Shown piece after piece: positions 1 through 64,000 of a DNA stretch of 64,000 bases. Origin of the DNA: Chloroflexota bacterium (GTDB taxonomy: Bacteria > Chloroflexota > Anaerolineae > Anaerolineales > UBA4823); NCBI GenBank assembly GCA_029265355.1, contig JAJUJL010000007.1, positions 62,001 to 126,000 on the forward strand. The letters run 5' to 3'. How positions within the stretch are numbered: position 1 is the stretch's first letter; each line of letters starts with the position of its first letter. A model generated the notes under the pieces. It ran no database searches. It was not told the DNA's origin and saw only the letters and a program-made list of their open reading frames with translations. The translations under genes and the position numbers were made by a program.

Positions 1-34
1 CCATTTGGAGCGGTGGGCGTCAAGGAATTCACTT

Positions 35-1015
35 TTAGAGTTGCCGCTGGATGATGTAGTTCGCCAGCTCCAACAGCGCCTGGCGTTGTGGGCATTCGCG
101 CTGCTTGAGCAGCGTTTCAACCGCGCGATCGATATAGCTTTCCGCTTCTTTCAGCGAGGCATCGATGGCGCCCGAGGCGCGGATATTGCTCACCAGGCGG
201 GCGAATTTATCATCTTCGAACAATTTGCCGCTCAGCGCCGCATCCATCCAGGCATCTCCGGGATTCTGCTCCAGGTAATACAGCGCCGGCAGCGTGATCA
301 AGCCCTGGCGCAGGTCGCTGGCGACCGGTTTACCAACCGTGGCCTGCTCGCCGGTGAAATCCAGGATATCGTCCATGATCTGGAAGGCCATGCCCAGGTT
401 GTATCCCATGCCGCGCATGCGCTCCACTTCCTGGGAATCTACCGGGCTGAGTATGGCTGCGGCAGCGGTGCACAGCTCGAACATGGAGGCGGTCTTAGCG
501 TAGATGCGTTGGTAGTAATCTTCGCGGCTGGCCAGGCCTTTGCTGGTGAAGAGCTGGGTGAGCTCGCCGTTGACGATGATCGCCAGCGTCTCCGCGAACA
601 GGCGCATCACCGCCACCGAGTCCGTCTCGGCGGCCAGCTTGGCGGCGCGGGCAAAGATGAAATCGCCGGTGAGCACAGTGGCCGCCGGCGACCAGCGGGC
701 ATTGAGGGTGACCATCCCCCGGCGCAGCAAAGCGCCATCGATCAAATCATCGTGCACCAGGGTGGCGGTGTGCAGCAGTTCGATGGCAGCGCCCAGGGTG
801 ACCAGTTTCTCCTGGTCAGCGCCAAGGATACCGCCGGTCAACAGCGCCACCGCCGGGCGCACACGCTTGCCGCCGGAGTCCAGCAAGTGATCCAGCGCAG
901 CGCCCAGGTCAGGGTGGTTGCCATCCGACTGGGCGCGCATTTTTTGCTCCACCTGAAGAATGCTGTCACTGATCGGAATTAAAAAGCTCACATGATTCAA
1001 GCGATCGCTCACCAT
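35..1015 (-). CDS. Polyprenyl (long-chain isoprenyl) diphosphate synthase
   Basis: A trans-isoprenyl diphosphate synthase of 326 aa, the usual length for the family. It condenses isopentenyl diphosphate with an allylic diphosphate to make the chain used for quinone tails or cell-wall carriers. Visible motifs are GKRVRP near residue 49, the first Asp-rich motif HDDLID (88-93), a second one DDILD (215-219), and a GKP...DL...TLP segment after it. The ATG at 1013-1015 overlaps the stop of the upstream tatD gene by 7 bases, so the two are probably translationally coupled. Product chain length cannot be told from the sequence. The family assignment is firm, the exact substrate is not. Confidence 0.93.
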   Translation of the reverse strand: MVSDRLNHVSFLIPISDSILQVEQKMRAQSDGNHPDLGAALDHLLDSGGKRVRPAVALLTGGILGADQEKLVTLGAAIELLHTATLVHDDLIDGALLRRGMVTLNARWSPAATVLTGDFIFARAAKLAAETDSVAVMRLFAETLAIIVNGELTQLFTSKGLASREDYYQRIYAKTASMFELCTAAAAILSPVDSQEVERMRGMGYNLGMAFQIMDDILDFTGEQATVGKPVASDLRQGLITLPALYYLEQNPGDAWMDAALSGKLFEDDKFARLVSNIRASGAIDASLKEAESYIDRAVETLLKQRECPQRQALLELANYIIQRQL

Positions 1016-1806
1016 TTGAACAGCCTGTTTGCATTTTCTGTCGTTGTCTTTGCCACCATCTCTACCGGTAAATGTTTGATCTCTGCAATTTTATCAGCAA
1101 TATAGCGCACATAGGCAGGTTCGTTGCGCTCACCGCGGTGCGGATGGGGCGTCAGGAAGGGGGCGTCGGTTTCGATCAGCAGCCGCTCCAGAGGTGCAGC
1201 GGCCACCACCTGGCGCAGCAACTCAGCCTTGCGGAAAGTCACCGGACCCGTGATTCCCAGGTAGAAATTGTGCGCCAGCGCCCTTTCGGCGGCGGGCAAA
1301 TCTCCGGAGAACGAGTGCAGCACGCCGGGTCGCTCTGCCAAGGGATGGCCTATGGTTTCTAAGTGTGACTGCCATTCTACCAGCATATCCAAAACATCGG
1401 CAGTCGCTTCGCGGTTGTGCACCACCACCGGCAGACCGACGCTGGCAGCCAATTGAAGCTGGTCTTTGAAGGCTTGCTTTTGGACATCCACCGGCGCTTT
1501 ATCCCAATAATAATCCAGGCCGATCTCGCCGATAGCGACCACGCGCCGATGCGCACCCCAGCGGCGCAGCTCGTCCACCATCTCGCTGCCCCAACCGCTG
1601 GATTCCGTGGGGTGCACGCCCACGCACAGGTACACTTGCGGGTTTTCGCTGGCAAGCGCCTGGATGTCGGCGCTGTTTTTCACGGTCAGAGCTGGGATCA
1701 GCAGGCGTGTCACACCTGCCAGGCGCGCCCGCTCCAGGACGGCATCCCGGTCCTGGTCAAAAGCGTTGAAATCCAGGTGGCAGTGAGTGTCAACCAGGGG
1801 AAGCAC
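1009..1806 (-). CDS. tatD: TatD family metal-dependent hydrolase (DNase)
   Basis: A 265-aa TatD-type TIM-barrel hydrolase. Members of the family are Mg-dependent 3'-5' exonucleases acting in DNA repair or RNA turnover. Metal ligands are seen as HxH at residues 8-10, Glu94 in GEIGLDY, His130, His164 in LHSFSG, and Asp214 in IETDAPFL. The start is a GTG at 1804-1806, directly after the TAA stop of the upstream phosphohexomutase gene; no earlier in-frame start fits the conserved N-terminus. It is the middle gene of a tightly packed minus-strand run (phosphohexomutase, tatD, polyprenyl synthase). Precise physiological substrate is unknown for most family members. Confidence 0.93.
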   Translation of the reverse strand: MLPLVDTHCHLDFNAFDQDRDAVLERARLAGVTRLLIPALTVKNSADIQALASENPQVYLCVGVHPTESSGWGSEMVDELRRWGAHRRVVAIGEIGLDYYWDKAPVDVQKQAFKDQLQLAASVGLPVVVHNREATADVLDMLVEWQSHLETIGHPLAERPGVLHSFSGDLPAAERALAHNFYLGITGPVTFRKAELLRQVVAAAPLERLLIETDAPFLTPHPHRGERNEPAYVRYIADKIAEIKHLPVEMVAKTTTENANRLFKW

Positions 1807-3228
1807 TTACTTTAATCCTGCCACCCGCAAGCCATCTTGCAATATCGCCTGGACGCGATCCTGGCGGGTGGTTTCGGTGTAGACGCGCAGGATCGGTTCG
1901 GTGCCGGAAAAGCGGATCAGCAGCCAGCCGCCGTCTTCCAGGTTGAAGCGAAAGCCGTCGATGGTGTCCAGGCTGGTGACCCGCAAGCCGCCCAGCGTGG
2001 AGGGGTTGGCGCCCAGGATGATCTGCTCGCGCTGCTTGCGGTCGCCGCTGAACGCCGAGTCGATGCGGTCGTAGTAATGAGCGCCGACCTTGGCAAAGAG
2101 CAGCTCGAGCAGCTCGGAAGGCTTCTTGTCCAGGCGCACCATCATATCCAGCATATACAACCCGGCCAGGATGCCATCCCGCTCCGGGACATGCTGGCGG
2201 AAGGCGTAGCCGCCAGATTCTTCGCCGCCGATCATAGCCCTGGTCTCCAGCATCTTGGGCGCTACGTACTTGAAACCCACGCCAGTCTCGTGCACCGGCA
2301 CACCGTACAATTTGCCCAGCTTGTTGAGCATGGTGGTGGTCGAAAGGGTTTTGACGATCGGCCCGCGTTCGCCGCGCACCTCCAGCAGGTAATAAGCCAG
2401 CAAGCCAAAAACGCGCAATTGGTCGATGAATTTGCCATGCTCGTCGCCAACGCCCAGGCGGTCGGCGTCGCCATCGGTGATCAGCAGCACATCGGCGCGA
2501 TGCTCCAGCGTGGCGCGCAGACCAGCGTCCACGTTGGGCTGGATCGGCTCCGGGCGGCTCATCTCAGGGAAGATGGGATTGCGCTGAGAGTGGATCTCGA
2601 ACACCTGGGTGGCGCCGCCCCCCAGCAAGCGCGGGAACCAACCAGCGCCGTTGCCCCACATGGGATCGACGGCAATGCGCAGCCCGGCCTGGCGCAACGG
2701 CTGCAGATCGATCAGTCGGTTGATCTGCTCCAGGTAGGCGGGCGTGGGATCGAAGCGCATCACCCGCCCCTGCTGCTCAGCCTCTGGCAGCGGCAGGCGT
2801 TTCACCTGCTCGACCTCCGCTGGTATCTGCGCTTCGATTTGCTGCAAGCCCTGCGGATCGATCGCGCCGCCGAAGCGGTCGCGCACTTTGAAGCCATTGT
2901 CAGTGGGCGGGTTGTGCGAGGCGGTGATGTTCAAGCCTGCCACAGCCTGGCGAGCGACGATTGAGTAAGAGATGACCGGCGTGGGCGTGGCGCCCTCCGT
3001 CAGGTAAACTCGCAGCCCATTGGCTGCCAGCACCTCGGCAGCCGCCGCCGCAAAATTCTCCGAGTGAAAGCGCCGGTCATAGCCCACCACCACCCATTGG
3101 TCGCGGTAGCCCTGCTCCAACAGGTACGCCGCGAATCCCTGGGTGCAACGCCGGACATTGTCGAATGTGTAATCCTCAGCGATCCTGCCGCGCCATCCAT
3201 CCGTGCCAAACTTGATCGTCTTCGCCAT
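1807..3228 (-). CDS. Phosphoglucomutase/phosphomannomutase family enzyme
   Basis: An alpha-D-phosphohexomutase of 473 aa that interconverts hexose 1- and 6-phosphates. All four family loops are present: the phosphoserine loop TASHNP (102-107, Ser104), the Mg-binding DGDADR (252-257), the sugar-binding GEESGG (335-340) and the phosphate-binding SGTEP (441-445). I place the start at ATG 3226-3228 rather than at an earlier in-frame ATG at 3315, because GGGAGGTGG lies just upstream and the protein then begins [14 protein letters not shown], as relatives do. Glucose versus mannose versus glucosamine specificity cannot be decided. It is the first gene of the minus-strand run and is divergent from the ATP-grasp gene. 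Confidence 0.92.
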
Positions 3229-3447
3229 GCCACCTCCCGGTTGAATTCCTGCACTTGATTTGTGGAAGTCAAAATCCCACGGCATCGCGGGGAAACCAGC
3301 CTGCCCGCAACGCATGCTCGAAGCCAGCGCATTCTATTGATTATGTGAGAATGAGTACAAAGTGTATTATATCAAGGGAAAATCGCCCGAGCGTTAGAAA
3401 TTTCTGATATGATTACGTCGATTTACACCATACTCGGGAGCGGTCTT

Positions 3448-4608
3448 GTGAACTTCGTCTACTTATCCCCCCATTTCCCTCCGAATTACTATTTGTTTTG
3501 CGTGCGCCTGCGCGAGCTGGGCGCCAACGTGCTCGGATTGGCGGATGAGCCCTACGAGCTGCTGCACCCCGAGCTGCGCGCCGCGCTGACCGAATACTAC
3601 CGCGTGGGCGATATGCACAATTACGACGAACTGCTGCGAGCGCTGGGTTACTTCACCCACCGCTACGGGAAGATCGACCGCCTGGACTCGCACAACGAAT
3701 ACTGGCTGGAGAGCGAGGCTGGCCTGCGCACCGATTTCAACATCTTCGGGTTGAAGCGCCCGGATATGCCCCAAATCAAGCGCAAATCGCTGATGAAGCA
3801 GACCTTCATCAAGGCGGGCGTGCCGGTGGCGCGCGGGCGGGTGGTGCGCACGCTGCGCGAGGCGCTCAAGCTGGTCAAGGAAACTGGTTTCCCGCTGGTC
3901 GCCAAGCCCGACATTGGCGTCGGCGCTGCCAAAACTTACAAGATCAACAGCCAGGTCGAACTGGAGAATTTTTTTCGCGAAAAACCGGCTGTCGATTACA
4001 TCATGGAAGAATTCATCCAGGGCGAAATCATCACCTTCGACGGGCTCACCGACCGGGACGGCAACCTGGTTTTTTCGTCCTCGATGAAATACAGCCAGGG
4101 CATCATGGAAACCGTCAACGACAACACCCATGTCTACTACTACACCCTGCGCGAAATTCCCCAGGATTTGGAAGATATGGGAAGAAAAACGCTCAAAGCC
4201 TTCGGCGTGCGCGAACGCTTTTTCCACTTCGAGTTCTTTCGCGACACCCAGGGCAAGCTCATCGCCCTGGAGGTCAATATGCGCCCGCCGGGCGGCATGA
4301 CCACCGATATGTTCAACTTTTCCAATGACATCGACATCTATCGCGAGTGGGCCAACATCATCATGCACAACCACTTTGCCGCCCAGCCCAGCCGCGCTTA
4401 CCATTGCGCTTACATCGGGCGCAAGTTCAACCGGGTGTACGCCCACAGCCACGAACAGATCCTGGCTGAATTTGCTGACCGCATCGTGCACCACGAGAAT
4501 ATCAGCGGCGTGTTCAGCGCCGCATTGGGAGATTACGGCTACCTGGTGCGCTCGCCCGAGCTGAGCGAGATCTACATCATGGTCGATTATGTGCATAAAC
4601 CGGCCTGA
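3448..4608 (+). CDS. ATP-grasp carboxylate-amine/thiol ligase-like protein
   Basis: A protein of about 386 aa with an ATP-grasp fold. Such enzymes activate a carboxylate as an acyl phosphate and join it to an amine or thiol. Supporting stretches are FPLVAKPDIGVGAAKTY (nucleotide-binding Lys and Gly-rich loop, middle of the protein), MEEFIQGEIITFDGL and LEVNMRPPGG (metal-binding Glu/Asn). I chose GTG 3448-3450, preceded by CGGGAG with good spacing, so the protein starts NFVYLSPHFPP; an ATG at 3409 would add 13 unconserved residues. The downstream esterase-like gene starts 12 bases after the stop, so the two are co-transcribed. The substrate is unknown. Confidence 0.8.
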   Translation: MNFVYLSPHFPPNYYLFCVRLRELGANVLGLADEPYELLHPELRAALTEYYRVGDMHNYDELLRALGYFTHRYGKIDRLDSHNEYWLESEAGLRTDFNIFGLKRPDMPQIKRKSLMKQTFIKAGVPVARGRVVRTLREALKLVKETGFPLVAKPDIGVGAAKTYKINSQVELENFFREKPAVDYIMEEFIQGEIITFDGLTDRDGNLVFSSSMKYSQGIMETVNDNTHVYYYTLREIPQDLEDMGRKTLKAFGVRERFFHFEFFRDTQGKLIALEVNMRPPGGMTTDMFNFSNDIDIYREWANIIMHNHFAAQPSRAYHCAYIGRKFNRVYAHSHEQILAEFADRIVHHENISGVFSAALGDYGYLVRSPELSEIYIMVDYVHKPA

Positions 4609-4620
4609 GGAAGATAATCC

Positions 4621-5385
4621 ATGAACATCGAATATCACAAGTGGTGGAGCCCCAACCTGGGACAGGAAATGGAGCTGAAGGTCTACGGATTTTACGGCAA
4701 ACCGATGCTGGTTTTCCCCGCCCAGGCCGGGCGCTTCTATGAATACGAGGATTTCAAGATGATCGATGCGATCGCGTGGTTCATCGAAACCGGGCGCATC
4801 AAAGTCTTCACCGTGGACAGCATCGACGCCCAATCCTGGGCCAATTGGGAGCTGCACCCCGCCCAGCGGGCGCAGCGCCATGAAGACTACGACCGCTATA
4901 TCGTCCAGGAAGTGGCGCCGTTTATTTACGACCACACCCACAATCGCCAACAGAAATTTATCTCAACCGGCTGCAGCATGGGCGGCTACCACGCCGCCAA
5001 CTTCTTCTTCCGCCACCCGGACATTTTCGATGTCATGATCTGCCTGAGCGGGCTGTTTCAACTGCGCATGTTCGTCGGCGACTACTCCGACGAGACGGTC
5101 TACTACAACTCGCCGCTCTACTACCTGCCCGACCTGGAAGACCCCTGGTACCTGGACCAGTACCGCCAGAGCCGCATCATCGTTGGCGTGGGACAGGGCG
5201 CCTGGGAAGACGCCATGCTGGAGGATGCCTACGCCTTGCAGCGCATTTTGCAGGCCAAAGCTGTGCCGCATTGGATCGATTTCTGGGGGCGAGACGTTAA
5301 CCACGATTGGCCGTGGTGGCGCAAGATGATGCCCTACTTCCTGGGCACGCTCAACCTGCCGGCTTACGAGGGAGCCCAGGCATGA
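4621..5385 (+). CDS. Esterase-like alpha/beta hydrolase
   Basis: A 254-aa alpha/beta-hydrolase of the putative esterase (esterase D-like) type. The nucleophile elbow is GCSMGG at about residues 118-123, and a histidine in DVNHDWPWW near the C-terminus is the likely catalytic base. No signal peptide is visible, so it should act in the cytoplasm. It follows the ATP-grasp gene by 12 bases and its last bases (ATGA) overlap the start of the cysteine desulfurase gene. The close pairing with an ATP-grasp ligase suggests the two act on the same metabolite, one forming and the other cleaving an ester or amide. That link is inference; the substrate is not known. Confidence 0.75.
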   Translation: MNIEYHKWWSPNLGQEMELKVYGFYGKPMLVFPAQAGRFYEYEDFKMIDAIAWFIETGRIKVFTVDSIDAQSWANWELHPAQRAQRHEDYDRYIVQEVAPFIYDHTHNRQQKFISTGCSMGGYHAANFFFRHPDIFDVMICLSGLFQLRMFVGDYSDETVYYNSPLYYLPDLEDPWYLDQYRQSRIIVGVGQGAWEDAMLEDAYALQRILQAKAVPHWIDFWGRDVNHDWPWWRKMMPYFLGTLNLPAYEGAQA

Positions 5386-6551
5386 ATCGCGCCGACCCCG
5401 TTTACATGGATTACGCTGCTACCACGCCGGTGGATGAGCGCGTGGTGGCAGCCATGCTGCCCTATTTTAGCCAGGATTTCGGCAACCCCTCTTCCATCCA
5501 CCGCCTGGGGCAGCGCGCCGAGGCCGCCGTGGAGAACGCTCGCGAACAGGCGGCGGCGGTGCTCAACTGCCGCCCAGACGAGGTGATCTTCACCTCTTGC
5601 GGCTCAGAGAGCGACAACCTGGCGCTGCGCGGAGCCGCCTTTGCCGCGCGCCAGCAGCGCGGCGCCAGGCATCTGCTGGTCAGCCCGGTGGAACACCACG
5701 CCGTCTCGCACACCGCTCTGCAACTGCAGCAACTGCACGGTTTCGAGCTCGAGTGGCTGCCGGTGGACGAGCACGGGCGCGTCGATCCCGGAGAGGTCGC
5801 CCGCCGCCTGCGACCAGATACCGCCCTGGTCTCGGTGATCTACGCCAACAACGAGATCGGCACGCTCAACCCGCTGGCAGAGATCGGCGCCCTGTGTCGC
5901 CAGGCAGGCGTGCCCTTGCACAGCGACGCCGTGCAGGCAGCCGCCTACCTGCCCCTGGATGTGCAGGCGCTGCAGGTGGACCTGCTGGCGCTGGGGGCGC
6001 ACAAATTCTATGGCCCCAAAGGTGTGGGCGCGCTGTATGTGCGCAAGGGCACTCCCCTGCTGCCGGCGCAGACCGGCGGCGGGCAGGAATTCGGGCTGCG
6101 CGCCGGCACCTCCAACGTGCCCTACATCGTTGGCTTGGCGGAAGCGCTGCGCATCGCCGCGCAAGAGCGCCCGGCCCGTACTGCCCACGTGCAGCCGCTG
6201 CGCGACCGACTGGTGGGCGGCCTGCTGGAGGCCATCCCCGAAGCGCGCCTGACCGGGCACCCCGTGCAGCGCCTGCCCAATCACGCCAGCTTCGTGTTTC
6301 GCGGCGTGGATGGCAACGCCCTGCTGACCATGCTGGACGCGGCTGGCTTTGCTGTCTCATCCGGTTCAGCTTGCAAGACCGGCAGCCCAGAGCCGTCCGA
6401 GGTGCTGCTGGCTTTGGGTCTGCCGAAGGAATGGGCGCTTGGCTCGCTGCGCGTCACGCTGGGAGCGAGCAACACACCGGCGCAGATCGAGGCGCTGTTG
6501 GACGCGCTGCCGCAGCTCGTTCAGCAGGCGCGCCAACTGGCAGCCAGGTAG
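5382..6551 (+). CDS. Cysteine desulfurase (NifS/IscS family)
   Basis: A PLP-dependent enzyme of 389 aa that removes sulfur from cysteine as a persulfide for Fe-S clusters and thiolated tRNA. The N-terminus MDYAATTPVD, the PLP lysine in AHKFYGPKG (Lys208), and the mobile loop SSGSACKTGSPEPS with active-site Cys331 place it in the IscS/NifS class. The start is ATG 5382, overlapping the stop of the esterase-like gene; an upstream in-frame ATG at 5307 would only add an unconserved extension. The next gene is mnmA, a known sulfur acceptor, so this copy probably serves tRNA 2-thiolation as well as Fe-S assembly. Confidence 0.93.
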   Translation: MNRADPVYMDYAATTPVDERVVAAMLPYFSQDFGNPSSIHRLGQRAEAAVENAREQAAAVLNCRPDEVIFTSCGSESDNLALRGAAFAARQQRGARHLLVSPVEHHAVSHTALQLQQLHGFELEWLPVDEHGRVDPGEVARRLRPDTALVSVIYANNEIGTLNPLAEIGALCRQAGVPLHSDAVQAAAYLPLDVQALQVDLLALGAHKFYGPKGVGALYVRKGTPLLPAQTGGGQEFGLRAGTSNVPYIVGLAEALRIAAQERPARTAHVQPLRDRLVGGLLEAIPEARLTGHPVQRLPNHASFVFRGVDGNALLTMLDAAGFAVSSGSACKTGSPEPSEVLLALGLPKEWALGSLRVTLGASNTPAQIEALLDALPQLVQQARQLAAR

Positions 6552-6596
6552 CTGGCCTCGCTGGCTGGCGCTCTGCTCACAGGAATCAGATTCAGG

Positions 6597-7697
6597 ATGA
6601 CACCCGAGAATCGCCAGACAGTGGTCGTCGCCATGAGCGGCGGCGTGGATAGCTCGGTGGCAGCCGCCTTGCTGCTGGAGCAGGGCTACCGCGTCATCGG
6701 TGTGATGCTGCGCCTGTGGAGCGAGCCCGGGCGCGAGGACTCCAACCGTTGCTGCACGCCGGACGCCATGGCGCAGGCGCGCCGCGTGGCAGCGAAGCTG
6801 GGCTTCCCCTTCTACCCGCTGGACGCCCGCCAGGCCTTCAAAAACCGGGTGGTCAGCTACTTCCTGGACGGCTATGCCCAGGGCGTCACCCCCAACCCGT
6901 GCCTGGTGTGCAACCGCCACATCCGCTGGGGCATGTTGTTCGATTACGCCCTGAGCCTGGGGGCTGATTTCATGGCCACCGGGCACTACGCCCGCCTGCG
7001 CCGGGACGATACCGGCAGGGTGCAGCTTTTGCGCGGCGTGGATCAGGCCAAGGACCAATCCTACGTGCTGCATGTGCTGCAGCAGGAGCAGCTCCAACGC
7101 GCCCTGTTCCCTGTGGGCGAGTACACCAAGCCCGAAGTGCGCCAGATCGCCCAGCGCTTTGGGCTGCTGGTGGCGCAGCGCCCCGACAGCCAGGACCTGT
7201 GCTTCCTGGCCGGCGATGATTACCGCGACTTCCTGCTGCGCCACCAGCCGCAGGTGGCGTCGCCTGGCCCGATCCTCACCCGCCAGGGCGAGCTGCTCGG
7301 CGAGCACCGCGGGCTGGCCTTCTACACCATCGGGCAGCGCAAGGGATTGGGCATCGCCGCTCCACAGCCGTTGTATGTGCTGGAGAAGGACATCGCCCGC
7401 AACGCACTGGTTGTCGGGTCAGAAGACGAGCTGGGGAGCAGCGCTCTGTTGGCAAGCGAGGTCAACTGGCTGGACGGCAGCCCCCCGCCGGGCGCCTTCC
7501 AGGCAGCGGTGAAAATTCGCTACAAAGCCGCCGACGCCCCCGCCGAGGTGACGCCCATGCCTGGCCGCCGGGCGGCGGTGCGCTTCCAGCAGCCGCTGCG
7601 CGATATCACACCGGGACAGGCGGCGGTGTTCTACCAGGGCGAGCGCGTCCTGGGCGGCGGCATCATTCAATCTCTGCACATTGAGGAGCGAGTATGA
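6597..7697 (+). CDS. mnmA: tRNA-specific 2-thiouridylase MnmA
   Basis: MnmA of 366 aa, which adenylates and then thiolates U34 of tRNA-Lys, -Glu and -Gln. The PP-loop AMSGGVDSS is at residues 12-20. The two catalytic cysteines are Cys102 in NPCLVCN and Cys202 in DSQDLCFL, matching the spacing in the E. coli enzyme (Cys102/Cys199). It lies 45 bases downstream of the cysteine desulfurase gene, which supplies the persulfide sulfur, and overlaps the following small membrane protein gene by 4 bases (ATGA). Confidence 0.95.
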   Translation: MTPENRQTVVVAMSGGVDSSVAAALLLEQGYRVIGVMLRLWSEPGREDSNRCCTPDAMAQARRVAAKLGFPFYPLDARQAFKNRVVSYFLDGYAQGVTPNPCLVCNRHIRWGMLFDYALSLGADFMATGHYARLRRDDTGRVQLLRGVDQAKDQSYVLHVLQQEQLQRALFPVGEYTKPEVRQIAQRFGLLVAQRPDSQDLCFLAGDDYRDFLLRHQPQVASPGPILTRQGELLGEHRGLAFYTIGQRKGLGIAAPQPLYVLEKDIARNALVVGSEDELGSSALLASEVNWLDGSPPPGAFQAAVKIRYKAADAPAEVTPMPGRRAAVRFQQPLRDITPGQAAVFYQGERVLGGGIIQSLHIEERV

Positions 7698-7963
7698 CCA
7701 TTCCGGCTTTGCTGATCGGCATGCTGATTGCCACATTGACAGGCGCGGCGTTTCACCTGTGGCGCGGCGGGGGATTTTGGCGGCTGGCGCTGTACATTGT
7801 GCTGGGATGGATCGGCTTTTGGGCTGGTCATCTCATCGGGCAGCGCCTGGGGTGGACTTTTGCCAGCCTGGGCCCCTTGCGCCTGGGCATGGCCATCCTG
7901 ACCAGCCTGGTCTTTCTGCTGGTGGGGCACTGGCTCAGCCTGGTGGAAGTGAATAAAAAATAA
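7694..7963 (+). CDS. Small hydrophobic membrane protein, unknown function
   Basis: An 89-aa protein with three predicted membrane segments (about residues 4-22, 27-46 and 60-80), each rich in Gly, Leu and Ile. The start codon overlaps the mnmA stop as ATGA, so it is translated from the same message. A hairpin follows 16 bases after the stop. I do not recognise the family; no catalytic residues are apparent and the position after mnmA gives no clear function. Confidence 0.65.
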   Translation: MTIPALLIGMLIATLTGAAFHLWRGGGFWRLALYIVLGWIGFWAGHLIGQRLGWTFASLGPLRLGMAILTSLVFLLVGHWLSLVEVNKK

Positions 7964-7979
7964 TCCCGTTAAATAAATT

Positions 7980-8001
7980 GCCGGCGCTTGCCAGCGCCGG
8001 C
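7980..8001. terminator. Hairpin between convergent genes
   Basis: A perfect 9-bp stem, GCCGGCGCT (7980-7988) with AGCGCCGGC (7993-8001), and loop TGCC. It sits between the plus-strand mnmA operon and the minus-strand cold-shock gene. The minus-strand side is followed by CAATTTATTT, so it works better as the csp terminator; the plus side has only a weak T tract. Confidence 0.7.
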
Positions 8002-8033
8002 GCTATTGAATTGTCTTTCGGGGGCGTCCGAAC

Positions 8034-8246
8034 TCAGTTGGTGATCACCACGTTGCTGGCCTGAAGTCCCTTTGGGCCTTTCTCGATGCTGAACTCCACC
8101 CGCTGCCCCTCGGTCAGGCTGCGGTAGCCATCGGCTTGGATTGCGGTGTAGTGGACGAATACGTCTGGGCCATCTTCGCGGGCGATGAAGCCGTAGCCCT
8201 TGCTCGCATTGAACCACTTAACCGTGCCAGTAACCCGTTCGTTCAT
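8034..8246 (-). CDS. csp: Cold-shock protein (CspA family)
   Basis: A 70-aa single cold-shock domain that binds single-stranded RNA/DNA and melts RNA structure. RNP1 is KGYGFI and RNP2 is VFVHYTAI; the N-terminal TGTVKWFN is also diagnostic. The start is ATG 8244-8246, preceded on the minus strand by AGGAG with correct spacing; an earlier in-frame ATG at 8267 would replace that ribosome-binding site with coding sequence. A near-consensus promoter at 8420-8448 implies a 5' leader of about 165 nt containing a strong hairpin, as in classical cspA genes. Confidence 0.95.
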
Positions 8247-8343
8247 TGTACAAACTCCTCTCCACAAGAGAAAAAAAAATTAATCGAGGGGTCAACGCGG
8301 TTCTAACTCGGTGATCGGCCCCGGGACGCCCCGGTATAGAAAA

Positions 8344-8373
8344 CGGTCTGAACGAGCACTTCCGTTCAGACCG
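8344..8373 (-). promoter_or_regulatory. Hairpin in the csp 5' leader
   Basis: A perfect 11-bp inverted repeat, CGGTCTGAACG (8344-8354) and CGTTCAGACCG (8363-8373), with an 8-nt loop. It lies about 100 nt upstream of the csp start and 40-70 nt inside the predicted transcript. A smaller stem (CCGGG/CCCGG, 8321-8334) follows it. There is no U tract, so a leader structure is more likely than a terminator. Confidence 0.5.
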
Positions 8374-8419
8374 GATCTTGTTTACACCAGACAGAACACA
8401 CGTGCCACCTACAATATTA

Positions 8420-8448
8420 AGTTTACTCCGCTGCTCTGATTTCGTCAA
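8420..8448 (-). promoter_or_regulatory. Sigma70-type promoter of csp
   Basis: Read on the minus strand: TTGACG (8448-8443), a 17-nt spacer, then TAAACT (8425-8420). The predicted transcription start is near 8413. It points at the csp gene and no other minus-strand gene lies between. Confidence 0.65.
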
Positions 8449-8485
8449 GATGGATGACTGACCTTCGGACAACCTCCATTTCACG

Positions 8486-8600
8486 TGTCATTGCGAGATT
8501 CGGCTATGCCGCCAGGCGGCACTCAAATGAAGAAATGACAAATATGTCATGAGTAGCCCCGCAGGGGCGTGGCAATCTCCAGCATCAACGGAGATCGCTT
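8486..8600. repeat. Degenerate dispersed repeat, copy A
   Basis: Intergenic sequence (the 8247-8722 gap holds only the csp leader, promoter and this element) with TGTCATTGCGAG at one end, a palindrome ATGACA-N4-TGTCAT at 8535-8550, and AGCCCCGCAGGGGCGTGGCA at 8555-8574 followed by ATCTCC and later GATCGCTTC. The AGCCCCGCAGGGGCG...GGCAATC and GATCGCTTC parts recur in the copy near 50.1 kb. It encodes no protein. Confidence 0.5.
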
Positions 8601-8722
8601 CACAAGAATTCTTCGCGCCTTCGCGTTAAAGCATTTTCCTCCTCAGCCTTATGGTAAGATTCAACTTGCGTTCAAAATACCTGTCCAAATTTTCCAAACA
8701 GACCCAGCGAAAGGAACCCTAC

Positions 8723-10648
8723 ATGACGCGAGTTGAATCCCTGCTTTCCGCCCGCCTGTTCCTGCGCCCACAGGTGTGCGGCGAGCGTATCTATTTCCTC
8801 TCCAACCTGAGCGGGCACATCAGCCTGTATGCCATGAACCACGGCGGCAGCGTGCCCGAGCCGCTGCTGCCCCCCGACCTGGCACTGCAGAACCCGCACC
8901 TGATCGACGGCGGCTCTTTCTTCGTCTTTCCCAGCCTGGGCAAGATCCTGGTGATGATCGACCGCGATGGCGACGAGGTCTACCAGCCCATGCTCATCCC
9001 ACTGGACGGCGGTTACCCCCAGCCTGCATTCGAGAACTTCTTCCAGGATTACCGCGTGCACCTTGGCGGGGCTGACATCGAAACCGGCGATGTGTACCTG
9101 TTCGCCGAATCCCGCGCTGAGCCGCTCAACTTGACTTACCGCGGCAACCTGGCGAGCGGCGCGCTGACCCTGCTGGGCAAGAGCATGTTCGGCTTTTTCC
9201 CCGCCAGCCACACGCCCGACCACCGCAAGGTGGCGCTGATCGAAGGCTACACCGTGGGCGATAACGTGGTCTACCTGCAGGAAAAGGGGAAAGATCAATT
9301 CACCCTGCTCTACGGCACGCCTATGGAGCAGCGCACACCCGGGCAGCAGGTACCGCTGAACGGCATCGGCTCGGTGGAATTCACCGATTCGCAGTCCGGC
9401 GTGGTGATGCAGTCCAACCTGTTCGAGGACACCGGCGACCTGTGCTACCTGTCACTCTCCGAGCCGGGCCAGGTGCGGCGCATCCAGGTCAGCGGCGCTC
9501 TTCACCAGGGCGTCGGCGAGCTGGAGTTGGTGCAACACCTGCGCAATGCGCGTTACCCCGACCGCTACCTGGTGCAATACAACATCGACGGCTGCTCGTG
9601 GGTTTACGAAGCCAGCTTCGACGAGACCAGGCTGGAGATGAAGCTGGAACGCGCCCTGGTCGGGCGGGGTGAGCTTTCGGCAGGCGTGCTGGAGGCCATC
9701 TCCTACGACAAGGCCGGCGACCGCTACGCCCTGGCTTTTTCCACTGCCACCTCGCCCACCCAGATCTACACCATCGAAGGCGCGCAGCGCGAGCGCCTCA
9801 TCCGCCACACCAACGAGCGCATCCTGGGGCTGCCCGCGGCGTGGCTGTCCTCCGGCGAGGATTATTCTTTCACCTCGTTCGACGGCACGCGCGTCTCGGC
9901 GCGCCTGTACCTGCCCGCCGCCGAGCTGGGCTTCACAGGTCCGCGCCCGGTGGTGTATTACATCCACGGCGGGCCGCAGGGGCAGGAGCGCCCCGATTTC
10001 GCCTGGTTTTCCATGCCGCTGATCCAGTTCCTGACGCTGAACGGTTTTGCCGTGTTCGTGCCCAACGTGCGCGGCAGCACCGGCTATGGTCTGAGCTACA
10101 CCAAGCAGGTGGACAAGGACTGGGGCGGGCAGGACCGCCTGGATCACGTGCACGCCATGACCCAGGTGCTGCCCAAAGATTCGCGCCTGGATGTCTCCCG
10201 CGCCGGTGTGGTGGGACGCTCTTACGGCGGCTACATGACGCTGACCCTCTCCGGACGCCACCCTGAGCTGTGGAAAGGGGCGGTGGACATGTTCGGTCCT
10301 TACGACCTGGTCACCTTCTCGCAGCGCATCCCCGAAACCTGGAAGCCCTACTTCCACATGGTGCTGGGCAACCCGGAAGTGCCCGAAGAGCGCGCCTTCC
10401 TGGAAGAACGCTCGCCACGCGCTTACCTGCACAACCTGTCCTGCCCGATGTTGGTCATCCAGGGCAAGAACGACCCGCGCGTGGTGGAGGCTGAGTCGCT
10501 CGACCTGGTGCAAAAGCTGCGCGGCGAGGGCAAGCAGGTGGAATACCTGATGTTCGAGAACGAGGGCCACGATGTGCTCAAGTTCGAGAACCGGGTAACC
10601 TGCTACAATGCCATTACCGATTTCTTCAAGCGCACACTCAAGCCTTAA
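8723..10648 (+). CDS. S9 family serine peptidase (prolyl oligopeptidase-like)
   Basis: A 641-aa peptidase with an N-terminal beta-propeller-like region (about residues 1-380) and a C-terminal alpha/beta-hydrolase domain, the S9C acylaminoacyl-peptidase arrangement. The triad is visible: Ser500 in GRSYGGYM, Asp584 in GKNDPRVV and His616 in NEGHDV. I set the start at ATG 8723, which has AAGGAA upstream and begins MTRVESLL; an ATG at 8651 would extend it with basic, unconserved sequence. No signal peptide is visible, so it is probably cytosolic and trims peptides. The next gene starts 3 bases after its stop. Confidence 0.9.
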   Translation: MTRVESLLSARLFLRPQVCGERIYFLSNLSGHISLYAMNHGGSVPEPLLPPDLALQNPHLIDGGSFFVFPSLGKILVMIDRDGDEVYQPMLIPLDGGYPQPAFENFFQDYRVHLGGADIETGDVYLFAESRAEPLNLTYRGNLASGALTLLGKSMFGFFPASHTPDHRKVALIEGYTVGDNVVYLQEKGKDQFTLLYGTPMEQRTPGQQVPLNGIGSVEFTDSQSGVVMQSNLFEDTGDLCYLSLSEPGQVRRIQVSGALHQGVGELELVQHLRNARYPDRYLVQYNIDGCSWVYEASFDETRLEMKLERALVGRGELSAGVLEAISYDKAGDRYALAFSTATSPTQIYTIEGAQRERLIRHTNERILGLPAAWLSSGEDYSFTSFDGTRVSARLYLPAAELGFTGPRPVVYYIHGGPQGQERPDFAWFSMPLIQFLTLNGFAVFVPNVRGSTGYGLSYTKQVDKDWGGQDRLDHVHAMTQVLPKDSRLDVSRAGVVGRSYGGYMTLTLSGRHPELWKGAVDMFGPYDLVTFSQRIPETWKPYFHMVLGNPEVPEERAFLEERSPRAYLHNLSCPMLVIQGKNDPRVVEAESLDLVQKLRGEGKQVEYLMFENEGHDVLKFENRVTCYNAITDFFKRTLKP

Positions 10649-10651
10649 CCC

Positions 10652-11515
10652 GTGAACGAAACTTCCCCCACCACCCAGGCGGGCGACCTGGTGCAGCTTG
10701 TCAGCCCGAGCAACAAAGTCTATCTCCTGCGGCTGAAGCCGGGCGAGAAGCTGGAGACTCACCGCGGCGTGCTGGCGCATGATGACCTGATCGGCGTGCC
10801 GTGGGGTGCGCAGGTCTTCACCCACAAAGGCAGCCTGTACTTCCTGCTGCAGCCCACGTTGAACGACATCCTGCGCGAGATCAAGCGCAATACGCAGATC
10901 ATGTACCCCAAGGACATCGGCTTCGTGCTGATGTCATTGAACATTGCGCCTGGGCAGGTGGTGGTTGAAGCTGGCACCGGCTCCGGCGCGCTGACCACCG
11001 CCCTGGCCTGGGCGGTGGGACCAACCGGGCAGGTGATTTCCTACGAGGCGCGCGAACCGATGCACAACCTGGCGCGCAAGAACCTGGAGCGGCTGGGCTT
11101 CCTGGAGCGTGTCACGCTCAAGCTGCGCGACATCAGCCTGGGCTTCGACGAAACCGGGGTCGACGCCCTGTTCCTGGATGTGCCCAACCCTTACGATTAC
11201 ATGGCGCAGGCGCGGCGGGCGCTGAAGCTGGGCGGCTTTTTCGGTTGCATCCTGCCCACCACCAACCAGGTGGAGCGCCTGCTGCCCGTGCTGCATCAGC
11301 ATTATTTTGCGTTTGTGGAAGTGTGCGAAATCTTGCTGCTCTACTACAAGCCGGTCTACGACCGCTTGCGTCCCACCGACCGCATGGTGGCGCACACCGG
11401 CTACCTGATCTTCGCCCGCCCGGTGGCGCCGCACGAACGCTCGGCGCAGGCTGAGCCCGCAACGCTGGGCGGTGAACCAGAGGGCGAGCCAGACGTCGAT
11501 GACAGCGAGGCTTGA
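10652..11515 (+). CDS. trmI: tRNA (adenine-N1) methyltransferase, TrmI-like
   Basis: A SAM-dependent methyltransferase of 287 aa, TrmI/TRM61 type, that makes m1A58 in tRNA. The N-terminal small domain contains HRGVLAHDDLIG, and the Rossmann domain contains VVEAGTGSGALT (motif I) and an acidic residue in YEAREP (motif II). LDVPNPYDY matches the family substrate-site motif D-V-P-x-P. The C-terminal about 25 residues are an acidic tail of low complexity. GTG at 10652-10654 follows the peptidase stop by 3 bases. Good family fit; the exact position modified is inferred from the family. Confidence 0.88.
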   Translation: MNETSPTTQAGDLVQLVSPSNKVYLLRLKPGEKLETHRGVLAHDDLIGVPWGAQVFTHKGSLYFLLQPTLNDILREIKRNTQIMYPKDIGFVLMSLNIAPGQVVVEAGTGSGALTTALAWAVGPTGQVISYEAREPMHNLARKNLERLGFLERVTLKLRDISLGFDETGVDALFLDVPNPYDYMAQARRALKLGGFFGCILPTTNQVERLLPVLHQHYFAFVEVCEILLLYYKPVYDRLRPTDRMVAHTGYLIFARPVAPHERSAQAEPATLGGEPEGEPDVDDSEA

Positions 11516-11522
11516 GCCCGCT

Positions 11523-12176
11523 ATGGCAACCACCGACAGCGCCTGGAGCGGCAATGGTTACTACCGGGATTTGAGCGCCGGCGAAATTGCGCACCGCCTG
11601 TCTTTTGCGGCGCGCTTGCCGGTGGAAAATCCATTCCCGGCGGAGCTATTGAGCGGGCCTTTTCGCGCCGCGGCGGTGCTGGTGCCTTTCCAGCGCAGCG
11701 AATTGGGCTGGAGCCTGGTGTACATCCGCCGCACAACCAAAGCCGAAGATCGCCACAGCGGGCAGGTGGCTTTCCCCGGCGGCGGCGCCGACCCCATGGA
11801 CAGCGGTCCGGTGGAGACCGCTCTGCGTGAAGCTCAGGAAGAGATCGGCGTCGATCCCGGCGAGGTCCAGATCCTGGGGAGGTTGCACGATTTCGTCACC
11901 ATCACCGGCTACCAGGTGACGCCGGTGGTGGGATTGATCCCTTACCCGTACCATTTCAAGGCAGACGCCAACGAAGTCAGCCGTGTTTTCACCATCCCGC
12001 TGCCCTGGCTGGCAGACAGGCGCAACCGGCGCAACGAGCTGCGCTACCTGCCCAGCCCTTACGAGCCGCTGCCGGTGATTTATTACCAGGTCTATGACGG
12101 CGAGCTGCTGTGGGGCGCCAGCGCCCGCTTCACCGTGCGCCTGCTGGAGATTCTGTTCGGCCAGGAGAACGATTAA
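11523..12176 (+). CDS. Nudix hydrolase, CoA pyrophosphatase type
   Basis: A Nudix hydrolase of about 217 aa. The sequence HSGQVAFPGGGADPMD resembles the SHxGQxxFPGG signature of NudL/YeaB CoA pyrophosphatases and runs directly into the Nudix box, ending ALREAQEEIGVD. The likely reaction is cleavage of CoA to phosphopantetheine and 3',5'-ADP. The start is uncertain: ATG 11523 lies just after the trmI stop, while in-frame ATGs at 11499 and 11472 overlap trmI; none has a strong ribosome-binding site. I chose the non-overlapping one. Confidence 0.85.
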   Translation: MATTDSAWSGNGYYRDLSAGEIAHRLSFAARLPVENPFPAELLSGPFRAAAVLVPFQRSELGWSLVYIRRTTKAEDRHSGQVAFPGGGADPMDSGPVETALREAQEEIGVDPGEVQILGRLHDFVTITGYQVTPVVGLIPYPYHFKADANEVSRVFTIPLPWLADRRNRRNELRYLPSPYEPLPVIYYQVYDGELLWGASARFTVRLLEILFGQEND

Positions 12177-12180
12177 CTCG

Positions 12181-12409
12181 CCGCGCGCCTCGATCAGGGC
12201 GCAGGGGCGGGTCGTCCTTTCCTGGCGTAGAGATCGCTCGCGCCCGACCTGTAGGGGTCAAGCATCCGGCGTCAGCCGCGTAGTCGCCATGAAAAGTGAC
12301 GCCAGAGGTGGAAAACGCCCTGGAACAAGCATCCGGCGTCAGCCGCGTAGTCGCCATGAGCACAAATCCAGCCGGATGCTTGACCCGCCGCGCGCCTCGA
12401 TCAGGGCGC
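12181..12409. repeat. Nested direct and inverted repeats in the Nudix-rplY gap
   Basis: A 34-nt sequence beginning CAAGCATCCGGCGTCAG occurs twice (12259-12292 and 12326-12359), separated by 33 nt. A 22-nt sequence, CCGCGCGCCTCGAT..., occurs at 12181-12202 and 12388-12409, flanking the whole block. A 16-nt segment at 12255-12270 (GGGTCAAGCATCCGGC) recurs inverted at 12371-12386. No protein is encoded; the 12177-12552 gap otherwise holds only the rplY terminator. Confidence 0.8.
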
Positions 12410-12462
12410 GGTGTCAACGCGATCCCCTTCGGCGGTCGAGCGTTTCTCTGGCGCTGCTGAGC

Positions 12463-12501
12463 AAAAAAAACCAGCCGGGCTGCGTTGCTGCACCCGGCTG
12501 G
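12463..12501 (-). terminator. Intrinsic terminator of rplY
   Basis: On the minus strand a stem CCAGCCGGG / CCCGGCTGG (12501-12493 with 12479-12471) with a 13-nt loop is followed directly by eight T residues (12470-12463). It is a textbook rho-independent terminator about 50 bases after the bL25 stop codon. Confidence 0.9.
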
Positions 12502-12552
12502 CGTTTTGATCATTGGTGAATTCACCGCTCGAGACCGGTGAATTCCAGCGCA

Positions 12553-13191
12553 TCAGTCTTCGATCTCTTCTTCTTTCTTGCCCTTCTCGATCACTTCCGG
12601 TTCGGCGGCTGCTGCTGCGACCTCTTCCACCTCTTCGGCTGCCTGAGCGGTGACCAACACGATCATCTCATCGGCATCCTCCAGCACCTCGACCGCGGCG
12701 GGGAGCACCAGATCGCGCACATAGATGGCGTCGCCGATCGCTTTGAGCGAAGAGATATCCACCACGATCGACTCGGGTAGATCGGCAGGCAAGCATTCGA
12801 CTTCCACCTCTTCCAACCCCTTGACCAAAACACCATCCAGCTCTTTGACCGCCGGCGCTTCACCATGCAGTTCGATGGCGACAGAGGTGCGCAGCTTTTC
12901 GGTCATCGAGACCGCCAGGAAATCGATGTGCGTCAGGTGGCCGCGAATTGGGTTGCGCTGTTTATCGCGCACCAGTGTGGTCAGGCGTTCGCCTTCCAGG
13001 TCGATGGTGATCAGGTGCGAGCCGCTCACACCCGCGAGCGTGCGACCCGTATCTCGCGCATCCAAAGAGATGGCAACCGGTGCAATGTGATGCCCGTAGA
13101 TCACCGCCGGCAGCTTACCGGCGCGGCGCAACGCCTTGACCTGCTTGCCAATCACGGTGCGCCGCTCTGCTTTCAAAACAATTTCTTCCAT
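12553..13191 (-). CDS. rplY: Ribosomal protein bL25 (CTC/TL5 type)
   Basis: Long-form bL25 of 212 aa: an N-terminal 5S rRNA-binding domain (residues 1 to about 95, with GKLPAVIYG near the start) plus the C-terminal CTC/TL5 beta domain. It ends in an unusual acidic and Ala-rich tail (EEVEEVAAAAAEPEV...KKEEEIED). It binds 5S rRNA in the large subunit. I set the start at ATG 13191, preceded by AAGGAAGGAAG; an ATG at 13317 would add 42 residues of unconserved sequence. A strong terminator follows, and the gene seems to be a single transcription unit. Confidence 0.93.
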   Translation of the reverse strand: MEEIVLKAERRTVIGKQVKALRRAGKLPAVIYGHHIAPVAISLDARDTGRTLAGVSGSHLITIDLEGERLTTLVRDKQRNPIRGHLTHIDFLAVSMTEKLRTSVAIELHGEAPAVKELDGVLVKGLEEVEVECLPADLPESIVVDISSLKAIGDAIYVRDLVLPAAVEVLEDADEMIVLVTAQAAEEVEEVAAAAAEPEVIEKGKKEEEIED

Positions 13192-13321
13192 TTCTTCCTT
13201 CCTTGGAGCGCCTCTCACCGGTGATGTCTTCCGGTTACCCTCGCTCCTGCGGTAGTTTACCGGCCCACTGGCCGGCTGGTTGGTTATCGGGAAGCCAGGC
13301 GGCTCCCCGGTTTCCACATGC

Positions 13322-13888
13322 TCAGCGCCGCCAGCGGCGAGAAAGCAGGCTTCCCACCAGCAGCACGATGCCCGTCGCCACGCCAGCCGTCAAACCAGCC
13401 AGCACGGCGCGCGGCGTGTCCAGGTAGGTTTCCACCGGCCCCTCAACGCTGCCCGCTAACAAAACACCGGTGCGGATGGCCGACGCCTGCACATTGCGCG
13501 CCACGATCAACGCCGATGAACCGTCGCCCAGCTCGGCGCTGCCGGCGTACACAGCCACCGCCTGGGCGTTCTCCAGGCTGGCGTTTTCAGCCGACACGAA
13601 CCCTGCCATGCTATTCTTTAGCTCCGCCTGCTCCGAGCGCACGCTGATCAGCGCAGAATTCTGGCCCTCGAAGCTTTCCGTCTCCAGGTTGATCAGCAAG
13701 GATTCGCGCACCTCAGCTTCCTCGCAGGAGACATTCTCCACCCGGCTTTGAGCGATGCGCGCCAGCGTCGCGTACACATCACCCGCCACTGTGTCGGTCA
13801 GGTTGACCGTCTCGACGTGACTCTCGCCAGTGTTTGGCGCTCCGGCGGCTTCGGGAGCCGCTTCTTCGGGGTTATTTTTCGCAGGCAT
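13322..13888 (-). CDS. Predicted beta-helix protein with C-terminal membrane anchor
   Basis: A 188-aa protein with no named family that I recognise. After an acidic N-terminus, residues about 40-155 consist of short alternating-hydrophobic repeats (for example ALISVRSEQAELKNS, GFVSAENASLENA, AVYAGSAELGDG), the pattern of a right-handed beta-helix as in bactofilin or pentapeptide-like proteins. The end, VLAGLTAGVATGIVLLVGSLL followed by RRWRR, is one membrane segment with a positive cytoplasmic tail. There is no signal peptide. ATG 13888 has GGAGGTGG upstream; the longer frame from 13948 runs through a terminator and is unlikely. Possibly a membrane-tethered polymer or scaffold. Confidence 0.7.
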   Translation of the reverse strand: MPAKNNPEEAAPEAAGAPNTGESHVETVNLTDTVAGDVYATLARIAQSRVENVSCEEAEVRESLLINLETESFEGQNSALISVRSEQAELKNSMAGFVSAENASLENAQAVAVYAGSAELGDGSSALIVARNVQASAIRTGVLLAGSVEGPVETYLDTPRAVLAGLTAGVATGIVLLVGSLLSRRWRR

Positions 13889-13902
13889 ATCCACCTCCGG
13901 GC

Positions 13903-13931
13903 AAAAAAACGCCGCCTCCTGGCTGGGGGCG
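13903..13931 (-). terminator. Terminator just upstream of the beta-helix gene
   Basis: On the minus strand an imperfect stem CGCC(C)CC / GG(C)GGCG with an 8-nt loop is followed by seven T residues (13909-13903). It would end the flavoprotein transcript, yet the ribosome-binding site of the next gene (13888) begins only a few bases later. Confidence 0.6.
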
Positions 13932-13965
13932 ACTCTTGAAAAGAGCAAAGAGAATTTTAGCCTTG

Positions 13966-15564
13966 TTAAGAACGGGTGTCAATAGGGAAATCGAGCGTCT
14001 CGAGCACTTTCATCGCGGCATTGCGCCCCGGGATGCCGCTCACTGCCCCGCCCCGCCTGGCGCTCGAGCCGCAGATGAAAACGTTCTCGAAACTCGTCTC
14101 CACGCCCCACGTCCCAGCTTCATCTTCGTGCTCAGCAAAGGGCCAGGTCAGGTTGCCGTGGAAAATGTTGCCCTTCGGCATCCCCAGGCTGTTTTCCAGG
14201 TCCACGGGAGATCTGGCGTCCAGGCAGGCATTGCCGTGAGCGTCCTCGGCCAGGCAGTCCTCCAGATTATCTACCAGGAAGTGATTGATGGCGCGCAAAT
14301 ATCTGCGGGTCACTTCGGCCTTCATACCATCATTGTTGGCCTCAAAGCAAGCGTATGGCACATCCAACCCAAACAAAGTCAGGGTATGGTAACCCCGGGC
14401 TTGCAACTCAGGGGACAAGATGGACGGGTCGGTCAGGCTGTGGCAGTAAAGCTCGCCCGGGATTTCGTCGATGATTGCGCCGGCTTGCGCGCGTTGATAG
14501 GCGGCTTTCATGTGCTGGTAACCTTCATTCAGGTGGAACGTCCCGGTAAAGGCCTCCGCCGGGGTCACTCGCCCATCCTTCAGACGAGGCAATTTTTTCA
14601 GCGCCATGTTGAGCTTGAACACCGAGCCTGGCGCCTGGGTTTCGCAGTAAGCGCCGGGCAGGCAACGGTTGGCGATGTTCGAGGCGCAATTGAACAGCAC
14701 AAAGCGGGTTTCGACTGTTTCCTCCCGCTCCCCGGCGGTGAAATGCACCGCGCTGCGCGGCAGTCCATGCTCGACTTTGAACACCTCGGCCGAGGTGCGC
14801 AGCTCGGCGCCGGCGGCAGCCGCCGTGCGGCTCAGCGCCTCCGCCAGGCCGCCCATGCCGCCCACCGGCACACGCCATTCGCCGGTGCCCTGCCCGATCA
14901 CATGATAAATAAACGTGCGGTTTTGGAGCAGGGTCGGGTCTTCCGGGTACGTGGACACGCCGATTTTGGCGTCGGTGAAGACCAGCCCACGCACCGCATC
15001 GTGGGTGAGCTGCTCTTCGATGAGCGCCGCCAGGGGCTTCTCGACCAGGTATTCCCAGATACGTTTTTCGTCTTGGGTTCGAAAGCTGGCCTGCAAGGCG
15101 CGCCTGGATGGCAAGGGTGAGAGCAGGGTTGGCCAGACTTTTCGGGCAAAGATCGCCAGCATCTCCTGGAGTTTCTTGTAGCGGCGGTATTCTTCGCCGC
15201 CCCCCGGCAGCAAATCAAACGAGCGCCGGGTGACTTCCTCGGAAAGATTGCTGATCAGCAACCCCTGGTGAGCGCCGTTGTTCATGAGCGGGGTGTAGGA
15301 GGCTACCGCCCTGCGGCGCATTTCGATTTCGATACCCAGCTCCGACAGGATTTTCTGCGGCAGCAGGCTGACCAGGTAGGCGTAGACCGGCAAGCGCGCC
15401 GCAACCCCAGGAAAGACTTGTTTGGAGTAAGTAGCCCCGCCGAGGTAATCGTTCTTCTCCAACACCAGCACGCGCAGGCCGGCGCGCGCCAGGTAGCTCG
15501 CCGCCACCAGGCCGTTGTGCCCGGCGCCGATGATCACGGCATCGTAGGAAGAGGAAAGTTTCAT
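13966..15564 (-). CDS. Phytoene dehydrogenase-like FAD oxidoreductase
   Basis: A 532-aa flavoprotein of the phytoene desaturase/carotenoid isomerase superfamily. The dinucleotide-binding motif is IIGAGHNGL near residue 11, followed by [12 protein letters not shown] (FAD ribose-binding Glu and Gly-rich loop); the C-terminal FAD motif is [18 protein letters not shown]. Superfamily members include carotenoid desaturases, ketolases and other C-C oxidoreductases acting on lipids. No carotenoid genes are nearby and the upstream polyprenyl synthase is not adjacent, so the substrate is unknown. The start ATG 15562-15564 fits the conserved N-terminus, although no strong ribosome-binding site is visible. 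Confidence 0.85.
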
Positions 15565-15679
15565 AGAGATTTGGGCTGCCTTTGAGAAAGGATCATACCC
15601 ACATTATAGCCAAAATATAAGAGCGGCGACTGAATTGGATGATCGCAGATCTGATAAGGTCAAAAGATGCCCTCCAGGG

Positions 15680-15874
15680 ATGGCCGACCCCATCACGGCG
15701 GTGCTAGAAAATCAGACCGGCGATTGGCTCTCAATCGAATTGATCGGTGTTTACAAGACTTATTCCCTAAAATTCTCACCGGGAAACCATACTTTTCCAA
15801 GCGTCCCGGGAAGGTATCGCTTCCTGGTTAGCGGTTGCGGCGGGAGCTCTAAAAAAGGAAAAGTATGGTTCTAA
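15680..15874 (+). pseudogene. Fragment of a Gly/Pro-rich surface-domain gene
   Basis: A 64-codon reading frame in the gap between two larger genes. Its sequence (VLENQTGDWLSIELIG, YKTYSLKFSPGNHTF, GRYRFLVSGCGG) is not a frame-shadow, since no other gene lies here. It resembles the small beta-domain found repeated in secreted Chloroflexota proteins, where a hydrophobic strand pattern ends in a GCGG turn. There is no signal peptide, only a poor ribosome-binding site, and the domain appears cut off at both ends. I read it as a remnant of a larger secreted protein gene; a tiny intact gene cannot be excluded. Confidence 0.4.
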
Positions 15875-15964
15875 AGCTCATTTTATAGCCCAAAGCACCC
15901 CTGGATTTGGGCGTGCAGGTAGACTCTGCTTGACAAACCAGCGCTTTCGCCATATACCTGAAGC

Positions 15965-17182
15965 ATGCCGGATTTCGCCGAGGATCTCAGCCGCCTGGTG
16001 GAGGACTACGGCCGCCTGCGCGCTTTCACCAGCCGCCTGCGCGGGCAGCCGGTACGCTATTTCTCCAAGCCGGGTTTGCCGGATTGGCAGCTCGTCAGCC
16101 CCAGCCAGCAGCTCCTGGCGGAACAAGCCAGCCTTGCGCCAGGCAGCCGGGCGCTGCTGATCGGCAGCGCCCAGGGGGCGGCGGCGGTTGCGCTGGCGCG
16201 CCTGCTGGCGCCCGGAGAGCTGTGGGTGAGCGATCCGCACGTCCTGGCGCTGGAGCTGACCGCGCTCACGCTGGAAAACAATGGCCTGCAGGCGGCGCGC
16301 ATCACCACCCTGATCGATTTGCCCGACGAACAGAAAGCATCTTTCGACGCCGTGCTGATCGACCTGCCCAAGAGCCGCGGCCGTTTGCGCCGCTGGCTGC
16401 TGCTGGCGCGCCTGGCGCTCAAACCAGGCGGCATGCTCTACCTGGCAGGCGCAAAGCAGGGCGGTATGCTCTCTGCCCAACAGGATGCCGAGGCGCTGTT
16501 CGGACGTTCACAAACACTCGCCTACCGCAAAGGCAATCGCCTGGTAGCCTGCCGCAGTGAGGCTGCGCCGACACAAGAACCCGCCTGGATGCACGAACCC
16601 GGCATCGCCCCCGGAAGCTGGCTCCAGTTCGAAGCCGCGCTGGCCGGGCGCCGCCTGAAGCTCTTCAGCCTGCCGGGGGTTTTCTCCTCTGATCATTTGG
16701 ATGATGGCACGGCTATGTTGCTGGCGCACCTGCCGGCGCTGGACGGAGAGCGCCTGCTGGACCTGGGCTGCGGCTGCGGGCCGATTGGCATCGCCGTCGG
16801 CTTGCTCCCTGGCAAGCCTCCGGCTTTGCAGGTAGAATTGATTGACAGCGACCTGGAAGCGATCGCCTGCACGCAACGCAACCTGCAGCAAGCTGGTCTG
16901 CTGCGGGCCAGCGCCTATCCCAGCGACGGCATACCTGCGCAGAAAACGGCGGTTTATGATTGGGTGCTGACCAACCCGCCCTTTCACGCCGGGCAGCAGC
17001 AGGCTTACCACATGGCGCTGGCCTTCATCGCCCAGTCGCAGCGCGCCCTGGTGGATGGCGGACGGCTGCTGCTGGTGGCGAATCGCTTTTTGCCTTATGA
17101 TAAAGCCATGCGCCAGGTTTTCTCAGCGGTGCATATCCTGGCGCAGGACAATCGTTATCATCTACTCTTGGGAATGAAATGA
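15965..17182 (+). CDS. Class I SAM methyltransferase, RsmC/RlmG-like
   Basis: A 405-aa protein with two methyltransferase-like halves. The C-terminal half has a complete site: LDLGCGCGPIG (SAM motif I, about residue 262) and LTNPPFH (the NPPF motif of N-methyltransferases acting on guanine or adenine bases), typical of the MTS family. The N-terminal half looks like a degenerate Rossmann domain (ALLIGSAQGAAA, VLIDLPKSRG) that has lost the motif. This two-domain plan is that of RsmC and RlmG, which methylate G in rRNA, so an rRNA m2G activity is likely. The next gene, a lipoprotein, starts 11 bases after its stop. Confidence 0.8.
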   Translation: MPDFAEDLSRLVEDYGRLRAFTSRLRGQPVRYFSKPGLPDWQLVSPSQQLLAEQASLAPGSRALLIGSAQGAAAVALARLLAPGELWVSDPHVLALELTALTLENNGLQAARITTLIDLPDEQKASFDAVLIDLPKSRGRLRRWLLLARLALKPGGMLYLAGAKQGGMLSAQQDAEALFGRSQTLAYRKGNRLVACRSEAAPTQEPAWMHEPGIAPGSWLQFEAALAGRRLKLFSLPGVFSSDHLDDGTAMLLAHLPALDGERLLDLGCGCGPIGIAVGLLPGKPPALQVELIDSDLEAIACTQRNLQQAGLLRASAYPSDGIPAQKTAVYDWVLTNPPFHAGQQQAYHMALAFIAQSQRALVDGGRLLLVANRFLPYDKAMRQVFSAVHILAQDNRYHLLLGMK

Positions 17183-17193
17183 GGTGACCCCCT

Positions 17194-17757
17194 GTGAGAA
17201 AGATCGCCCGGTTAATGCTTCTTACACTGCTGCTGACCCTGGCAGCCTGCCGCCCGGCAGCCGTCGATGCGCCCCTGCCAACCGCCACCCAACCAAGGTC
17301 AATATTCCCCCGCAACCAGCCCACTCCCGAACCGCCCACGCCCACGCCGCTCACCCGCATCCGCGTTTTCTTTATCGCTGGCGGCGACAACGGCAAGCAT
17401 GGCAAGCTGGTGGGCTGCAAAGATAGCGCCGTTCCCGTGGAGTGGGAAATCGACCCCAACAAAACACCGCTGGTGCAGGCTTTGGAGCAGCTCTTGTCTT
17501 ACGAAGAGCAGTTCGTCGGCTCCCCACGCCTGTACCATCCCGTATACGCGTTGAAGTTGAAGCTGGAGAGCGCCGAGCTCGACGCCGATGGGGTCGCCCA
17601 TGTGCGCCTGAGCGGCAGCGGAAGCATCAGTGGTTCCTGCGACCGGCTGCGCGCCCAGGCGCAGATCGAAGAAACCATACTGGCCGCCCCGGGGGTGAAA
17701 TCGCTGGATGTCACGGTGAATGATACACCGCTGGCGGATTTCATTGCTGGAAAGTAG
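17194..17757 (+). CDS. GerMN-domain lipoprotein
   Basis: A 187-aa predicted lipoprotein. A hydrophobic signal ends in the lipobox LAAC (Cys about 19), then a Pro/Thr-rich linker (residues 25-55) leads to a GerMN-like domain: IRVFFIAGGD, a central alternating stretch and GVKSLDVTVND at the end. GerMN domains occur in GerM and in many surface lipoproteins and may bind peptidoglycan or partner proteins. GTG 17194 follows GAGGTG with short spacing. It is probably exported and anchored to the membrane. The exact role is unknown; nothing else here suggests sporulation. Confidence 0.75.
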   Translation: MRKIARLMLLTLLLTLAACRPAAVDAPLPTATQPRSIFPRNQPTPEPPTPTPLTRIRVFFIAGGDNGKHGKLVGCKDSAVPVEWEIDPNKTPLVQALEQLLSYEEQFVGSPRLYHPVYALKLKLESAELDADGVAHVRLSGSGSISGSCDRLRAQAQIEETILAAPGVKSLDVTVNDTPLADFIAGK

Positions 17758-17814
17758 CGCAGAGTATAATTGGCGGCGTCGCGGCGAGCGGCCGTTCTCC
17801 GACCTGCTCTGCGT

Positions 17815-17960
17815 GGCAGTCCCCCGGAGGGCGCGGAGATTGCCTCACCCGCCTCAGAACGCCGGGTTCGCAATGACGGGTTTCTCAAAGCTCCTCGCAC
17901 TTCGTGGGCCACGCAAAATGATCTGAGTAGGAGATTGCCACGACCAGCCAGGCGTGTCGA
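17815..17960. repeat. Degenerate dispersed repeat, copy B
   Basis: Intergenic DNA before the phosphofructokinase gene containing GGAGATTGCCTC, GCAATGACGGGTTTCT (17870-17885) and GGAGATTGCCAC. The GCAATGAC(G/A)GGTTTCT end is shared with copy C at 26233-26248. Confidence 0.5.
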
Positions 17961-17980
17961 AAACACCCGCGGCTGGTTTT
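17944..17980 (+). terminator. Possible terminator upstream of pfk
   Basis: CCAGCC (17944-17949) pairs with GGCTGG (17971-17976), with an inner GTGT/ACAC stem, and TTTT follows. It lies between the GerMN lipoprotein gene and pfk. The outer stem is only 6 bp, so support is moderate. Confidence 0.4.
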
Positions 17981-18015
17981 GCAAGGACAGCTAAAGTCAA
18001 GGAAGGAGTACATCT

Positions 18016-20280
18016 ATGCCCAGCAGCACCTCCCGCAACCTGGCGGTCTTGACCAGCGGCGGCGACGCCCAGGGGATGAACGCCGCCGTCCGCTCCGTCG
18101 TTCGCACCGCGCTGGATCACAACCTGGACGTTTATGCGATATATGAAGGCTATGCTGGCATGGTCGCTGGCGGCAATTACATCCGCAAAATGGACTGGGA
18201 CTCGGTCGGCGGCATTCTGCATCGCGGCGGGACGATGATCGGCACAGCGCGTTCAGAGGAATTCCGCACCCGGGAAGGCCGACAGAAAGCCGCCCTGAAC
18301 CTGGTGCAGCACGGCATCGCAAACCTGGTGGTCATCGGGGGCGATGGCAGCTTGACCGGCGCCAACCTTTTCCGCCAGGAATGGAAAGAACACCTGGCGG
18401 AGTTGGTCGCCGCCGGGAAAATCAGCCAGGAACTGGCTGATCAGCATCCCAACCTGTTCATCACCGGGCTGGTGGGTTCGATCGACAACGATATGTTCGG
18501 CACCGATATGACCATCGGCGCCGATTCCGCGCTGCACCGCATCACCGAAGCCATCGACGCCATCGCCAGCACGGCTGCCAGCCACCAGCGCACCTTCGTG
18601 GTCAAGGTCATGGGCCGCAACTGCGGCTACCTGGCGCTGATGGGCGCCCTGGCGACCGGTGCAGACTGGGTGTTGATCCCCGAAAGCCCGCCCGACGTGG
18701 ACAACTGGGAGCAGGTGCTGTGTCAGCGCTTGAAAGCCGGGCGCGAAGCCGGGCGGCGCGACTCGATCGTCGTCCTGGCAGAAGGGGCGCGCGATCGCAA
18801 CGGCAATTATATCGGCAGCACCTATGTCGCGGAGGTGCTGGAAAAATTCCTGGGAGAAGAAGTGCGCGTCACCGTGCTCGGGCATGTGCAGCGCGGCGGG
18901 GCGCCCAGCGCCTTCGACCGCAACCTGGGCACCCTGCTGGGCCACGCTGCCGTGGAGACCATCTTGAACTCCACACCCGAGAGCGAGCCGCAGCTCATCG
19001 GCATGCGCGGCAACCGCATCACCCACTCCCCTTTGATGGAATGCGTCCAGCAGACGCACGAGGTGGCGCGCTTGATCGCAGAACACCAATACGAGCAGGC
19101 CATGACGCTGCGCGGCAGCAGCTTCAAGGAAGCCTTCCAAACACTGCGCACCATGCTGCGCGCCCTGCCCCACCCGCCCTCTCCCGGTCAGAAGCGCCTG
19201 CGCCTGGCGGTGTTGCACGCCGGCTCGCCCGCCCCGGGGATGAACAACGCCGTGCGCGCCGCGGTGCGCATTGGTCTCGACCGCGGTCATATTATGATCG
19301 GCGTGCGGCGCGGATTCGGCGGCATGATCGAAGGCGATTTGTCCGAGATGGATTGGATGAGCGTCAACGGCTGGGCGATCACCGGCGGCGCAGAATTGGG
19401 CACCGATCGCCACGTGCCCAGCGGCAGCGACCTGTACGGCATTGCGCGCGCCATCGAGAACCATAAGCTGGATGGCTTGCTGATCATCGGCGGTTTCGCT
19501 GGCTACGAAGCCGCCTACCGCTTGCTGAAAGAGCGCCCCAACTTCCCCGCCTTCAATATCCCCATGGTGTGCCTGCCAGCCTCGATCAACAACAACCTGC
19601 CCGGATCCGAGCTGAGCGTGGGCGCCGACACTGCTCTGAACAACATTGTGGAAGCCGTAGATAAGATCAAAGATACAGCGGTCGCCCTGCGGCGTTGCTT
19701 CGTGGTGGAGGTGATGGGCAAGCGCTGCGGCTACCTGGCGCTGATGAGCGGGCTGGCGACCGGCGCCGAGCGCGTCTACCTGCACGAGGAGGGCATCACC
19801 CTGCGCGATCTGATGACCGACGTGGAAAACTTGAACCGCGGCTTCAGCTCCGGCAAGCGCCTGGGGTTGATGATCCGCAACGAGGGCGCCAACGATGTCT
19901 ACACCACCGATTTCATCTGCGCTTTGTTAGAGGAGGAAGGCGCCGATTTGTTCGATGTGCGCACTTCGATCCTGGGGCATCTGCAGGAAGGCGGCAATCC
20001 TTCGCCGTTCGACCGCATCCAGGCCACCCGGCTGGCGACGCGCTGCATCGACTATCTGATTCGCCAGGCTGAGAACAACTCCACCGATTGCGCTTTCATT
20101 GGGCTGCAAGGCAAAGAGATCAAGTTTCATGATCTGGAAGACTTCCCCCGCATGAGCGACCTGGCCAACCAGCGCCCAAAGGAGCAATGGTGGCTGCAGT
20201 TGCGCCGCATTGCTCGTGTACTGTCCCAGCCAGGGCCTGGGCACACGCTGCAGCCAGCGCAGCCGCCCGAGACGAGCTAA
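18016..20280 (+). CDS. pfk: Double-domain, eukaryote-like 6-phosphofructokinase
   Basis: A 754-aa protein made of two fused phosphofructokinase domains (about residues 1-385 and 393-754), twice the usual bacterial length. The N-half has the ATP-type signature GGDGS (108-112), the catalytic Asp157 in GSIDND, and MGRNCGY (199-205). Its wording (GGDGSLTGANLF, GTDMTIGADSALHR, SHQRTFV, VTVLGHVQRGG) is strikingly like animal and fungal PFK. The C-half keeps the fold (MGKRCGYLAL) but has GGFAG for GGDGS and SINNN for TIDND, so it should be non-catalytic and perhaps regulatory. ATG 18016 has AAGGAGT upstream. Confidence 0.92.
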   Translation: MPSSTSRNLAVLTSGGDAQGMNAAVRSVVRTALDHNLDVYAIYEGYAGMVAGGNYIRKMDWDSVGGILHRGGTMIGTARSEEFRTREGRQKAALNLVQHGIANLVVIGGDGSLTGANLFRQEWKEHLAELVAAGKISQELADQHPNLFITGLVGSIDNDMFGTDMTIGADSALHRITEAIDAIASTAASHQRTFVVKVMGRNCGYLALMGALATGADWVLIPESPPDVDNWEQVLCQRLKAGREAGRRDSIVVLAEGARDRNGNYIGSTYVAEVLEKFLGEEVRVTVLGHVQRGGAPSAFDRNLGTLLGHAAVETILNSTPESEPQLIGMRGNRITHSPLMECVQQTHEVARLIAEHQYEQAMTLRGSSFKEAFQTLRTMLRALPHPPSPGQKRLRLAVLHAGSPAPGMNNAVRAAVRIGLDRGHIMIGVRRGFGGMIEGDLSEMDWMSVNGWAITGGAELGTDRHVPSGSDLYGIARAIENHKLDGLLIIGGFAGYEAAYRLLKERPNFPAFNIPMVCLPASINNNLPGSELSVGADTALNNIVEAVDKIKDTAVALRRCFVVEVMGKRCGYLALMSGLATGAERVYLHEEGITLRDLMTDVENLNRGFSSGKRLGLMIRNEGANDVYTTDFICALLEEEGADLFDVRTSILGHLQEGGNPSPFDRIQATRLATRCIDYLIRQAENNSTDCAFIGLQGKEIKFHDLEDFPRMSDLANQRPKEQWWLQLRRIARVLSQPGPGHTLQPAQPPETS

Positions 20281-20306
20281 TACGCACTCACCTTGGGGAA
20301 GCCATC

Positions 20307-21680
20307 TTGTCTCTGGAAAGCCCAGAAAGCTCTTCTCCATTGATCACACGCGCTGTGGCGGCCGGCCTGCAGGGGCGCGCCTACCCCGGCTACGCCTTGC
20401 CCGGCTGGCAACGCCTGGCGCTCAAGCTTTTGGGTTTGTTCCCCCAGGGGGCAGGGCGACGGGTGGTCTCCGGCTTCCAGGCGCTGGGCGGATTGGAACC
20501 GGCGGTTCTATGGGATCTGGACGCCGAACAGCTTGCCGCGCAGCGCCTGGCAGACTACCACGCGCTGGAAGGCCAGTTCCCGGTGATTCTGACCGGCGCA
20601 GGCTTAGGAGGCGCCAGTGCGTACCTGTCGCTGGCGCTGGGAGGGCCGTTTCTCCCGCAAGCCTTCGTCTTCACCCTGAAAGGCGGCTCGCCGCAGGGCA
20701 GCCTGCCGCAATACCTGGCGCATTCTCGTGAGCTGGCAAGCCGCCTGGCGCAGGCCAACCCGCAATTCCTGGCGCTGCAGCACTTTGATCCGGTGCACGA
20801 TGGTTGGCTCACCCGGCATGTCAACCACCTGCGCCTGAAGCTGCTGGACCTGCCGCGCGCTTACCAGGCCTTCATCCAACAGCACTTAGCGCCTGGCGGG
20901 AGGCTGGTGTACCTGGACTGCGGCGCGACCTGGCTGCGCTACCGCCTGGGCGAGCGCCATTACCTGCAGGTGGGCGGCTGGGGCGATATACCGGCGCAGG
21001 AATTCCTGAATGGCAGCCCACGCCTGGAGGCTTACTGTGCGCAGGCCGGCCTGGCGTCGGGCGGCTGGAAGCTGAGCGGCGCGCCGCTCGAGCCAGGACC
21101 CGAATCGGAATGGGGCGCCGAACCCAGGTTTGCGCTGGCGGTGCACAGCTTCTGCCAGCAACACAACTACCACCTGGTGCACATCAGCCTGCCGCAGCCG
21201 CACGATTTTTCGAGCCTGGCGTTTCTCGCCGCCGGGCGATTGCTGGAGCTGCAAGCGCGCCAGCCTGCCGGTGTGCTGGTGCAAACCTTCAGCCACTTCG
21301 ACGCCGGGGCGGCTTATCAATGCGGCTTGCTGCCGCTGTGGCTGGTGTACAACACCCTGGACAGCCTGCGCTATCTGACAGCTATGCGCAAGCATTTCCC
21401 GCAGGGTCTGCCGGTGTATTTTGCCGCCCTGCCCACCTTCTCGCTGACGCCGGACATGGCGCCCTGGGAAGCCTGGGCGCAGGCTTTGCGGGGCCTGGAT
21501 TGGCGCCCAGTCGGCGCCCGACCCAGCCATTACCCGGCGGATGCCTGGGCTGTCGCTGACTGGCCCGAGCCGCTGCACCGGCAACTTGTCTCGCTTCCCC
21601 CCGCCCAGCCGGCGCATTTGCCGCCGGAAGAGCTGACCCAGCTCGCAACTCGCTTGAATTCAATGGAGCATTCCCTATGA
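20307..21680 (+). CDS. Conserved-looking protein of unknown function
   Basis: A protein of about 457 aa that I do not recognise. It is soluble, Leu/Ala/Gln-rich and probably alpha/beta: FPVILTGAGLGGASAYLSLAL near residue 90 and VYLDCGATWLRY near 205 are the most ordered stretches. I place the start at TTG 20307-20309, preceded by GGGGAAG, 26 bases after the pfk stop; the only upstream ATG (20187) would overlap pfk by about 90 bases. The stop overlaps the next start as ATGA. Operon position after a phosphofructokinase and before a mutarotase-like protein hints at a role in carbohydrate metabolism, but this is inference. Confidence 0.6.
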   Translation: MSLESPESSSPLITRAVAAGLQGRAYPGYALPGWQRLALKLLGLFPQGAGRRVVSGFQALGGLEPAVLWDLDAEQLAAQRLADYHALEGQFPVILTGAGLGGASAYLSLALGGPFLPQAFVFTLKGGSPQGSLPQYLAHSRELASRLAQANPQFLALQHFDPVHDGWLTRHVNHLRLKLLDLPRAYQAFIQQHLAPGGRLVYLDCGATWLRYRLGERHYLQVGGWGDIPAQEFLNGSPRLEAYCAQAGLASGGWKLSGAPLEPGPESEWGAEPRFALAVHSFCQQHNYHLVHISLPQPHDFSSLAFLAAGRLLELQARQPAGVLVQTFSHFDAGAAYQCGLLPLWLVYNTLDSLRYLTAMRKHFPQGLPVYFAALPTFSLTPDMAPWEAWAQALRGLDWRPVGARPSHYPADAWAVADWPEPLHRQLVSLPPAQPAHLPPEELTQLATRLNSMEHSL

Positions 21681-22570
21681 CAACCGATTTTTACGGCCTG
21701 CCTGCTGATACGATCGTCGCCCCTCCCTTGCGCCTGGATTACCTGACCCAGGCCGGGCCACGCCTGGTGCGCCTGTTCTATGGCGACTCCAACGAGAACC
21801 TGTTCGTCGAAGTGCCCGAGCGCAGCCGCCAAACGCCCTACGGCGAATATCGCATCCGCGGCGGGCACCGCCTGTGGCACGCCCCAGAAGCCATGCCGCG
21901 CACTTACCTGCCCGACAACGACGGGGTGAGCGTTGAGCGCAACGCCACGCGCCTGCGCCTGACCGGAGCCATCGAAGCGCCGACCGGGTTGCAGAAGGTG
22001 ATCCAGGTGGAGCTGCACCCCAGCCAAAGCCGCCTGAGCTTGCGGCATGAAATTCATAATCGCGGCCTGTGGCCCGTAGAGCTGGCGCCTTGGGCGCTGA
22101 GCATGCTGCGCCTGGGCGGTTGGGCGGTTTTTCCTCAGCAGACGGCTCCCCTGGACGAATCCGGGCTGCTGCCCAATCGCCAGCTCGTCCTGTGGCCCTA
22201 CGCCAGTTGGCAAGACTCCCGCCTGTCGCTGGAGGATGACCTGATCTTTATCCATGCGCAACCCGCCATGCCGCCGCTCAAGATCGGTTACCTGAACCGT
22301 CAGGGATGGATAGCTTACTTCGCCGCCGGGGCGTTGCTGGTAAAGCGCTTCCAACCCCAGCCCGAGCAAACGCACGTGGACTTTGGCTGCAATGTCGAAA
22401 GCTTCGTCAACAACCTGTTCATCGAGATGGAAATCGTCGCGCCATTGGAGAGGGTCGCGCCGGGTGGGTGCGCGGTGCACGAGGAAACGTGGGAGCTCTA
22501 CCCGGCGCCTGCCATACCTGACTCTCCGCAAGCAGCCCGCAAGCTACTGAAAGAACTGGGCGTGCTATAA
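21677..22570 (+). CDS. Galactose-mutarotase-like beta-sandwich protein
   Basis: A 297-aa protein with features of the galactose mutarotase-like superfamily: GGHRLWHAPEAMP and HEIHNRGLWPVELAPWAL (a conserved strand with an Asn-Arg turn), then FGCNVESFVNN. Such folds occur in aldose 1-epimerases, in sugar-binding domains and in DUF4380-type proteins of unknown role. The catalytic His/Glu pattern of true epimerases is not clearly recognisable. Its ATG overlaps the stop of the upstream unknown gene (ATGA), so the pair is translationally coupled and should function together. Fold call moderate, function unknown. Confidence 0.55.
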   Translation: MTTDFYGLPADTIVAPPLRLDYLTQAGPRLVRLFYGDSNENLFVEVPERSRQTPYGEYRIRGGHRLWHAPEAMPRTYLPDNDGVSVERNATRLRLTGAIEAPTGLQKVIQVELHPSQSRLSLRHEIHNRGLWPVELAPWALSMLRLGGWAVFPQQTAPLDESGLLPNRQLVLWPYASWQDSRLSLEDDLIFIHAQPAMPPLKIGYLNRQGWIAYFAAGALLVKRFQPQPEQTHVDFGCNVESFVNNLFIEMEIVAPLERVAPGGCAVHEETWELYPAPAIPDSPQAARKLLKELGVL

Positions 22571-22646
22571 TCATATCGGAATTCATGCCCAACACTCCGC
22601 ACAATCTATTCTTGGATAGGATCCAGGCGAAGATCGGAGGGTCTCT

Positions 22647-23267
22647 ATGAATGTGATTACCATCTCACGCCAGCTTGGCAGCCTGGGAGATGAGGTCGCT
22701 GAAGAGGTCGCCAAACGGCTTGGATTTCGCGTGGTCTGCCGGGAGCTGATCAACCAGGCAGCCCACCGCGCTGGCGCGCCGGAAATGGCCCTGGCGGCGA
22801 TCGATGACCTGGGGCTGCTGGATCTGCGTCCCAGCCACCGGGCGCGCAAAGCCTACCAGGCGGCCGTTAAGTCCGTGATGTACGAGCTGGCCGGCGAAGG
22901 CCAGGTGGTCATCGTCGGGCGCGCCGGGCAGGTGATCCTGGCAGACTGGCCGGGCGTGCTGCACGTCAAGGTCATCGCTCCCTTCGAGCTGCGCGCCCAG
23001 CGGATCGCCCAGGCGCAGGGCATATCCCTTGAGGCGGCGCGCTCACAGGTGGAAACCAGCGACGCCTCCCGGCGCAGCCACCTGCGACGCTACTACCAGG
23101 CGCGCTGGGATAACCCGGAATTGTATGACCTGGTCGTCAACACCGCCCGGCTGGAACCAGCGCAGGCCGCCTGCCTGGTTTGCCAGGCTTTGGAACACTG
23201 CCAACGAAAGGCGCTTCATGACCCCGGACAACCAGACACCATCGCCTCCGCAACACCCCCCAAATGA
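22647..23267 (+). CDS. Cytidylate kinase-like P-loop protein
   Basis: A 206-aa protein of the cytidylate-kinase-like family. The N-terminus VITISRQLGSLGDEVAEE is the variant P-loop used by this family (a Ser-Arg-x-x-Gly-Ser-x-Gly arrangement); FRVVCRELI, GRAGQVILADW and DASRRSHLRRYY follow the order expected for the phosphate-binding and lid regions. Such proteins may phosphorylate a nucleoside monophosphate or another small molecule, but the substrate is usually unknown. ATG 22647 has GGAGGG upstream. The next gene overlaps its 3' end by about 50 bases. Confidence 0.75.
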   Translation: MNVITISRQLGSLGDEVAEEVAKRLGFRVVCRELINQAAHRAGAPEMALAAIDDLGLLDLRPSHRARKAYQAAVKSVMYELAGEGQVVIVGRAGQVILADWPGVLHVKVIAPFELRAQRIAQAQGISLEAARSQVETSDASRRSHLRRYYQARWDNPELYDLVVNTARLEPAQAACLVCQALEHCQRKALHDPGQPDTIASATPPK

Positions 23268-23631
23268 TCGAATGCCCGGCAAGAAGTTTTCCCACCCCGC
23301 TGAAGAGACTTTCGCCCGCATCCTGGATTACTACGGGATCGCCTGGGAGTATGAGCCGCGCACGTTTGCCCTGCAATGGGACGCGAACGGCAAGGTCACC
23401 GAGGCCTTCACACCAGACTTCTACCTCCCCGACCAGGATTTATACATCGAGCTGACCACGCTGCGCCCGCAGCTCACCACCATCAAGAATCGCAAGCTGA
23501 AGCGGATGCAGGAGCTGTATCCGGAGATCCAGATCAAGCTCTTCAAACGCAAAGATATCCGTGATTTGATGGTGAAATACGGCCTGGACAGCGAGGCGCA
23601 AGCCATCTCAGGCACCGGCGCACAAGGATGA
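23218..23631 (+). CDS. Small PD-(D/E)XK-nuclease-like protein
   Basis: A 137-aa protein not assigned to a named family. Residues about 25-95 have a nuclease-like arrangement: an N-terminal helix with Glu (HPAEETFARIL), then TPDFYLP (PD), then DLYIELTT (E-x-T in place of E-x-K) and a lysine-rich KNRKLKRMQ helix. This resembles small PD-(D/E)XK or homing-endonuclease-like folds. The start is ATG 23218, which has GAAAGG upstream although it overlaps the previous gene; ATG 23272 would avoid overlap but has no ribosome-binding site. The position directly before hpt gives no functional clue. Confidence 0.6.
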   Translation: MTPDNQTPSPPQHPPNDRMPGKKFSHPAEETFARILDYYGIAWEYEPRTFALQWDANGKVTEAFTPDFYLPDQDLYIELTTLRPQLTTIKNRKLKRMQELYPEIQIKLFKRKDIRDLMVKYGLDSEAQAISGTGAQG

Positions 23632-23638
23632 CATCGCC

Positions 23639-24232
23639 ATGAGCCCAGACGAACGCTCTCAATACCAGGAAATGGGCGGCGATATCAGAGAAATCCTGTT
23701 CAGCGCGCAGCAAATCCAGGATCGCATCCAGGCCTTGGGGGATCAGATCACCCAGGATTACCGGGGCAAGGATTTGCTGGTGATCGGGGTATTGAAAGGG
23801 GTAACCTTTTTCATCGCCGATCTGCTGCGCGCCATCCACCTGCCGCTGGAGGTGGACTTCCTGGCGGTGGCCAGCTACAGCGCCGAGGCGCGCAACCAGG
23901 GCCTGGTGCGCCTGGTCAAAGACTTGGAGACACCGATCAACGGGCGTGATGTGCTCTTCGTGGAAGACATGGTGGATACCGGCCTGACGCTGAACTACTT
24001 GCTGCGCAGCCTGCGCATGCGCCAGCCGGCATCGCTGCAGGTTTGCACGCTGTTCAACAAACCCGCCCGCCGCCTGATCGACACGCCGATCAAATACGTC
24101 GGCTTCGATTTGCCGGATCTCTTCGTCGTGGGCTACGGCCTGGATTTTCGCGAGCGCTACCGCAACCTGCCTTTTGTGGGCATACTCAAGGCGCAGGCGC
24201 TGCAGAAAGCGGGCAAGAACTCGGCGGGTTAA
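23639..24232 (+). CDS. hpt: Hypoxanthine phosphoribosyltransferase
   Basis: Hpt of 197 aa converts hypoxanthine or guanine plus PRPP to IMP or GMP in purine salvage. The PRPP motif VLFVEDMVDTGLTL is at about residues 103-116; KGVTFFIADL and the C-terminal DFRERYRNLPFVG, which closes over the active site, are also present. The protein carries about 12 N-terminal residues more than many relatives; an internal ATG at 23672 (MGGDIREIL) is an alternative start. A shared hairpin terminator follows within 50 bases. Confidence 0.93.
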   Translation: MSPDERSQYQEMGGDIREILFSAQQIQDRIQALGDQITQDYRGKDLLVIGVLKGVTFFIADLLRAIHLPLEVDFLAVASYSAEARNQGLVRLVKDLETPINGRDVLFVEDMVDTGLTLNYLLRSLRMRQPASLQVCTLFNKPARRLIDTPIKYVGFDLPDLFVVGYGLDFRERYRNLPFVGILKAQALQKAGKNSAG

Positions 24233-24239
24233 ATGAATA

Positions 24240-24279
24240 GGGGCGCGCCCTGCGAGCTTCTCCGGCTCAAGCACGCCCC
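24240..24279. terminator. Hairpin downstream of hpt
   Basis: A 9-bp stem with one G-U pair, GGGGCGCGC (24240-24248) and GCACGCCCC (24271-24279), with an inner GAGC/GCTC stem. The plus side runs into ATAAATT and the minus side into TATTCATTT, so it may terminate hpt and also a leftward transcript. Confidence 0.6.
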
Positions 24280-24670
24280 ATAAATTGCAGGGGCCCCGAG
24301 TAACCTCAGGCTTTATCGCCGTTGCCCGGCTGGCTTTGTCCCAACCGCCCCATCGGGCAGGTTTCGGGAGCTTATTTGCCAGTTCAGGCTTATACTTGAT
24401 CCTTTTCTGGTTTTCTTTCCCAGTCCAGGTGATGACCTGGGCTGGTTTGGTCTACCGGATCAGGATTGAAAGTGCTCTGGCTTCTGCTTTGCGCTGGTAC
24501 CCTTTCATGGGCGGGTAGACCCTTTGGGCACTTTACCTGTTTGTACTAACACAGGAGGTGGGCCCATTTTCCAGGTCTCGGCAGCATGCCTTTGCTACGG
24601 CTGGTCGCCTTTCAATTTCTTGGGGCTCCCTGGCTTCCGGATTTCATCTTTAGAGATGATATCCTTCAGC
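24240..24670 (-). ncRNA. Candidate structured non-coding RNA
   Basis: The gap 24233-24869 has no credible protein on either strand and a lower GC content than its surroundings. A strong leftward promoter (24677-24705) would start transcription near 24670. Hairpins along that transcript: 24639-24664 (GGAT/ATCC plus TCATCT/AGATGA, one mismatch), 24420-24445 (CCAG and CCAGGT paired with ACCTGG and CTGG, one mismatch), and a long-range 8-bp pairing of 24449-24456 with 24514-24521. The 24240-24279 hairpin could terminate it. I found no RNase P, tmRNA or SRP RNA signatures. Existence is inferred, not shown. Confidence 0.35.
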
Positions 24671-24676
24671 ATCTTC

Positions 24677-24705
24677 TTTATACATAAAATTGCATTGCGA
24701 GTCAA
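24677..24705 (-). promoter_or_regulatory. Near-consensus leftward sigma70 promoter
   Basis: Read on the minus strand: TTGACT (24705-24700), 17-nt spacer, TATAAA (24682-24677), with TG directly before the -10. It points away from ctpA into sequence with no minus-strand gene until far beyond hpt. Confidence 0.6.
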
Positions 24706-24869
24706 GTACCCGCCATTGATATTAATCTGAGAGATTCCCCGCAATCAGACGTTTTTTGAGGTGTTTGCAGCCAGCAAAAACTTCAAAACCCCACCCCTAA
24801 TCTGTGATACACTTGCCAATTGCGGCTGGAAAACTGACTTATCCGCCGACTCCTGAGCTGGTGAAACGT

Positions 24870-26030
24870 ATGGATGCAAGACGTTCGCTGTCTGTGTTTG
24901 TGTGGGCCTTCATTTGCACGTCGGTTGGCTTCGGCGCCGGCTTTTTACTGCGCGGTCAGCTCTCCCCGGATACCGCTCGTTGGGAGATCCTGGCCCAGGC
25001 TTACGAGATCTTGCAGCAGCACGGCCTGAAAGAAGCACCCCCCGGCTCATCGCTGGAGTATGGCATGATTCGCGGCATGCTGCAGGCCTATGACGACCCC
25101 TACACCATTTTCGTCGAACCCGCCCAGCACGAGTTGGAGACCAACACTCTGGAAGGCAGTTTCGGCGGCATCGGCGTGCGCCTGGAGCGCGATAGCGAGA
25201 ATTACCCGGTGCTGTATCCATTTCCAGACAGCCCGGCAGCCAGGGCTGGCGTGCAGGAAGGCGACCGCCTGGTCAAGGTGGACGAGCTGGAGATCACCCC
25301 CGCCACCAGCACCGATGCCATCCAGGCCGCGGTGCGCGGCCCGGTCAACCAGCGCGTGCGCCTCACTGTGCAGCGCCCACCGGATTACCAGGAATACCAG
25401 TTTGAGATTCGCCGTGCAGAAATCCCGCTGCCCTCGGTCACCTGGCACCTCGACAGCCAGGAGGCGCGCCTGGGGGTGATCGAGATCAATGTCATCGCCG
25501 CCAGCACGCCCGACGAAGTGCTCAAAGCCGCCCAGGACCTGCAGGGGCGCGGCGCCGCCGCCCTGGTTTTGGATCTGCGTGACAATTTTGGCGGTTTGCT
25601 GACCGCAGGCGTGGATACGGCGCGCCTGTTCTTGCGCCAGGGCACCGTCATCGAACAGCAATACAAGGGGAAAGCGGTCGAAACCTTCCGCGTCGAAAAG
25701 CCTGGCCCGCTCGCCGAAATTCCATTGGCGATCTTGATCAACCAGCACACCGCCAGCGCCGCCGAGATCATCGCCGGCGCGCTGCAGGCGCAGGGCCGCG
25801 CGCGCCTGGTCGGCGCGCCTTCCTACGGCAAGGATACCATCCAGCTTGTCTTCAACTTAAAGGACGACTCCAGCCTGCACGTCACCTCAGCCAGGTGGTG
25901 GATCCCCGACCTGGCCGCCCCGTTGGGAGGCAACGGGTTGCAGCCGGATGTGCTGGTGGAAAGCGGACCCGAAGCGGATAAACCCGACGCCGTCCTGCAG
26001 GCCGCCATGGAACTGCTTTTTACCCCCTAA
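24870..26030 (+). CDS. ctpA: S41 family C-terminal processing protease (CtpA-like)
   Basis: A membrane-anchored protease of about 386 aa. A signal-anchor (SLSVFVWAFICTSVGFGAGFL) is followed by a PDZ domain (about residues 95-175, FGGIGVRLERD...GVQEGDRLVKV) and the S41 domain with Ser296 in TASAAEI and Lys321 in SYGKDTIQ, the Ser-Lys dyad. It acts outside the cytoplasmic membrane on exported proteins. The start is uncertain: ATG 24870 gives a normal signal-anchor; GTG 24804 would add 22 residues. The following 325-base gap carries dispersed repeat copy C. Confidence 0.9.
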   Translation: MDARRSLSVFVWAFICTSVGFGAGFLLRGQLSPDTARWEILAQAYEILQQHGLKEAPPGSSLEYGMIRGMLQAYDDPYTIFVEPAQHELETNTLEGSFGGIGVRLERDSENYPVLYPFPDSPAARAGVQEGDRLVKVDELEITPATSTDAIQAAVRGPVNQRVRLTVQRPPDYQEYQFEIRRAEIPLPSVTWHLDSQEARLGVIEINVIAASTPDEVLKAAQDLQGRGAAALVLDLRDNFGGLLTAGVDTARLFLRQGTVIEQQYKGKAVETFRVEKPGPLAEIPLAILINQHTASAAEIIAGALQAQGRARLVGAPSYGKDTIQLVFNLKDDSSLHVTSARWWIPDLAAPLGGNGLQPDVLVESGPEADKPDAVLQAAMELLFTP

Positions 26031-26100
26031 AGGAATCAATCATCCTATGGAGAGTTGGCATGCCTTAAGAAAGATAATGTCGCTGGTAGTAATCCCTCAA

Positions 26101-26275
26101 CGCCAGGCACTTTCCTGTTTGGTAGAAACCGGTCATTGCCAGGAGGGCGAACTTCGCCCGACAAAGCAGTCTCCCTGACAGTCTGGAGATTGCTTCAGAC
26201 GCCGTGCGAAGCAGAGCTTCGCCAGCTCCTTCGCAATGACAGGTTTCTGCTAGAAGAAAAAGCGCCAAGCGCTGT
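26101..26275. repeat. Dispersed repeat with terminal inverted repeats, copy C
   Basis: The best preserved copy. AGAAACCGGTCATTGC (26124-26139) and GCAATGACAGGTTTCT (26233-26248) are inverted repeats with one mismatch, and pairing continues imperfectly outward for about 25 nt on each side. The inside has GGAGATTGCTTC and GCAGTCTCC-type motifs. It has the size and symmetry of a MITE and encodes no protein. It fills most of the ctpA-LCP gap. Confidence 0.65.
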
Positions 26276-26355
26276 GGAGTAACTCGCACTGACATTCGAT
26301 AAGCAATTGGCCCTGCATTTTTGAGAGAGATATAACGAGATGGCGCTGGCGCGCC

Positions 26356-27327
26356 ATGAAACCTATGAAGCAAAATAACTTGGACACCAATCAAACTCCT
26401 AACGACCCCTGGGCGCAAACCCAGGCGACACCCCGCAAAGCTTTCCGCCAGTCGCCGCTCCCACCGCCTCCGATGGAATGGATGCGCCCACCCCGCCGGC
26501 GCTCCTGCCTGGGCTCTGCTTGTTCCCTGCTGATCGGTCCCGGGCTGGTCTTGCTGGTGGTGCTCGCCCTGTATTTCCTGGCGCCCTTCCGCACCAACCT
26601 GCTCATCCTGGGCATGGACTACGCTGACTGGTGGACCTCGACAGCGCGCACCGATACCATCATGCTGGCAACTTTCCTCCCAGCGCGCCCCTATGTCGGG
26701 CTACTGTCCATCCCGCGCGACCTGTGGGTGGTGATCCCCGGCGTGGGGGAAAACCGCATCAACACAGCGCACTTCTTCGCCGAGGCGGCAGCCGGCGGCA
26801 GCGGACCGCAGGCTGCCCTGGATACGGTCAACCTCAACTTCGGGCTGGACCTGCACTACTATGTGCGCGTTCGCTTCGAAAGCGTGCGCGAAATCGTCAA
26901 CGCCATGGGAGGCGTGGATATCGATCTGCCTGAGCCAATGGCAGGCTACCCCGCCGGTCGCCACCACTTGACCGGCAACAAAGCCCTGGCGTTTGCCCGG
27001 GATCGCGCCAATTCCGACGATTTCTTCCGCATGCAGCACGCCCAACTGCTGGTGCGCGCCATGTTAAAGCAGCTCATCCAGCCACGCTCCTGGGTGCGCC
27101 TGCCGGCGGTGAGCGTGGCGGCGCTGCGCGCCGTGGATACCAACCTGCCCGCCTGGCTGTGGCCGCGCCTGGGATTGACTCTGCTGCGCGTCGGCCCAGA
27201 CGGCATCCGCAGCCTGACCATCACCCGCGATGACGTCACCCCCTACATCACCGACCAGGGCGCTAACGTGCTGCTGCCCAACTGGCCGCGCATCCAGGCG
27301 CGAGTGGCTGAGATGATGAATCCGTGA
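26356..27327 (+). CDS. LytR-CpsA-Psr (LCP) family protein
   Basis: A 323-aa membrane protein: a Pro-rich cytoplasmic N-terminus (residues 1-50), one membrane segment (about 55-75, SLLIGPGLVLLVVLALYFL) and an extracellular LCP domain. LCP enzymes transfer undecaprenyl-linked polymers to peptidoglycan or other surface acceptors. Family blocks seen are RTDTIMLATF, LLSIPRDLWV, NRINTAHFF, MGGVDIDLPEPM and LTGNKALAFARDR. The arginines and aspartates that bind the pyrophosphate lipid are present in these blocks. It stands alone, with repeat DNA upstream and smpB downstream; the attached polymer is unknown. Confidence 0.9.
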   Translation: MKPMKQNNLDTNQTPNDPWAQTQATPRKAFRQSPLPPPPMEWMRPPRRRSCLGSACSLLIGPGLVLLVVLALYFLAPFRTNLLILGMDYADWWTSTARTDTIMLATFLPARPYVGLLSIPRDLWVVIPGVGENRINTAHFFAEAAAGGSGPQAALDTVNLNFGLDLHYYVRVRFESVREIVNAMGGVDIDLPEPMAGYPAGRHHLTGNKALAFARDRANSDDFFRMQHAQLLVRAMLKQLIQPRSWVRLPAVSVAALRAVDTNLPAWLWPRLGLTLLRVGPDGIRSLTITRDDVTPYITDQGANVLLPNWPRIQARVAEMMNP

Positions 27328-27387
27328 ACCGCAGCCCATGGATCGGCCACCTTACAGTTCTATTACGCGCTGCGTCATCATTTATGT

Positions 27388-27393
27388 TACAAT
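27388..27393 (+). promoter_or_regulatory. Extended -10 element before smpB
   Basis: TACAAT at 27388-27393 preceded by TG and one base (TGtTACAAT), the extended -10 form; no good -35 is visible. The implied start point is near 27400, only a few bases before the ATG at 27403, which would make the smpB message nearly leaderless. Confidence 0.4.
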
Positions 27394-27402
27394 CTCAACG
27401 AT

Positions 27403-27870
27403 ATGAGCGTTAAAGATGTGAAGGTTGTCGCCACGAATCGCAAAGCTCGCCACGAGTATTTCATTTTGGATACCTACGAGGCGGGTATTGCCCTGCAGGG
27501 CAGCGAGATCAAATCGATCCGCGCTGGCCAGATTTCCCTGGCAGAGGCCTATGTGCAAATCGACGGCAACGAAGCCTGGCTGGTCGAGGCGCACATCGCC
27601 CCATACAGCCACGCCGGGGCTTTCAACCATGAGCCGCGCCGGCCGCGCCGCTTGCTGCTGCACCGCGCCGAGATCCGCCGATTGTTTACCGAAGTGCGGC
27701 AGAAAGGCATCACCGTCATCCCGCTGCGCGTGTACCTGAAAGAAGGGCGCGCCAAAGTCGAGATCGCCACTGCCAAGGGCAAGAAGCTGTACGACAAACG
27801 CCAGGCGATCGCCCGTCGTGATGCCGAGCGTGAGCTCGACCGACAGGTGCGGCAGAGAAACCGAGAGTAA
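27403..27870 (+). CDS. smpB: SsrA-binding protein SmpB
   Basis: SmpB of 155 aa, which with tmRNA rescues stalled ribosomes. Signature blocks are YEAGIALQGSEIKSIRAG (N-terminal OB fold) and the basic C-terminal tail KGKKLYDKRQAIARRD, which enters the empty mRNA channel. The tmRNA gene, often linked elsewhere, is not found nearby. The following gene starts 5 bases after the stop. Confidence 0.96.
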   Translation: MSVKDVKVVATNRKARHEYFILDTYEAGIALQGSEIKSIRAGQISLAEAYVQIDGNEAWLVEAHIAPYSHAGAFNHEPRRPRRLLLHRAEIRRLFTEVRQKGITVIPLRVYLKEGRAKVEIATAKGKKLYDKRQAIARRDAERELDRQVRQRNRE

Positions 27871-27875
27871 TCCGC

Positions 27876-28673
27876 ATGCAGCAGCTTCTGACTGTCTCCA
27901 CCATCAGCGGCGTCAACCGCCTGGATATGCCCGAAAAGCAGCGCATCTACTCGCTGCTCATTCCTCAGCAGATGCTCGAGCGGTTCAACATTCCTGCCGA
28001 TTTCCGCGATGCGCAGGGGCGTTCGCTGCTCGAGCTGAATTGCAAAGCTGGCAGCTCGACCACTGAGATGGCTCTGTACCATGAGCACGGTTTTCCCGAT
28101 CCGCTGCTGTATGGACACATCACCGATACGCTCAACGGGCTGGTGCATGTGCTGCTGTATGTGCTCAACGATCCCGAGTCGCCGCGTTTCGATGTCGACC
28201 GCCTACCGGATGGCACCCCCACAAAATTCGGCACCCTGCACCGCAACCTGGAAGCGGAGCAGGCTGCCATGCAATTTGGTTTGGCGCCCGGGCAGGTGCG
28301 GCGCGGCCTGCGCATGCTGGGACCTGCCATCCAGGCCTTCGAGCGCTTCGTCTCCAGCCTGGGGCATGACCTGTACTTCGCCGAACCGCTTTATTACCAC
28401 AATGCCATCCTCTTCGAACGCTACGGTTTTGCCTACGAGAAAGGGCGCCGCCTGATGCAGCGCATCCAGGCTGGCTTTGCGCCAGGAGGCGATCTCTACC
28501 AGAAGTTGGATGGCTCCACCCCATTCCGCCAGCCAGCCGCCGCCAACAGCATCCGCCTGCGCTCCTGGGCGCTGCACGATGGCATCCTGGGCGAGCGTTT
28601 CCAGGGCGTAACCATGTACAAGCGCGTCGGCAAATCGTTCGCTCTGGATAACTGCCCGGGCTGCGAATGGTGA
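27876..28673 (+). CDS. Conserved protein of unknown function
   Basis: A 265-aa soluble protein downstream of smpB with a 5-base gap. I cannot assign a family. It is rich in aromatic and His residues in the centre (YHEHGFPDPLLYGHIT, LYFAEPLYYHNAILFERYG) and ends with two cysteines in NCPGCEW, which could bind a metal. No membrane segment or signal peptide is apparent. The segment with a Tyr/His cluster followed by ERYGFAYEKGRR looks faintly like the C-terminal part of acyltransferases, but this is weak. A terminator follows the gene. Confidence 0.6.
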   Translation: MQQLLTVSTISGVNRLDMPEKQRIYSLLIPQQMLERFNIPADFRDAQGRSLLELNCKAGSSTTEMALYHEHGFPDPLLYGHITDTLNGLVHVLLYVLNDPESPRFDVDRLPDGTPTKFGTLHRNLEAEQAAMQFGLAPGQVRRGLRMLGPAIQAFERFVSSLGHDLYFAEPLYYHNAILFERYGFAYEKGRRLMQRIQAGFAPGGDLYQKLDGSTPFRQPAAANSIRLRSWALHDGILGERFQGVTMYKRVGKSFALDNCPGCEW

Positions 28674-28693
28674 ACCCAGCGATGATAAAATAG

Positions 28694-28735
28694 CCTGGTG
28701 GCCGGGCGCCCAACCCGCCACCAGGTTTATTTTAT
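28694..28735 (+). terminator. Intrinsic terminator after the smpB operon
   Basis: A perfect 9-bp stem CCTGGTGGC (28694-28702) / GCCACCAGG (28717-28725) followed by TTTATTTTATT. The Shine-Dalgarno GGAGG of the next gene begins within a few bases of the tail. Confidence 0.8.
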
Positions 28736-28748
28736 TGTGGAGGCTGGC

Positions 28749-29456
28749 ATGCTTTCCTCGAACTGGCTGGCATTAGCGATCACCCTGGGACTATCCCTGG
28801 TCTGGCTGCGCCTCAACGACTTCGCTGCGCACCGCGGCTGGGTTGGCAGCCGCACCAGCCGCAAAATCATCCACGCCGGCACCGGTCCGCTGTTCGTTCT
28901 GTGCTGGCTGCTGTTCAACGATGCCGACGAAGCCCGCTACCTGGCGGCGCTGGTGCCGTTTGCCATCACCGGGCAGTTCCTGCTGGTTGGGCTGGGCGTC
29001 ATCCAGGACCCGGCGGCGGTGAAGGCCATGTCGCGCAGCGGCGACCGGCGCGAGATCCTGCGCGGCCCGCTGTTCTATGGCGTCATCTTCGTCATTCTGA
29101 CCATCGCCTACTGGCGCCAATCGCCCATCGGGGTCACCGCGCTGATGCTGCTGTGCGGCGGGGATGGGCTGGCAGACATCATCGGCCGGCGCTTCGGGTC
29201 GCATAAGCTGCCCTGGAACGCTGGCAAAAGCTGGGCTGGCTCGCTGGGTATGTTCCTGGGCGGCTGGATTTTCTCTGCCGCCATTTTGAGCGTCTTCGTC
29301 GCCACCGGTCACCTGCCCCAACCGTTCAGCGCCTACCTGCTGCCGCTGACCCTGGTTGCCCTGGCTGGGACGCTGGTCGAATCCCTGCCGCTGCACGATG
29401 TCGACAACCTGACGGTGAGCGGGGCGGCGCTCTTGCTGGGACACTGGCTTTTTTGA
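28749..29456 (+). CDS. Phytol/dolichol kinase-like membrane enzyme
   Basis: A 235-aa integral membrane protein with about six predicted helices, of the diacylglycerol/polyprenol kinase family (phytol kinase VTE5, dolichol kinase and CDP-diacylglycerol synthase relatives). The diagnostic block is GGDGLADIIGRRFGSHKLPW followed by NAGKSWAGSLGMFLGG, the CTP/lipid-binding signature. RKIIHAGTGP in the first loop is also typical. It likely phosphorylates an isoprenoid alcohol with CTP. ATG 28749 has GGAGG 7 bases upstream; the longer frame from 28698 would run through a terminator hairpin. Confidence 0.83.
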   Translation: MLSSNWLALAITLGLSLVWLRLNDFAAHRGWVGSRTSRKIIHAGTGPLFVLCWLLFNDADEARYLAALVPFAITGQFLLVGLGVIQDPAAVKAMSRSGDRREILRGPLFYGVIFVILTIAYWRQSPIGVTALMLLCGGDGLADIIGRRFGSHKLPWNAGKSWAGSLGMFLGGWIFSAAILSVFVATGHLPQPFSAYLLPLTLVALAGTLVESLPLHDVDNLTVSGAALLLGHWLF

Positions 29457-29498
29457 AAGTTGGGTGATAAATATTCCATGAAAAGTACACACCTGCCA

Positions 29499-29527
29499 TT
29501 GACTTAGATGGCGGTCGTTGATAGAAT
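29499..29527 (+). promoter_or_regulatory. Sigma70 promoter of the IscA-like gene
   Basis: TTGACT (29499-29504), 17-nt spacer, TAGAAT (29522-29527). The predicted start is near 29534, giving a leader of about 43 nt before ATG 29577. Confidence 0.65.
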
Positions 29528-29576
29528 GACTGAAATTCGACCAACCTGAGCAGGATTTCATTGAGAGGTGCTTGCA

Positions 29577-29978
29577 ATGTTGATGGATGAAATTTCCACC
29601 CAATTTATCACAGTCACTCCGGCAGCCGCGGAGGCGGTCAAAGATTTACTTGCCAGGCGCAACCTGAGCGGGTACGCCTTGCGCGTTTTCATTTCCGGCG
29701 GCGGTTGCTCTGGCTACCAATATGGCATGGCCCTGGAAAACAACATCCGTGAGCAGGATCTTCAAGCCGAATTCCACGGCGTGAAAGTGGTGGTGGATGA
29801 AGTGTCCATCAACTATTTGCGTGGGGCCACCGTGGATTACGTCGAAGGTTTGATGGGAGCAGGCTTCAAGATCGAGAATCCCAACGCGATTTCCTCCTGC
29901 GGCTGCGGCAGTTCCTTCCGCACCAAGGACAGCGGCGAGGCCGGCGCCTCTGGCGGCGGCTGCAGCGGCTGCGGCTAA
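29577..29978 (+). CDS. IscA/ErpA/HesB-type Fe-S cluster carrier
   Basis: An A-type Fe-S carrier of 133 aa that takes newly made clusters from a scaffold to apo-proteins. The three ligand cysteines are present: GGGCSGYQYG (about residue 43) and the CGCG pair in SSCGCGSSF near residue 107. Unlike most relatives it has a C-terminal extension of about 22 residues ending GGGCSGCG, adding two more cysteines. ATG 29577 has GAGAGGTG at good spacing; a GTG at 29568 would consume that site. It has its own promoter and terminator. Confidence 0.93.
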   Translation: MLMDEISTQFITVTPAAAEAVKDLLARRNLSGYALRVFISGGGCSGYQYGMALENNIREQDLQAEFHGVKVVVDEVSINYLRGATVDYVEGLMGAGFKIENPNAISSCGCGSSFRTKDSGEAGASGGGCSGCG

Positions 29979-30007
29979 GCCGTTTCCATCTCCCGTATGA
30001 ACACCAA

Positions 30008-30033
30008 CGCCCCAAAGGGAATCCTTTGGGGCG
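30008..30033. terminator. Terminator between IscA-like and SH3b genes
   Basis: A perfect 11-bp stem CGCCCCAAAGG (30008-30018) / CCTTTGGGGCG (30023-30033) with loop GAAT, followed on the plus strand by CTTTCATT. It lies between convergent genes and may serve both. Confidence 0.75.
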
Positions 30034-30069
30034 CTTTCATTGTGCAGGCTGATTGACAACCGCGGCGGT

Positions 30070-30705
30070 TCAGCGGCCGCGCAGCACCGATATCAGCATT
30101 CCGAACAGGCCCAGGATGCCCAAGGCAGAGATGACCAAGCCCGCGGGAATGCGCGTCAACAACAAAGCCTGGCTTGCCGGATTCGGCGGAGCGGCGCTCT
30201 CGAAAGTCGGCAGCTCCAACGGCGGCGGCGGGGTGAACGTCGGCAGGCGTGTGGCGGGAATCTCGACCAGGAACTGGGCTGCCAGGGTGGGGTCCACCGT
30301 GGGCGTGGTGCGCGGCGTCGGTGTTGGCGGGGGGATCACAATCGGCACGCTGCCTTCGAAATCCACCAGGTAGCGGTAAATCCAGGCCACGCCACCGGGC
30401 ACGCCCGGGTAGGCGATCTGCAGCCAATCGCCGCCCGCAGAGCGCCCCAGCACCGGCACATCCTGGCCGGCAATCACCACACCCACCTCCGGGTAATACA
30501 ATCCGGGACCGCTGCGCACATTGACCGACTCGTATTCGCGGGTGATGCGCGCCATGGCGCCGGGTGGTGTGCCAGTGACGGTGGGAATGGATACGGTGGG
30601 AAGCTGGGCCGGGTTGCGCGCCAAGCCCACCCCGGTTTGCAGACCCAGGGCTGCAGCAGTTGCCAGCAGGGCGAGCAGCCCCGACCAAATCACGAAACGC
30701 CTCAT
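30070..30705 (-). CDS. Membrane-anchored bacterial SH3b-domain protein
   Basis: A 211-aa exported protein: an N-terminal membrane segment or signal (FVIWSGLLALLATAAALGL), an SH3b domain (about residues 45-115, with YESVNVRSGPGLYYPEVG and GDWLQIAYPG), a long Pro/Thr-rich linker (about 120-175) and a C-terminal membrane segment (IPAGLVISALGILGLFGMLI). SH3b domains in surface proteins bind cell-wall peptides or partner proteins. The start is ATG 30705, preceded by GAGAGGTG; the frame from 30747 adds 14 basic residues without support. It faces the IscA-like gene and is divergent from the zinc-ribbon gene. Confidence 0.8.
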   Translation of the reverse strand: MRRFVIWSGLLALLATAAALGLQTGVGLARNPAQLPTVSIPTVTGTPPGAMARITREYESVNVRSGPGLYYPEVGVVIAGQDVPVLGRSAGGDWLQIAYPGVPGGVAWIYRYLVDFEGSVPIVIPPPTPTPRTTPTVDPTLAAQFLVEIPATRLPTFTPPPPLELPTFESAAPPNPASQALLLTRIPAGLVISALGILGLFGMLISVLRGR

Positions 30706-30928
30706 AGCACCTCTCGAAAAACGCCTGGCTTCAATGACCCGGCGCAATGCTTCAGATTATAATGCATGTGAGCACGGGAGCAGGGGTCTGGGGAAAGTTG
30801 CCCCACCCACGGTGAACCCGGCGCCGGGATATTGCGGACGCGAAACCGGATGCAGCGTTGCTCGTAGATAGGTTGAGAGAGATGCGCTTGCGGCGTGATC
30901 TGCGTCGCAAGGCTGCGAAAGGAAAACC

Positions 30929-31522
30929 ATGCCTCCATCGGAATTGCGCATTTACCACGGCGATCTACAGCCGAGCGATTTTGCCCGCGCCCTTTTGGCT
31001 GCCTTCAATCGCAGCACCTTGCGGGTGCAGCAGTTTGGCAGCGGCGAGAAAATCGCCGTGCAAATTGCCACCAGCCGCCAGCCAGAGCGCGGCGGGCAAA
31101 CCGCGCTCACCGTTCAATTGCAGCGCGTGGCGGATGGCGTCGCCGTCCAGGTGGGACAGCAAGCCTGGCTGGGAGTGGCAGCCAGCCTGGGTATGACGGC
31201 TTTATCGGCCTGGCGCAATCCGTGGAGCCTGCTTTCCAGGTTGGACGACCTGGCTCAGGATATCGAGAACCTGGGCTTGGGCGAGCAGGTGTGGGAGACG
31301 ATCGACCAGGTGGCGCGCTCGCACGGGGCGGCTTTTGAGCTATCCGAGCGCCTGCGGCGCCTGGTGTGCGAGTACTGCCGCACCGCCAACCCGCCCGGAG
31401 CGGGAAGCTGCATAGCCTGCGGCGCGCCGCTGGGCAGCGTACAGCCGCGCACCTGTGCGCACTGCGGTTTCGTGGTGCGCAGCCATGAGAGCATTTGTCC
31501 GAACTGCAAACAGCCGCTGTAG
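30929..31522 (+). CDS. Double zinc-ribbon protein of unknown function
   Basis: A 197-aa protein whose last 55 residues hold two zinc ribbons: CEYC...CIAC and CAHC...CPNC, each with two CxxC knuckles. The N-terminal 140 residues form an uncharacterised alpha/beta region (RIYHGDLQPSDFARALLAAFN, VAVQVGQQAWLGVAASLGM) that may include a short hydrophobic helix. Such a layout occurs in Chloroflexota proteins of unknown function; zinc ribbons suggest nucleic-acid or protein binding. ATG 30929 has GAAAGG upstream. It is convergent with zwf, with no clear terminator in the 22-base gap. Confidence 0.65.
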   Translation: MPPSELRIYHGDLQPSDFARALLAAFNRSTLRVQQFGSGEKIAVQIATSRQPERGGQTALTVQLQRVADGVAVQVGQQAWLGVAASLGMTALSAWRNPWSLLSRLDDLAQDIENLGLGEQVWETIDQVARSHGAAFELSERLRRLVCEYCRTANPPGAGSCIACGAPLGSVQPRTCAHCGFVVRSHESICPNCKQPL

Positions 31523-31544
31523 CCGCGCGCCCACCGCCCGCTAT

Positions 31545-33041
31545 CTACCCAGGCGGGTTATGCCAGGCGCGCCCTCCATCGCGCTGCATGAACTCATCCA
31601 CGCCCTGCGGTCCCCAGGTGCCGGCTTCGTACACCGGCAAGTAACGCACGGGCTGGCTTTTCCAGGCTTCGATGATATCGGTGGTGAACGCCCAGGCAGC
31701 CTGCACCTCATCGGTGCGGGTGAACAGCGTGGCGTCGCCTGCCAGGCTATCGAGCAACAGCCGCTCATAGGCTTCCGGCGGCTCTTCTCGAAATGTTTCC
31801 ACATAATCGAAGTGCATCTTGACGGGTTCGATCTGGTTGATCGGCCCAGGCGCTTTGGCGCCGAAGGTGAGCGTGATGCCTTCGTCGGGTTGGACGTTGA
31901 TGATCAGGCGGTTGGGAGCATCGCCCGCCAGGTTGCGCCAGCCAAACAAGGGCAACGGCACCTGTTTGAAATATATGGCGATCTCGGTCAGACGGCTGGG
32001 CAGGCGTTTGCCCGAGCGCACATAGAACGGCACACCCGCCCAGCGCCAGTTATCGACATACAGCCGCGCTGCCAGGTAGGTCTCCGTGGTCGAGTCGGGC
32101 GCAACGCCGGGTTCATCTTTATAACCCGGAACGCGCTTGCCATCAATGCTGCCGGAAACATATTGCCCACGATAAGTATTGGCCAGCGCGGCCTCGCCCT
32201 TCATGGGGCGCAAGGAACGCAAAATTTTCACCTTCTCATCGCGCACCGCATCGGCGTGGAAAGCCACCGGGGCTTCCATGGCGGTCAGGGTCAGCAGTTG
32301 CAGGATATGATTTTGGAAAATATCGCGCACCACGCCGGCCTTCTCGTAGTAACCCGCCCGGCTGCCGACGCCGACCGTCTCCGCTACCGTGATCTGCACA
32401 TGATCCACGATGCGCCGGTTCCAAAGCGGCTCGAAGATGCCGTTGGCAAAGCGGAATACCAGGATGTTCTGCACCGTCTCTTTGCCCAGGTAATGGTCGA
32501 TGCGATAGACCTGGTCTTCGGCAAACACCTGGTGCACCTGGGTGTCCAGGGCGCGCGCCGATTGCAAGTCTGTGCCGTAAGGCTTTTCGACCACGATGCG
32601 CGTCCAACCCTGGGGGCAGTTCGCCAGGCCCGCGGCGCCGATGTGCTCGATGATCTGCGGATACCATTCCGGCGGCGAGGCCAGGTACAGCAAGCGGTTT
32701 CCGGCTTGCAGTTCATCCAGCAATGCGCCTAACCGCCGGTATCCATCTCCGTCATCAAAGGCAGCGCGCACATAGCGCATGTTCTCCAGCAGTTTTTCCA
32801 GGATATCATCACGCAGCGGGCGGGTGCGGGCAAAATCCCGCAACCCGGCTTTCAAATGGTCGCGCATCGCCTGGTCATCCCAATCGCGACGCGCAAAGCC
32901 GATGAGATACAGCGGCTGTGGCAGGCGTGAATCCAGCATAAGCTGGTAAATGGCCGGCACCAGTTTGCGGTTGGCGAGGTCGCCGGTGACGCCAAAAATG
33001 ACAAAAGCGGTGACCGTATTATGGTTGGGCTGATTTTCCAT
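31545..33041 (-). CDS. zwf: Glucose-6-phosphate 1-dehydrogenase
   Basis: Zwf of 498 aa, which oxidises glucose 6-phosphate to 6-phosphogluconolactone with NADP, the first step of the oxidative pentose phosphate path. The nucleotide-binding motif [12 protein letters not shown] is at about residues 17-28, and the active-site block RIDHYLGKE (His as general base) is at about 180. It is the last gene of a minus-strand set with transketolase and a HEAT-like protein, a cluster devoted to pentose phosphate metabolism. Length and motifs are normal. Confidence 0.96.
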
Positions 33042-33100
33042 GAATGTCTCAGGATCAAAAGAATAGTCGCCAGCTTGCCAGGGCTGTGGATGAGCTTGTG

Positions 33101-33847
33101 TCAGGGCATGCGCAGAATATGTAAAGCCTGTTCGACTTCCTCCAGCAGCGCGGCCTCGGCGTCCGCGGTGGTGGGAGCAAAGGGAAGCGTGGTTTGCCCG
33201 CTCTTGCGCGCCTCCAGGCGGGTTTGAATGCGCTCCAGGGTTGGGATGGTGTCCAGGTAACCGACCCTGGCGATCATGCGCACAGCCGCGTAGCGCAGTT
33301 CCATGGGCGCCTGGCGATCAACCAGGATATCGCTGAGGTGGTTGCCCGCGTACGGGCAGGCATTGAACAGGCGCGCCGCTGCCTGGGTGCAGCCTGGATC
33401 GGCCACCACAGCCTGCAAGATGGCATACACCTGGCGGGTGCGCATCTGGCTCAGGGTGCGGCGCAAGGTCTGGCGGACGGGCTCTGGGGCCGGGCGACCA
33501 TTCTCATCGGCGGACAACACGCTTCCCAGGATTTGGATGACGCGGGTGCGCAAGCCCAGGTCGGGCTCTGTCACAGCCGGCGCTAACAAGTGAGCGATCA
33601 CCGGCGAAAGGCGCGCCGCCTGGGTGGCTTCGATCGAATCCAGCGCCCGCCAGCGCACAGCCGTGTCGCCGCTCACCCAGGCTTCGGCTGCGCTCCAGAT
33701 GCGGGGAAACAACTCGATCGAACCGGAGCTGCTATCGGAGAGGTCCAGCAAGGGAGGTTGGGCAAGCTGCGCGCTCAAGTCGCTCTCTGCAGCTTGCCTT
33801 CTGGCGGAGCTCCGCCTGCTGCTCGGTTTGGTTTTCTCGGTGGACAT
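33101..33847 (-). CDS. HEAT-repeat-like helical protein
   Basis: A 248-aa protein between transketolase and zwf. The first 35 residues are basic and Ser-rich ([12 protein letters not shown]); the rest looks like a stack of amphipathic helices of HEAT type, for example [20 protein letters not shown] and [24 protein letters not shown]-like stacks bind proteins or nucleic acids. It has no catalytic motif. Its place between two enzymes of one pathway suggests a linked adaptor or assembly role, but this is inference. Confidence 0.6.
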
Positions 33848-33883
33848 GCTTGCTCCCGTTGGCGTGCTCGGTACAGGGGTAGT

Positions 33884-35908
33884 TCAGGCCGAGGCGCGCA
33901 GCGCGGCCAGGGCCAGGCAGGCGCGCTCGGCGATGCGGGCGGCGGTCAAACCATATTCGCGGTAGATCACCTGGTAGGGGGCGGAAGCTCCAAAGCGATC
34001 CACGCCCAGGACGATGCCGCTGTCTCCGACCCAGCGATGCCAGCCCTGGGAGACGCCAGCTTCGATGGCGATGCGCGTGCGCACCGCCGGCGGCAGCACC
34101 GACTGGCGGTAAGCGACATCCTGAGCTTCGAACAATTCCCAGGAGGGGAAGGAAACCAGGCGCACATTTTCGCCCTCCGCAGCCAGGATCTCCGCAGCCT
34201 GGACAGCCAGGCTCAGCTCAGAGCCAGACGCCATCAAAATGATTTCCGGCGCGCCATCGCCGAGATCAGCCAGCACGTAAGCGCCGCGCTGCAAGCCGCT
34301 GGCGGGGGCAAAGATGCTGCGATCCAGAGTGGGCACATTCTGGCGGGTGAAGATCAAGGCCGTTGGTCCATCCTGGCGAGCGATGGCTGCCTTCCAGGCT
34401 TCATTGGTTTCATTGGCGTCCGCTGGGCGAATGACCACCAGGTTGGGGATGGCGCGCAGCGCCGCCAGATGCTCCACGGGTTGGTGGGTGGGGCCATCCT
34501 CGCCGACGCCGATGCTATCGTGGGTAAACACCCAGATGCTGGGATAGTGCGAGAGCGCCGAGAGACGGATCGCCGGGCGCATATAATCCGAAAAGACCAG
34601 GAAGGTCGCGCCGTAGGGGCGTACGCCGCCGTAGACGGCCATGCCGTTGACCACCGCGCCCATGCCATGCTCGCGCACCCCGAAATGGAAGTTGCGCCCC
34701 AGGTGGGAATCTGCCTGGAAGGCCGGCGCGCCGCTGATCCAGGTTTTATTGGAAGGCTCCAGGTCCGCCGAGCCGCCCATCAGCTCCGGCAGGCGAGCGG
34801 CCAGGGCGTTGAGCGCCTTGCCGGAAGCGTTGCGCGTGGCAACACCCTTGGGGTCGGCAGGGTACGTCGGCATATTCTCATCCCAACCGACGGGCAATTC
34901 ACCGCGCAAGCGGCGCTCGAGCTCCGCCGCCTGATCCGGGTAGGCGCTACGGTAAGCCCGCAGTCGTTCCTGCCACTCGCTCTCCAGGCGCTCGCCGCGC
35001 GATCCGAGCTTCCGGTAAAATTCCAGCACGTCCTGGGGCACATAGAAGCTGGGTTCCAGCGGCCAACCCAGGGCGCGCTTGGCGCCCGCCAGTTCCTCTT
35101 CGCCGGGCGGCTCGCCGTGCGCTTTGGCGGTATCCTGGCGGGTGGGCAAGCCGTAGCCGATGTGCGTGCGGCAGACAATGATGGATGGACGCGGATCCGC
35201 TTTGGCGGCGGTGATGGCTGCATCCAGCGCCTGCACGTCATTGCCATCCGCCACGCGCTGCACATGCCAGCCATAGGCCTCGAAGCGGGCGGCGCGATCC
35301 TCGGTGAAGGTGATTTCGGTGCTGCCGTCGATCGAAATGCGGTTGTCGTCGTACAGGTAGATCAGGCGCCCCAGGCGCAGATGACCGGCCAGCGAGGCTG
35401 CCTCAGAGGCCACGCCTTCCATTAAATCGCCATCGGTGACAATGGCGTAGATATTATGATCGATCAAGTCGAAACCCGGGCGATTGAACTCGGCTGCCAG
35501 GTGGGCGGAGGCAATGGCCATACCGACGCCGTTGCCAAAACCCTGCCCCAGCGGACCGGTGGTCACTTCCACGCCAGGAGTCAGGCCGTACTCCGGGTGA
35601 CCGGGGGTGCGGCTGCCCCACTGCCGAAAATTCTTCAGCTCATCCAGGGGCAGGTCGTAGCCGGTCAGGAAGAGCAGGCTGTAGAGCAGCATCGAGCCAT
35701 GCCCGCCGGAAAGAATGAAACGGTCGCGATTGATCCAGCGCGGATTTTTGGGATTGAAACGCAGGTGCCGCGTCCAGATGGTGTATGCCATGGCAGCCGC
35801 GCCCATCGGCAGACCGGGATGTCCGCTGTTGGCTTTTTGCACCCCATCCGCGGAGAGAAAACGAAGCGCGTTGATGGCGCGAGTTTGCAGGTCTTGTTCG
35901 TCAGGCAT
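33884..35908 (-). CDS. tkt: Transketolase
   Basis: A full-length transketolase of 674 aa, TPP- and Mg-dependent, exchanging two-carbon units between sugar phosphates. The thiamine motif begins [19 protein letters not shown] and ends in YDDNRIS (about residues 157-190); the N-terminus has [11 protein letters not shown] and [11 protein letters not shown]; the pyrimidine-domain block with [14 protein letters not shown] is near 470. ATG 35908 has AAGGAG upstream. It is first in the tkt - HEAT-like - zwf set and is divergent from the acetyltransferase gene. Confidence 0.96.
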
Positions 35909-36123
35909 TGATCAGCTCCTTGTTGGTTATAAAATTAATTTTACCTTATTTGATGTCGCGGCATGCCCGGAGAAAGGAGCAGCTTTTTTCCAGATGGGCG
36001 TTGGCGGGTTAATACCATAGTCTATTCGCCTCGCCAGAAGATACGGGCGAGTTCAATTTTCGACCAATCGCATTGCGCCAGGCAGGCCGGGTCGACAGCC
36101 CAATTTGCTGGTAGAATGAAGGT

Positions 36124-36672
36124 ATGAATGCGCCAGCTTCCAGCGTCCACACGCTGCGCGACGGCAGGATCGTGACCATCCGACCGGTGCAACCTGATGA
36201 TGGCCCGCGCTTGCAAGCCCTGGTGCTCCGTCTTTCTCCAGAGAGCCGTTTTTTACGTTTCATGGAATACGTCAAAGAGCTCAGCCCGGCGCAAGCCGCC
36301 CGCCTCACCGACCTGGATTACCACCAGCGCATGGCCCTGGCGGCGGTGATCGATCAAGCAGGGGAAGAACAGGTAATCGCCGTGGCGCGCTACGCCTCGC
36401 CGGTGGGAAACGATCCAGGCCGCGCCGAGGTGGGTGTGGTGGTCGAAGATGCCTACCAAAACCTGGGATTGGGCACGCACCTGCTGGCGCAATTGACCGC
36501 CTATGCCCGCCAGCATGGCATCCACACATTTACCGCCACCATCTACCCCACGAATAAGCGCATTCTGAAATTCATCCAATCCAGCGGCCTGGCATACCAG
36601 CGGCGGTTCGTGGACGGCGCCTGGGAAGTAACCCTCTCGCTCAGCGCGCCGAATTCAGCGCACAAACCATAA
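36124..36672 (+). CDS. GNAT family N-acetyltransferase
   Basis: A 182-aa single GNAT domain. The acetyl-CoA-binding motif A is seen as AEVGVVVEDAYQNLGLGTHLL (an R/Q-x-x-G-x-G/A variant: QNLGLGT), followed by YPTNKRILKFIQSSGL. The N-terminal half resembles the GNAT domain found fused to protein acyltransferases of the Pat/AcuA group (SRFLRFM, PAQAARLTDLDY), so a protein-lysine acetyltransferase is a possibility. TAGAAT 7 bases before the gene could be a -10 giving a nearly leaderless message. Confidence 0.82.
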   Translation: MNAPASSVHTLRDGRIVTIRPVQPDDGPRLQALVLRLSPESRFLRFMEYVKELSPAQAARLTDLDYHQRMALAAVIDQAGEEQVIAVARYASPVGNDPGRAEVGVVVEDAYQNLGLGTHLLAQLTAYARQHGIHTFTATIYPTNKRILKFIQSSGLAYQRRFVDGAWEVTLSLSAPNSAHKP

Positions 36673-36739
36673 TTCAACTTGTTCATCGACAGGGGGCAAG
36701 TCGTCGGGTACGATTATTGCGCACCTGGGGGGTGGACAT

Positions 36740-36768
36740 TTGCGGATTTATCAATCTTCATGTATACT
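36740..36768 (+). promoter_or_regulatory. Possible upstream promoter of the hdr-mvh operon
   Basis: TTGCGG (36740-36745), 17-nt spacer, TATACT (36763-36768) with a TG before it. Its start point would fall on the TGTGA-N6-TCACA palindrome, so a bound protein would block it. Confidence 0.4.
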
Positions 36769-36773
36769 TTTTA

Positions 36774-36789
36774 TGTGAATATGTTCACA
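36774..36789. promoter_or_regulatory. CRP/FNR-type palindrome upstream of hdrC
   Basis: TGTGAATATGTTCACA matches the CRP consensus TGTGA-N6-TCACA in every fixed base. Its centre (36781.5) lies about 42 bases before the start point predicted from TACAAT at 36812-36817, the class II activator spacing. The 36673-37083 gap holds this site, two further dyads (36810-36823, GTTACAATTGTCAC; 36834-36845, TAACATTTGTTA) and no protein. Confidence 0.5.
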
Positions 36790-36811
36790 ATGCCCTTAAA
36801 TTTACGCAAGT

Positions 36812-36817
36812 TACAAT
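36812..36817 (+). promoter_or_regulatory. Putative -10 of the hdr-mvh operon
   Basis: TACAAT inside the dyad at 36810-36823. No -35 hexamer is present at the proper distance; the CRP-type palindrome occupies that region instead. The predicted start near 36824 would give a leader of about 260 nt. Confidence 0.4.
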
Positions 36818-37083
36818 TGTCACTCGCCTAGGATAACATTTGTTACTTACCTTGCAGGGTCATTTTTCGAGATACTTAATGTGAATTAAATCGAACCGCA
36901 GCGTCTATCCGTGCCTCAAACCGGCACATTCACCGTTCACCCGAAGACGATGAGGAGGAAAACTGCCAATAAAACATCCAGATTCACCCGGTCTCCTCTG
37001 AACTCGATCCAGCTTGTTATTGTCCTCAAGCCCTGGACCCCCAACGGCCGCCAGCCGTAAGCACCCACAGGAGGAGGTGCCCC

Positions 37084-37671
37084 TTGACCGCAAGTACCAA
37101 AAACCCCTACTACGCAAAAGATCCAAATCTTCGCTTCCTGGAGGAAGTGAGCGCCGCAACCGCGGGCGTATCGCGGCTCGAGATGTGCATTCAATGCGGC
37201 ACATGCGGAGGTTCATGCCCGTCTGCCGCAGACATGGACCACACCCCGCGCATGCTGTTCGCCCTGATCCGGGCAGGCATGCGCGAGCAAGCCTTGAGCA
37301 GCAACACACCGTGGATCTGCGTCTCTTGCTACCACTGCGTGGTGCGCTGCCCGCAGGATGTGCACATCGCGGATGTGATGTACACCTTGAAAGGCATGGC
37401 CATCCGAGAAAAGCTGTACAAGGATGCCACAGCGCCCGATTTCTCGCTCACCTTTGTGGATATGGTCGAGAACTACGGGCGCAGTTATGAGTTTGGCCTT
37501 GCCACGCGCCACTACCTGAAGCACTTCCCCATGCGCCTGCCGGGGATGGCGCCCATGGGACTGGGCATGCTCAGCAAACGGCGCATGGACATCGCTCCCA
37601 CCCGCATCAAGGGCATCGACCAGCTCAAGAAGATCCTTGACCGGGCAAAGGAATTGGAGGCGGTGCAATGA
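37084..37671 (+). CDS. hdrC: Heterodisulfide reductase subunit C-like protein
   Basis: HdrC-like, 195 aa. Two [4Fe-4S] motifs are present: CIQCGTCGGSCP (Cys35, 38, 41, 45) and CVSCYHCVVRCP (Cys79, 82, 85, 89). It passes electrons between HdrA and HdrB. The start is a TTG at 37084 with GGAGGAGG upstream; no ATG fits. It is the first gene of the hdrCBA-mvhDGA operon and overlaps hdrB by 4 bases. In non-methanogens the partner disulfide or other electron acceptor is usually not CoM-S-S-CoB and is unknown here. Confidence 0.9.
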   Translation: MTASTKNPYYAKDPNLRFLEEVSAATAGVSRLEMCIQCGTCGGSCPSAADMDHTPRMLFALIRAGMREQALSSNTPWICVSCYHCVVRCPQDVHIADVMYTLKGMAIREKLYKDATAPDFSLTFVDMVENYGRSYEFGLATRHYLKHFPMRLPGMAPMGLGMLSKRRMDIAPTRIKGIDQLKKILDRAKELEAVQ

Positions 37672-38660
37672 ACAAATACCTGTTTTACCCGGGATGTTCC
37701 ATGGAAACCAGCGCCAAGGCCTACTATGAATCGCTGATGGCGATCAAGGATACGCTTGGCTTGAAGCTGGAAGAAATCAACGACTGGAACTGCTGCGGAG
37801 CGACGGAATATGTCGGCATCAGCCTGACGCCAGCCTATGCCCTGATCAGCCGCAACCTGGCGCTGGCAGTTCAGCAGGCCAATGGCGCCGACACTGTGGT
37901 GGCGCCGTGCTCAGCTTGTTACCTGAACCTGGCCAAAGCCGACCATTACATGGCAGAGCGCCCCTCCCTGGGCGAGCGTGTCAACCAGGCCCTGGCAGCC
38001 GGCGGGTTGCACTATGACCCTGGCACGCTACAGATCCGTCACCTGCTGGATGTGATCATCAACGATATCGGCCTGGATCACGTCAAGAGCAAGGTGGTCA
38101 AACCGCTGAAGGGACTGCGCGTGGCGCCTTATCTGGGCTGCATGGTGCCCCGGCCGGATTATCAAAAACGCTGGTCGGACCACGAGCACCCCAACGAACT
38201 GGACCGCCTGCTGAGAGCGCTGGGCGCAGAGGTGATCGACTTCCCGCTGAAAACACATTGCTGCGGCGGACACATGACCCAAATCAGCCCCTCGACGGCT
38301 TTCGAATTGATCCGCCGGCTGATCAGCTCCGCCGACCAGTACAAAGCGGATATCATGGTCACCGTCTGCCCCATGTGCCAAATGAACCTCGACGCCTACC
38401 AGGCCGAGACCAACCGCCATTTCCGCACCAATTATCACATGCCGATCGTCTTCTTCACCCAGTTGATGGGCGTGGCTTTTGGCATGGAGCCTCGCCAGCT
38501 CGGTTTTGGTCGCGAGCTGACGGATGCTCGCGCGGCGATGGCGCGCATCGGTGTGGAAGTGCCGGAGCCAGAAAGCGCCAAGAAACCCGCTAAAAAGGCC
38601 AAGAAGACGGGCCTGCCCATGCCGCAGATGCCCGGTAGTGAACAGGAGGCAGCCGAATGA
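37668..38660 (+). CDS. hdrB: Heterodisulfide reductase subunit B-like protein
   Basis: HdrB-like, 330 aa, with both CCG domains intact: Cys10, Cys42-Cys43, Cys81/Cys84 (CSAC), and Cys158, Cys198-Cys199, Cys234/Cys237 (CPMC). In methanogens these hold two non-cubane [4Fe-4S] clusters that reduce the heterodisulfide, so the catalytic site should be functional. An unusual Lys/Pro-rich C-terminal tail (about 35 residues, KKPAKKAKKTG) follows the domain. It overlaps hdrC and hdrA by 4 bases each. Confidence 0.9.
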   Translation: MNKYLFYPGCSMETSAKAYYESLMAIKDTLGLKLEEINDWNCCGATEYVGISLTPAYALISRNLALAVQQANGADTVVAPCSACYLNLAKADHYMAERPSLGERVNQALAAGGLHYDPGTLQIRHLLDVIINDIGLDHVKSKVVKPLKGLRVAPYLGCMVPRPDYQKRWSDHEHPNELDRLLRALGAEVIDFPLKTHCCGGHMTQISPSTAFELIRRLISSADQYKADIMVTVCPMCQMNLDAYQAETNRHFRTNYHMPIVFFTQLMGVAFGMEPRQLGFGRELTDARAAMARIGVEVPEPESAKKPAKKAKKTGLPMPQMPGSEQEAAE

Positions 38661-40681
38661 CCACTGAGAATAAGCCTCAAGAAGGCCAGGAACGCATTGG
38701 TGTGTATGTGTGCCACTGCGGTTCCAATATTGCTGGCATGGTGGATGTTGAGCATGTCGCCAAATGGGCGGGCGAAGAGCTCAAAGATCGCGGCGTGGTC
38801 GTCGCCCGCGATTACAAATTCATGTGCTCCAGCCTGGGGCAGGAGCTGATCGAGAACGATATCAAAGAGCTGGGGCTGACTCGCGTGCTCGTAGCGGCCT
38901 GCTCACCCCACCTGCACGAACAGACTTTCCGCACCGCCAGCGCCCGCGCCGGTCTCAATCCCTATCTGACCGAGCTGGTTTCCATTCGCGAGCAGGTCTC
39001 GTGGGTGCACACCGACAAGCAAGCCGCCACCGCAAAATCCAAGGCGGTGATCAGCGGCGGCGTGGAGCGCGTCATCCACCACGAACCGCTCGAGCCGCTG
39101 GTGGTGCCCATCCACGAAGCCACGCTGGTGGTGGGCGGCGGCATCGCCGGCATCCAGGCCGCCCTGGAGCTGGCAGACGCCGGTTACCCGGTTTACATGG
39201 TCGAGCGCGAGCCCTCCATCGGCGGGCACATGGCCCAGTTCGATAAAACTTTCCCCACCCTGGACTGCGCCGCCTGCATCCTGACCCCCAGGATGGTATC
39301 GGTCGGCATGCACCCCAACATCAAGCTGTTCACCTGGAGCGAGGTGACCAAGGTGGACGGTTACGTGGGCAACTTCACCGTCACCATCCGCAAGAAAGCC
39401 CGCTATGTCAATGAAGAGCTGTGCACCGGCTGCGGCATCTGCCAGGAGAAGTGTCCCAAGAAGGTGATCGATGAGATTTACGAAGCTGGCCTGGGCTACC
39501 GCAAGGCGGTCTACACGCCCTTCCCCCAGGCTGTGCCCAAGTTCCCGGTCATCGATCGCCCCAACTGCACCTACTTCCAGAAAGGCACCTGCAAAGCCTG
39601 CGAGAAGTTCTGCCCGACCAATGCCATTGACTTCACCCAGGAAGACGAGTACATCACCGTCGAGGTGGGGAATATCATCCTGGCAACTGGTTACGACCTG
39701 TTCGACGCCCGTAGGGTGACCCAGTACGGCTATGGGCGCCTGGCGAACGTGTTCACCAGCATCGAGTTCGAGCGCCTGAGCAACGCTGCCGGCCCCACCA
39801 ACGGCGAGATTGTGCTGCGCGATGGTGTGACCAAGCCCGATGCCGTGGGCATCATCCACTGCGTGGGCAGCCGCGACCGCAACTTCAACAATTACTGCTC
39901 GGTGATTTGCTGTATGCAGGGCTTGAAGTTTGCCCATCTGGTTCACGAGCGCACCGGCGCAACGGTGTACAACTTCTACATTGATATGCGCACGGCCTAC
40001 AAAGCCTACGATGAGTTCTATCAGCGAGTGCTGGAGGAGGGCACGCTGTTCGTGCGCGGCAAAGTTGCCGAGGTGACAGACGCCGCCCGTTTGCCAGGCG
40101 AAGAAGGCAAGCTGATCATCCAGGTGGAAGACACGTTGGCGGGCATACAGCGGCGCATACCGGTTGACATGGTGATCTTATCCGCCGGCCTGGAGCCGCG
40201 ACGCGACGCTAAAGAAGTGGCCAAGCTGTTTGGCATCTCGTGCAGCGCTGATGGCTGGTTCATCGAAAAGCACCCCAAGCTGGATCCGGTCGCCACGATG
40301 ACCGAAGGCATTTTCATCGCCGGCTGCGTGCAAGGACCAAAAGATATCCCCTCCAGCGTAGCGCAAGGCGCGGCGGCTTCAGCGCGCGTGCTGGGTCGCA
40401 TCCGCCAGGGGCACATCGAACTGGAGCCTGTGCGCGCCAGCGTGGACGAAGCCAAATGCTCCGGATGCCGCATCTGCAACAACCTCTGCCCATTCAACGC
40501 CATCATCTTCCACGAAGACCGCATGGTGACCGAGATCAACCCCGCCCTGTGCCAGGGCTGCGGCACCTGCGTGGCAGCCTGCCCGGCGGGCGCCATTTCG
40601 GGCACAGTCTTCAGCAATGAGCAGATCTTCGCCCAAATCGATGGCTTGCTGGGATTGACCCTGGAGCATGCCTTCTCATGA
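38657..40681 (+). CDS. hdrA: Heterodisulfide reductase subunit A-like flavoprotein
   Basis: HdrA-like, 674 aa, the flavin-bifurcating core. An N-terminal domain with scattered cysteines (19, 21, 57, 82) precedes the FAD fold, VVGGGIAGIQAALEL (about 158), with TLDCAACILTP (202-212). An inserted ferredoxin region has CTGCGICQEKCP (256-266) and a second set (Cys304, 312, 315, 319). The C-terminus carries two more clusters (CSGCRICNNLCP, CQGCGTCVAACP). It takes electrons from the MvhD side and splits them. No in-frame TGA or selenocysteine site is seen. Confidence 0.93.
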   Translation: MTTENKPQEGQERIGVYVCHCGSNIAGMVDVEHVAKWAGEELKDRGVVVARDYKFMCSSLGQELIENDIKELGLTRVLVAACSPHLHEQTFRTASARAGLNPYLTELVSIREQVSWVHTDKQAATAKSKAVISGGVERVIHHEPLEPLVVPIHEATLVVGGGIAGIQAALELADAGYPVYMVEREPSIGGHMAQFDKTFPTLDCAACILTPRMVSVGMHPNIKLFTWSEVTKVDGYVGNFTVTIRKKARYVNEELCTGCGICQEKCPKKVIDEIYEAGLGYRKAVYTPFPQAVPKFPVIDRPNCTYFQKGTCKACEKFCPTNAIDFTQEDEYITVEVGNIILATGYDLFDARRVTQYGYGRLANVFTSIEFERLSNAAGPTNGEIVLRDGVTKPDAVGIIHCVGSRDRNFNNYCSVICCMQGLKFAHLVHERTGATVYNFYIDMRTAYKAYDEFYQRVLEEGTLFVRGKVAEVTDAARLPGEEGKLIIQVEDTLAGIQRRIPVDMVILSAGLEPRRDAKEVAKLFGISCSADGWFIEKHPKLDPVATMTEGIFIAGCVQGPKDIPSSVAQGAAASARVLGRIRQGHIELEPVRASVDEAKCSGCRICNNLCPFNAIIFHEDRMVTEINPALCQGCGTCVAACPAGAISGTVFSNEQIFAQIDGLLGLTLEHAFS

Positions 40682-40716
40682 CGGCGGCCAATTGACGGAG
40701 TGTAGCAAGGAGACTG

Positions 40717-41193
40717 ATGATGACTGAAAACTTTGAACCCGTGATCATCGGATTCACCTGCAACTGGTGCAGCTACCGCGCCGCCGACCTGGCTGGCACG
40801 GCTCGGGTGAAATACCCGCCCAACATCCGCCTGATCCGGTTGATGTGCTCTGGGCGGCTGGACCCGACCTTCGTGCTCAAAGCCCTGGCAAGCGGAGCAG
40901 ATGGCGTGCTGATCACCGGCTGCCATCCGGGTGAATGCCACTATTTGGAACAGAACTACAAAGCCTTGCGTCGCTTCCTGCTGCTGCGCCGCACCCTGGT
41001 GCAGATGGGCATCGAACCCGACCGCGTGCGCCTGGTTTGGGCCAGCGCTGCCGAAGGTGTGCGCCTGGCAGAGGAGATCACCAAGATGGTCGAGGCTGTC
41101 AGACAGCTCGGACCGCTGAACTGGCCGAAATGGCAGCAGACGAACGGGCATGGCGAGCACGCTCACATCGAGGCTGAGGAGGTGAGTGCATGA
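40717..41193 (+). CDS. mvhD: Hydrogenase iron-sulfur subunit, MvhD-like
   Basis: MvhD-like, 158 aa, a small [2Fe-2S] protein that links the hydrogenase to HdrA. Conserved cysteines are in FTCNWCSYRA, LMCSGRLDP and GCHPGECHY, the family pattern. The His/Glu-rich C-terminus (HGEHAHIEAEE) is variable. Two adjacent ATGs (40717 and 40720) follow AAGGAGA, so the exact start may shift by one codon. It overlaps mvhG by 4 bases and lies 35 bases after hdrA. Confidence 0.9.
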   Translation: MMTENFEPVIIGFTCNWCSYRAADLAGTARVKYPPNIRLIRLMCSGRLDPTFVLKALASGADGVLITGCHPGECHYLEQNYKALRRFLLLRRTLVQMGIEPDRVRLVWASAAEGVRLAEEITKMVEAVRQLGPLNWPKWQQTNGHGEHAHIEAEEVSA

Positions 41194-42188
41194 CAACCAA
41201 CGGTAAACCCAAGTTCGCCATGTATTGGGCTGCCTCCTGCGGCGGCTGCGAGATTGCCGTGCTCAACATCGGCGAAAAGATCCTGGATGTGGACGCCAAC
41301 TTCGAGGTGGCCTTCTGGCCCGTCGCCATGGACGCCAAGTACAAGGATGTGGAGGCGATGGAAGACGGCGCCATTTTGCTGACGCTGTTCAACGGCGGCA
41401 TACGCAACGAAGAGAACGCCGAGATTGCCCGCCTGCTGCGCCGCAAGAGCCAGATCCTGGTGGCGTTTGGCTCCTGCGCCTGCGAAGGCTGCATTCCCGG
41501 GTTAGCCAACCTGAGCAAGCCGCAAGACGTGCTGGATACCGTTTACAGCACGGTCTCCACCGATAATCCAAACGCTGTCCGCCCGCAGTACCACTACCAG
41601 ATGCCCGAAGGCGTGATCCATATCCCCACGTTCTATCCAGTTTTGAAGACGCTGGACCAGGTGGTGGATGTGGATTACTACATGCCGGGCTGTCCGCCAG
41701 AATCGCACCAGATCGCAGCGGTCATTGACCTGGTGATCAAGGTGCTGCACGGTGAAGCTCAACTGCCTGCGAAAGGCGCGACCATCGGCGCTGGCAATTC
41801 GACGGTGTGCGACGACTGCCCCCGAGCGCGCAATGTGAAGTTGATCAAGAAGTTCGTGCGCATCCAGGATGTGCCCGAATTGGACCCGCACCTGTGCCTG
41901 TTGGAGCAGGGTGTGCCCTGCAACGGCCCGGCGACGCGCAACGGCTGCGGCGCGCTGTGCCCGCAGGCTGGCGCCCAGTGCATCGGCTGCTATGGACCGG
42001 CAGAAGGCGTGATCGATTACGGCGCCCGCCTGATCACGGCTTTTGCATCGGTGATCGACAGCAACGATCCAGCCGAGATCGAACGCATCTTGGATGGCAT
42101 ACCCGACCCAGCGGGGCAGTTTTACCGCTTCAACCTGGCTGGCTCGCTGCTGCGCGCCGCTAAACCCGCCTGGCAGGGCAAACTTTAG
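41190..42188 (+). CDS. mvhG: [NiFe] hydrogenase small subunit, MvhG-like
   Basis: The small (electron-transfer) subunit of a group 3c-like cytoplasmic [NiFe] hydrogenase, 332 aa. Proximal-cluster cysteines appear in ASCGGCEI (Cys17, Cys20), GSCACEGC and MPGCPP; further Cys groups in CDDCPRAR and the C-terminal GCGALCPQAGAQCIGC bind additional clusters. No Tat signal is present, consistent with a cytoplasmic enzyme. ATG 41190 overlaps mvhD, and mvhA follows after 9 bases. Confidence 0.92.
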   Translation: MTTNGKPKFAMYWAASCGGCEIAVLNIGEKILDVDANFEVAFWPVAMDAKYKDVEAMEDGAILLTLFNGGIRNEENAEIARLLRRKSQILVAFGSCACEGCIPGLANLSKPQDVLDTVYSTVSTDNPNAVRPQYHYQMPEGVIHIPTFYPVLKTLDQVVDVDYYMPGCPPESHQIAAVIDLVIKVLHGEAQLPAKGATIGAGNSTVCDDCPRARNVKLIKKFVRIQDVPELDPHLCLLEQGVPCNGPATRNGCGALCPQAGAQCIGCYGPAEGVIDYGARLITAFASVIDSNDPAEIERILDGIPDPAGQFYRFNLAGSLLRAAKPAWQGKL

Positions 42189-42197
42189 GAGGCAGCC

Positions 42198-43664
42198 ATG
42201 CAGAGAATCACGATAGACCCAATCACCCGCCTGGAAGGGCATGGCAAGATTGAAATCTTCTTGAACGAAGACGGCGAAGTCGCCAACACTTACTTCCAGA
42301 TCCCCGAGCTGCGCGGTTTCGAGCGCTTTTGCCTGGGTCGCCCGGTGGAGGAGATGCCGCTGCTCACCAACCGCATCTGCGGCGTGTGCCCGGAGGCGCA
42401 CCACATGGCCGCCGCCAAAGCCGCCGACGCCGTCTACAAGGTCGATCCCCCTTCGGCGGCCAAGAAGCTGCGCGAGCTGCTCTACATGGGCTTCTACTTC
42501 ACCGACCACACCACGCACTTCTACGCCCTGGGCGGGCCAGATTTCGTCATGGGGCCCAACGCGCCGGTGGCGGAGCGCAACATCCTGGGCATCATCCACA
42601 AGGTGGGGCTGGAAATTGGCGGCAAGGTGATCCAGGCGCGCAAGTACGGCCACCACATCGTCGAGATCATCGGCGGTCGCAAGGTTCACCCCTGCACCTC
42701 CATCCCCGGTGGCTTGACCAAAGGGATCACCGAGGAGCAGCGCCAGGAGATCGAGCAGATAGGCCGTTGGGCGGTCGATTTCGCCCAATTCAGCCTGCAG
42801 CTCTTCGCCGATATCGTGCTGGGCAACAAAGAATATGTTGACCTGATCCTGGGCGATATCTACACCCACAAAACCTACTCGATGGGCCTGGTGGATGAAA
42901 ATAACCACGTCAACTTCTATGACGGCAAGGTGAGCGTGGTGGCGCCAGATGGCGAACGCATCGGCAAGTACGCCCCCCACGAGTACACCGATTGGGTGGC
43001 AGAGCGAGTCGAGCCATGGACCTATCTGAAGTTCCCCTATCTGAAGAAGGTGGGCTGGAAAGGCTTCGTGGATGGCAAAGACTCGGGCGTGTATTTCGCC
43101 ACCCCGCTCTCCCGCCTGAACGCCGCCGACGGCATGGCGACACCCAAAGCCCAGGAACATTACGAGCGCTTCTACGCCACCCTGGGCGGCAAACCGGTGC
43201 ACCAGCGCCTGGCAATCCACTGGGCGCGTTTGATCGAGCTGCTCTACGCCGCCGAGCACATCGTGGAGCTGGCAACCGACCCGGAGATCACCTCGCCCCA
43301 CGTGCACAACGTGCCCAAGGAGAAACCCAGCGAGGGCGTGAGCATCGTCGAGGCGCCGCGCGGCACGCTCACCCACCACTACAAGACCGATGAGCGCGGC
43401 TTGCTGACCGAGGTCAACCTGATCGTGGGCACCACCAACAACTACGCTCCGATCAGCATGTCGATCAAGAAAGCTGCCCAAAGCCTGATCAAGAAGGGTA
43501 CCGTGGTCAACGAGGGTTTGCTGAACATGGTGGAAATGGCTTTCCGAGCTTATGACCCATGCTTCGGCTGCGCCACGCACTCTCTGCCCGGCCAGATGCC
43601 GCTGGAGGTCACCATCCGGGATGCGCAGGGCAACCCGGTGGAAGTGCTCAGGCAGTTCTGCTAA
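42198..43664 (+). CDS. mvhA: [NiFe] hydrogenase large subunit, MvhA-like
   Basis: The catalytic subunit, 488 aa. The four Ni ligands are present: Cys61 and Cys64 in RICGVCP, and Cys455 and Cys458 in DPCFGCATH near the C-terminus. After His461 there is an extension of about 27 residues ending LRQFC, the kind removed by a maturation protease, whose gene is next. It oxidises or evolves H2; with HdrABC and MvhD it should couple H2 to ferredoxin and a second acceptor. GGAGG precedes the ATG. Confidence 0.94.
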   Translation: MQRITIDPITRLEGHGKIEIFLNEDGEVANTYFQIPELRGFERFCLGRPVEEMPLLTNRICGVCPEAHHMAAAKAADAVYKVDPPSAAKKLRELLYMGFYFTDHTTHFYALGGPDFVMGPNAPVAERNILGIIHKVGLEIGGKVIQARKYGHHIVEIIGGRKVHPCTSIPGGLTKGITEEQRQEIEQIGRWAVDFAQFSLQLFADIVLGNKEYVDLILGDIYTHKTYSMGLVDENNHVNFYDGKVSVVAPDGERIGKYAPHEYTDWVAERVEPWTYLKFPYLKKVGWKGFVDGKDSGVYFATPLSRLNAADGMATPKAQEHYERFYATLGGKPVHQRLAIHWARLIELLYAAEHIVELATDPEITSPHVHNVPKEKPSEGVSIVEAPRGTLTHHYKTDERGLLTEVNLIVGTTNNYAPISMSIKKAAQSLIKKGTVVNEGLLNMVEMAFRAYDPCFGCATHSLPGQMPLEVTIRDAQGNPVEVLRQFC

Positions 43665-43678
43665 ATCGAGACCCAGAA

Positions 43679-43718
43679 GGAGGCCCTGGAGAATGGCGCC
43701 CACCATCCCAGGGCCTCC
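43679..43718 (+). promoter_or_regulatory. Intercistronic hairpin after mvhA
   Basis: A perfect 11-bp stem GGAGGCCCTGG (43679-43689) / CCAGGGCCTCC (43708-43718), with a nested ATGG/CCAT stem in its 18-nt loop. No T tract follows, so it is more likely an mRNA processing or stability element than a terminator. Confidence 0.6.
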
Positions 43719-43735
43719 CTGTTGGACACTTGTCA

Positions 43736-44239
43736 ATGAAGACAATCGTCGTTGGACTGGGCAACCCGATCCTGGGAGATGACGGGGTTGGCTGGCATGT
43801 GGCGGAAGCTGTGCAGGCGCAATTCCACGGCGCTGGCGAAGGACAGCAAGTGGATATCGTCCAGCTCTCCCTGGGAGGCCTGAGCTTGATGGAAAGCCTG
43901 GTGGGCTACCAGCGAGCGATCATCATCGACGCCCTGAACCTGGGAATGGGTGAAACCGGCAGCGTCTATTGCTTTGCCTTGCAGGAGCTGCCCAATCCCA
44001 ACAGCGGACACCTGGGCTCGGCGCACGACACCAGCCTGATGACTGCCCTGGAGGTGGGCCGGAAGATGGGCGCCGAGCTGCCCGATGAAGTGATAGTGGT
44101 GGGCATCGAATCGCCGTACGTGTATGACTTTTCTGAGCAACTCAGCCCGGCTGTTTCCAGCGCCATTCCCCAGGCCACCCGCGCCGTGCTGTCATTGCTC
44201 CAGGCGGGAGACTGTCCACAAACCGATCAGACCGGATAG
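43736..44239 (+). CDS. Hydrogenase maturation protease (HyaD/HycI family)
   Basis: A 167-aa endopeptidase that trims the C-terminal tail of the large subunit once Ni is inserted. The N-terminus VVGLGNPILGDDGVGWHV contains the family glycine motif and the Ni-sensing acidic residue (Asp in GDDG); DALNLG (second Asp) and a later GHLGSAHDTS with His follow the family order. Start ATG 43736 was chosen over an in-frame ATG inside mvhA because MKTIVVGLGNP is the conserved N-terminus; no good ribosome-binding site precedes it, and a hairpin covers that region. Confidence 0.9.
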   Translation: MKTIVVGLGNPILGDDGVGWHVAEAVQAQFHGAGEGQQVDIVQLSLGGLSLMESLVGYQRAIIIDALNLGMGETGSVYCFALQELPNPNSGHLGSAHDTSLMTALEVGRKMGAELPDEVIVVGIESPYVYDFSEQLSPAVSSAIPQATRAVLSLLQAGDCPQTDQTG

Positions 44240-44251
44240 GAGGAATCCTGT

Positions 44252-44719
44252 ATGATTTCACCCGAACTCTTACGCCGTTACCCCTTTTTTGGCCCGTTCA
44301 ACGAGGCGCAACTGCGTGAAATCGCCATGATCGCTGATGAATTCGAGGCTGAGGCTGGCGCGCAAATCTTCGATGAACAGCAACCAGCAGAAGCCTTGTA
44401 TCTGCTGCTCGAAGGCAGCGTGGAGCTCACTTACAAGTCCGAGGAGGAGTATCACCCCAAGACGCGCAAGGTATTTCCGGTGGGAGATATCAATCCTGGA
44501 GAACTGTTTGGCGTCAGCGCCTTGATCGACCCTTACAAGTACACCACGGCTGCGAGAGCGACTGCAAACAGCCGCATCGTCAAGATCGATGCGGCTGGGC
44601 TGCGCGCGCTGGTCGCCGCCGACGCCCAAATGGGCTATGAGCTGATGCGCCAGGTGGCCCGAGTGATCGCCGAGCGCCTGGCATACACTCGCGTGCAATT
44701 GGCCGCAGCCTGGGCTTAG
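44252..44719 (+). CDS. Stand-alone cyclic-nucleotide-binding-domain protein
   Basis: A 155-aa protein consisting of one cNMP-binding (CRP-like) beta-roll and a C-terminal helix. FDEQQPAEALYLLLEGSVEL and INPGELFGVSALI are the family blocks. The helix-turn-helix of CRP/FNR proteins is absent, so by itself it cannot bind DNA as these do. The phosphate-binding RxS motif is replaced by YTTAARAT, so ligand binding is uncertain. It is the last gene of the hydrogenase operon, 12 bases after the protease, with AGGAGG upstream. It could regulate the complex allosterically; that is inference. Confidence 0.85.
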   Translation: MISPELLRRYPFFGPFNEAQLREIAMIADEFEAEAGAQIFDEQQPAEALYLLLEGSVELTYKSEEEYHPKTRKVFPVGDINPGELFGVSALIDPYKYTTAARATANSRIVKIDAAGLRALVAADAQMGYELMRQVARVIAERLAYTRVQLAAAWA

Positions 44720-44744
44720 CGCGCTTGCGCGCAATCCCACTGAT

Positions 44745-44782
44745 CACCAGCGGCGTGAGGGCTGCCTCTCACGCCGCTGGTG
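44745..44782. terminator. Strong bidirectional terminator
   Basis: A perfect 15-bp stem, CACCAGCGGCGTGAG (44745-44759) / CTCACGCCGCTGGTG (44768-44782), with an 8-nt loop, followed by GTTATTTG. It lies between the end of the hydrogenase operon and the convergent secreted-protein gene. Confidence 0.8.
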
Positions 44783-44797
44783 GTTATTTGCTGCCGT

Positions 44798-45517
44798 TCA
44801 GGGTGTGGTGTTGTTGTAGAACCAGTTGTAGGCGTAATAGCCCGAACCGGTTTTGCTCTGGATGCGGATGGCAATCTGGCGCAGATCCTTCAGCTCTGCA
44901 GGAATGGTGAAGGTGAAGTCCTGCGTGCCGCCACCCGCGGTGTCGATCGAGGTCACTTTGTAGCCGCCCACGCCGCGTGTGCCCATGACGTTCATCAGCA
45001 CCTTGAACTCGTCATTGGCAGGCAGGTTGTAAATGCGCACGGTGACGCTGACATTGCGCTGCACTGCCAGGATCTTCATCGTCGGGTAACCGACATAGCC
45101 GGTTCCGGGCGAACCCGGTTTGGCGGCGGTGTTGTTGTAGAACCAGTTGTAGGCAAAATAACCCGAGCCGCTGATGCTCTGCAAGCGGATGGCGATCTGG
45201 TATTCGCCGTGCAACGCAGCGGGTATGGCGTACTCCAGCGTTTGAACGCCGCCAGCGCCGGTGTTCAGGGTTCCCACCTCGATGCCGTGCACGCCCCGCG
45301 TCCCCATGTAGTTCATCTTAACCACAAACGTGTCATTGGGCGGCAGGTTGTTGGTCTTGATTTTGACGCTGGTATCCTTGACCACCGAGACGATCGAGAA
45401 AGTCGGGAAACCGGAATAGGCAGGCGCAGCAGACGGCGCTGCGGCCCGCGCCTGGTGCGCGCCGAAGGCGAATAACACCAGGGTCAGGGTGAGTAAGAGC
45501 ACCAAAGTTCGTTTCAT
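44798..45517 (-). CDS. Secreted two-repeat beta-sandwich-like protein
   Basis: A 239-aa exported protein. A signal peptide (residues 1 to about 25, ending ARA) precedes two tandem repeats of about 95 aa (about 35-135 and 140-239), each starting GFPTF/GYPTM, with MGTRGV in the middle and ending AYNWFYNNT. The repeats share more than half of their residues and contain alternating hydrophobic strands, so each should be a beta domain. I associate this domain with secreted Chloroflexota proteins, from memory only. No lipobox or anchor is visible. Function unknown. Confidence 0.8.
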   Translation of the reverse strand: MKRTLVLLLTLTLVLFAFGAHQARAAAPSAAPAYSGFPTFSIVSVVKDTSVKIKTNNLPPNDTFVVKMNYMGTRGVHGIEVGTLNTGAGGVQTLEYAIPAALHGEYQIAIRLQSISGSGYFAYNWFYNNTAAKPGSPGTGYVGYPTMKILAVQRNVSVTVRIYNLPANDEFKVLMNVMGTRGVGGYKVTSIDTAGGGTQDFTFTIPAELKDLRQIAIRIQSKTGSGYYAYNWFYNNTTP

Positions 45518-45782
45518 CTATAGCCTCCTGTGATGAGTTGACCACGGTTGATCGCGCGCTGGGGAGCACGCCTGCCAGAACTTTCGCCAGAGCGATATCC
45601 TCCTCTCGCACTGGTACTTATTTCCTATATCAACTCTACATCAGTTTGGATAAATATGCAAGAAGTCAGATTGTTCAAATGATTATTGGGGAATTTTGAC
45701 AGGCGTCACCCATCAAAAAATACCACAACTATCCCCCATTTTGGCAAGTGGGCTATACTTAAAATATCGGAGGATCTTTCCT

Positions 45783-46679
45783 ATGGAAACACTCACCTGT
45801 TCATTGGCCTCCTTGCAAGCTGGCGAGCAACTTTGCGGCACCGCGCCGCTGGTGCGCACCTGGCTGTTGTTAGAGCTGAACGAGCCGCTCACCGCCAATG
45901 CCCTGGTGGAGAATCACCTGCCAGAGCCTGTGCGCAGTTACCTGAATGAACAGCAGAAAAGCCTCCCCGGCAGCCGCCTGCTGCTGATCCAGCGAAGTCG
46001 GAAGCGCAGGGCTTCTGGGGTGAAGTTCTTCATTGGCAGCAGCGCAGAAAGCGATCCGGTTTTGTTGGAATTTTCCCTGCAGGATTACAGCGAACTGCTG
46101 AACATGGATATTGCCGGGCTGGCAAGCAGCGCGCCCCAAAATCACGAGGCAAAGCGTGCGCAGCCGCTCTACCTGGTATGCACCAACGGCAAGCGCGATG
46201 CCTGCTGCGCCGCGCACGGCGCGCCTTTTTACCGCGGCCTGGCTGCCCTGGATTCAGAAAACACCTGGCAGAGCTCGCACGTCGGCGGGCACCGCTTCGC
46301 CGCCAATGCCATTTTCCTGCCGTATGGCATTTACTATGGGCGCTTGAAAGCCGGGCAAGAACGGGAATTTTTAGATGCCTGCCAGGAAAGGCGCCTCCTG
46401 GCGCAGCACTACCGCGGGCGATCGATCTACCCGCCGCACGTCCAGGCGGCAGAGTACTTCTTGCACCAGCAATTTCCCGAGCTGCGGCTGGATGAGCTGC
46501 AATTGGAGCACGTGGAAGAGGTGGAGCCGCAAGCCTGGCGGGTGCTGTTTCGCTGCCAGGCAGGTGCTGCGCTGCCCAGCATTCAGCTACGCGCCGGGCT
46601 ATCGACTTACCAGGTGTTTGAAAACTGCGGCAAAGCACACGAGCTCAGCCACAAGACACAGTATCACCGGATTGCCTAG
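45783..46679 (+). CDS. Sucrase/ferredoxin-like family protein
   Basis: A 298-aa protein of the Suc_Fer-like family, a thioredoxin-fold [2Fe-2S] protein. The family blocks are LVCTNGKRDACCAAHG (ligand cysteines), SSHVGGHRFAANAIFLPYG and YYGRL. The N-terminus CSLASLQAGEQLCGTA also matches. Members are found near iron-sulfur or redox genes, but their reaction is unknown. ATG 45783 has GGAGG upstream; the longer frame from 45696 is not conserved-looking. DUF362, a NapH/NapG-like ferredoxin protein and a nuclease-like protein follow in one direction. Confidence 0.8.
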   Translation: METLTCSLASLQAGEQLCGTAPLVRTWLLLELNEPLTANALVENHLPEPVRSYLNEQQKSLPGSRLLLIQRSRKRRASGVKFFIGSSAESDPVLLEFSLQDYSELLNMDIAGLASSAPQNHEAKRAQPLYLVCTNGKRDACCAAHGAPFYRGLAALDSENTWQSSHVGGHRFAANAIFLPYGIYYGRLKAGQEREFLDACQERRLLAQHYRGRSIYPPHVQAAEYFLHQQFPELRLDELQLEHVEEVEPQAWRVLFRCQAGAALPSIQLRAGLSTYQVFENCGKAHELSHKTQYHRIA

Positions 46680-46691
46680 GAAGCTGTTCGC

Positions 46692-47738
46692 ATGCAAGCC
46701 ATTACACGACGTGATTTCTTGCGCACCCTGGCCCTTGGCGCTGGGGCGCTGGCGCTGCCCGCTGGCCTGGCAGGCTGCCAGGCGGATGGAACCGCGACGC
46801 TTCCGCCCACGCAGGCCCAAGCCGCCTCCTGGCAAACTGCCGCCGCCAGCGCTGCGCCCAGCCGGACACCCCAGCCATCTCCAGAAGCGGAGACCAGCAG
46901 CCCATCGACCGCCACCAGCGCGCCCGCTCCCCACCTGGCGGTGGCGCGCAATGGCGAACCGCAAGAGATGGTGCGCCGGGCTATCGCGGCATTGGGTGGC
47001 ATTGCTCAATTTGTTCCCCAGAACAGCACCGTGATCATCAAGCCCAACATCTGCACCGGCTATCACAGCTATGAATACGCCGCCACCACCAACCCGTGGG
47101 TCGTCGCCGCCCTGGTCAGTCTGTGCCTGGAAGCCGGCGCTCGAAAGGTGCAGGTGATGGACCACCCCTTCGGCGGCCCGCCAGCCCAGGCATACGTGAC
47201 CTCCGGAATCGCCGAGCAGGTGCACAGCGCCGGCGGCGAGATGGTGGAAATGGCGCGCTTCAAGTTTCTCTCCACCCCCATCCCCGCTGGCAGGAGTTTG
47301 AGGCAGGCAGAAATCTACGATGAGATCTTGACGGCCGATGTGTTGATCAATGTGCCCATCGCCAAGCATCACAGCCTGGCGCGCCTGACACTGGGCATGA
47401 AAAACCTGATGGGCGTCATCCAGGATCGCTCCGCCATCCACCAGGACCTGGGTCAGCGCCTGGCAGATTTGAGCTCGCTGGTGAGACCCGCGCTGACCGT
47501 AGTGGATGCGGTGCGCATGCTGATGGCGAATGGACCGACCGGCGGCAGCCTGGACGATGTGGTCCAGGCCAATACCGTGATCGCCAGCGCTGACATCGTC
47601 GCTGCTGACAGCCTGGCAGCCACGCTGTTCGGTTTGCAGCCCGAAGACCTCAGCTATGTGCGCGCCGGCGTCGAGATGGGCTTGGGACGCAGCGACCTGG
47701 CTGCCCTGCGCATCGAGGAGATCGATCTTGGCGGCTAA
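46692..47738 (+). CDS. Tat-exported DUF362 protein
   Basis: A 348-aa protein with a Tat signal (TRRDFLRTLALGAGALALPA, residues 5-24), possibly also a lipobox (AGC, Cys about 30), and a Ser/Thr/Pro-rich linker to about residue 75. The DUF362 domain is then recognisable by STVIIKPNICTG and NVPIAKHHSLARLTLGMKNLMG. DUF362 proteins are often fused to, or beside, polyferredoxins and are believed to be redox-linked; the activity is unknown. Its end overlaps the next gene by 11 bases, so both are made together. Confidence 0.85.
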   Translation: MQAITRRDFLRTLALGAGALALPAGLAGCQADGTATLPPTQAQAASWQTAAASAAPSRTPQPSPEAETSSPSTATSAPAPHLAVARNGEPQEMVRRAIAALGGIAQFVPQNSTVIIKPNICTGYHSYEYAATTNPWVVAALVSLCLEAGARKVQVMDHPFGGPPAQAYVTSGIAEQVHSAGGEMVEMARFKFLSTPIPAGRSLRQAEIYDEILTADVLINVPIAKHHSLARLTLGMKNLMGVIQDRSAIHQDLGQRLADLSSLVRPALTVVDAVRMLMANGPTGGSLDDVVQANTVIASADIVAADSLAATLFGLQPEDLSYVRAGVEMGLGRSDLAALRIEEIDLGG

Positions 47739-49371
47739 GCAGCGCACAGGACCCGGCGTGGGCGGCGCCTGGCGCCGACTGCGGCGGCTCACCCAATGGA
47801 TCAGCCTGGGGGTGTTCGTGCTCCTCGTGCTGGCGTTGCCTTCCGCCTGGCCAGCCTGGCTGCGGCAGCTTCCCATGCAGCTCGATCCTTTGACCAGCCT
47901 GGCGCAAGCGATAGCGTCCCACCAGGTGGTGAGCGGCGCGCTGGTCGGGTTGGGTGTACTGGCGCTGGGACTTATCTTTGGGCGCGGCTGGTGCGGCTGG
48001 GTCTGCCCCCTGGGAACTTTGTTGGACGGCCTTACCCCCCGCCGCCGGCCGGTCAAGCGCAAAGCGCCCCGCGCCCACCGGCAGGCTGGCGATGATCCGC
48101 GCTGGCCACCCGATTCCTGGCGCAAGATAAAATACCTGTTGTTGTTAGCCGTGCTGGCAGCCGCCCTGGTGGGCAGCACGCTGCTGCTGGTGCTGGACCC
48201 GCTCACTATCCTGCTACGCGGCCTGGGAAGCGGACTGCTGCCGCTCTTCGACGCGCTGGCGCGCGGGCTGGAAACCCGCCTGTACCAGGTACCGGCGCTG
48301 CGCCAGGCGGTGACCGCCCTCGACCAGGCCTTGCGCCCGGCGCTTCTGCCGGTCGACCCGCTGGCAGCGCGCGCCCCCTGGCTGATGGCGGCCGTGCTGG
48401 CGAGTGTGACGCTGCTGAACCTGGTTGCGCCGCGCTTCTGGTGCCGCTACCTGTGCCCGTTGGGGGCGTTGCTGGGCGTGCTCGCCCGCTTTGCGCTGGT
48501 GCAGCGACGGGTGAACGAAGCGTGCAAAAGCTGTGGGCTGTGTGCTCGCGCCTGTCCCACCGGCGCGATCCAGGAACAGCGCGGTTATGCCAGCGACCCG
48601 GCGGAATGCACCCTGTGCCTGGACTGCCAGCCGGCTTGCCCGCGCCAGGCAATCGGCTTCCAGGGTTATGATCTACGTCAATCACTGCTGCGCCAAGAAT
48701 ACGACCCCAACCGGCGGGAAGCTCTACTGGTGCTGGGAGGGTCGCTGGCTGGCGCCTGGCTGGTCGGGCAACCCTGGGCGGCAGGCGCAACCTCCCAGGC
48801 CCTGCAACCGCCCGGCGGCGCTCAGAATCACCTGGTAGATAAGTGCATCCGCTGCGGCGCCTGTGTGCGCGCCTGTCCCACCGGCGCGCTGCAGCCCGCC
48901 ATGCTGGAAGCCGGGTTGGAAGGCCTGTGGTCTCCGGTGCTCATCCCTCGCCTGGGCTATTGCGATTACGGCTGCAACACTTGCGGTAGCGTCTGCCCGG
49001 TGGAAGCCATTCCCCGCCTGGAACTGGCTGACAAGCGCCGGCAAGTAATTGGCGTCGCTGTCATCGATCGCCAGCGCTGCCTGGCGTGGAGCGGTCAAAG
49101 CCCGTGCATCATCTGCGAAGAGATGTGCCCGGCGCCCACCAAAGCCATCTCGCTGGAGAGCACGCCGGTGAAGGCGCCCGGCGGCGAATCGGTCATCCTG
49201 CAAACGCCCATCGTGCACCCGCGGCGCTGCATCGGCTGCGGCATCTGCGAGTACAAATGCCCGGTGGAAGGCGCAGCCGCGATACGCGTCTACCCTGCTG
49301 GCGTCACTTTTCACGGTGCGGGCGCCGGGGAAGGGTCGCACGGGGAACGCCGCCGCAGAGGCCAGCCGTGA
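47728..49371 (+). CDS. NapH-NapG-like fused multi-cluster membrane ferredoxin
   Basis: A 547-aa membrane protein. The N-terminal half resembles NapH/NosR-type quinol dehydrogenases: membrane segments with the two signature sites GRGWCGWVCPLG and FWCRYLCPLG, then two [4Fe-4S] motifs (CKSCGLCARACP, CTLCLDCQPACP). The C-terminal half resembles NapG/MauM: CIRCGACVRACP, CNTCGSVCP, CIICEEMCP and CIGCGICEYKCP, four more clusters. In E. coli these are separate genes. Start TTG 47728 has GAGGAG upstream; the ATG-like frame at 47656 lies inside DUF362. Likely moves electrons from quinol to an exported acceptor. Confidence 0.82.
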   Translation: MAAKQRTGPGVGGAWRRLRRLTQWISLGVFVLLVLALPSAWPAWLRQLPMQLDPLTSLAQAIASHQVVSGALVGLGVLALGLIFGRGWCGWVCPLGTLLDGLTPRRRPVKRKAPRAHRQAGDDPRWPPDSWRKIKYLLLLAVLAAALVGSTLLLVLDPLTILLRGLGSGLLPLFDALARGLETRLYQVPALRQAVTALDQALRPALLPVDPLAARAPWLMAAVLASVTLLNLVAPRFWCRYLCPLGALLGVLARFALVQRRVNEACKSCGLCARACPTGAIQEQRGYASDPAECTLCLDCQPACPRQAIGFQGYDLRQSLLRQEYDPNRREALLVLGGSLAGAWLVGQPWAAGATSQALQPPGGAQNHLVDKCIRCGACVRACPTGALQPAMLEAGLEGLWSPVLIPRLGYCDYGCNTCGSVCPVEAIPRLELADKRRQVIGVAVIDRQRCLAWSGQSPCIICEEMCPAPTKAISLESTPVKAPGGESVILQTPIVHPRRCIGCGICEYKCPVEGAAAIRVYPAGVTFHGAGAGEGSHGERRRRGQP

Positions 49372-50066
49372 ACGGTATCGGCACACTAAAAGAATCCTCC
49401 TTGCACGCGGCGCTCAAATCCTGGGCTGCCCGCCCTGGCGACCAGGTGGAAGCCGCCGTGGATGGCTGCCTTATCGATGTGGCACGCGGCGACCTGCTCA
49501 TCGAAATCCAGACCGGCCATTTTAGCGGCTTGAAACCCAAGCTGGCGAAACTGCTGCCCAATCACCGGGTGCATGTGATCTACCCAATCGCCATTTCCAA
49601 AGCTGTGGTGCGCATGGACGCCCCAGGTGGAAAAGAGCTTTCCCGCCGCCTCTCGCCGCGCCGCGGGCGGGTCGAGCACCTGTTCAGCGAACTGGTGCGC
49701 GTGGCGCGATTGGTCGAGCATCCCAACTTCTCGCTCGAGGTGGTCTACACGCAGGAAGAAGAGCTGCGCGCCTGGCATACCGACGGCTCCTGGCGCCGGC
49801 GCGGCTGGCGCACATTCGACCGCCGCCTGCTGAGGATCACCGGCGCACAGCGCTTCGATGCGCCCGCTGACTACCTGGGGCTGCTGCCGAGCGAGCTGCG
49901 CAGCGGCTTCGATACTCACAGCCTGGCGCAAAGCCTGCGTATTCCCCGCTACCTGGCGCAGAAGATGGCTTATTGCCTGCACAGCATGGGTTTGCTGGAG
50001 CGAGAAAAACGCGGGCGGGGTTATGTGTACCGCTGCGTCCACCCGCAGTGCACTGAGGCGCCCTGA
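49368..50066 (+). CDS. Nuclease-like protein with C-terminal winged helix
   Basis: A 232-aa protein I cannot name. Residues about 10-60 look nuclease-like: SLHAALKSWAARPGDQVE, then DGCLIDVARGDLLIEIQTGHFSGLKPKL, a D-x-x-...-E-x-Q arrangement like the PD-(D/E)XK active site. The C-terminal region (SLAQSLRIPRYLAQKMAYCL, LLEREKRGRGYVYR) fits a winged helix. Start is GTG 49368, overlapping the previous stop as GTGA. It closes the redox group; a link with it is not obvious, and it could be independent. Confidence 0.6.
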   Translation: MNGIGTLKESSLHAALKSWAARPGDQVEAAVDGCLIDVARGDLLIEIQTGHFSGLKPKLAKLLPNHRVHVIYPIAISKAVVRMDAPGGKELSRRLSPRRGRVEHLFSELVRVARLVEHPNFSLEVVYTQEEELRAWHTDGSWRRRGWRTFDRRLLRITGAQRFDAPADYLGLLPSELRSGFDTHSLAQSLRIPRYLAQKMAYCLHSMGLLEREKRGRGYVYRCVHPQCTEAP

Positions 50067-50119
50067 GCCGACCTGGTGAGCCATCCCGCGCCTTGCCTGC
50101 GCCGCGCAGAGCGATCCTC

Positions 50120-50192
50120 GTCGTTGCCAGCCCCGCAGGGGCGCGGCAATCCCCCAGATGACCGGGTAGATCGCTTCGCTCGCGATGACAGA
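50120..50192. repeat. Degenerate dispersed repeat, copy D
   Basis: Between the nuclease-like gene and the tRNA: GTTGCCAGCCCCGCAGGGGC at 50123-50142, then GCGGCAATC, GATCGCTTCGCTCGCGATGACA. AGCCCCGCAGGGGCG and GGCAATC are shared with copy A at 8555-8577. Confidence 0.5.
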
Positions 50193-50203
50193 CTGGCGCG
50201 GCA

Positions 50204-50232
50204 TTGACGCAGCCCCAATGCTGCGGTAAAAT
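50204..50232 (+). promoter_or_regulatory. Sigma70 promoter of the tRNA-Gly gene
   Basis: TTGACG (50204-50209), 17-nt spacer, TAAAAT (50227-50232). The tRNA begins 14 bases after the -10, so the start would be about 8 nt upstream of the mature 5' end. Confidence 0.7.
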
Positions 50233-50246
50233 CTGCTCCGCATTCA

Positions 50247-50318
50247 GCGGGTGTAGTTCAGCGGTAGAACGTTTGCTTCCCAAGCAAAATGTCACGGGTT
50301 CGATTCCCGTCACCCGCT
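50247..50318 (+). tRNA. tRNA-Gly (anticodon CCC)
   Basis: A 72-nt cloverleaf. The acceptor stem GCGGGTG (50247-50253) pairs with CACCCGC (50311-50317) with discriminator T, as in bacterial tRNA-Gly. The anticodon stem TTTGC/GCAAA encloses TTCCCAA, giving anticodon CCC, which reads GGG. The T-arm CGGGTTCGATTCCCG is standard. No CCA is encoded. A promoter and a terminator flank it. Confidence 0.96.
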
Positions 50319-50319
50319 C

Positions 50320-50358
50320 AACCCCAAAGGCTCTCAGCGCCTTTGGGGTTTTATTATT
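50320..50358 (+). terminator. Intrinsic terminator after tRNA-Gly
   Basis: A 12-bp stem AACCCCAAAGGC (50320-50331) / GCCTTTGGGGTT (50339-50350) with a 7-nt loop, followed by TTATTATT. It starts directly after the tRNA 3' end, so the tRNA is a single unit. Confidence 0.85.
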
Positions 50359-50507
50359 CCCGCTTGGTCCCACTTTGGATATCCGCAAGGTTCCTTTACG
50401 CAATATTCGCCCCGTTTTTATATAGATTTTACGCCCCACCTGAGAAGATAAGGCTGCAACAATGCGCCGGTTTGGTCTGTTCGACTTTAACCGTTCCAGG
50501 AGTAGCT

Positions 50508-50891
50508 ATGACGTCACGCAGCCCAACGATTTTATATGTGGAAGACAATCCCGATAACCGCACGCTGGTGCGGCGTATCCTGATGGCAGAGGGTTTCCAG
50601 GTGGTGGAAGCGGAAAGCGCCAGCCACGCCGTGCAAGCCTTGCAATCGGTGCGTCCGGATCTGATCTTGATGGACATCAATATGCCAGATATGGATGGTT
50701 ATACCTTGACCGGTAGATTGAAACGCGATCCGCGCATGCACACCATTCCAATCATCGCCCTGACTGCCAATGTGATGAAAGGCGACCGGGAGCGCACGCT
50801 GGATGCCGGCTGTGATGGATATATTCAAAAGCCCATCGACGTAGATACCTTTTCGTCACAGATCAATCAATTCCTGGGAGGCCGTCAATGA
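50508..50891 (+). CDS. Single-domain response regulator (CheY/DivK-like)
   Basis: A 127-aa receiver domain without output domain. The acidic pocket is EDN (about residues 13-15), the phosphorylated Asp is in LILMDINMPDMDG, and TAN (Thr) and KP (Lys in IQKPID) complete the site. It resembles DivK-type stand-alone receivers that act by protein contact. ATG 50508 has AGGAG upstream; the longer frame from 50289 runs back through the tRNA. Its stop overlaps the start of a second receiver gene (ATGA). A run of GAF sensors follows, and no kinase is seen in the window. Confidence 0.93.
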   Translation: MTSRSPTILYVEDNPDNRTLVRRILMAEGFQVVEAESASHAVQALQSVRPDLILMDINMPDMDGYTLTGRLKRDPRMHTIPIIALTANVMKGDRERTLDAGCDGYIQKPIDVDTFSSQINQFLGGRQ

Positions 50892-51382
50892 ACCAGCCTG
50901 GGACAGATGAACTTACCAACAACGCGCTGGCAAAGACGGCGCGCCTGGGAGGCGCGCGAGAAACTCGCTCGCTGCGCAAATCGATCCCCGAAAACGCCAC
51001 GGTGCTGGTCGTGGAAGATAATGTGGCCAATTTTGTGCTGATCGCCCGGTTGTTGGGGTACATGGGCATCCACTGCGAGTGGAAGACATCTGGCTACGAG
51101 GTGGTCGAGTACGCTGATAGCCTGCCGCGCCTGGATTTGATCCTGATGGACATCCGCCTGCCCTACGAGGATGGCTACGGCGCGCTGGAGAAGATCCGCT
51201 CTTCGCCGCGCTTGCGCGACGCGCTGGTGGTAGCGGTAACTGCTGAAGCCAGCCCGGAACAAATCAAGAAAGCCCGCCTGGCTGGTTTCGATGGCTTCAT
51301 GGGCAAACCCCTCGATCCCGATCGCTTTCCGGATCAAATCCGCAGCATACTTGCCGGAGAAAGCGTCTGGGAGTTAAGCTGA
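50888..51382 (+). CDS. Single-domain response regulator, second copy
   Basis: A 164-aa receiver with an N-terminal extension of about 35 residues (polar and basic, no clear fold). The receiver has VVEDN, the phosphorylatable Asp in LILMDIRLPYEDGYG, a Thr in AVTAEA and Lys in MGKPLDPD, so it should be phosphorylated. It is translationally coupled to the preceding receiver and lies 29 bases before the first GAF protein. The two together may be alternative targets of one phosphorelay. Confidence 0.92.
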   Translation: MNQPGTDELTNNALAKTARLGGARETRSLRKSIPENATVLVVEDNVANFVLIARLLGYMGIHCEWKTSGYEVVEYADSLPRLDLILMDIRLPYEDGYGALEKIRSSPRLRDALVVAVTAEASPEQIKKARLAGFDGFMGKPLDPDRFPDQIRSILAGESVWELS

Positions 51383-51411
51383 GCGCTGGCGCCACGGGAG
51401 ACTGCAATTTC

Positions 51412-53577
51412 ATGACCGACCAGTCGACATGTCCACACTGTGGACAACCTGTGAATATTTACATGCAGAGCTGCCCGCTGTGCCATGCCGACCTGGCAGG
51501 TGCTCAACCCGTGACAGGCATCCGCAGTCCGCTGGTGCCCACCTCGCCGGAGGGACTCATCCCGCGCCTGGGGGATATCCTGATCGAACGAAAGTTGATC
51601 AGCCGGCAGCAGCTCGAGGCGGCTCTGGCGCGCCAGCGCGAATCCATCGCCCAGGCAGGCAGCATCGGTCGCCAAATCTTACTGGGGCAAATCCTGGTGG
51701 AGAATGGCTGGATCACCCGTGAAGTCCTGGATCAGGTGGTGACCGAGCAAATCATGGGCTTGCACAGCGCTCTGCAAGAAAACAACCGCAAGCTCGAGCA
51801 GCGCGTTCAGCAGCGCACCGGTGATTTACAGGGGCGCCTGCTGCAGATTCGCACCGCCGCAGAGATCACCCAGGTTGCCATCTCCGCCAGCAACCTGGAG
51901 GAGATGCTCTCTCGCACGGTTAAATTGATTGCCGAGCGCCTGAATTATTATTGTGCGTCAATTTACCTGATCAACGAAATGAGCGGAGCCCTCGAGCTGG
52001 CCGCCAGCAGCATGCCTGCCAGCATGGAACGGAAGGTGCGGCAGACCCACGATGTGCAATTTCCCAAGACTATGGTGGCGTGGGCGGTAGCCAACCGAAA
52101 AGCGCGGGTGGCAGCCGATGTCAGCCGCGAGCCGCTTTACTGGGTTGACCCGTTGCTCCAGGATACCCGCTCGGAAGCGACCTTGCCCATTGCCTTGGGC
52201 GATCAAGTGCTGGGTGTTTTGGATGTCCATTCCAACTGGGTGAACGCATTCGATGACGAGGCGGTGACGGTTTTGCAGACCATCGCCAATCATATCGCTG
52301 CCGTGATCCAGAACTTCCGCCTGCTGGATCACACTCGCAAGAGCCTGGAGCAGTCGCAGCGCCTGAACGAGACCAACCACCGCTTGAACCTGGCTCAAAA
52401 TGCTCAGTCGGTGTTCAGCGAAGTGGTGGATTACCTGAAGGCTTCATCGGTCCCCTCTCTGCTGTTGGTCGCCGAGGGCAACCAGTTTCGCGTCATCGCG
52501 GGTCATCTTCCCAACAAACAGAAAAACAGCGAGGCGCGGCTGCCAGGCATGATTGCGGTGCCTCCTGAGAAGTTGCTGGCGCAGATGCCGCCAGGCCAAT
52601 TAACCTTCAGCCTGCCCAGGTCAAAGAACACCACCCAACTTCAAAACAAAGCCAACAGTTGGATCTCCACATTGATGCGCGTGCATGATTGGTTGGAATG
52701 CGACACGATCACTTTGATACCGGTGCGCCAGCAAAATGCGCTGATGGCAATGATGGTATTGGCGCGACCTGCCAGTCAGTTTGCTGAGTCGGTAATCAAG
52801 GGATCCAATATCTGGCAGCCTTATATCAGCCTGGCGGAACAGGCCACGACCACGCTGGAAAAGCTGTCCGCCTTCGAAAATCTCCAGCGGCAGATCTCCG
52901 CCATGCAATCGCTGGATGCAATCACGAAAGTGATCGCCCTGGAAACTGAGCCAGGATCGCTGTACCGCGCCATCCACCAGCAGTTGCGGGAACTGTTGGG
53001 AGAGCTGGATTTCTTGCTGGCTGAATACCGCGAGGCCAATCAAACCATCACCATCCCATACGCCTATGAGAACGGCGAGGAAATCAATCTCCCTTCGATG
53101 CCGCTGGGCCAGGGGCTGACCTCGGTGATCATCAAGTCCAAACAGCCCCTGCTGCTGAGCGGCAATGTCGAGCAGCAAGCCCAACGCCTGGGAGCGCGGG
53201 TGATTGGCTTGCCGGCCAAATCATGGATGGGCGTACCCCTGATCGTCGCCAACCAGGTGATCGGAGCAATGATCCTGCAGGATACGCGCCGGGAGAACCG
53301 CTTCGGTGAAACAGAGCTGCGCCTGGTGAACACACTGGCGACCCAGGTGGCGATTGCCGTGCGCAACGCGCGCCTGTACCAGGAGACCAGCCGGCTGGCA
53401 GAGCAAGAGCGCCTGGCGTCGGATTTGACCGCTCGGGTCTGGTCATCGCCCGATATCGAGACCATTTTGCGTGTGGCATTGGAAGACCTGGGGAGCAAGC
53501 TGCAAGCCGCAGAAGCGATGATCGAGTTGGATGTTCAGGCTGAGGCTCTCGACGGCGGGCCTGCCGCATCTGGATAG
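51412..53577 (+). CDS. Soluble zinc-ribbon/GAF sensor protein (array member 1)
   Basis: A 721-aa protein without membrane segments. Residues 7-24 hold a zinc ribbon (CPHC...CPLC). Residues about 50-115 (RLGDILIERKLISRQQLEAAL, GQILVENGWITREVLDQ) resemble the N-terminal domain of T2SS GspE/MshE ATPases, known to bind c-di-GMP in some. A coiled coil leads to a GAF domain (about 150-300) and a second GAF (about 505-660). The C-terminus (ASDLTARVWSSPDIETILRV...) matches tails of the next four genes. No kinase or output domain is present. Start ATG 51412. Confidence 0.85.
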   Translation: MTDQSTCPHCGQPVNIYMQSCPLCHADLAGAQPVTGIRSPLVPTSPEGLIPRLGDILIERKLISRQQLEAALARQRESIAQAGSIGRQILLGQILVENGWITREVLDQVVTEQIMGLHSALQENNRKLEQRVQQRTGDLQGRLLQIRTAAEITQVAISASNLEEMLSRTVKLIAERLNYYCASIYLINEMSGALELAASSMPASMERKVRQTHDVQFPKTMVAWAVANRKARVAADVSREPLYWVDPLLQDTRSEATLPIALGDQVLGVLDVHSNWVNAFDDEAVTVLQTIANHIAAVIQNFRLLDHTRKSLEQSQRLNETNHRLNLAQNAQSVFSEVVDYLKASSVPSLLLVAEGNQFRVIAGHLPNKQKNSEARLPGMIAVPPEKLLAQMPPGQLTFSLPRSKNTTQLQNKANSWISTLMRVHDWLECDTITLIPVRQQNALMAMMVLARPASQFAESVIKGSNIWQPYISLAEQATTTLEKLSAFENLQRQISAMQSLDAITKVIALETEPGSLYRAIHQQLRELLGELDFLLAEYREANQTITIPYAYENGEEINLPSMPLGQGLTSVIIKSKQPLLLSGNVEQQAQRLGARVIGLPAKSWMGVPLIVANQVIGAMILQDTRRENRFGETELRLVNTLATQVAIAVRNARLYQETSRLAEQERLASDLTARVWSSPDIETILRVALEDLGSKLQAAEAMIELDVQAEALDGGPAASG

Positions 53578-53587
53578 AGGTGTTTGA

Positions 53588-56461
53588 GTGGAAGGGATAA
53601 ACCTGGACCAAACGCTGCAATACCTGGCCTACATACTGGCGCTGAGCGAGTTGATCATCGGCCTATATGTCTGGGTCCTGAACATCCAGCACACCGCGAA
53701 CCGGCACGTGGGTGGGCTGATGCTGGTCATTGCTGCCAACAGCTTTGCGATTGGCACACTCCTGGAGACGGGCAGCGCCAGGCAGGCGGAATGGCCAGCA
53801 ATCCTGTTAGCCGCCACGACCCCCGCCATCCAACCCCTGCTGCTGCTCACCACCGTCAGCCTGCTGCGACCTGCCTGGCTGCAAACCAGCCGCCTGCGCT
53901 GGGCATTGCGCCTGGCTTACCTGCTCACCCTTCTCCCTATCATCATCACCGCCATCGACGTGCAATTTGGGGCGGGGCTCTGGTATTCCGGCATGGGCAG
54001 TTCTCCGTATGGCGATGGCATCCTGCGGCTGGAATCTTTCACTGCCGGTCGTTTGAACGAGATCATCCGCCTGCTGACCTTTGGCATCTCGTCAACATTG
54101 ACCATCCTGGTCTGCCTTTACATCGCAGCTCTCGACCGGAAATCTCCCAAAATGGCGCGCGGCCTGGCCTGGCTGCTGCTGGCAGCGGACATTGCTGCTG
54201 GCGTCTCCCTGGTAGCGCTTGCCAGCGTCATCCCGCAAGCCATCGCCGAGCTGCTCACCAGCGCCATCTTTATGCTGGTGTATGCCTTTGTAGCCTTCCG
54301 ACAAATGGTCTCAGAGCGGCGCGTGCAGCGCGGTCGGCTGCAAGTGCGGCTGCTGGCGCTCAACCTGGTGGTGGTGGTGCCTGTACTGTTAGGGCTGACG
54401 TATTTCATCATTTCGCAATCCCGTCGCCTGCTCGAAGAAGACGCCTCTCGCAACCTGCAGCAAACCAGCCAAAACCTTGCTTCCAGCACGATGCTCTGGC
54501 TGGAAAGCAACACTCGCACGCTGGCAGCCCTGGCAAACCAGCCCGATATCCGCAGCATGGACGCCAGCAGGCAAATCCCGGCTTTGCAGGCCTTTGCCTC
54601 CGTCTTCCCCGAGATCTACCTGGTCAGCACCACCGATCTCACCGGCAGGAATATTGCCCGCAGCGATGGTCAAAGTGCAGTTGACTACAGCCGGCGAAGC
54701 TGGTTCCAGCAAGCCGTTCAGGGGGCGCCGCTGGCATTGGAGACACTGATCGAGCCCAGCAGTGGGCAACCGGTCCTGGTAGCTTCTGCGCCGATACGCG
54801 ACGAACAGGGTCGAGTGGCAGGTGTGATCATGTTCGCCACGCAGCTCAGCGTCATCTCAGAAAAGGTGGCCGCCACGAGCATCGGGCGGCTGGGCTACGC
54901 CTACGTGATCAACGAATCCAACCTGGTGATCGCTCACCCGGAAGAGGCGTTTACGATGGTGCTGCGCGATCTCAGCCAGCACCCGGCCGTGCAAGCCGTG
55001 CGCCGCGGCCTCAACTCTCCGGTGACTTTTGGCAGCGCAGGCGGCATGCAGTGGAAAGCCTTTGGCCAGGTGTTGCCCAACGGCTGGGCAGTCATCGTGC
55101 AAGCGCCGCAGAACGAGCTGCAATCCTCGTTGGGCGCCTTCCAGCGCACCTCCTGGATCGCGCTGGGGGTGGCCTCTGGGTTGCTGCTGCTGCTGAGCTA
55201 TATTTCGGTGCGGCAGAGCTTTGAACCGCTGAGCGCGCTGACGCGGGCCGCGCAGGCGATTGGTTCAGGCGATCTGCAGGCGCGTGCGCCGGTGCTGACC
55301 GACGATGAAGTTGGCGCGCTGGCTCAAACACTCAATAAAACCACCAGCCAGCTCGGTGAGTTGGTCGCAAACCTGGAGACGCGGGTCGCAGATCGCACAC
55401 AGGCTCTGGAGCGCCGCGCCATCCAGCTCCAGGTGGCCGCCGATGTAGCCCGCGAGGCGGCTGGCATCCGCCAGTTGGATGAGCTGCTGAACCATGTGGT
55501 TCATCAAATTTCAGAGCGCTTCGGCTTTTACCATGCCGGTATCTTCCTGTGCGACCAGGTGCATGAGTATGCGGTGCTCCAGGCAGCTTCCTCGGAAGGC
55601 GGCCGGCGCATGCTGGAGCGCGGCCATAAACTGAAAATTGGCCAGGTGGGCATCGTCGGCTATGTCACAGGCTCTGGCGCAGCCCGCATCGCTTTGGATG
55701 TGGGAGCAGATGCGGTTTTCTTCAATAATCCTGACCTGCCACAGACCCGCTCAGAGATGGCGCTGCCGCTCAAAGCAGGCAACCAGGTGATCGGGGCGCT
55801 GGATGTGCAATCCACCCTGCCGTCGGCTTTCAAGGAAGAGGATATCGCCATCCTGCAGATCCTGGCAGATCAACTTGCGCTGGCGATCCAAAACGCCCGG
55901 CTGATGGAAGAAAGCCGGCAATCCATGCAAGAATTGGAGAAACGTTACCGCAACGATGTGCAGCAGAGCTGGGCAGCCCGCCTGTCGCACCGTCCACTGC
56001 GCTATCGCTATGAACGCATGGGCGTTTACCCGGTCACTGCGGTTGACTCGGGAAAACCCGGCAATGGCAATGGTCGTGCTGGGGCACCCGGCTCGAATCA
56101 GCCAGAATCATTCCAGCCGGAGGATGGGCGCACCCTGCGAATTCCGCTGCAGTTCAGAGGCGCAAAGATTGGCGCCTTGCTGCTGCGCCGGGAGATGGAT
56201 CAACCCGCCTGGAGTGAAAAAGAAGCCGCCGTGGCTCAATTCGCTGCCCGGCAGATCGCCCTGGCTTTGGAAAATGCTCGCCTGCTGGAAAGCACCGTTC
56301 TGACGGCCGAACGGGAACACCAGGTCGCGGAAATCACCCACAAGATGCTCTCCGCCAACGGCATCGACGCCGTCTTGCGCACCGCCATGCAAGAATTGAG
56401 CCGCTATCTCTCGGTTACCCAGGGCATGATCCAATTGGAAAGGGTGGGCAACAATGAGTGA
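53588..56461 (+). CDS. Membrane GAF sensor with 7TM-like and Cache domains (array member 2)
   Basis: A 957-aa protein. An N-terminal seven-helix membrane region (about residues 10-240, like histidine-kinase N-terminal 7TM sensors) is followed by another membrane segment (about 258-278), an extracellular Cache-type domain (about 280-510), a membrane helix (about 517-535), HAMP, coiled coil, a full GAF domain (about 640-780) and a partial GAF with a tail. No kinase is present. GTG 53588 has AGAGG upstream, 10 bases after the previous stop; its 3' end overlaps the next gene by 8 bases. Confidence 0.85.
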   Translation: MEGINLDQTLQYLAYILALSELIIGLYVWVLNIQHTANRHVGGLMLVIAANSFAIGTLLETGSARQAEWPAILLAATTPAIQPLLLLTTVSLLRPAWLQTSRLRWALRLAYLLTLLPIIITAIDVQFGAGLWYSGMGSSPYGDGILRLESFTAGRLNEIIRLLTFGISSTLTILVCLYIAALDRKSPKMARGLAWLLLAADIAAGVSLVALASVIPQAIAELLTSAIFMLVYAFVAFRQMVSERRVQRGRLQVRLLALNLVVVVPVLLGLTYFIISQSRRLLEEDASRNLQQTSQNLASSTMLWLESNTRTLAALANQPDIRSMDASRQIPALQAFASVFPEIYLVSTTDLTGRNIARSDGQSAVDYSRRSWFQQAVQGAPLALETLIEPSSGQPVLVASAPIRDEQGRVAGVIMFATQLSVISEKVAATSIGRLGYAYVINESNLVIAHPEEAFTMVLRDLSQHPAVQAVRRGLNSPVTFGSAGGMQWKAFGQVLPNGWAVIVQAPQNELQSSLGAFQRTSWIALGVASGLLLLLSYISVRQSFEPLSALTRAAQAIGSGDLQARAPVLTDDEVGALAQTLNKTTSQLGELVANLETRVADRTQALERRAIQLQVAADVAREAAGIRQLDELLNHVVHQISERFGFYHAGIFLCDQVHEYAVLQAASSEGGRRMLERGHKLKIGQVGIVGYVTGSGAARIALDVGADAVFFNNPDLPQTRSEMALPLKAGNQVIGALDVQSTLPSAFKEEDIAILQILADQLALAIQNARLMEESRQSMQELEKRYRNDVQQSWAARLSHRPLRYRYERMGVYPVTAVDSGKPGNGNGRAGAPGSNQPESFQPEDGRTLRIPLQFRGAKIGALLLRREMDQPAWSEKEAAVAQFAARQIALALENARLLESTVLTAEREHQVAEITHKMLSANGIDAVLRTAMQELSRYLSVTQGMIQLERVGNNE

Positions 56462-57911
56462 GGCTGCCCCCTGGTTACGGCCCTTGATTAACCTCTGGAA
56501 TGGTTTGAGCTACCGGGCGCGCTATGCGTTGCTTGGGGCGCTGTTTGGCACGCTCTTCCCGCTCACTTCGAGCCTGATCTGGGTGATCACGAACCGACTT
56601 CAGCTCAATCTTGATAATTTCTTACGCGCCCAGGTGAATAACCCGTTGCAATGGATGATCGATAGCGCGCCGTTCTTCCTGGGGCTTTTTGCCTCCTTTG
56701 CAGGTCAACGTGAGGATGGCCTGCAAGCGGTCAAACGGGAGCTCGAAAACCGCCTGGCTGAGCGCAGTCGCATGGTCGTGGAGCTCGATTCGCTGCGCAA
56801 TCGCCTGGAGATGCAGGTATCCAAACAAGTTGCGCAGTTGAAACTGACCACCCAGGTTGCCAGCGATGCGCTTCAGGCCAAGGACCTGCAGCAGATCATG
56901 GACCTGGTCGTGCGATTGATCTCTGAACGGCTGGGTTTCTATCACGCAGGCATTTTCCTGCTGGACCCCACCCACGAATACGCCGTGCTGCGCGCCAGCT
57001 CATCGAAGGGTGGGCAAGTGATGCTCAGTCGCAACCACCGTCTACGGGTGGGGCGGGAGGGTATAGTCGGCAATGTTGCAGCCCACGGCGAGCCGCGCGT
57101 GGCGCACGATGTAGGCAAGGATGCCGCCTTTTTCAATAATCCCGACTTGCCAGCCACTCGCTCCGAGGTGGCTTTGCCCTTGAGAATTGGCGACAGCGTG
57201 TTCGGTGTGCTGGATATCCAATCGGTCAAAATGGGCGATTTCAGCGCGGAAGATGTAGCGGTGTTGCAAACCATGGCAGACCAGGTCTCGATGGTTATCG
57301 AGAATGCGCGCCTCGCTTCAGAAAGGCGCGAGGCGCTGCAGCAGCTCAGGGAATTCCAGGCCCGGCAGAGCCAGGATGCCTGGCGCACAGCCCTGGCCGA
57401 TCGCCCACATGGCGTGGTGTATGACGGCTTGAGCATCCACTCCATCCAGGCCTGGCAACCGCCGACAAACGCGCCGCGCCAATTTCCGACCAAAGATCCT
57501 TATGTGTTGCACCAAAAAATTGTGTACCAGGATATCCCCATCGGAACTTTGGCGCTGAGCAGGCCGGCAGAGCGCGGCGCCTGGAGCGAGGCCGAGAAAA
57601 GATTTGTCCAGTCTGTTGCATCGCAGATCGCCCTGGCAGTCGAAAATGCGCGCCTGTTGGATGAGAACCAACGCCGTGCGCAAAGCGAGCAATTGCTGGG
57701 CGAGATCAGCGCTCGCGCCCACGCCTCCCTGGACCTGGACGCGGTGATGAAAATCTCGGTGCAGGAAATTGGCAAAGCGTTGGGCGCCATGCGGGTGGAG
57801 ATGCGATTGGACTCGGATAGCCCCTCCAACAACACGAGCAGCGCCACGCTCGCCGCCCAGTCCCACAATGGGCATAAACCCTCCCAAAGCCAGACGGCGG
57901 AGGAGAGCTGA
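56454..57911 (+). CDS. Membrane GAF protein, short form (array member 3)
   Basis: A 485-aa protein with two N-terminal membrane segments (about residues 20-45 and 65-85) and almost no extracellular part, then a coiled coil, a GAF domain (about 145-285, HAGIFLLDPTHEYAVL, GKDAAFFNNPDLPATRSE), a linker with a conserved Trp, a partial GAF (about 345-405) and the tail module. No Cache or HAMP domain is seen, so it might be a hub or adaptor rather than a sensor. It overlaps the previous gene by 8 bases and the next starts 2 bases on. Confidence 0.82.
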   Translation: MSEAAPWLRPLINLWNGLSYRARYALLGALFGTLFPLTSSLIWVITNRLQLNLDNFLRAQVNNPLQWMIDSAPFFLGLFASFAGQREDGLQAVKRELENRLAERSRMVVELDSLRNRLEMQVSKQVAQLKLTTQVASDALQAKDLQQIMDLVVRLISERLGFYHAGIFLLDPTHEYAVLRASSSKGGQVMLSRNHRLRVGREGIVGNVAAHGEPRVAHDVGKDAAFFNNPDLPATRSEVALPLRIGDSVFGVLDIQSVKMGDFSAEDVAVLQTMADQVSMVIENARLASERREALQQLREFQARQSQDAWRTALADRPHGVVYDGLSIHSIQAWQPPTNAPRQFPTKDPYVLHQKIVYQDIPIGTLALSRPAERGAWSEAEKRFVQSVASQIALAVENARLLDENQRRAQSEQLLGEISARAHASLDLDAVMKISVQEIGKALGAMRVEMRLDSDSPSNNTSSATLAAQSHNGHKPSQSQTAEES

Positions 57912-57912
57912 G

Positions 57913-59880
57913 ATGATGTCGAAGATGGCCCTTCAACGCCGCATCTCGATCGGATTCCTGGTGATGACGCTGCTGGTAGTGGCTGCCGGCCTCAGCGGCG
58001 TGGCCTTCACACAATCTGCCGAGAGGGCCAACCAGGTGGTGCGCAACAGCATACACGTGCAAAGCCAGGTCAACGCCGTGCGCAAGGCGTGGTTGGCGAG
58101 CATGGACGTGCTCGGCGAAGCCCTGGCCTCTTCCCCTACCACCCAGGCGCAGATCGATCCACTGGCGAGCCGATTCCAGGCAAATATCGCTATCCTGGAG
58201 CAAACGCTGCGTGAGCTGCAGAAACAGTCTCCTGGGGCGAGCGCGGCTGAGAGGCAGCAGAACCTGACGATATTAAATGCGGCTGTGCAGAGCGCTTCGG
58301 TTTTGAGGCGCAGCGGGGAAGAAATCCTGCGCCAGGCAAGCCAGCCAGCAGGGCTGGCTGCCGCTGCCCAAAGCGCCCACCTGCAAACACTGCAGCGCGG
58401 TCTCTCTCAAAACCTGGACATCTTGCTCGAAAATACCCAGCAGGATATCGATCGGGCGTTCCAAAACTCACAGCGCATGCGCAACCTGGCGCGCCTGGCG
58501 TGGATGGGATTGACCGCATTGGGGGCGTTGCTCGGCTTCGTATTTACCATCATTTTCACCCGCTCAGTCGTGCGCCCCATCCAGGAACTGACCCAGGTGG
58601 TGCAACGGGTGACCTCGCGCGATTTCAGCCCGCTCAAGCCCAGCCCAAGCGCGGATGAATTGGGCGATTTATGGTCCTCCCTGGCTTTGCTCACCGACTG
58701 GTTGCGCGAATCGTATGAAAATCTCGAAACGCGCGTCAATCTGCGCACGCGCGAGCTGGAGCGGCGCTCTACGCAGATGCAAGTTGCGGCTGAGGTGGCG
58801 CGTGACGCCACCAGCGTGCGCAACCTGGAAGCGTTGCTGAGCAATGCCGTAGAGTTGATCCGCGGTCGCTTTGGCTTTTACCATGCCGGTATCTTCTTGA
58901 ATGACGAGCGCGGGGAATACACCATCCTGCAGGCAGCCACAGGAGAAGCCGGGCGGCGCTTGTTATCCCAGGGTCACCGTTTGCGCATCGGCGAAGTTGG
59001 CCTCGTGGGGCAGGTGGCCCAAACCGGTAAGCCGCGCATCTCCTCCGAAACCAGCGGAGATAACATCTCGCCAGTCATGAGCGATGCCCACGTTGACAGC
59101 AGGCAGGGCAGCGCCCTTGACGACCGAAACCCGCTGCTGCCAGCCACACGCTCGCAGATTGCACTGCCGCTCAAAATTGGCGAGCGCATCATTGGTGTGC
59201 TGGATGTGCACAGTCAATTCGCCAATGCTTTCAGCCAGGACGACGTCAACGCGATGCAAATCTTGGCCGATCAACTGGCGGTTGCTATCGAAAACGCCCG
59301 CCTGATCAATGATTACCAGGAAAGCCTGCGCGAGCTGGAAGCAGTTTACCTGCGCCTGAGCCGCAGCGCCTGGGCCGACATCAAACGCTCGCGGAACAAC
59401 CCGGGTTATGTCTACGACCTGAACGGCATCAGGCCGCTCGCAGAATTGGATGAAGGCGATGCGCCTTCGAACAAGCCGGCATCACCGGTTGAAGCCGGTA
59501 TAAAGAAAGTTGAAGTGCCGCTGCTGGTGCGCGGCAACCGCATTGCGAGCCTGGAGGTCTGGCTGCAGGAGTCGCAGTACAACCCGCAGGTTGAAAACTT
59601 CCTGCAATTGCTGGGTCCCCGCCTGAGCCAGTCGCTGGAAACCGCCCGGCTGTACCAGGAGACTCAGGAACGCGCCGCTCGGGAACGCCTGGTGGGAGAA
59701 ATTTCTGGACGTCTACGCGAAACCCTCAATATCGATTACGTGCTGCGCACGGCGGCTGCTGAAATCCGCAGCGCGCTGGGATTGAACGACCTGACCATCC
59801 GGCTCGGGGATGCAGCGCTGCATCCGGCCAGCGGTGGGAATGGCAGCGCCATCGACGCAGGATCAATCGAAAAGGTTTAG
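57913..59880 (+). CDS. Membrane GAF sensor with four-helix input domain (array member 4)
   Basis: A 655-aa protein: membrane helix (about residues 10-32), a helical extracellular domain (about 33-190) like the four-helix-bundle ligand-binding domain of chemoreceptors, second membrane helix (about 196-218), HAMP (about 218-272), coiled coil, GAF (about 290-470), partial GAF and tail. No kinase or methyl-accepting domain. ATG 57913 follows GGAGGAGA; two further in-frame ATGs (57916 and 57925) lie just downstream. The longer frame back to 57769 lies inside the previous gene and is rejected. Confidence 0.83.
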   Translation: MMSKMALQRRISIGFLVMTLLVVAAGLSGVAFTQSAERANQVVRNSIHVQSQVNAVRKAWLASMDVLGEALASSPTTQAQIDPLASRFQANIAILEQTLRELQKQSPGASAAERQQNLTILNAAVQSASVLRRSGEEILRQASQPAGLAAAAQSAHLQTLQRGLSQNLDILLENTQQDIDRAFQNSQRMRNLARLAWMGLTALGALLGFVFTIIFTRSVVRPIQELTQVVQRVTSRDFSPLKPSPSADELGDLWSSLALLTDWLRESYENLETRVNLRTRELERRSTQMQVAAEVARDATSVRNLEALLSNAVELIRGRFGFYHAGIFLNDERGEYTILQAATGEAGRRLLSQGHRLRIGEVGLVGQVAQTGKPRISSETSGDNISPVMSDAHVDSRQGSALDDRNPLLPATRSQIALPLKIGERIIGVLDVHSQFANAFSQDDVNAMQILADQLAVAIENARLINDYQESLRELEAVYLRLSRSAWADIKRSRNNPGYVYDLNGIRPLAELDEGDAPSNKPASPVEAGIKKVEVPLLVRGNRIASLEVWLQESQYNPQVENFLQLLGPRLSQSLETARLYQETQERAARERLVGEISGRLRETLNIDYVLRTAAAEIRSALGLNDLTIRLGDAALHPASGGNGSAIDAGSIEKV

Positions 59881-59883
59881 ATT

Positions 59884-62082
59884 ATGAAGATCGCTCGCCA
59901 ATTGCTCATCCCCACGCTGCTTTGGTTTGCCCTGCTGGCAATTGCCTTGTTGAGTTTTGCCTATTTCAACAACGCCAATGCCAACCGGCAGATGGAAACC
60001 GAGCAATGGAAGCAATTGGAATCCAGCCTGCACAGCCGCCTGCAAGCCAGCAAAGATTTCGCCCTGGCCTTGGCGATCGAAGTCGCCAATGATCCTGAAG
60101 TGCAACGGGCTTTTGCGCAGCAGGATCGCGCCCGCCTGGCAGAGCTGACCCTGACAGCTTACAAAACCCTGGACGACATGTACGGCATTCCCCAGGCGCA
60201 ATTCCACCTGCCGCCAGCGATTTCGTTCCTGCGCCTGCACGCCCTGGAAACCTACGGCGACGATTTGTCGAGCTTCCGCTTCACCGTGCTGGCAGCCAAC
60301 CAGCAGCAACAGCCAGTCGCCGGCTTGGAGATCGGGCGCGGCGGTTTAGGGATGCGCGGCGTCGCTCCTGTCGCCTACCAGGGACAGCACATCGGCACTT
60401 TTGAATACGGGCTCAATCTCGATCAGAAGTTCCTGGAGCACCTGAAGGCGGATTTCGGCGTGGACGCCCAAATCTTGCTGCGGCGTGGGCCAGCCGAGAT
60501 CGCCACCATTGAGGAGGCGATCAGCAAATCAGCCGGGCCAGGCCAAGAATGGCTGCTGCAAGCCAGCACGCTCGACCAACCAATTTTTGCTCCAGCCGAG
60601 GGATATGTCTCAGCCCTGCAGAATCGCAGCCACACAAGCCAATTGCGCCAGGGATCAGCGCAGTGGGCCATCTTGACCGTCCCCCTGACGGACTATTCTG
60701 GACAGGTGATCGGCGCGCTTGACTTGATTGCGAACCGCTCTGCCATGGTGCAGGCGCAAAACCGGCGCGTGGTGCTCATCCTTGGGATCTTATCCGCCAT
60801 GCTCACGCTGGGCGGCATTGGATTCTCTCACCTGGTGCGGCGCGCCATGCGCCCCATCGCCGAGCTGACCCGCACCGCCAGCGCCATCGCCGCTGGAGAT
60901 CTGAGCCAAAACGCCGTGGTGCGAGATGCCAATGAGCTGGGGCAGTTGGCGCAGGCCTTCAATTCGATGACTGCCCAATTGCGGGTCTTGGTGGGCAACC
61001 TGGAGCGCCGTGTGGAAGAACGCACCGCCGCGCTGGAGCAGCGTTCGGTGCAGCTTCAGACCGCAGCCCAGGTGGCTCGCGATACGCTGGCAGTGCGCGA
61101 CCTGGACCAGCTTCTCAACCTGGTCGTCAACCTGGTCAGGGAAAAGTTTGGCTTCTATCACGCTGGCATCTTCCTGGTGGATCAAGATCGCAAATATGCT
61201 GTGTTGAAAGCCGCCACCGGTGAAGCGGGTCGTGAAATGTTAGCCCGCCATCACCGCCTGGAAGTCGGAAAAACCGGCATCGTCGGATATGTCACCGCCA
61301 CCGGGAAAGCGCGCATCGCTTTGGATGTTGGCGAAGATGCGGTGCACTTTCAAAACCCTTTGCTGCCCAGGACTCGCTCTGAGATGGCGCTGCCCCTGAT
61401 TGTCGGCGAAGAAATCATTGGCGCCTTGGATGTGCAAAGCACCGAGGCCGCCGCCTTCAGCGAGCAGGATATCGAGATCCTGCAAATCCTGGCAGACCAG
61501 ACCGCCGTGGCCATCGCCAATGCGCGCCTGTTCGCCCAGAACCAGGCTGCGCTGGACACCGCCCGCCGGGTGTACACCGAGCTCAGCCAGGTTGCCTGGC
61601 AGGAGCGCCTGCAATCCCAATCCGTGGGCTACCTGGCAGACGGAACAGGCGTGCAGCCCTTGCCGCCTGGATACACTCCGCAAGGGGAAGCCTCCCAACT
61701 GGAAGAGCTGCAGTTGCCCATCATCGTGCGAGACCAGGTGATCGGCGCTATCTCCGCTCACAAGCAACCCCTGGCCGGCAAATGGGACGAACAGGAGTTG
61801 GTCTTGATGCACACCCTGGTCGATGAGCTGAGCCAGGCCCTGGAAAGCGCCCGCCTGTTCGAAGAGACCCAGGAGCGCGCTTTGCGTGAACGGCTGGTGG
61901 GTGAGATCACTTCCCGCATGCGCTCGACTCTGGAGATCGAAACCGTGATGCAAACGGCTGTGCGCGAGATCCAACAAGTTCTAAAACTGGCGGAGGTCGA
62001 GCTGCGCCTGGGAACCCCCAGCGAGGCCAGCCCGGCGTCAGTAGCTGACCAGACAACGCCTGTGGTGGAGCGAGAGCGATGA
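59884..62082 (+). CDS. Membrane GAF sensor with Cache-like input domain (array member 5)
   Basis: A 732-aa protein: membrane helix (about residues 10-28), extracellular domain (about 30-285) of Cache-like type ending VPLTDYSGQVIGALDL, membrane helix (about 295-318), HAMP (about 320-375, RPIAELTRTASAIAAGDLSQ), coiled coil, GAF (about 415-545), partial GAF (about 600-665) and tail. It has no kinase. It starts 3 bases after the previous stop. The extracellular domain is unrelated by eye to that of member 4, so the inputs differ. Confidence 0.83.
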   Translation: MKIARQLLIPTLLWFALLAIALLSFAYFNNANANRQMETEQWKQLESSLHSRLQASKDFALALAIEVANDPEVQRAFAQQDRARLAELTLTAYKTLDDMYGIPQAQFHLPPAISFLRLHALETYGDDLSSFRFTVLAANQQQQPVAGLEIGRGGLGMRGVAPVAYQGQHIGTFEYGLNLDQKFLEHLKADFGVDAQILLRRGPAEIATIEEAISKSAGPGQEWLLQASTLDQPIFAPAEGYVSALQNRSHTSQLRQGSAQWAILTVPLTDYSGQVIGALDLIANRSAMVQAQNRRVVLILGILSAMLTLGGIGFSHLVRRAMRPIAELTRTASAIAAGDLSQNAVVRDANELGQLAQAFNSMTAQLRVLVGNLERRVEERTAALEQRSVQLQTAAQVARDTLAVRDLDQLLNLVVNLVREKFGFYHAGIFLVDQDRKYAVLKAATGEAGREMLARHHRLEVGKTGIVGYVTATGKARIALDVGEDAVHFQNPLLPRTRSEMALPLIVGEEIIGALDVQSTEAAAFSEQDIEILQILADQTAVAIANARLFAQNQAALDTARRVYTELSQVAWQERLQSQSVGYLADGTGVQPLPPGYTPQGEASQLEELQLPIIVRDQVIGAISAHKQPLAGKWDEQELVLMHTLVDELSQALESARLFEETQERALRERLVGEITSRMRSTLEIETVMQTAVREIQQVLKLAEVELRLGTPSEASPASVADQTTPVVERER

Positions 62083-62128
62083 TTTTTCCGAAAGAATGCC
62101 CACGGTTATGCACACCAGGAGCACTGGC

Positions 62129-64000
62129 ATGAAGCGCACGAGATCTTCAACCTTGTTCAACAGCCTGCGCACCCGTTTTCTGGGCTTGATCATGCTCATG
62201 GCGCTGATCGGCATCCTGGCAACTGTGGTGGTCGCCATCACGTCCGCCCGCGCCACGGGCCGCTACGCCCTGGAAACCAGCAGCCAGAAACTGCGCCAGC
62301 AGGCCGAGGCAAGCCTGGTAGAGCTGACGCGCCGCAGCGCTCGAGAAAATGATTTGATCCTGGCAAATATCAATCAAAATGTGCAGGAGGCGGCCTCCTT
62401 CGTAGCGCAGAGCATCGCCAGCGCTGGATCGAGCGATACCCGCTCGATCTGGTCTGCCCGGGAGCACATGATCCAAGGCGCGCAGGGACAATACAGTAAC
62501 AGTCCGGATGAGCCGGGCAGCGTCTTCCTGCCAAACACCACCCCACTCACCGACCAGGTTTGGACGGAGATGCAGTTCACCGCCTACCTGGACCTGCTCT
62601 TCCCAACCTTGATTGCCAACAACCCTTCGGTCGAGGCGGTGTATTTTGCCACGCCCAACGACATCGTGCGGTACTATCCCAATGTGAACCTGGGAGCGGT
62701 GCTCCCCCCCGATTTCCGCGCCACACAGCGCCTGTGGTACAGCGGCAGCCTGGAAAACAGCCAGGATGGAAGCGTGTGGTGGACGCCCGCTTACCAGGAT
62801 GCGACCGGGTTGGGCATGGTGACCACGGCTGCATTGCCGGTCTTCAGCGCCGACGGCCGGCTGCTCGGCGTGGTCGGCTTCGATGTCACCCTGACCGAAA
62901 TGAAGAACAACATCGAACAAACCCGCTACTTCCTCTCCGGTTACAGCTTCCTGGTGGATGACCAGGGGCGCGCCCTGGCGCTGCCTGAGCAGGGGTACCA
63001 GGATCTACTGGGCGAGGCCGCGCCAGCCCTCGAATTCGGCTCCGACATGCGCCAGGCGCGCCCGGAGTTCCAACCCGTGCTGGCAGATATGCTGGCCAAC
63101 CAAACTGGCTTCAAGAGCATCACCATTGACGGCGAAGAGCTTTTCATCGCCTACTCGCCGCTCAGCAGCACGAATTGGAGCCTGGGCAGCGTGGTGCGCG
63201 CCAGCGAAGTCCTGGCGTCCGTCTTCAGCCTGCAGACTTCGCTCGAGTCCAGCACACGCCAGGCGATTGTGCTGCGCATCCTGCCCTTCAGCGCCATCGT
63301 GCTGCTGTTCACGATCACTGCCAGCCTGGTTATGACCAATCGCACGGTGCGCCCCATCCAGGAGCTGGCGGGCATTGCCAGCCGCCTGGGCCGCGGTGAG
63401 TGGCAAGCCCCCATCCCAGGCTACTCTCAATCCGAAATCAACGCCCTGGCGGAAGCGCTGCGCCGCATGCGGGATCAGCTTTACCAATCGTTCCAGGAAT
63501 TGGAGGCGCGCGTGCAGGAGCGCACCCAATCCCTGCAGCGTCGCGCCAGCCAGATGAAAGCCGCTGCCGAGGTCGGCCATGCGGCGGCAACCATGCTGGA
63601 ATTGAACGAGTTGCTCACCCGCGTCACTCACCTGATCAGCGATCGCTTTGGTTTTTACCACACCGGCATCTTCTTACTGGATCAGGATAAGGAATTCGCC
63701 GTGCTGCAGGCAGCCAATAGCCCCGGTGGGCAGCGCATGCTGGCCCGGCATCACCGCTTGAAAGTGGGGCAGGAGGGCATCGTCGGGCGGGTGACGGCCT
63801 CCGGTAAAGCGCACATCGCCCTGGATGTGGGCGAAGACGCCGTTTACTTCAACAACCCCGACCTCCCCTCAACCCGCTCTGAAATGGCGTTGCCGCTTCG
63901 GGTCGGCGACCAGATCTTCGGCGCCCTGGACGTGCAAAGCCAGGAAGCCAACGCCTTTCAGCAAGAAGATATCGAAGTGCTGCAGTTGCTGGCAGACCAG
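62129..64000 (+). CDS. Membrane GAF sensor with dCache domain, 3' end outside window (array member 6)
   Basis: An open frame of 624 codons with no stop before the window edge. A membrane helix (about residues 16-38) precedes a large extracellular double Cache domain (about 45-380; the strands FATPNDIVRYYP and GVVGFDVTLTEMK are typical), a second membrane helix (about 382-404), HAMP (RPIQELAGIASRLGRGEW), coiled coil and a GAF domain beginning near residue 490 (FYHTGIFLLDQ near 507). Start ATG 62129 has AGGAG upstream. Whether a kinase follows the GAF cannot be seen. Confidence 0.85.
   Translation, partial: MKRTRSSTLFNSLRTRFLGLIMLMALIGILATVVVAITSARATGRYALETSSQKLRQQAEASLVELTRRSARENDLILANINQNVQEAASFVAQSIASAGSSDTRSIWSAREHMIQGAQGQYSNSPDEPGSVFLPNTTPLTDQVWTEMQFTAYLDLLFPTLIANNPSVEAVYFATPNDIVRYYPNVNLGAVLPPDFRATQRLWYSGSLENSQDGSVWWTPAYQDATGLGMVTTAALPVFSADGRLLGVVGFDVTLTEMKNNIEQTRYFLSGYSFLVDDQGRALALPEQGYQDLLGEAAPALEFGSDMRQARPEFQPVLADMLANQTGFKSITIDGEELFIAYSPLSSTNWSLGSVVRASEVLASVFSLQTSLESSTRQAIVLRILPFSAIVLLFTITASLVMTNRTVRPIQELAGIASRLGRGEWQAPIPGYSQSEINALAEALRRMRDQLYQSFQELEARVQERTQSLQRRASQMKAAAEVGHAAATMLELNELLTRVTHLISDRFGFYHTGIFLLDQDKEFAVLQAANSPGGQRMLARHHRLKVGQEGIVGRVTASGKAHIALDVGEDAVYFNNPDLPSTRSEMALPLRVGDQIFGALDVQSQEANAFQQEDIEVLQLLADQ

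Follow-up and report, generated by a model that had tools for sequence, protein, structure and literature searches.

We propose that the locus described here encodes a ParA-positioned, multi-receptor two-component array, in which a histidine kinase is the partner of ParA and the outputs are two receiver proteins and PALP-REC, a receiver fused to a threonine-synthase-like pyridoxal phosphate (PLP) enzyme; on the evidence below we favor this reading as the probable one. Its gene order, protein domains, conserved residues, and an N-terminal tag that is associated with ParA are direct observations. The locus represents a two-component system with a novel set of parts, among them a ParA module. It was analyzed in a stretch of 64,000 nucleotides (hereafter the window), which corresponds to positions 62001-126000 of contig C5 in the 5.05-Mb genome of a bacterium in the phylum Chloroflexota, and in the neighboring stretch L010, whose positions convert to window positions on addition of 61999.

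Receivers and Kinase-Less GAF Sensors in the Window

The last part of the window carries two receiver genes (RR1 and RR2) and six GAF sensor genes (S1 to S6), none of the latter with a kinase domain:

50508..50891, + strand: RR1, single-domain response regulator, 127 aa (Pfam Response_reg, 104.1 bits)
50888..51382, + strand: RR2, single-domain response regulator, 164 aa (Pfam Response_reg, 64.4 bits)
51412..53577, + strand: S1, GAF protein with an MshE-like domain and without a membrane helix, 721 aa (Pfam, NCBIfam)
53588..56461, + strand: S2, polytopic membrane part, dCache_1, HAMP and GAF, 957 aa (Pfam)
56454..57911, + strand: S3, short membrane part and GAF, 485 aa (Pfam, AlphaFold2, Foldseek)
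57913..59880, + strand: S4, membrane HAMP-GAF sensor, 655 aa from the ATG at 57913 (Pfam)
59884..62082, + strand: S5, dCache_3-HAMP-GAF sensor, 732 aa (Pfam)
62096..64000 (whole gene L010:97-2658), + strand: S6, dCache_1-HAMP-GAF sensor, 853 aa (Pfam)

The receiver genes overlap by 4 nt, and the six junctions from RR2 to S6, all on one strand, measure +29, +10, -8, +1, +3, and +13 nt. The +1 junction between S3 and S4 assumes that S4 starts at ATG 57913; from the alternative start TTG 57769 (the longest ORF), S4 would comprise 703 aa and overlap S3 by 143 nt. S6 is cut by the window end, and its complete 853-aa copy was read from the neighboring stretch. Just upstream of RR1 lie a tRNA-Gly gene (50247-50319) and, directly after it, a terminator-like hairpin of 12 pairs (50320-50350); hairpins of this kind are no commoner in the region than in its shuffles.

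RR2 is a type distinct from RR1 and is better conserved, with mean identities of 62% among RR2 proteins, 56% among RR1 proteins, and 37% between the two. The phospho-accepting Asp, the Thr, and the Lys of RR1 are intact in all 28 aligned sequences, own copy included, and all five receiver residues of RR2 are intact in 28/28. One aligned RR1 is truncated before the acidic pair.

The sensors differ in their inputs. S1 begins with zinc-ribbon-like cysteines, as read from the sequence, and contains an MshE-type c-di-GMP-binding domain that scores above the NCBIfam cut-off (47.9 against 38 bits). S2 has nine hydrophobic stretches, and S4 has a HAMP domain and no periplasmic domain that Pfam names. 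What the six proteins share is a GAF match above the Pfam cut-off, and with matches considered up to an E-value of 0.01, kinase, cyclase, phosphatase, and MCP signaling domains are absent from all of them. An AlphaFold2 model of S3 (mean pLDDT 80.9, pTM 0.51) predicts a long helix, a GAF domain, a second long helix, a four-strand remnant, a third long helix, and a disordered end, and the best Foldseek matches of the model are GAF domains.

A preliminary description of the window had already recognized two receivers followed head to tail by six same-strand GAF genes, an arrangement borne out by the coordinates and by junctions of -8 to +29 nt. Its claim that the five complete sensors lack kinase, cyclase, phosphatase, and methyl-accepting domains holds for all six proteins, now with S6 complete, and Pfam disclosed no hidden kinase domain in any of them; the layout it gave for their cytoplasmic part (full GAF, partial GAF, and tail) matches the S3 model. 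Of the two membrane helices that it assigned to S3, one stands as a clear hydrophobic stretch and the second is weak (peak 1.21).

The Operon Beyond the Window

The operon extends past the window end on the same strand, with ParA and the kinase directly after the array in one run of overlapping or touching genes:

L010:2680-3468, same strand: ParA-type ATPase, 262 aa, the next gene after S6
L010:3437-7195, same strand: hybrid histidine kinase with GAF domains, HisKA, HATPase_c and a receiver (REC), 1252 aa
L010:7238-9028, same strand: PALP-REC, threonine-synthase-like PLP enzyme with a receiver, 596 aa
L010:8976-10097, same strand: EamA transporter, 373-aa ORF whose true start is probably later

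ParA carries the deviant Walker A motif KGGVAKTT with its signature Lys and, as the Walker B Asp, the D of DCP, both invariant in 15/15 sequences, as is expected of the ParA/MinD family. Its gene overlaps the kinase gene by 32 nt. The kinase starts with the tag MSRQKLSNRLDHLFADL, contains a PAS-like part below the cut-off, and has the HisKA (76.1 bits), HATPase_c (106.6 bits), and receiver (55.1 bits) domains of a hybrid two-component histidine kinase, all above their Pfam cut-offs, together with an H-box that reads MSHELRTPLN. The preliminary description had assumed a kinase elsewhere, and had suggested reading past position 64000 for a kinase gene at the end of the array. The next stretch of the contig rules out the former and provides the latter, because the second gene past S6, still within the operon, encodes the hybrid histidine kinase. 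The earlier interpretation is thus partly supported, and the genes beyond the window that change the picture most are ParA, PALP-REC, and EamA.

PALP-REC resembles threonine synthase (NF006050, TIGR00260) in its zinc-ribbon-like cysteines, its lysine loop SFKDR, and its ASTGN and [TS]GH motifs, which we take to have their threonine-synthase roles. Unlike threonine synthase, it has DRQ and GHT variants and a C-terminal receiver, and it scores below the family cut-offs (247.8 against 303 bits for NF006050 and 146.6 against 167.1 bits for TIGR00260), as does a second copy on contig C4 (247.7 against 303 bits for NF006050). A protein of the C4 cluster scores 564.6 bits against the same cut-off of 303, and the idea that PALP-REC is the sole threonine synthase of the cell was rejected. 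Among 24 complete copies, all 24 retain intact PLP motifs (lysine loop, ASTGN, and GHT) and all 24 keep the Asp and Lys of the receiver. With a phospho-acceptor Asp in a receiver fused to an enzyme, PALP-REC is, to judge by its residues, a putative response regulator with an enzymatic output.

Conservation of the Gene Order

ParA homologs of at least 166 bits occur in 51 of the 101 genomes of the order, own genome included (63 hits). With the own locus, G036:C619, and G026:C164 left out, 60 order loci were mapped, together with 20 loci from other families of the class (20 of the 29 matches listed outside the order), using profile models built from own and related proteins. Loci L033-L044, four of which repeat contigs of other stretches, stand outside these synteny counts. 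A generic ParA that is present everywhere was considered and rejected, in that the type found at the order loci scores at least 166 bits and the next hit 135. In 298 class genomes, with 8 candidates scored per genome, 39 have a ParA match of at least 279 bits and the next match scores 240.6; outside the class, the best match in a 251-genome phylum sample (10 candidates per genome) reaches 242.6 bits.

At least one kinase-less GAF gene stands upstream of ParA in the chain at 48/60 order loci, and a kinase lies immediately 3' of ParA at 34/60, with the stretch stopping short at 12 others. These 34 kinases are followed by a PALP gene in 27 cases (three more are cut), with the receiver visible in 21, and EamA directly follows PALP at 14/60 loci. 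When six cut loci were extended (L153-L158), PALP-REC and then EamA appeared in 6/6. Across the 101 genomes, there are 28 places where PALP-REC shares strand and contig with ParA and lies 3-13 kb to its 3' side. The 12 order loci scored as sensor-less comprise six of CheW type (four scanned and two by likeness), four (L014, L015, L021, and L129) in which the partner of ParA is a PAS protein, kinase-like, or unnamed, and two, L019 and L140, that are undercounts of the script and show sensors on their maps.

In the wider class, sensors are upstream of ParA at 4/20 loci, a kinase is upstream in the chain at 10/20, and a kinase directly downstream is seen at 1/20, that one with PALP-REC; the commonest order there is the kinase before ParA and the sensors after it. 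The tandem receiver pair is present at 16/60 order loci and 11/20 class loci, while 26 and 6 further loci, respectively, end too early to show it. The preliminary description had treated the receivers as part of the unit and had proposed a search of related genomes for synteny of receivers and GAF array, and the maps agree with it on both points. Other genera and families show these gene types again in matching order, which indicates that the layout is more than chance.

An N-Terminal Tag on ParA Partners

At most loci, the gene that follows ParA on its 3' side opens with a single type of short amphipathic motif, RL[DE]xLF-like in sequence. Scanning covered 92 loci, 86 of which have a readable gene 3' of ParA, with the start codon of the partner set by a rule independent of the motif; four of the six others stop at a contig end, and at L039 a partner gene was not found within 400 nt of ParA. 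Using a pattern written after the sequences had been seen, and on related loci (82 distinct N-termini, four contigs counted twice), the motif falls within the first 30 residues of 76/86 partners versus 48/663 other genes of the loci, and at positions 7-14 of 71/86 versus 6/663. It occurs on 0/22 other kinases and on 22/169 other GAF1 genes (3/169 at positions 7-14), and shuffles gave a mean of 3.1 and a maximum of 7 of 86. The first version of the pattern also required net positive charge and considered the first 60 residues, with 64/86 partners, 35/663 other genes, 0/22 other kinases, 18/184 other GAF1 genes, and a shuffle mean of 0.76. The charge requirement was dropped because class-level copies outside the order, where the gene order is different, are less basic.

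The motif is found on 38/42 kinases, 10/12 GAF sensors, 13/16 partners that are neither, and 15/16 that are cut; further examples besides MSRQKLSNRLDHLFADL are MSKRNRHLKQRLDELFS and MSERKKKVEAALNNLFS. The ten partners without it in the first 30 residues include three with the motif further in (L143, L146, and L149) and two with a near form (L139 and L198), and it is missing at L015, L042/L185 (one contig), L125, and L129. The L131 kinase has a near form only, KKRLEERLLALNED. The motif is unlikely to be a by-product of the overlap between the ParA and kinase genes, since its frequency is similar whatever the junction (24/27 with overlaps of 1-19 nt, 48/54 with overlaps of at least 20 nt, and 4/5 with gaps). 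Pfam analysis of ten partners identified four CheW proteins (102-135 bits, cut-off 23.5), three proteins with PAS only, one kinase-like protein, one with a weak TPR match, and one WD40-like protein. The tag is carried by kinases, GAF sensors, and CheW proteins.

The ParB-type gene of the own genome, which lies beside another ParA on contig C29, starts with MARKTGLGRGLDALIP, and at the level of sequence the tag resembles this ParB start. ParA positioning systems have a charged peptide at the N-terminus of a partner protein encoded beside ParA; this arrangement is present here, the peptide being less basic outside the order. The tagged kinase fits the description of such a partner in the literature, and may act as one.

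A Shared GAF Subfamily and a Paralogous Cluster

A GAF profile made from the sensor GAF and the last GAF of the kinase has 24 matches in the own genome at an E-value of 1e-12. All 12 matches of at least 114 bits belong to this operon, which has the seven highest-scoring ones, or to a cluster on contig C4, which has the five that rank below them; the next match scores 88.6. By these scores, the sensor and kinase GAF domains are one subfamily. The same GAF type adjoins the kinase core in 27/34 of the downstream kinases. In its layout the paralogous C4 cluster (79380-91995) echoes the operon, as it encodes three sensors without kinase domains together with a kinase, PALP-REC, a receiver, and a threonine synthase. 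Its kinase is tagged, yet has no adjacent ParA gene, so that either it works with the ParA of C5 or the tag serves another use.

Proposed Mechanism and Alternatives

ParA-type ATPases position chemoreceptor clusters and carboxysomes, and the ParA-type ATPase of this operon probably positions the shared kinase in the cell. We hypothesize that six kinase-less receptors with different inputs would signal, through GAF and coiled-coil contacts, to a single soluble hybrid histidine kinase that has the same GAF core. The basic amphipathic peptide at the N-terminus of the kinase would bind and stimulate the ParA of the operon, and ParA would in turn distribute or position the assembly of kinase and receptors. 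The kinase would phosphorylate RR1, RR2, and the receiver of PALP-REC; as no Hpt domain was found by Pfam in the ten proteins scanned, we assume that the kinase transfers phosphate directly. The metabolic output would be the activity of the PALP-REC enzyme. Some EamA transporters export amino acids, and the one encoded here may transport the product or a substrate of PALP-REC.

The kinase-less sensors could instead each titrate or antagonize the kinase independently, by heterodimer inhibition as in RetS-GacS, with no array and with ParA as a further partner or switch. One GAF subfamily in sensors and kinase would permit such heterodimers, and anywhere from 0 to 7 sensors are found upstream at a given locus; against this, ParA and the tag persist from family to family, and CheW proteins bear the tag as well, which points to the positioning of an assembly and leads us to regard titration as unlikely. 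A reading to which we give still less credence makes ParA itself the output, with the kinase peptide gating a ParA switch or moving other cargo under sensory control. Both the tag on the kinase, which could activate ParA, and the place of the ParA gene between sensors and kinase would suit it, but the tag is also carried by CheW, GAF, PAS, TPR-, and WD40-like proteins, a range that looks more like a cargo label than a single output.

It is very improbable that this is an ordinary two-component operon in which ParA, PALP-REC, and EamA merely hitch-hike: kinases are indeed many in the genome (81 HATPase_c matches), but gene order is kept across many families, PALP-REC is found at an E-value of 1e-120 in 45/101 genomes, at 53-71% identity in the 44 others, and, at the thresholds used and uncorrected for kinship, ParA and PALP-REC occur together in 40 of these genomes, ParA only in 11, PALP-REC only in 5, and neither in 45.

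Relation to Known Systems and Significance

The positioned array that we favor has its closest counterparts in the MCP-CheA-CheW arrays placed by ParA-type ATPases (PpfA/TlpT and ParC/ParP), which likewise bring together several receptors of varied input and one kinase with a ParA-type ATPase, whose partner bears a charged peptide at its N-terminus. A further link to chemosensory arrays is the CheW with the same tag that adjoins relatives of this ParA. Unlike those arrays, the receptors here terminate in GAF units, the tag is on the kinase itself, a HisKA hybrid, and the MCP signaling domain, CheA-type Hpt, CheW, CheR, and CheB are absent from the ten proteins scanned. S1-S6 have no MCPsignal match (E-value up to 0.01), the only MCP-like feature being the sensor domain PF22673 of S6, and the HisKA-HATPase_c-REC order of the kinase, with neither Hpt nor CheW in the ten proteins, is not that of a CheA-type kinase. 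The locus would work like a chemosensory array but lies outside the MCP-CheA family by its domains, and the unit looks like a sensory array made of parts other than those of the chemotaxis array.

ParB, PomX, McdB, and other activators of ParA/MinD ATPases also have a short N-terminal charged peptide, which in this locus is encoded beside ParA; unlike them, the partner here is a histidine kinase or a GAF sensor. The locus differs from ParABS, in that the neighbors of ParA are S6 and the kinase, and the ParB-like start is found beside the other ParA on C29. Hybrid histidine kinases such as HrmK, BarA, and TorS (the best NCBIfam matches, all below cut-off) share HisKA, HATPase_c, and a receiver with this kinase, which unlike them has an N-terminal ParA-type tag and seems to delegate membrane input to separate proteins. 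The term "histidine kinase" is absent from the main text of a survey of ParA/MinD cargos (PMC10241942). In literature searched by title and the start of the abstract, with most subscription journals outside its scope, a ParA-tagged histidine kinase, kinase-less GAF arrays, and a fusion of threonine synthase with a receiver appear to be undescribed.

More tentatively, and with rather less confidence than in the array itself, we suggest a new kind of array, in which interchangeable GAF receptors sit on one hybrid kinase, ParA moves or spaces the assembly through the tag, and the output is a phospho-controlled PLP enzyme. Since one ParA family goes with the same tag on CheW, a single positioning module may serve two unrelated kinds of sensory array. 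If our interpretation is correct, the reach of ParA positioning, which covers chromosomes, carboxysomes, division, and chemotaxis, would come to include a two-component kinase, and the 17-residue tag offers a direct handle on the link between ParA and that kinase. A PLP enzyme would join the outputs that a receiver can drive, of which the literature searched yielded no description, and the rows of output-less GAF proteins seen across the order would gain a function.

Tagged Partners of Related ParA ATPases

Among related copies of the ParA-type ATPase, four partners are CheW proteins whose N-terminal tag, a short amphipathic motif (RL[DE]xLF-like), is identical in kind to that of the operon's kinase and which also contain a Pro/Ala-rich linker. 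Two further tagged partners, each containing a hydrophobic segment, match TPR or WD40-like domains weakly and are possible additional ParA cargo.

Tagged ParA partners in stretches fetched around each locus (L numbers)
L144:3295-4245, CheW
L145:4013-4945, CheW
L148:5759-6682, CheW
L044:1829-2632, CheW
L182:13074-15557, with hydrophobic stretch
L191:1840-4263, with hydrophobic stretch

Paralogous Cluster and Operon Surroundings

The same genome encodes a paralogous cluster on contig C4 with three GAF sensors that lack a kinase domain; the extracytoplasmic portion of the first sensor bears two CxxCH motifs. The cluster's kinase bears the tag (MAKRKDIQVRIDELFGRLG), and no ParA gene adjoins it in L172/L173. 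Also present are PALP-REC (a threonine-synthase-like PLP enzyme fused to a receiver), a receiver, and a threonine synthase scoring above the curated cut-off. The CxxCH-containing protein directly preceding the sensors, without an NCBIfam match at E 1e-10, is perhaps a multihaem cytochrome.

C4:79380-91995 (L172/L173), paralogous cluster
L172:6798-8276, protein with several CxxCH motifs
L010:10203-12678, minus strand, OmpR-type regulator and REC-GAF-HisKA kinase pair
Window 45696-49371, sucrase/ferredoxin-like, DUF362, and polyferredoxin-like genes

The L010 pair lies directly past the operon's end and is convergent with it; comparable REC and REC-kinase genes, also on the minus strand, come after the EamA transporter gene in L155-L157. 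The genes at 45696-49371 of the window are upstream of the operon and separate from it.

Within the operon, sensor S1 (window 51412-53577) contains an MshE-type c-di-GMP binding domain above the NCBIfam cut-off, suggesting a possible link between the array and c-di-GMP.
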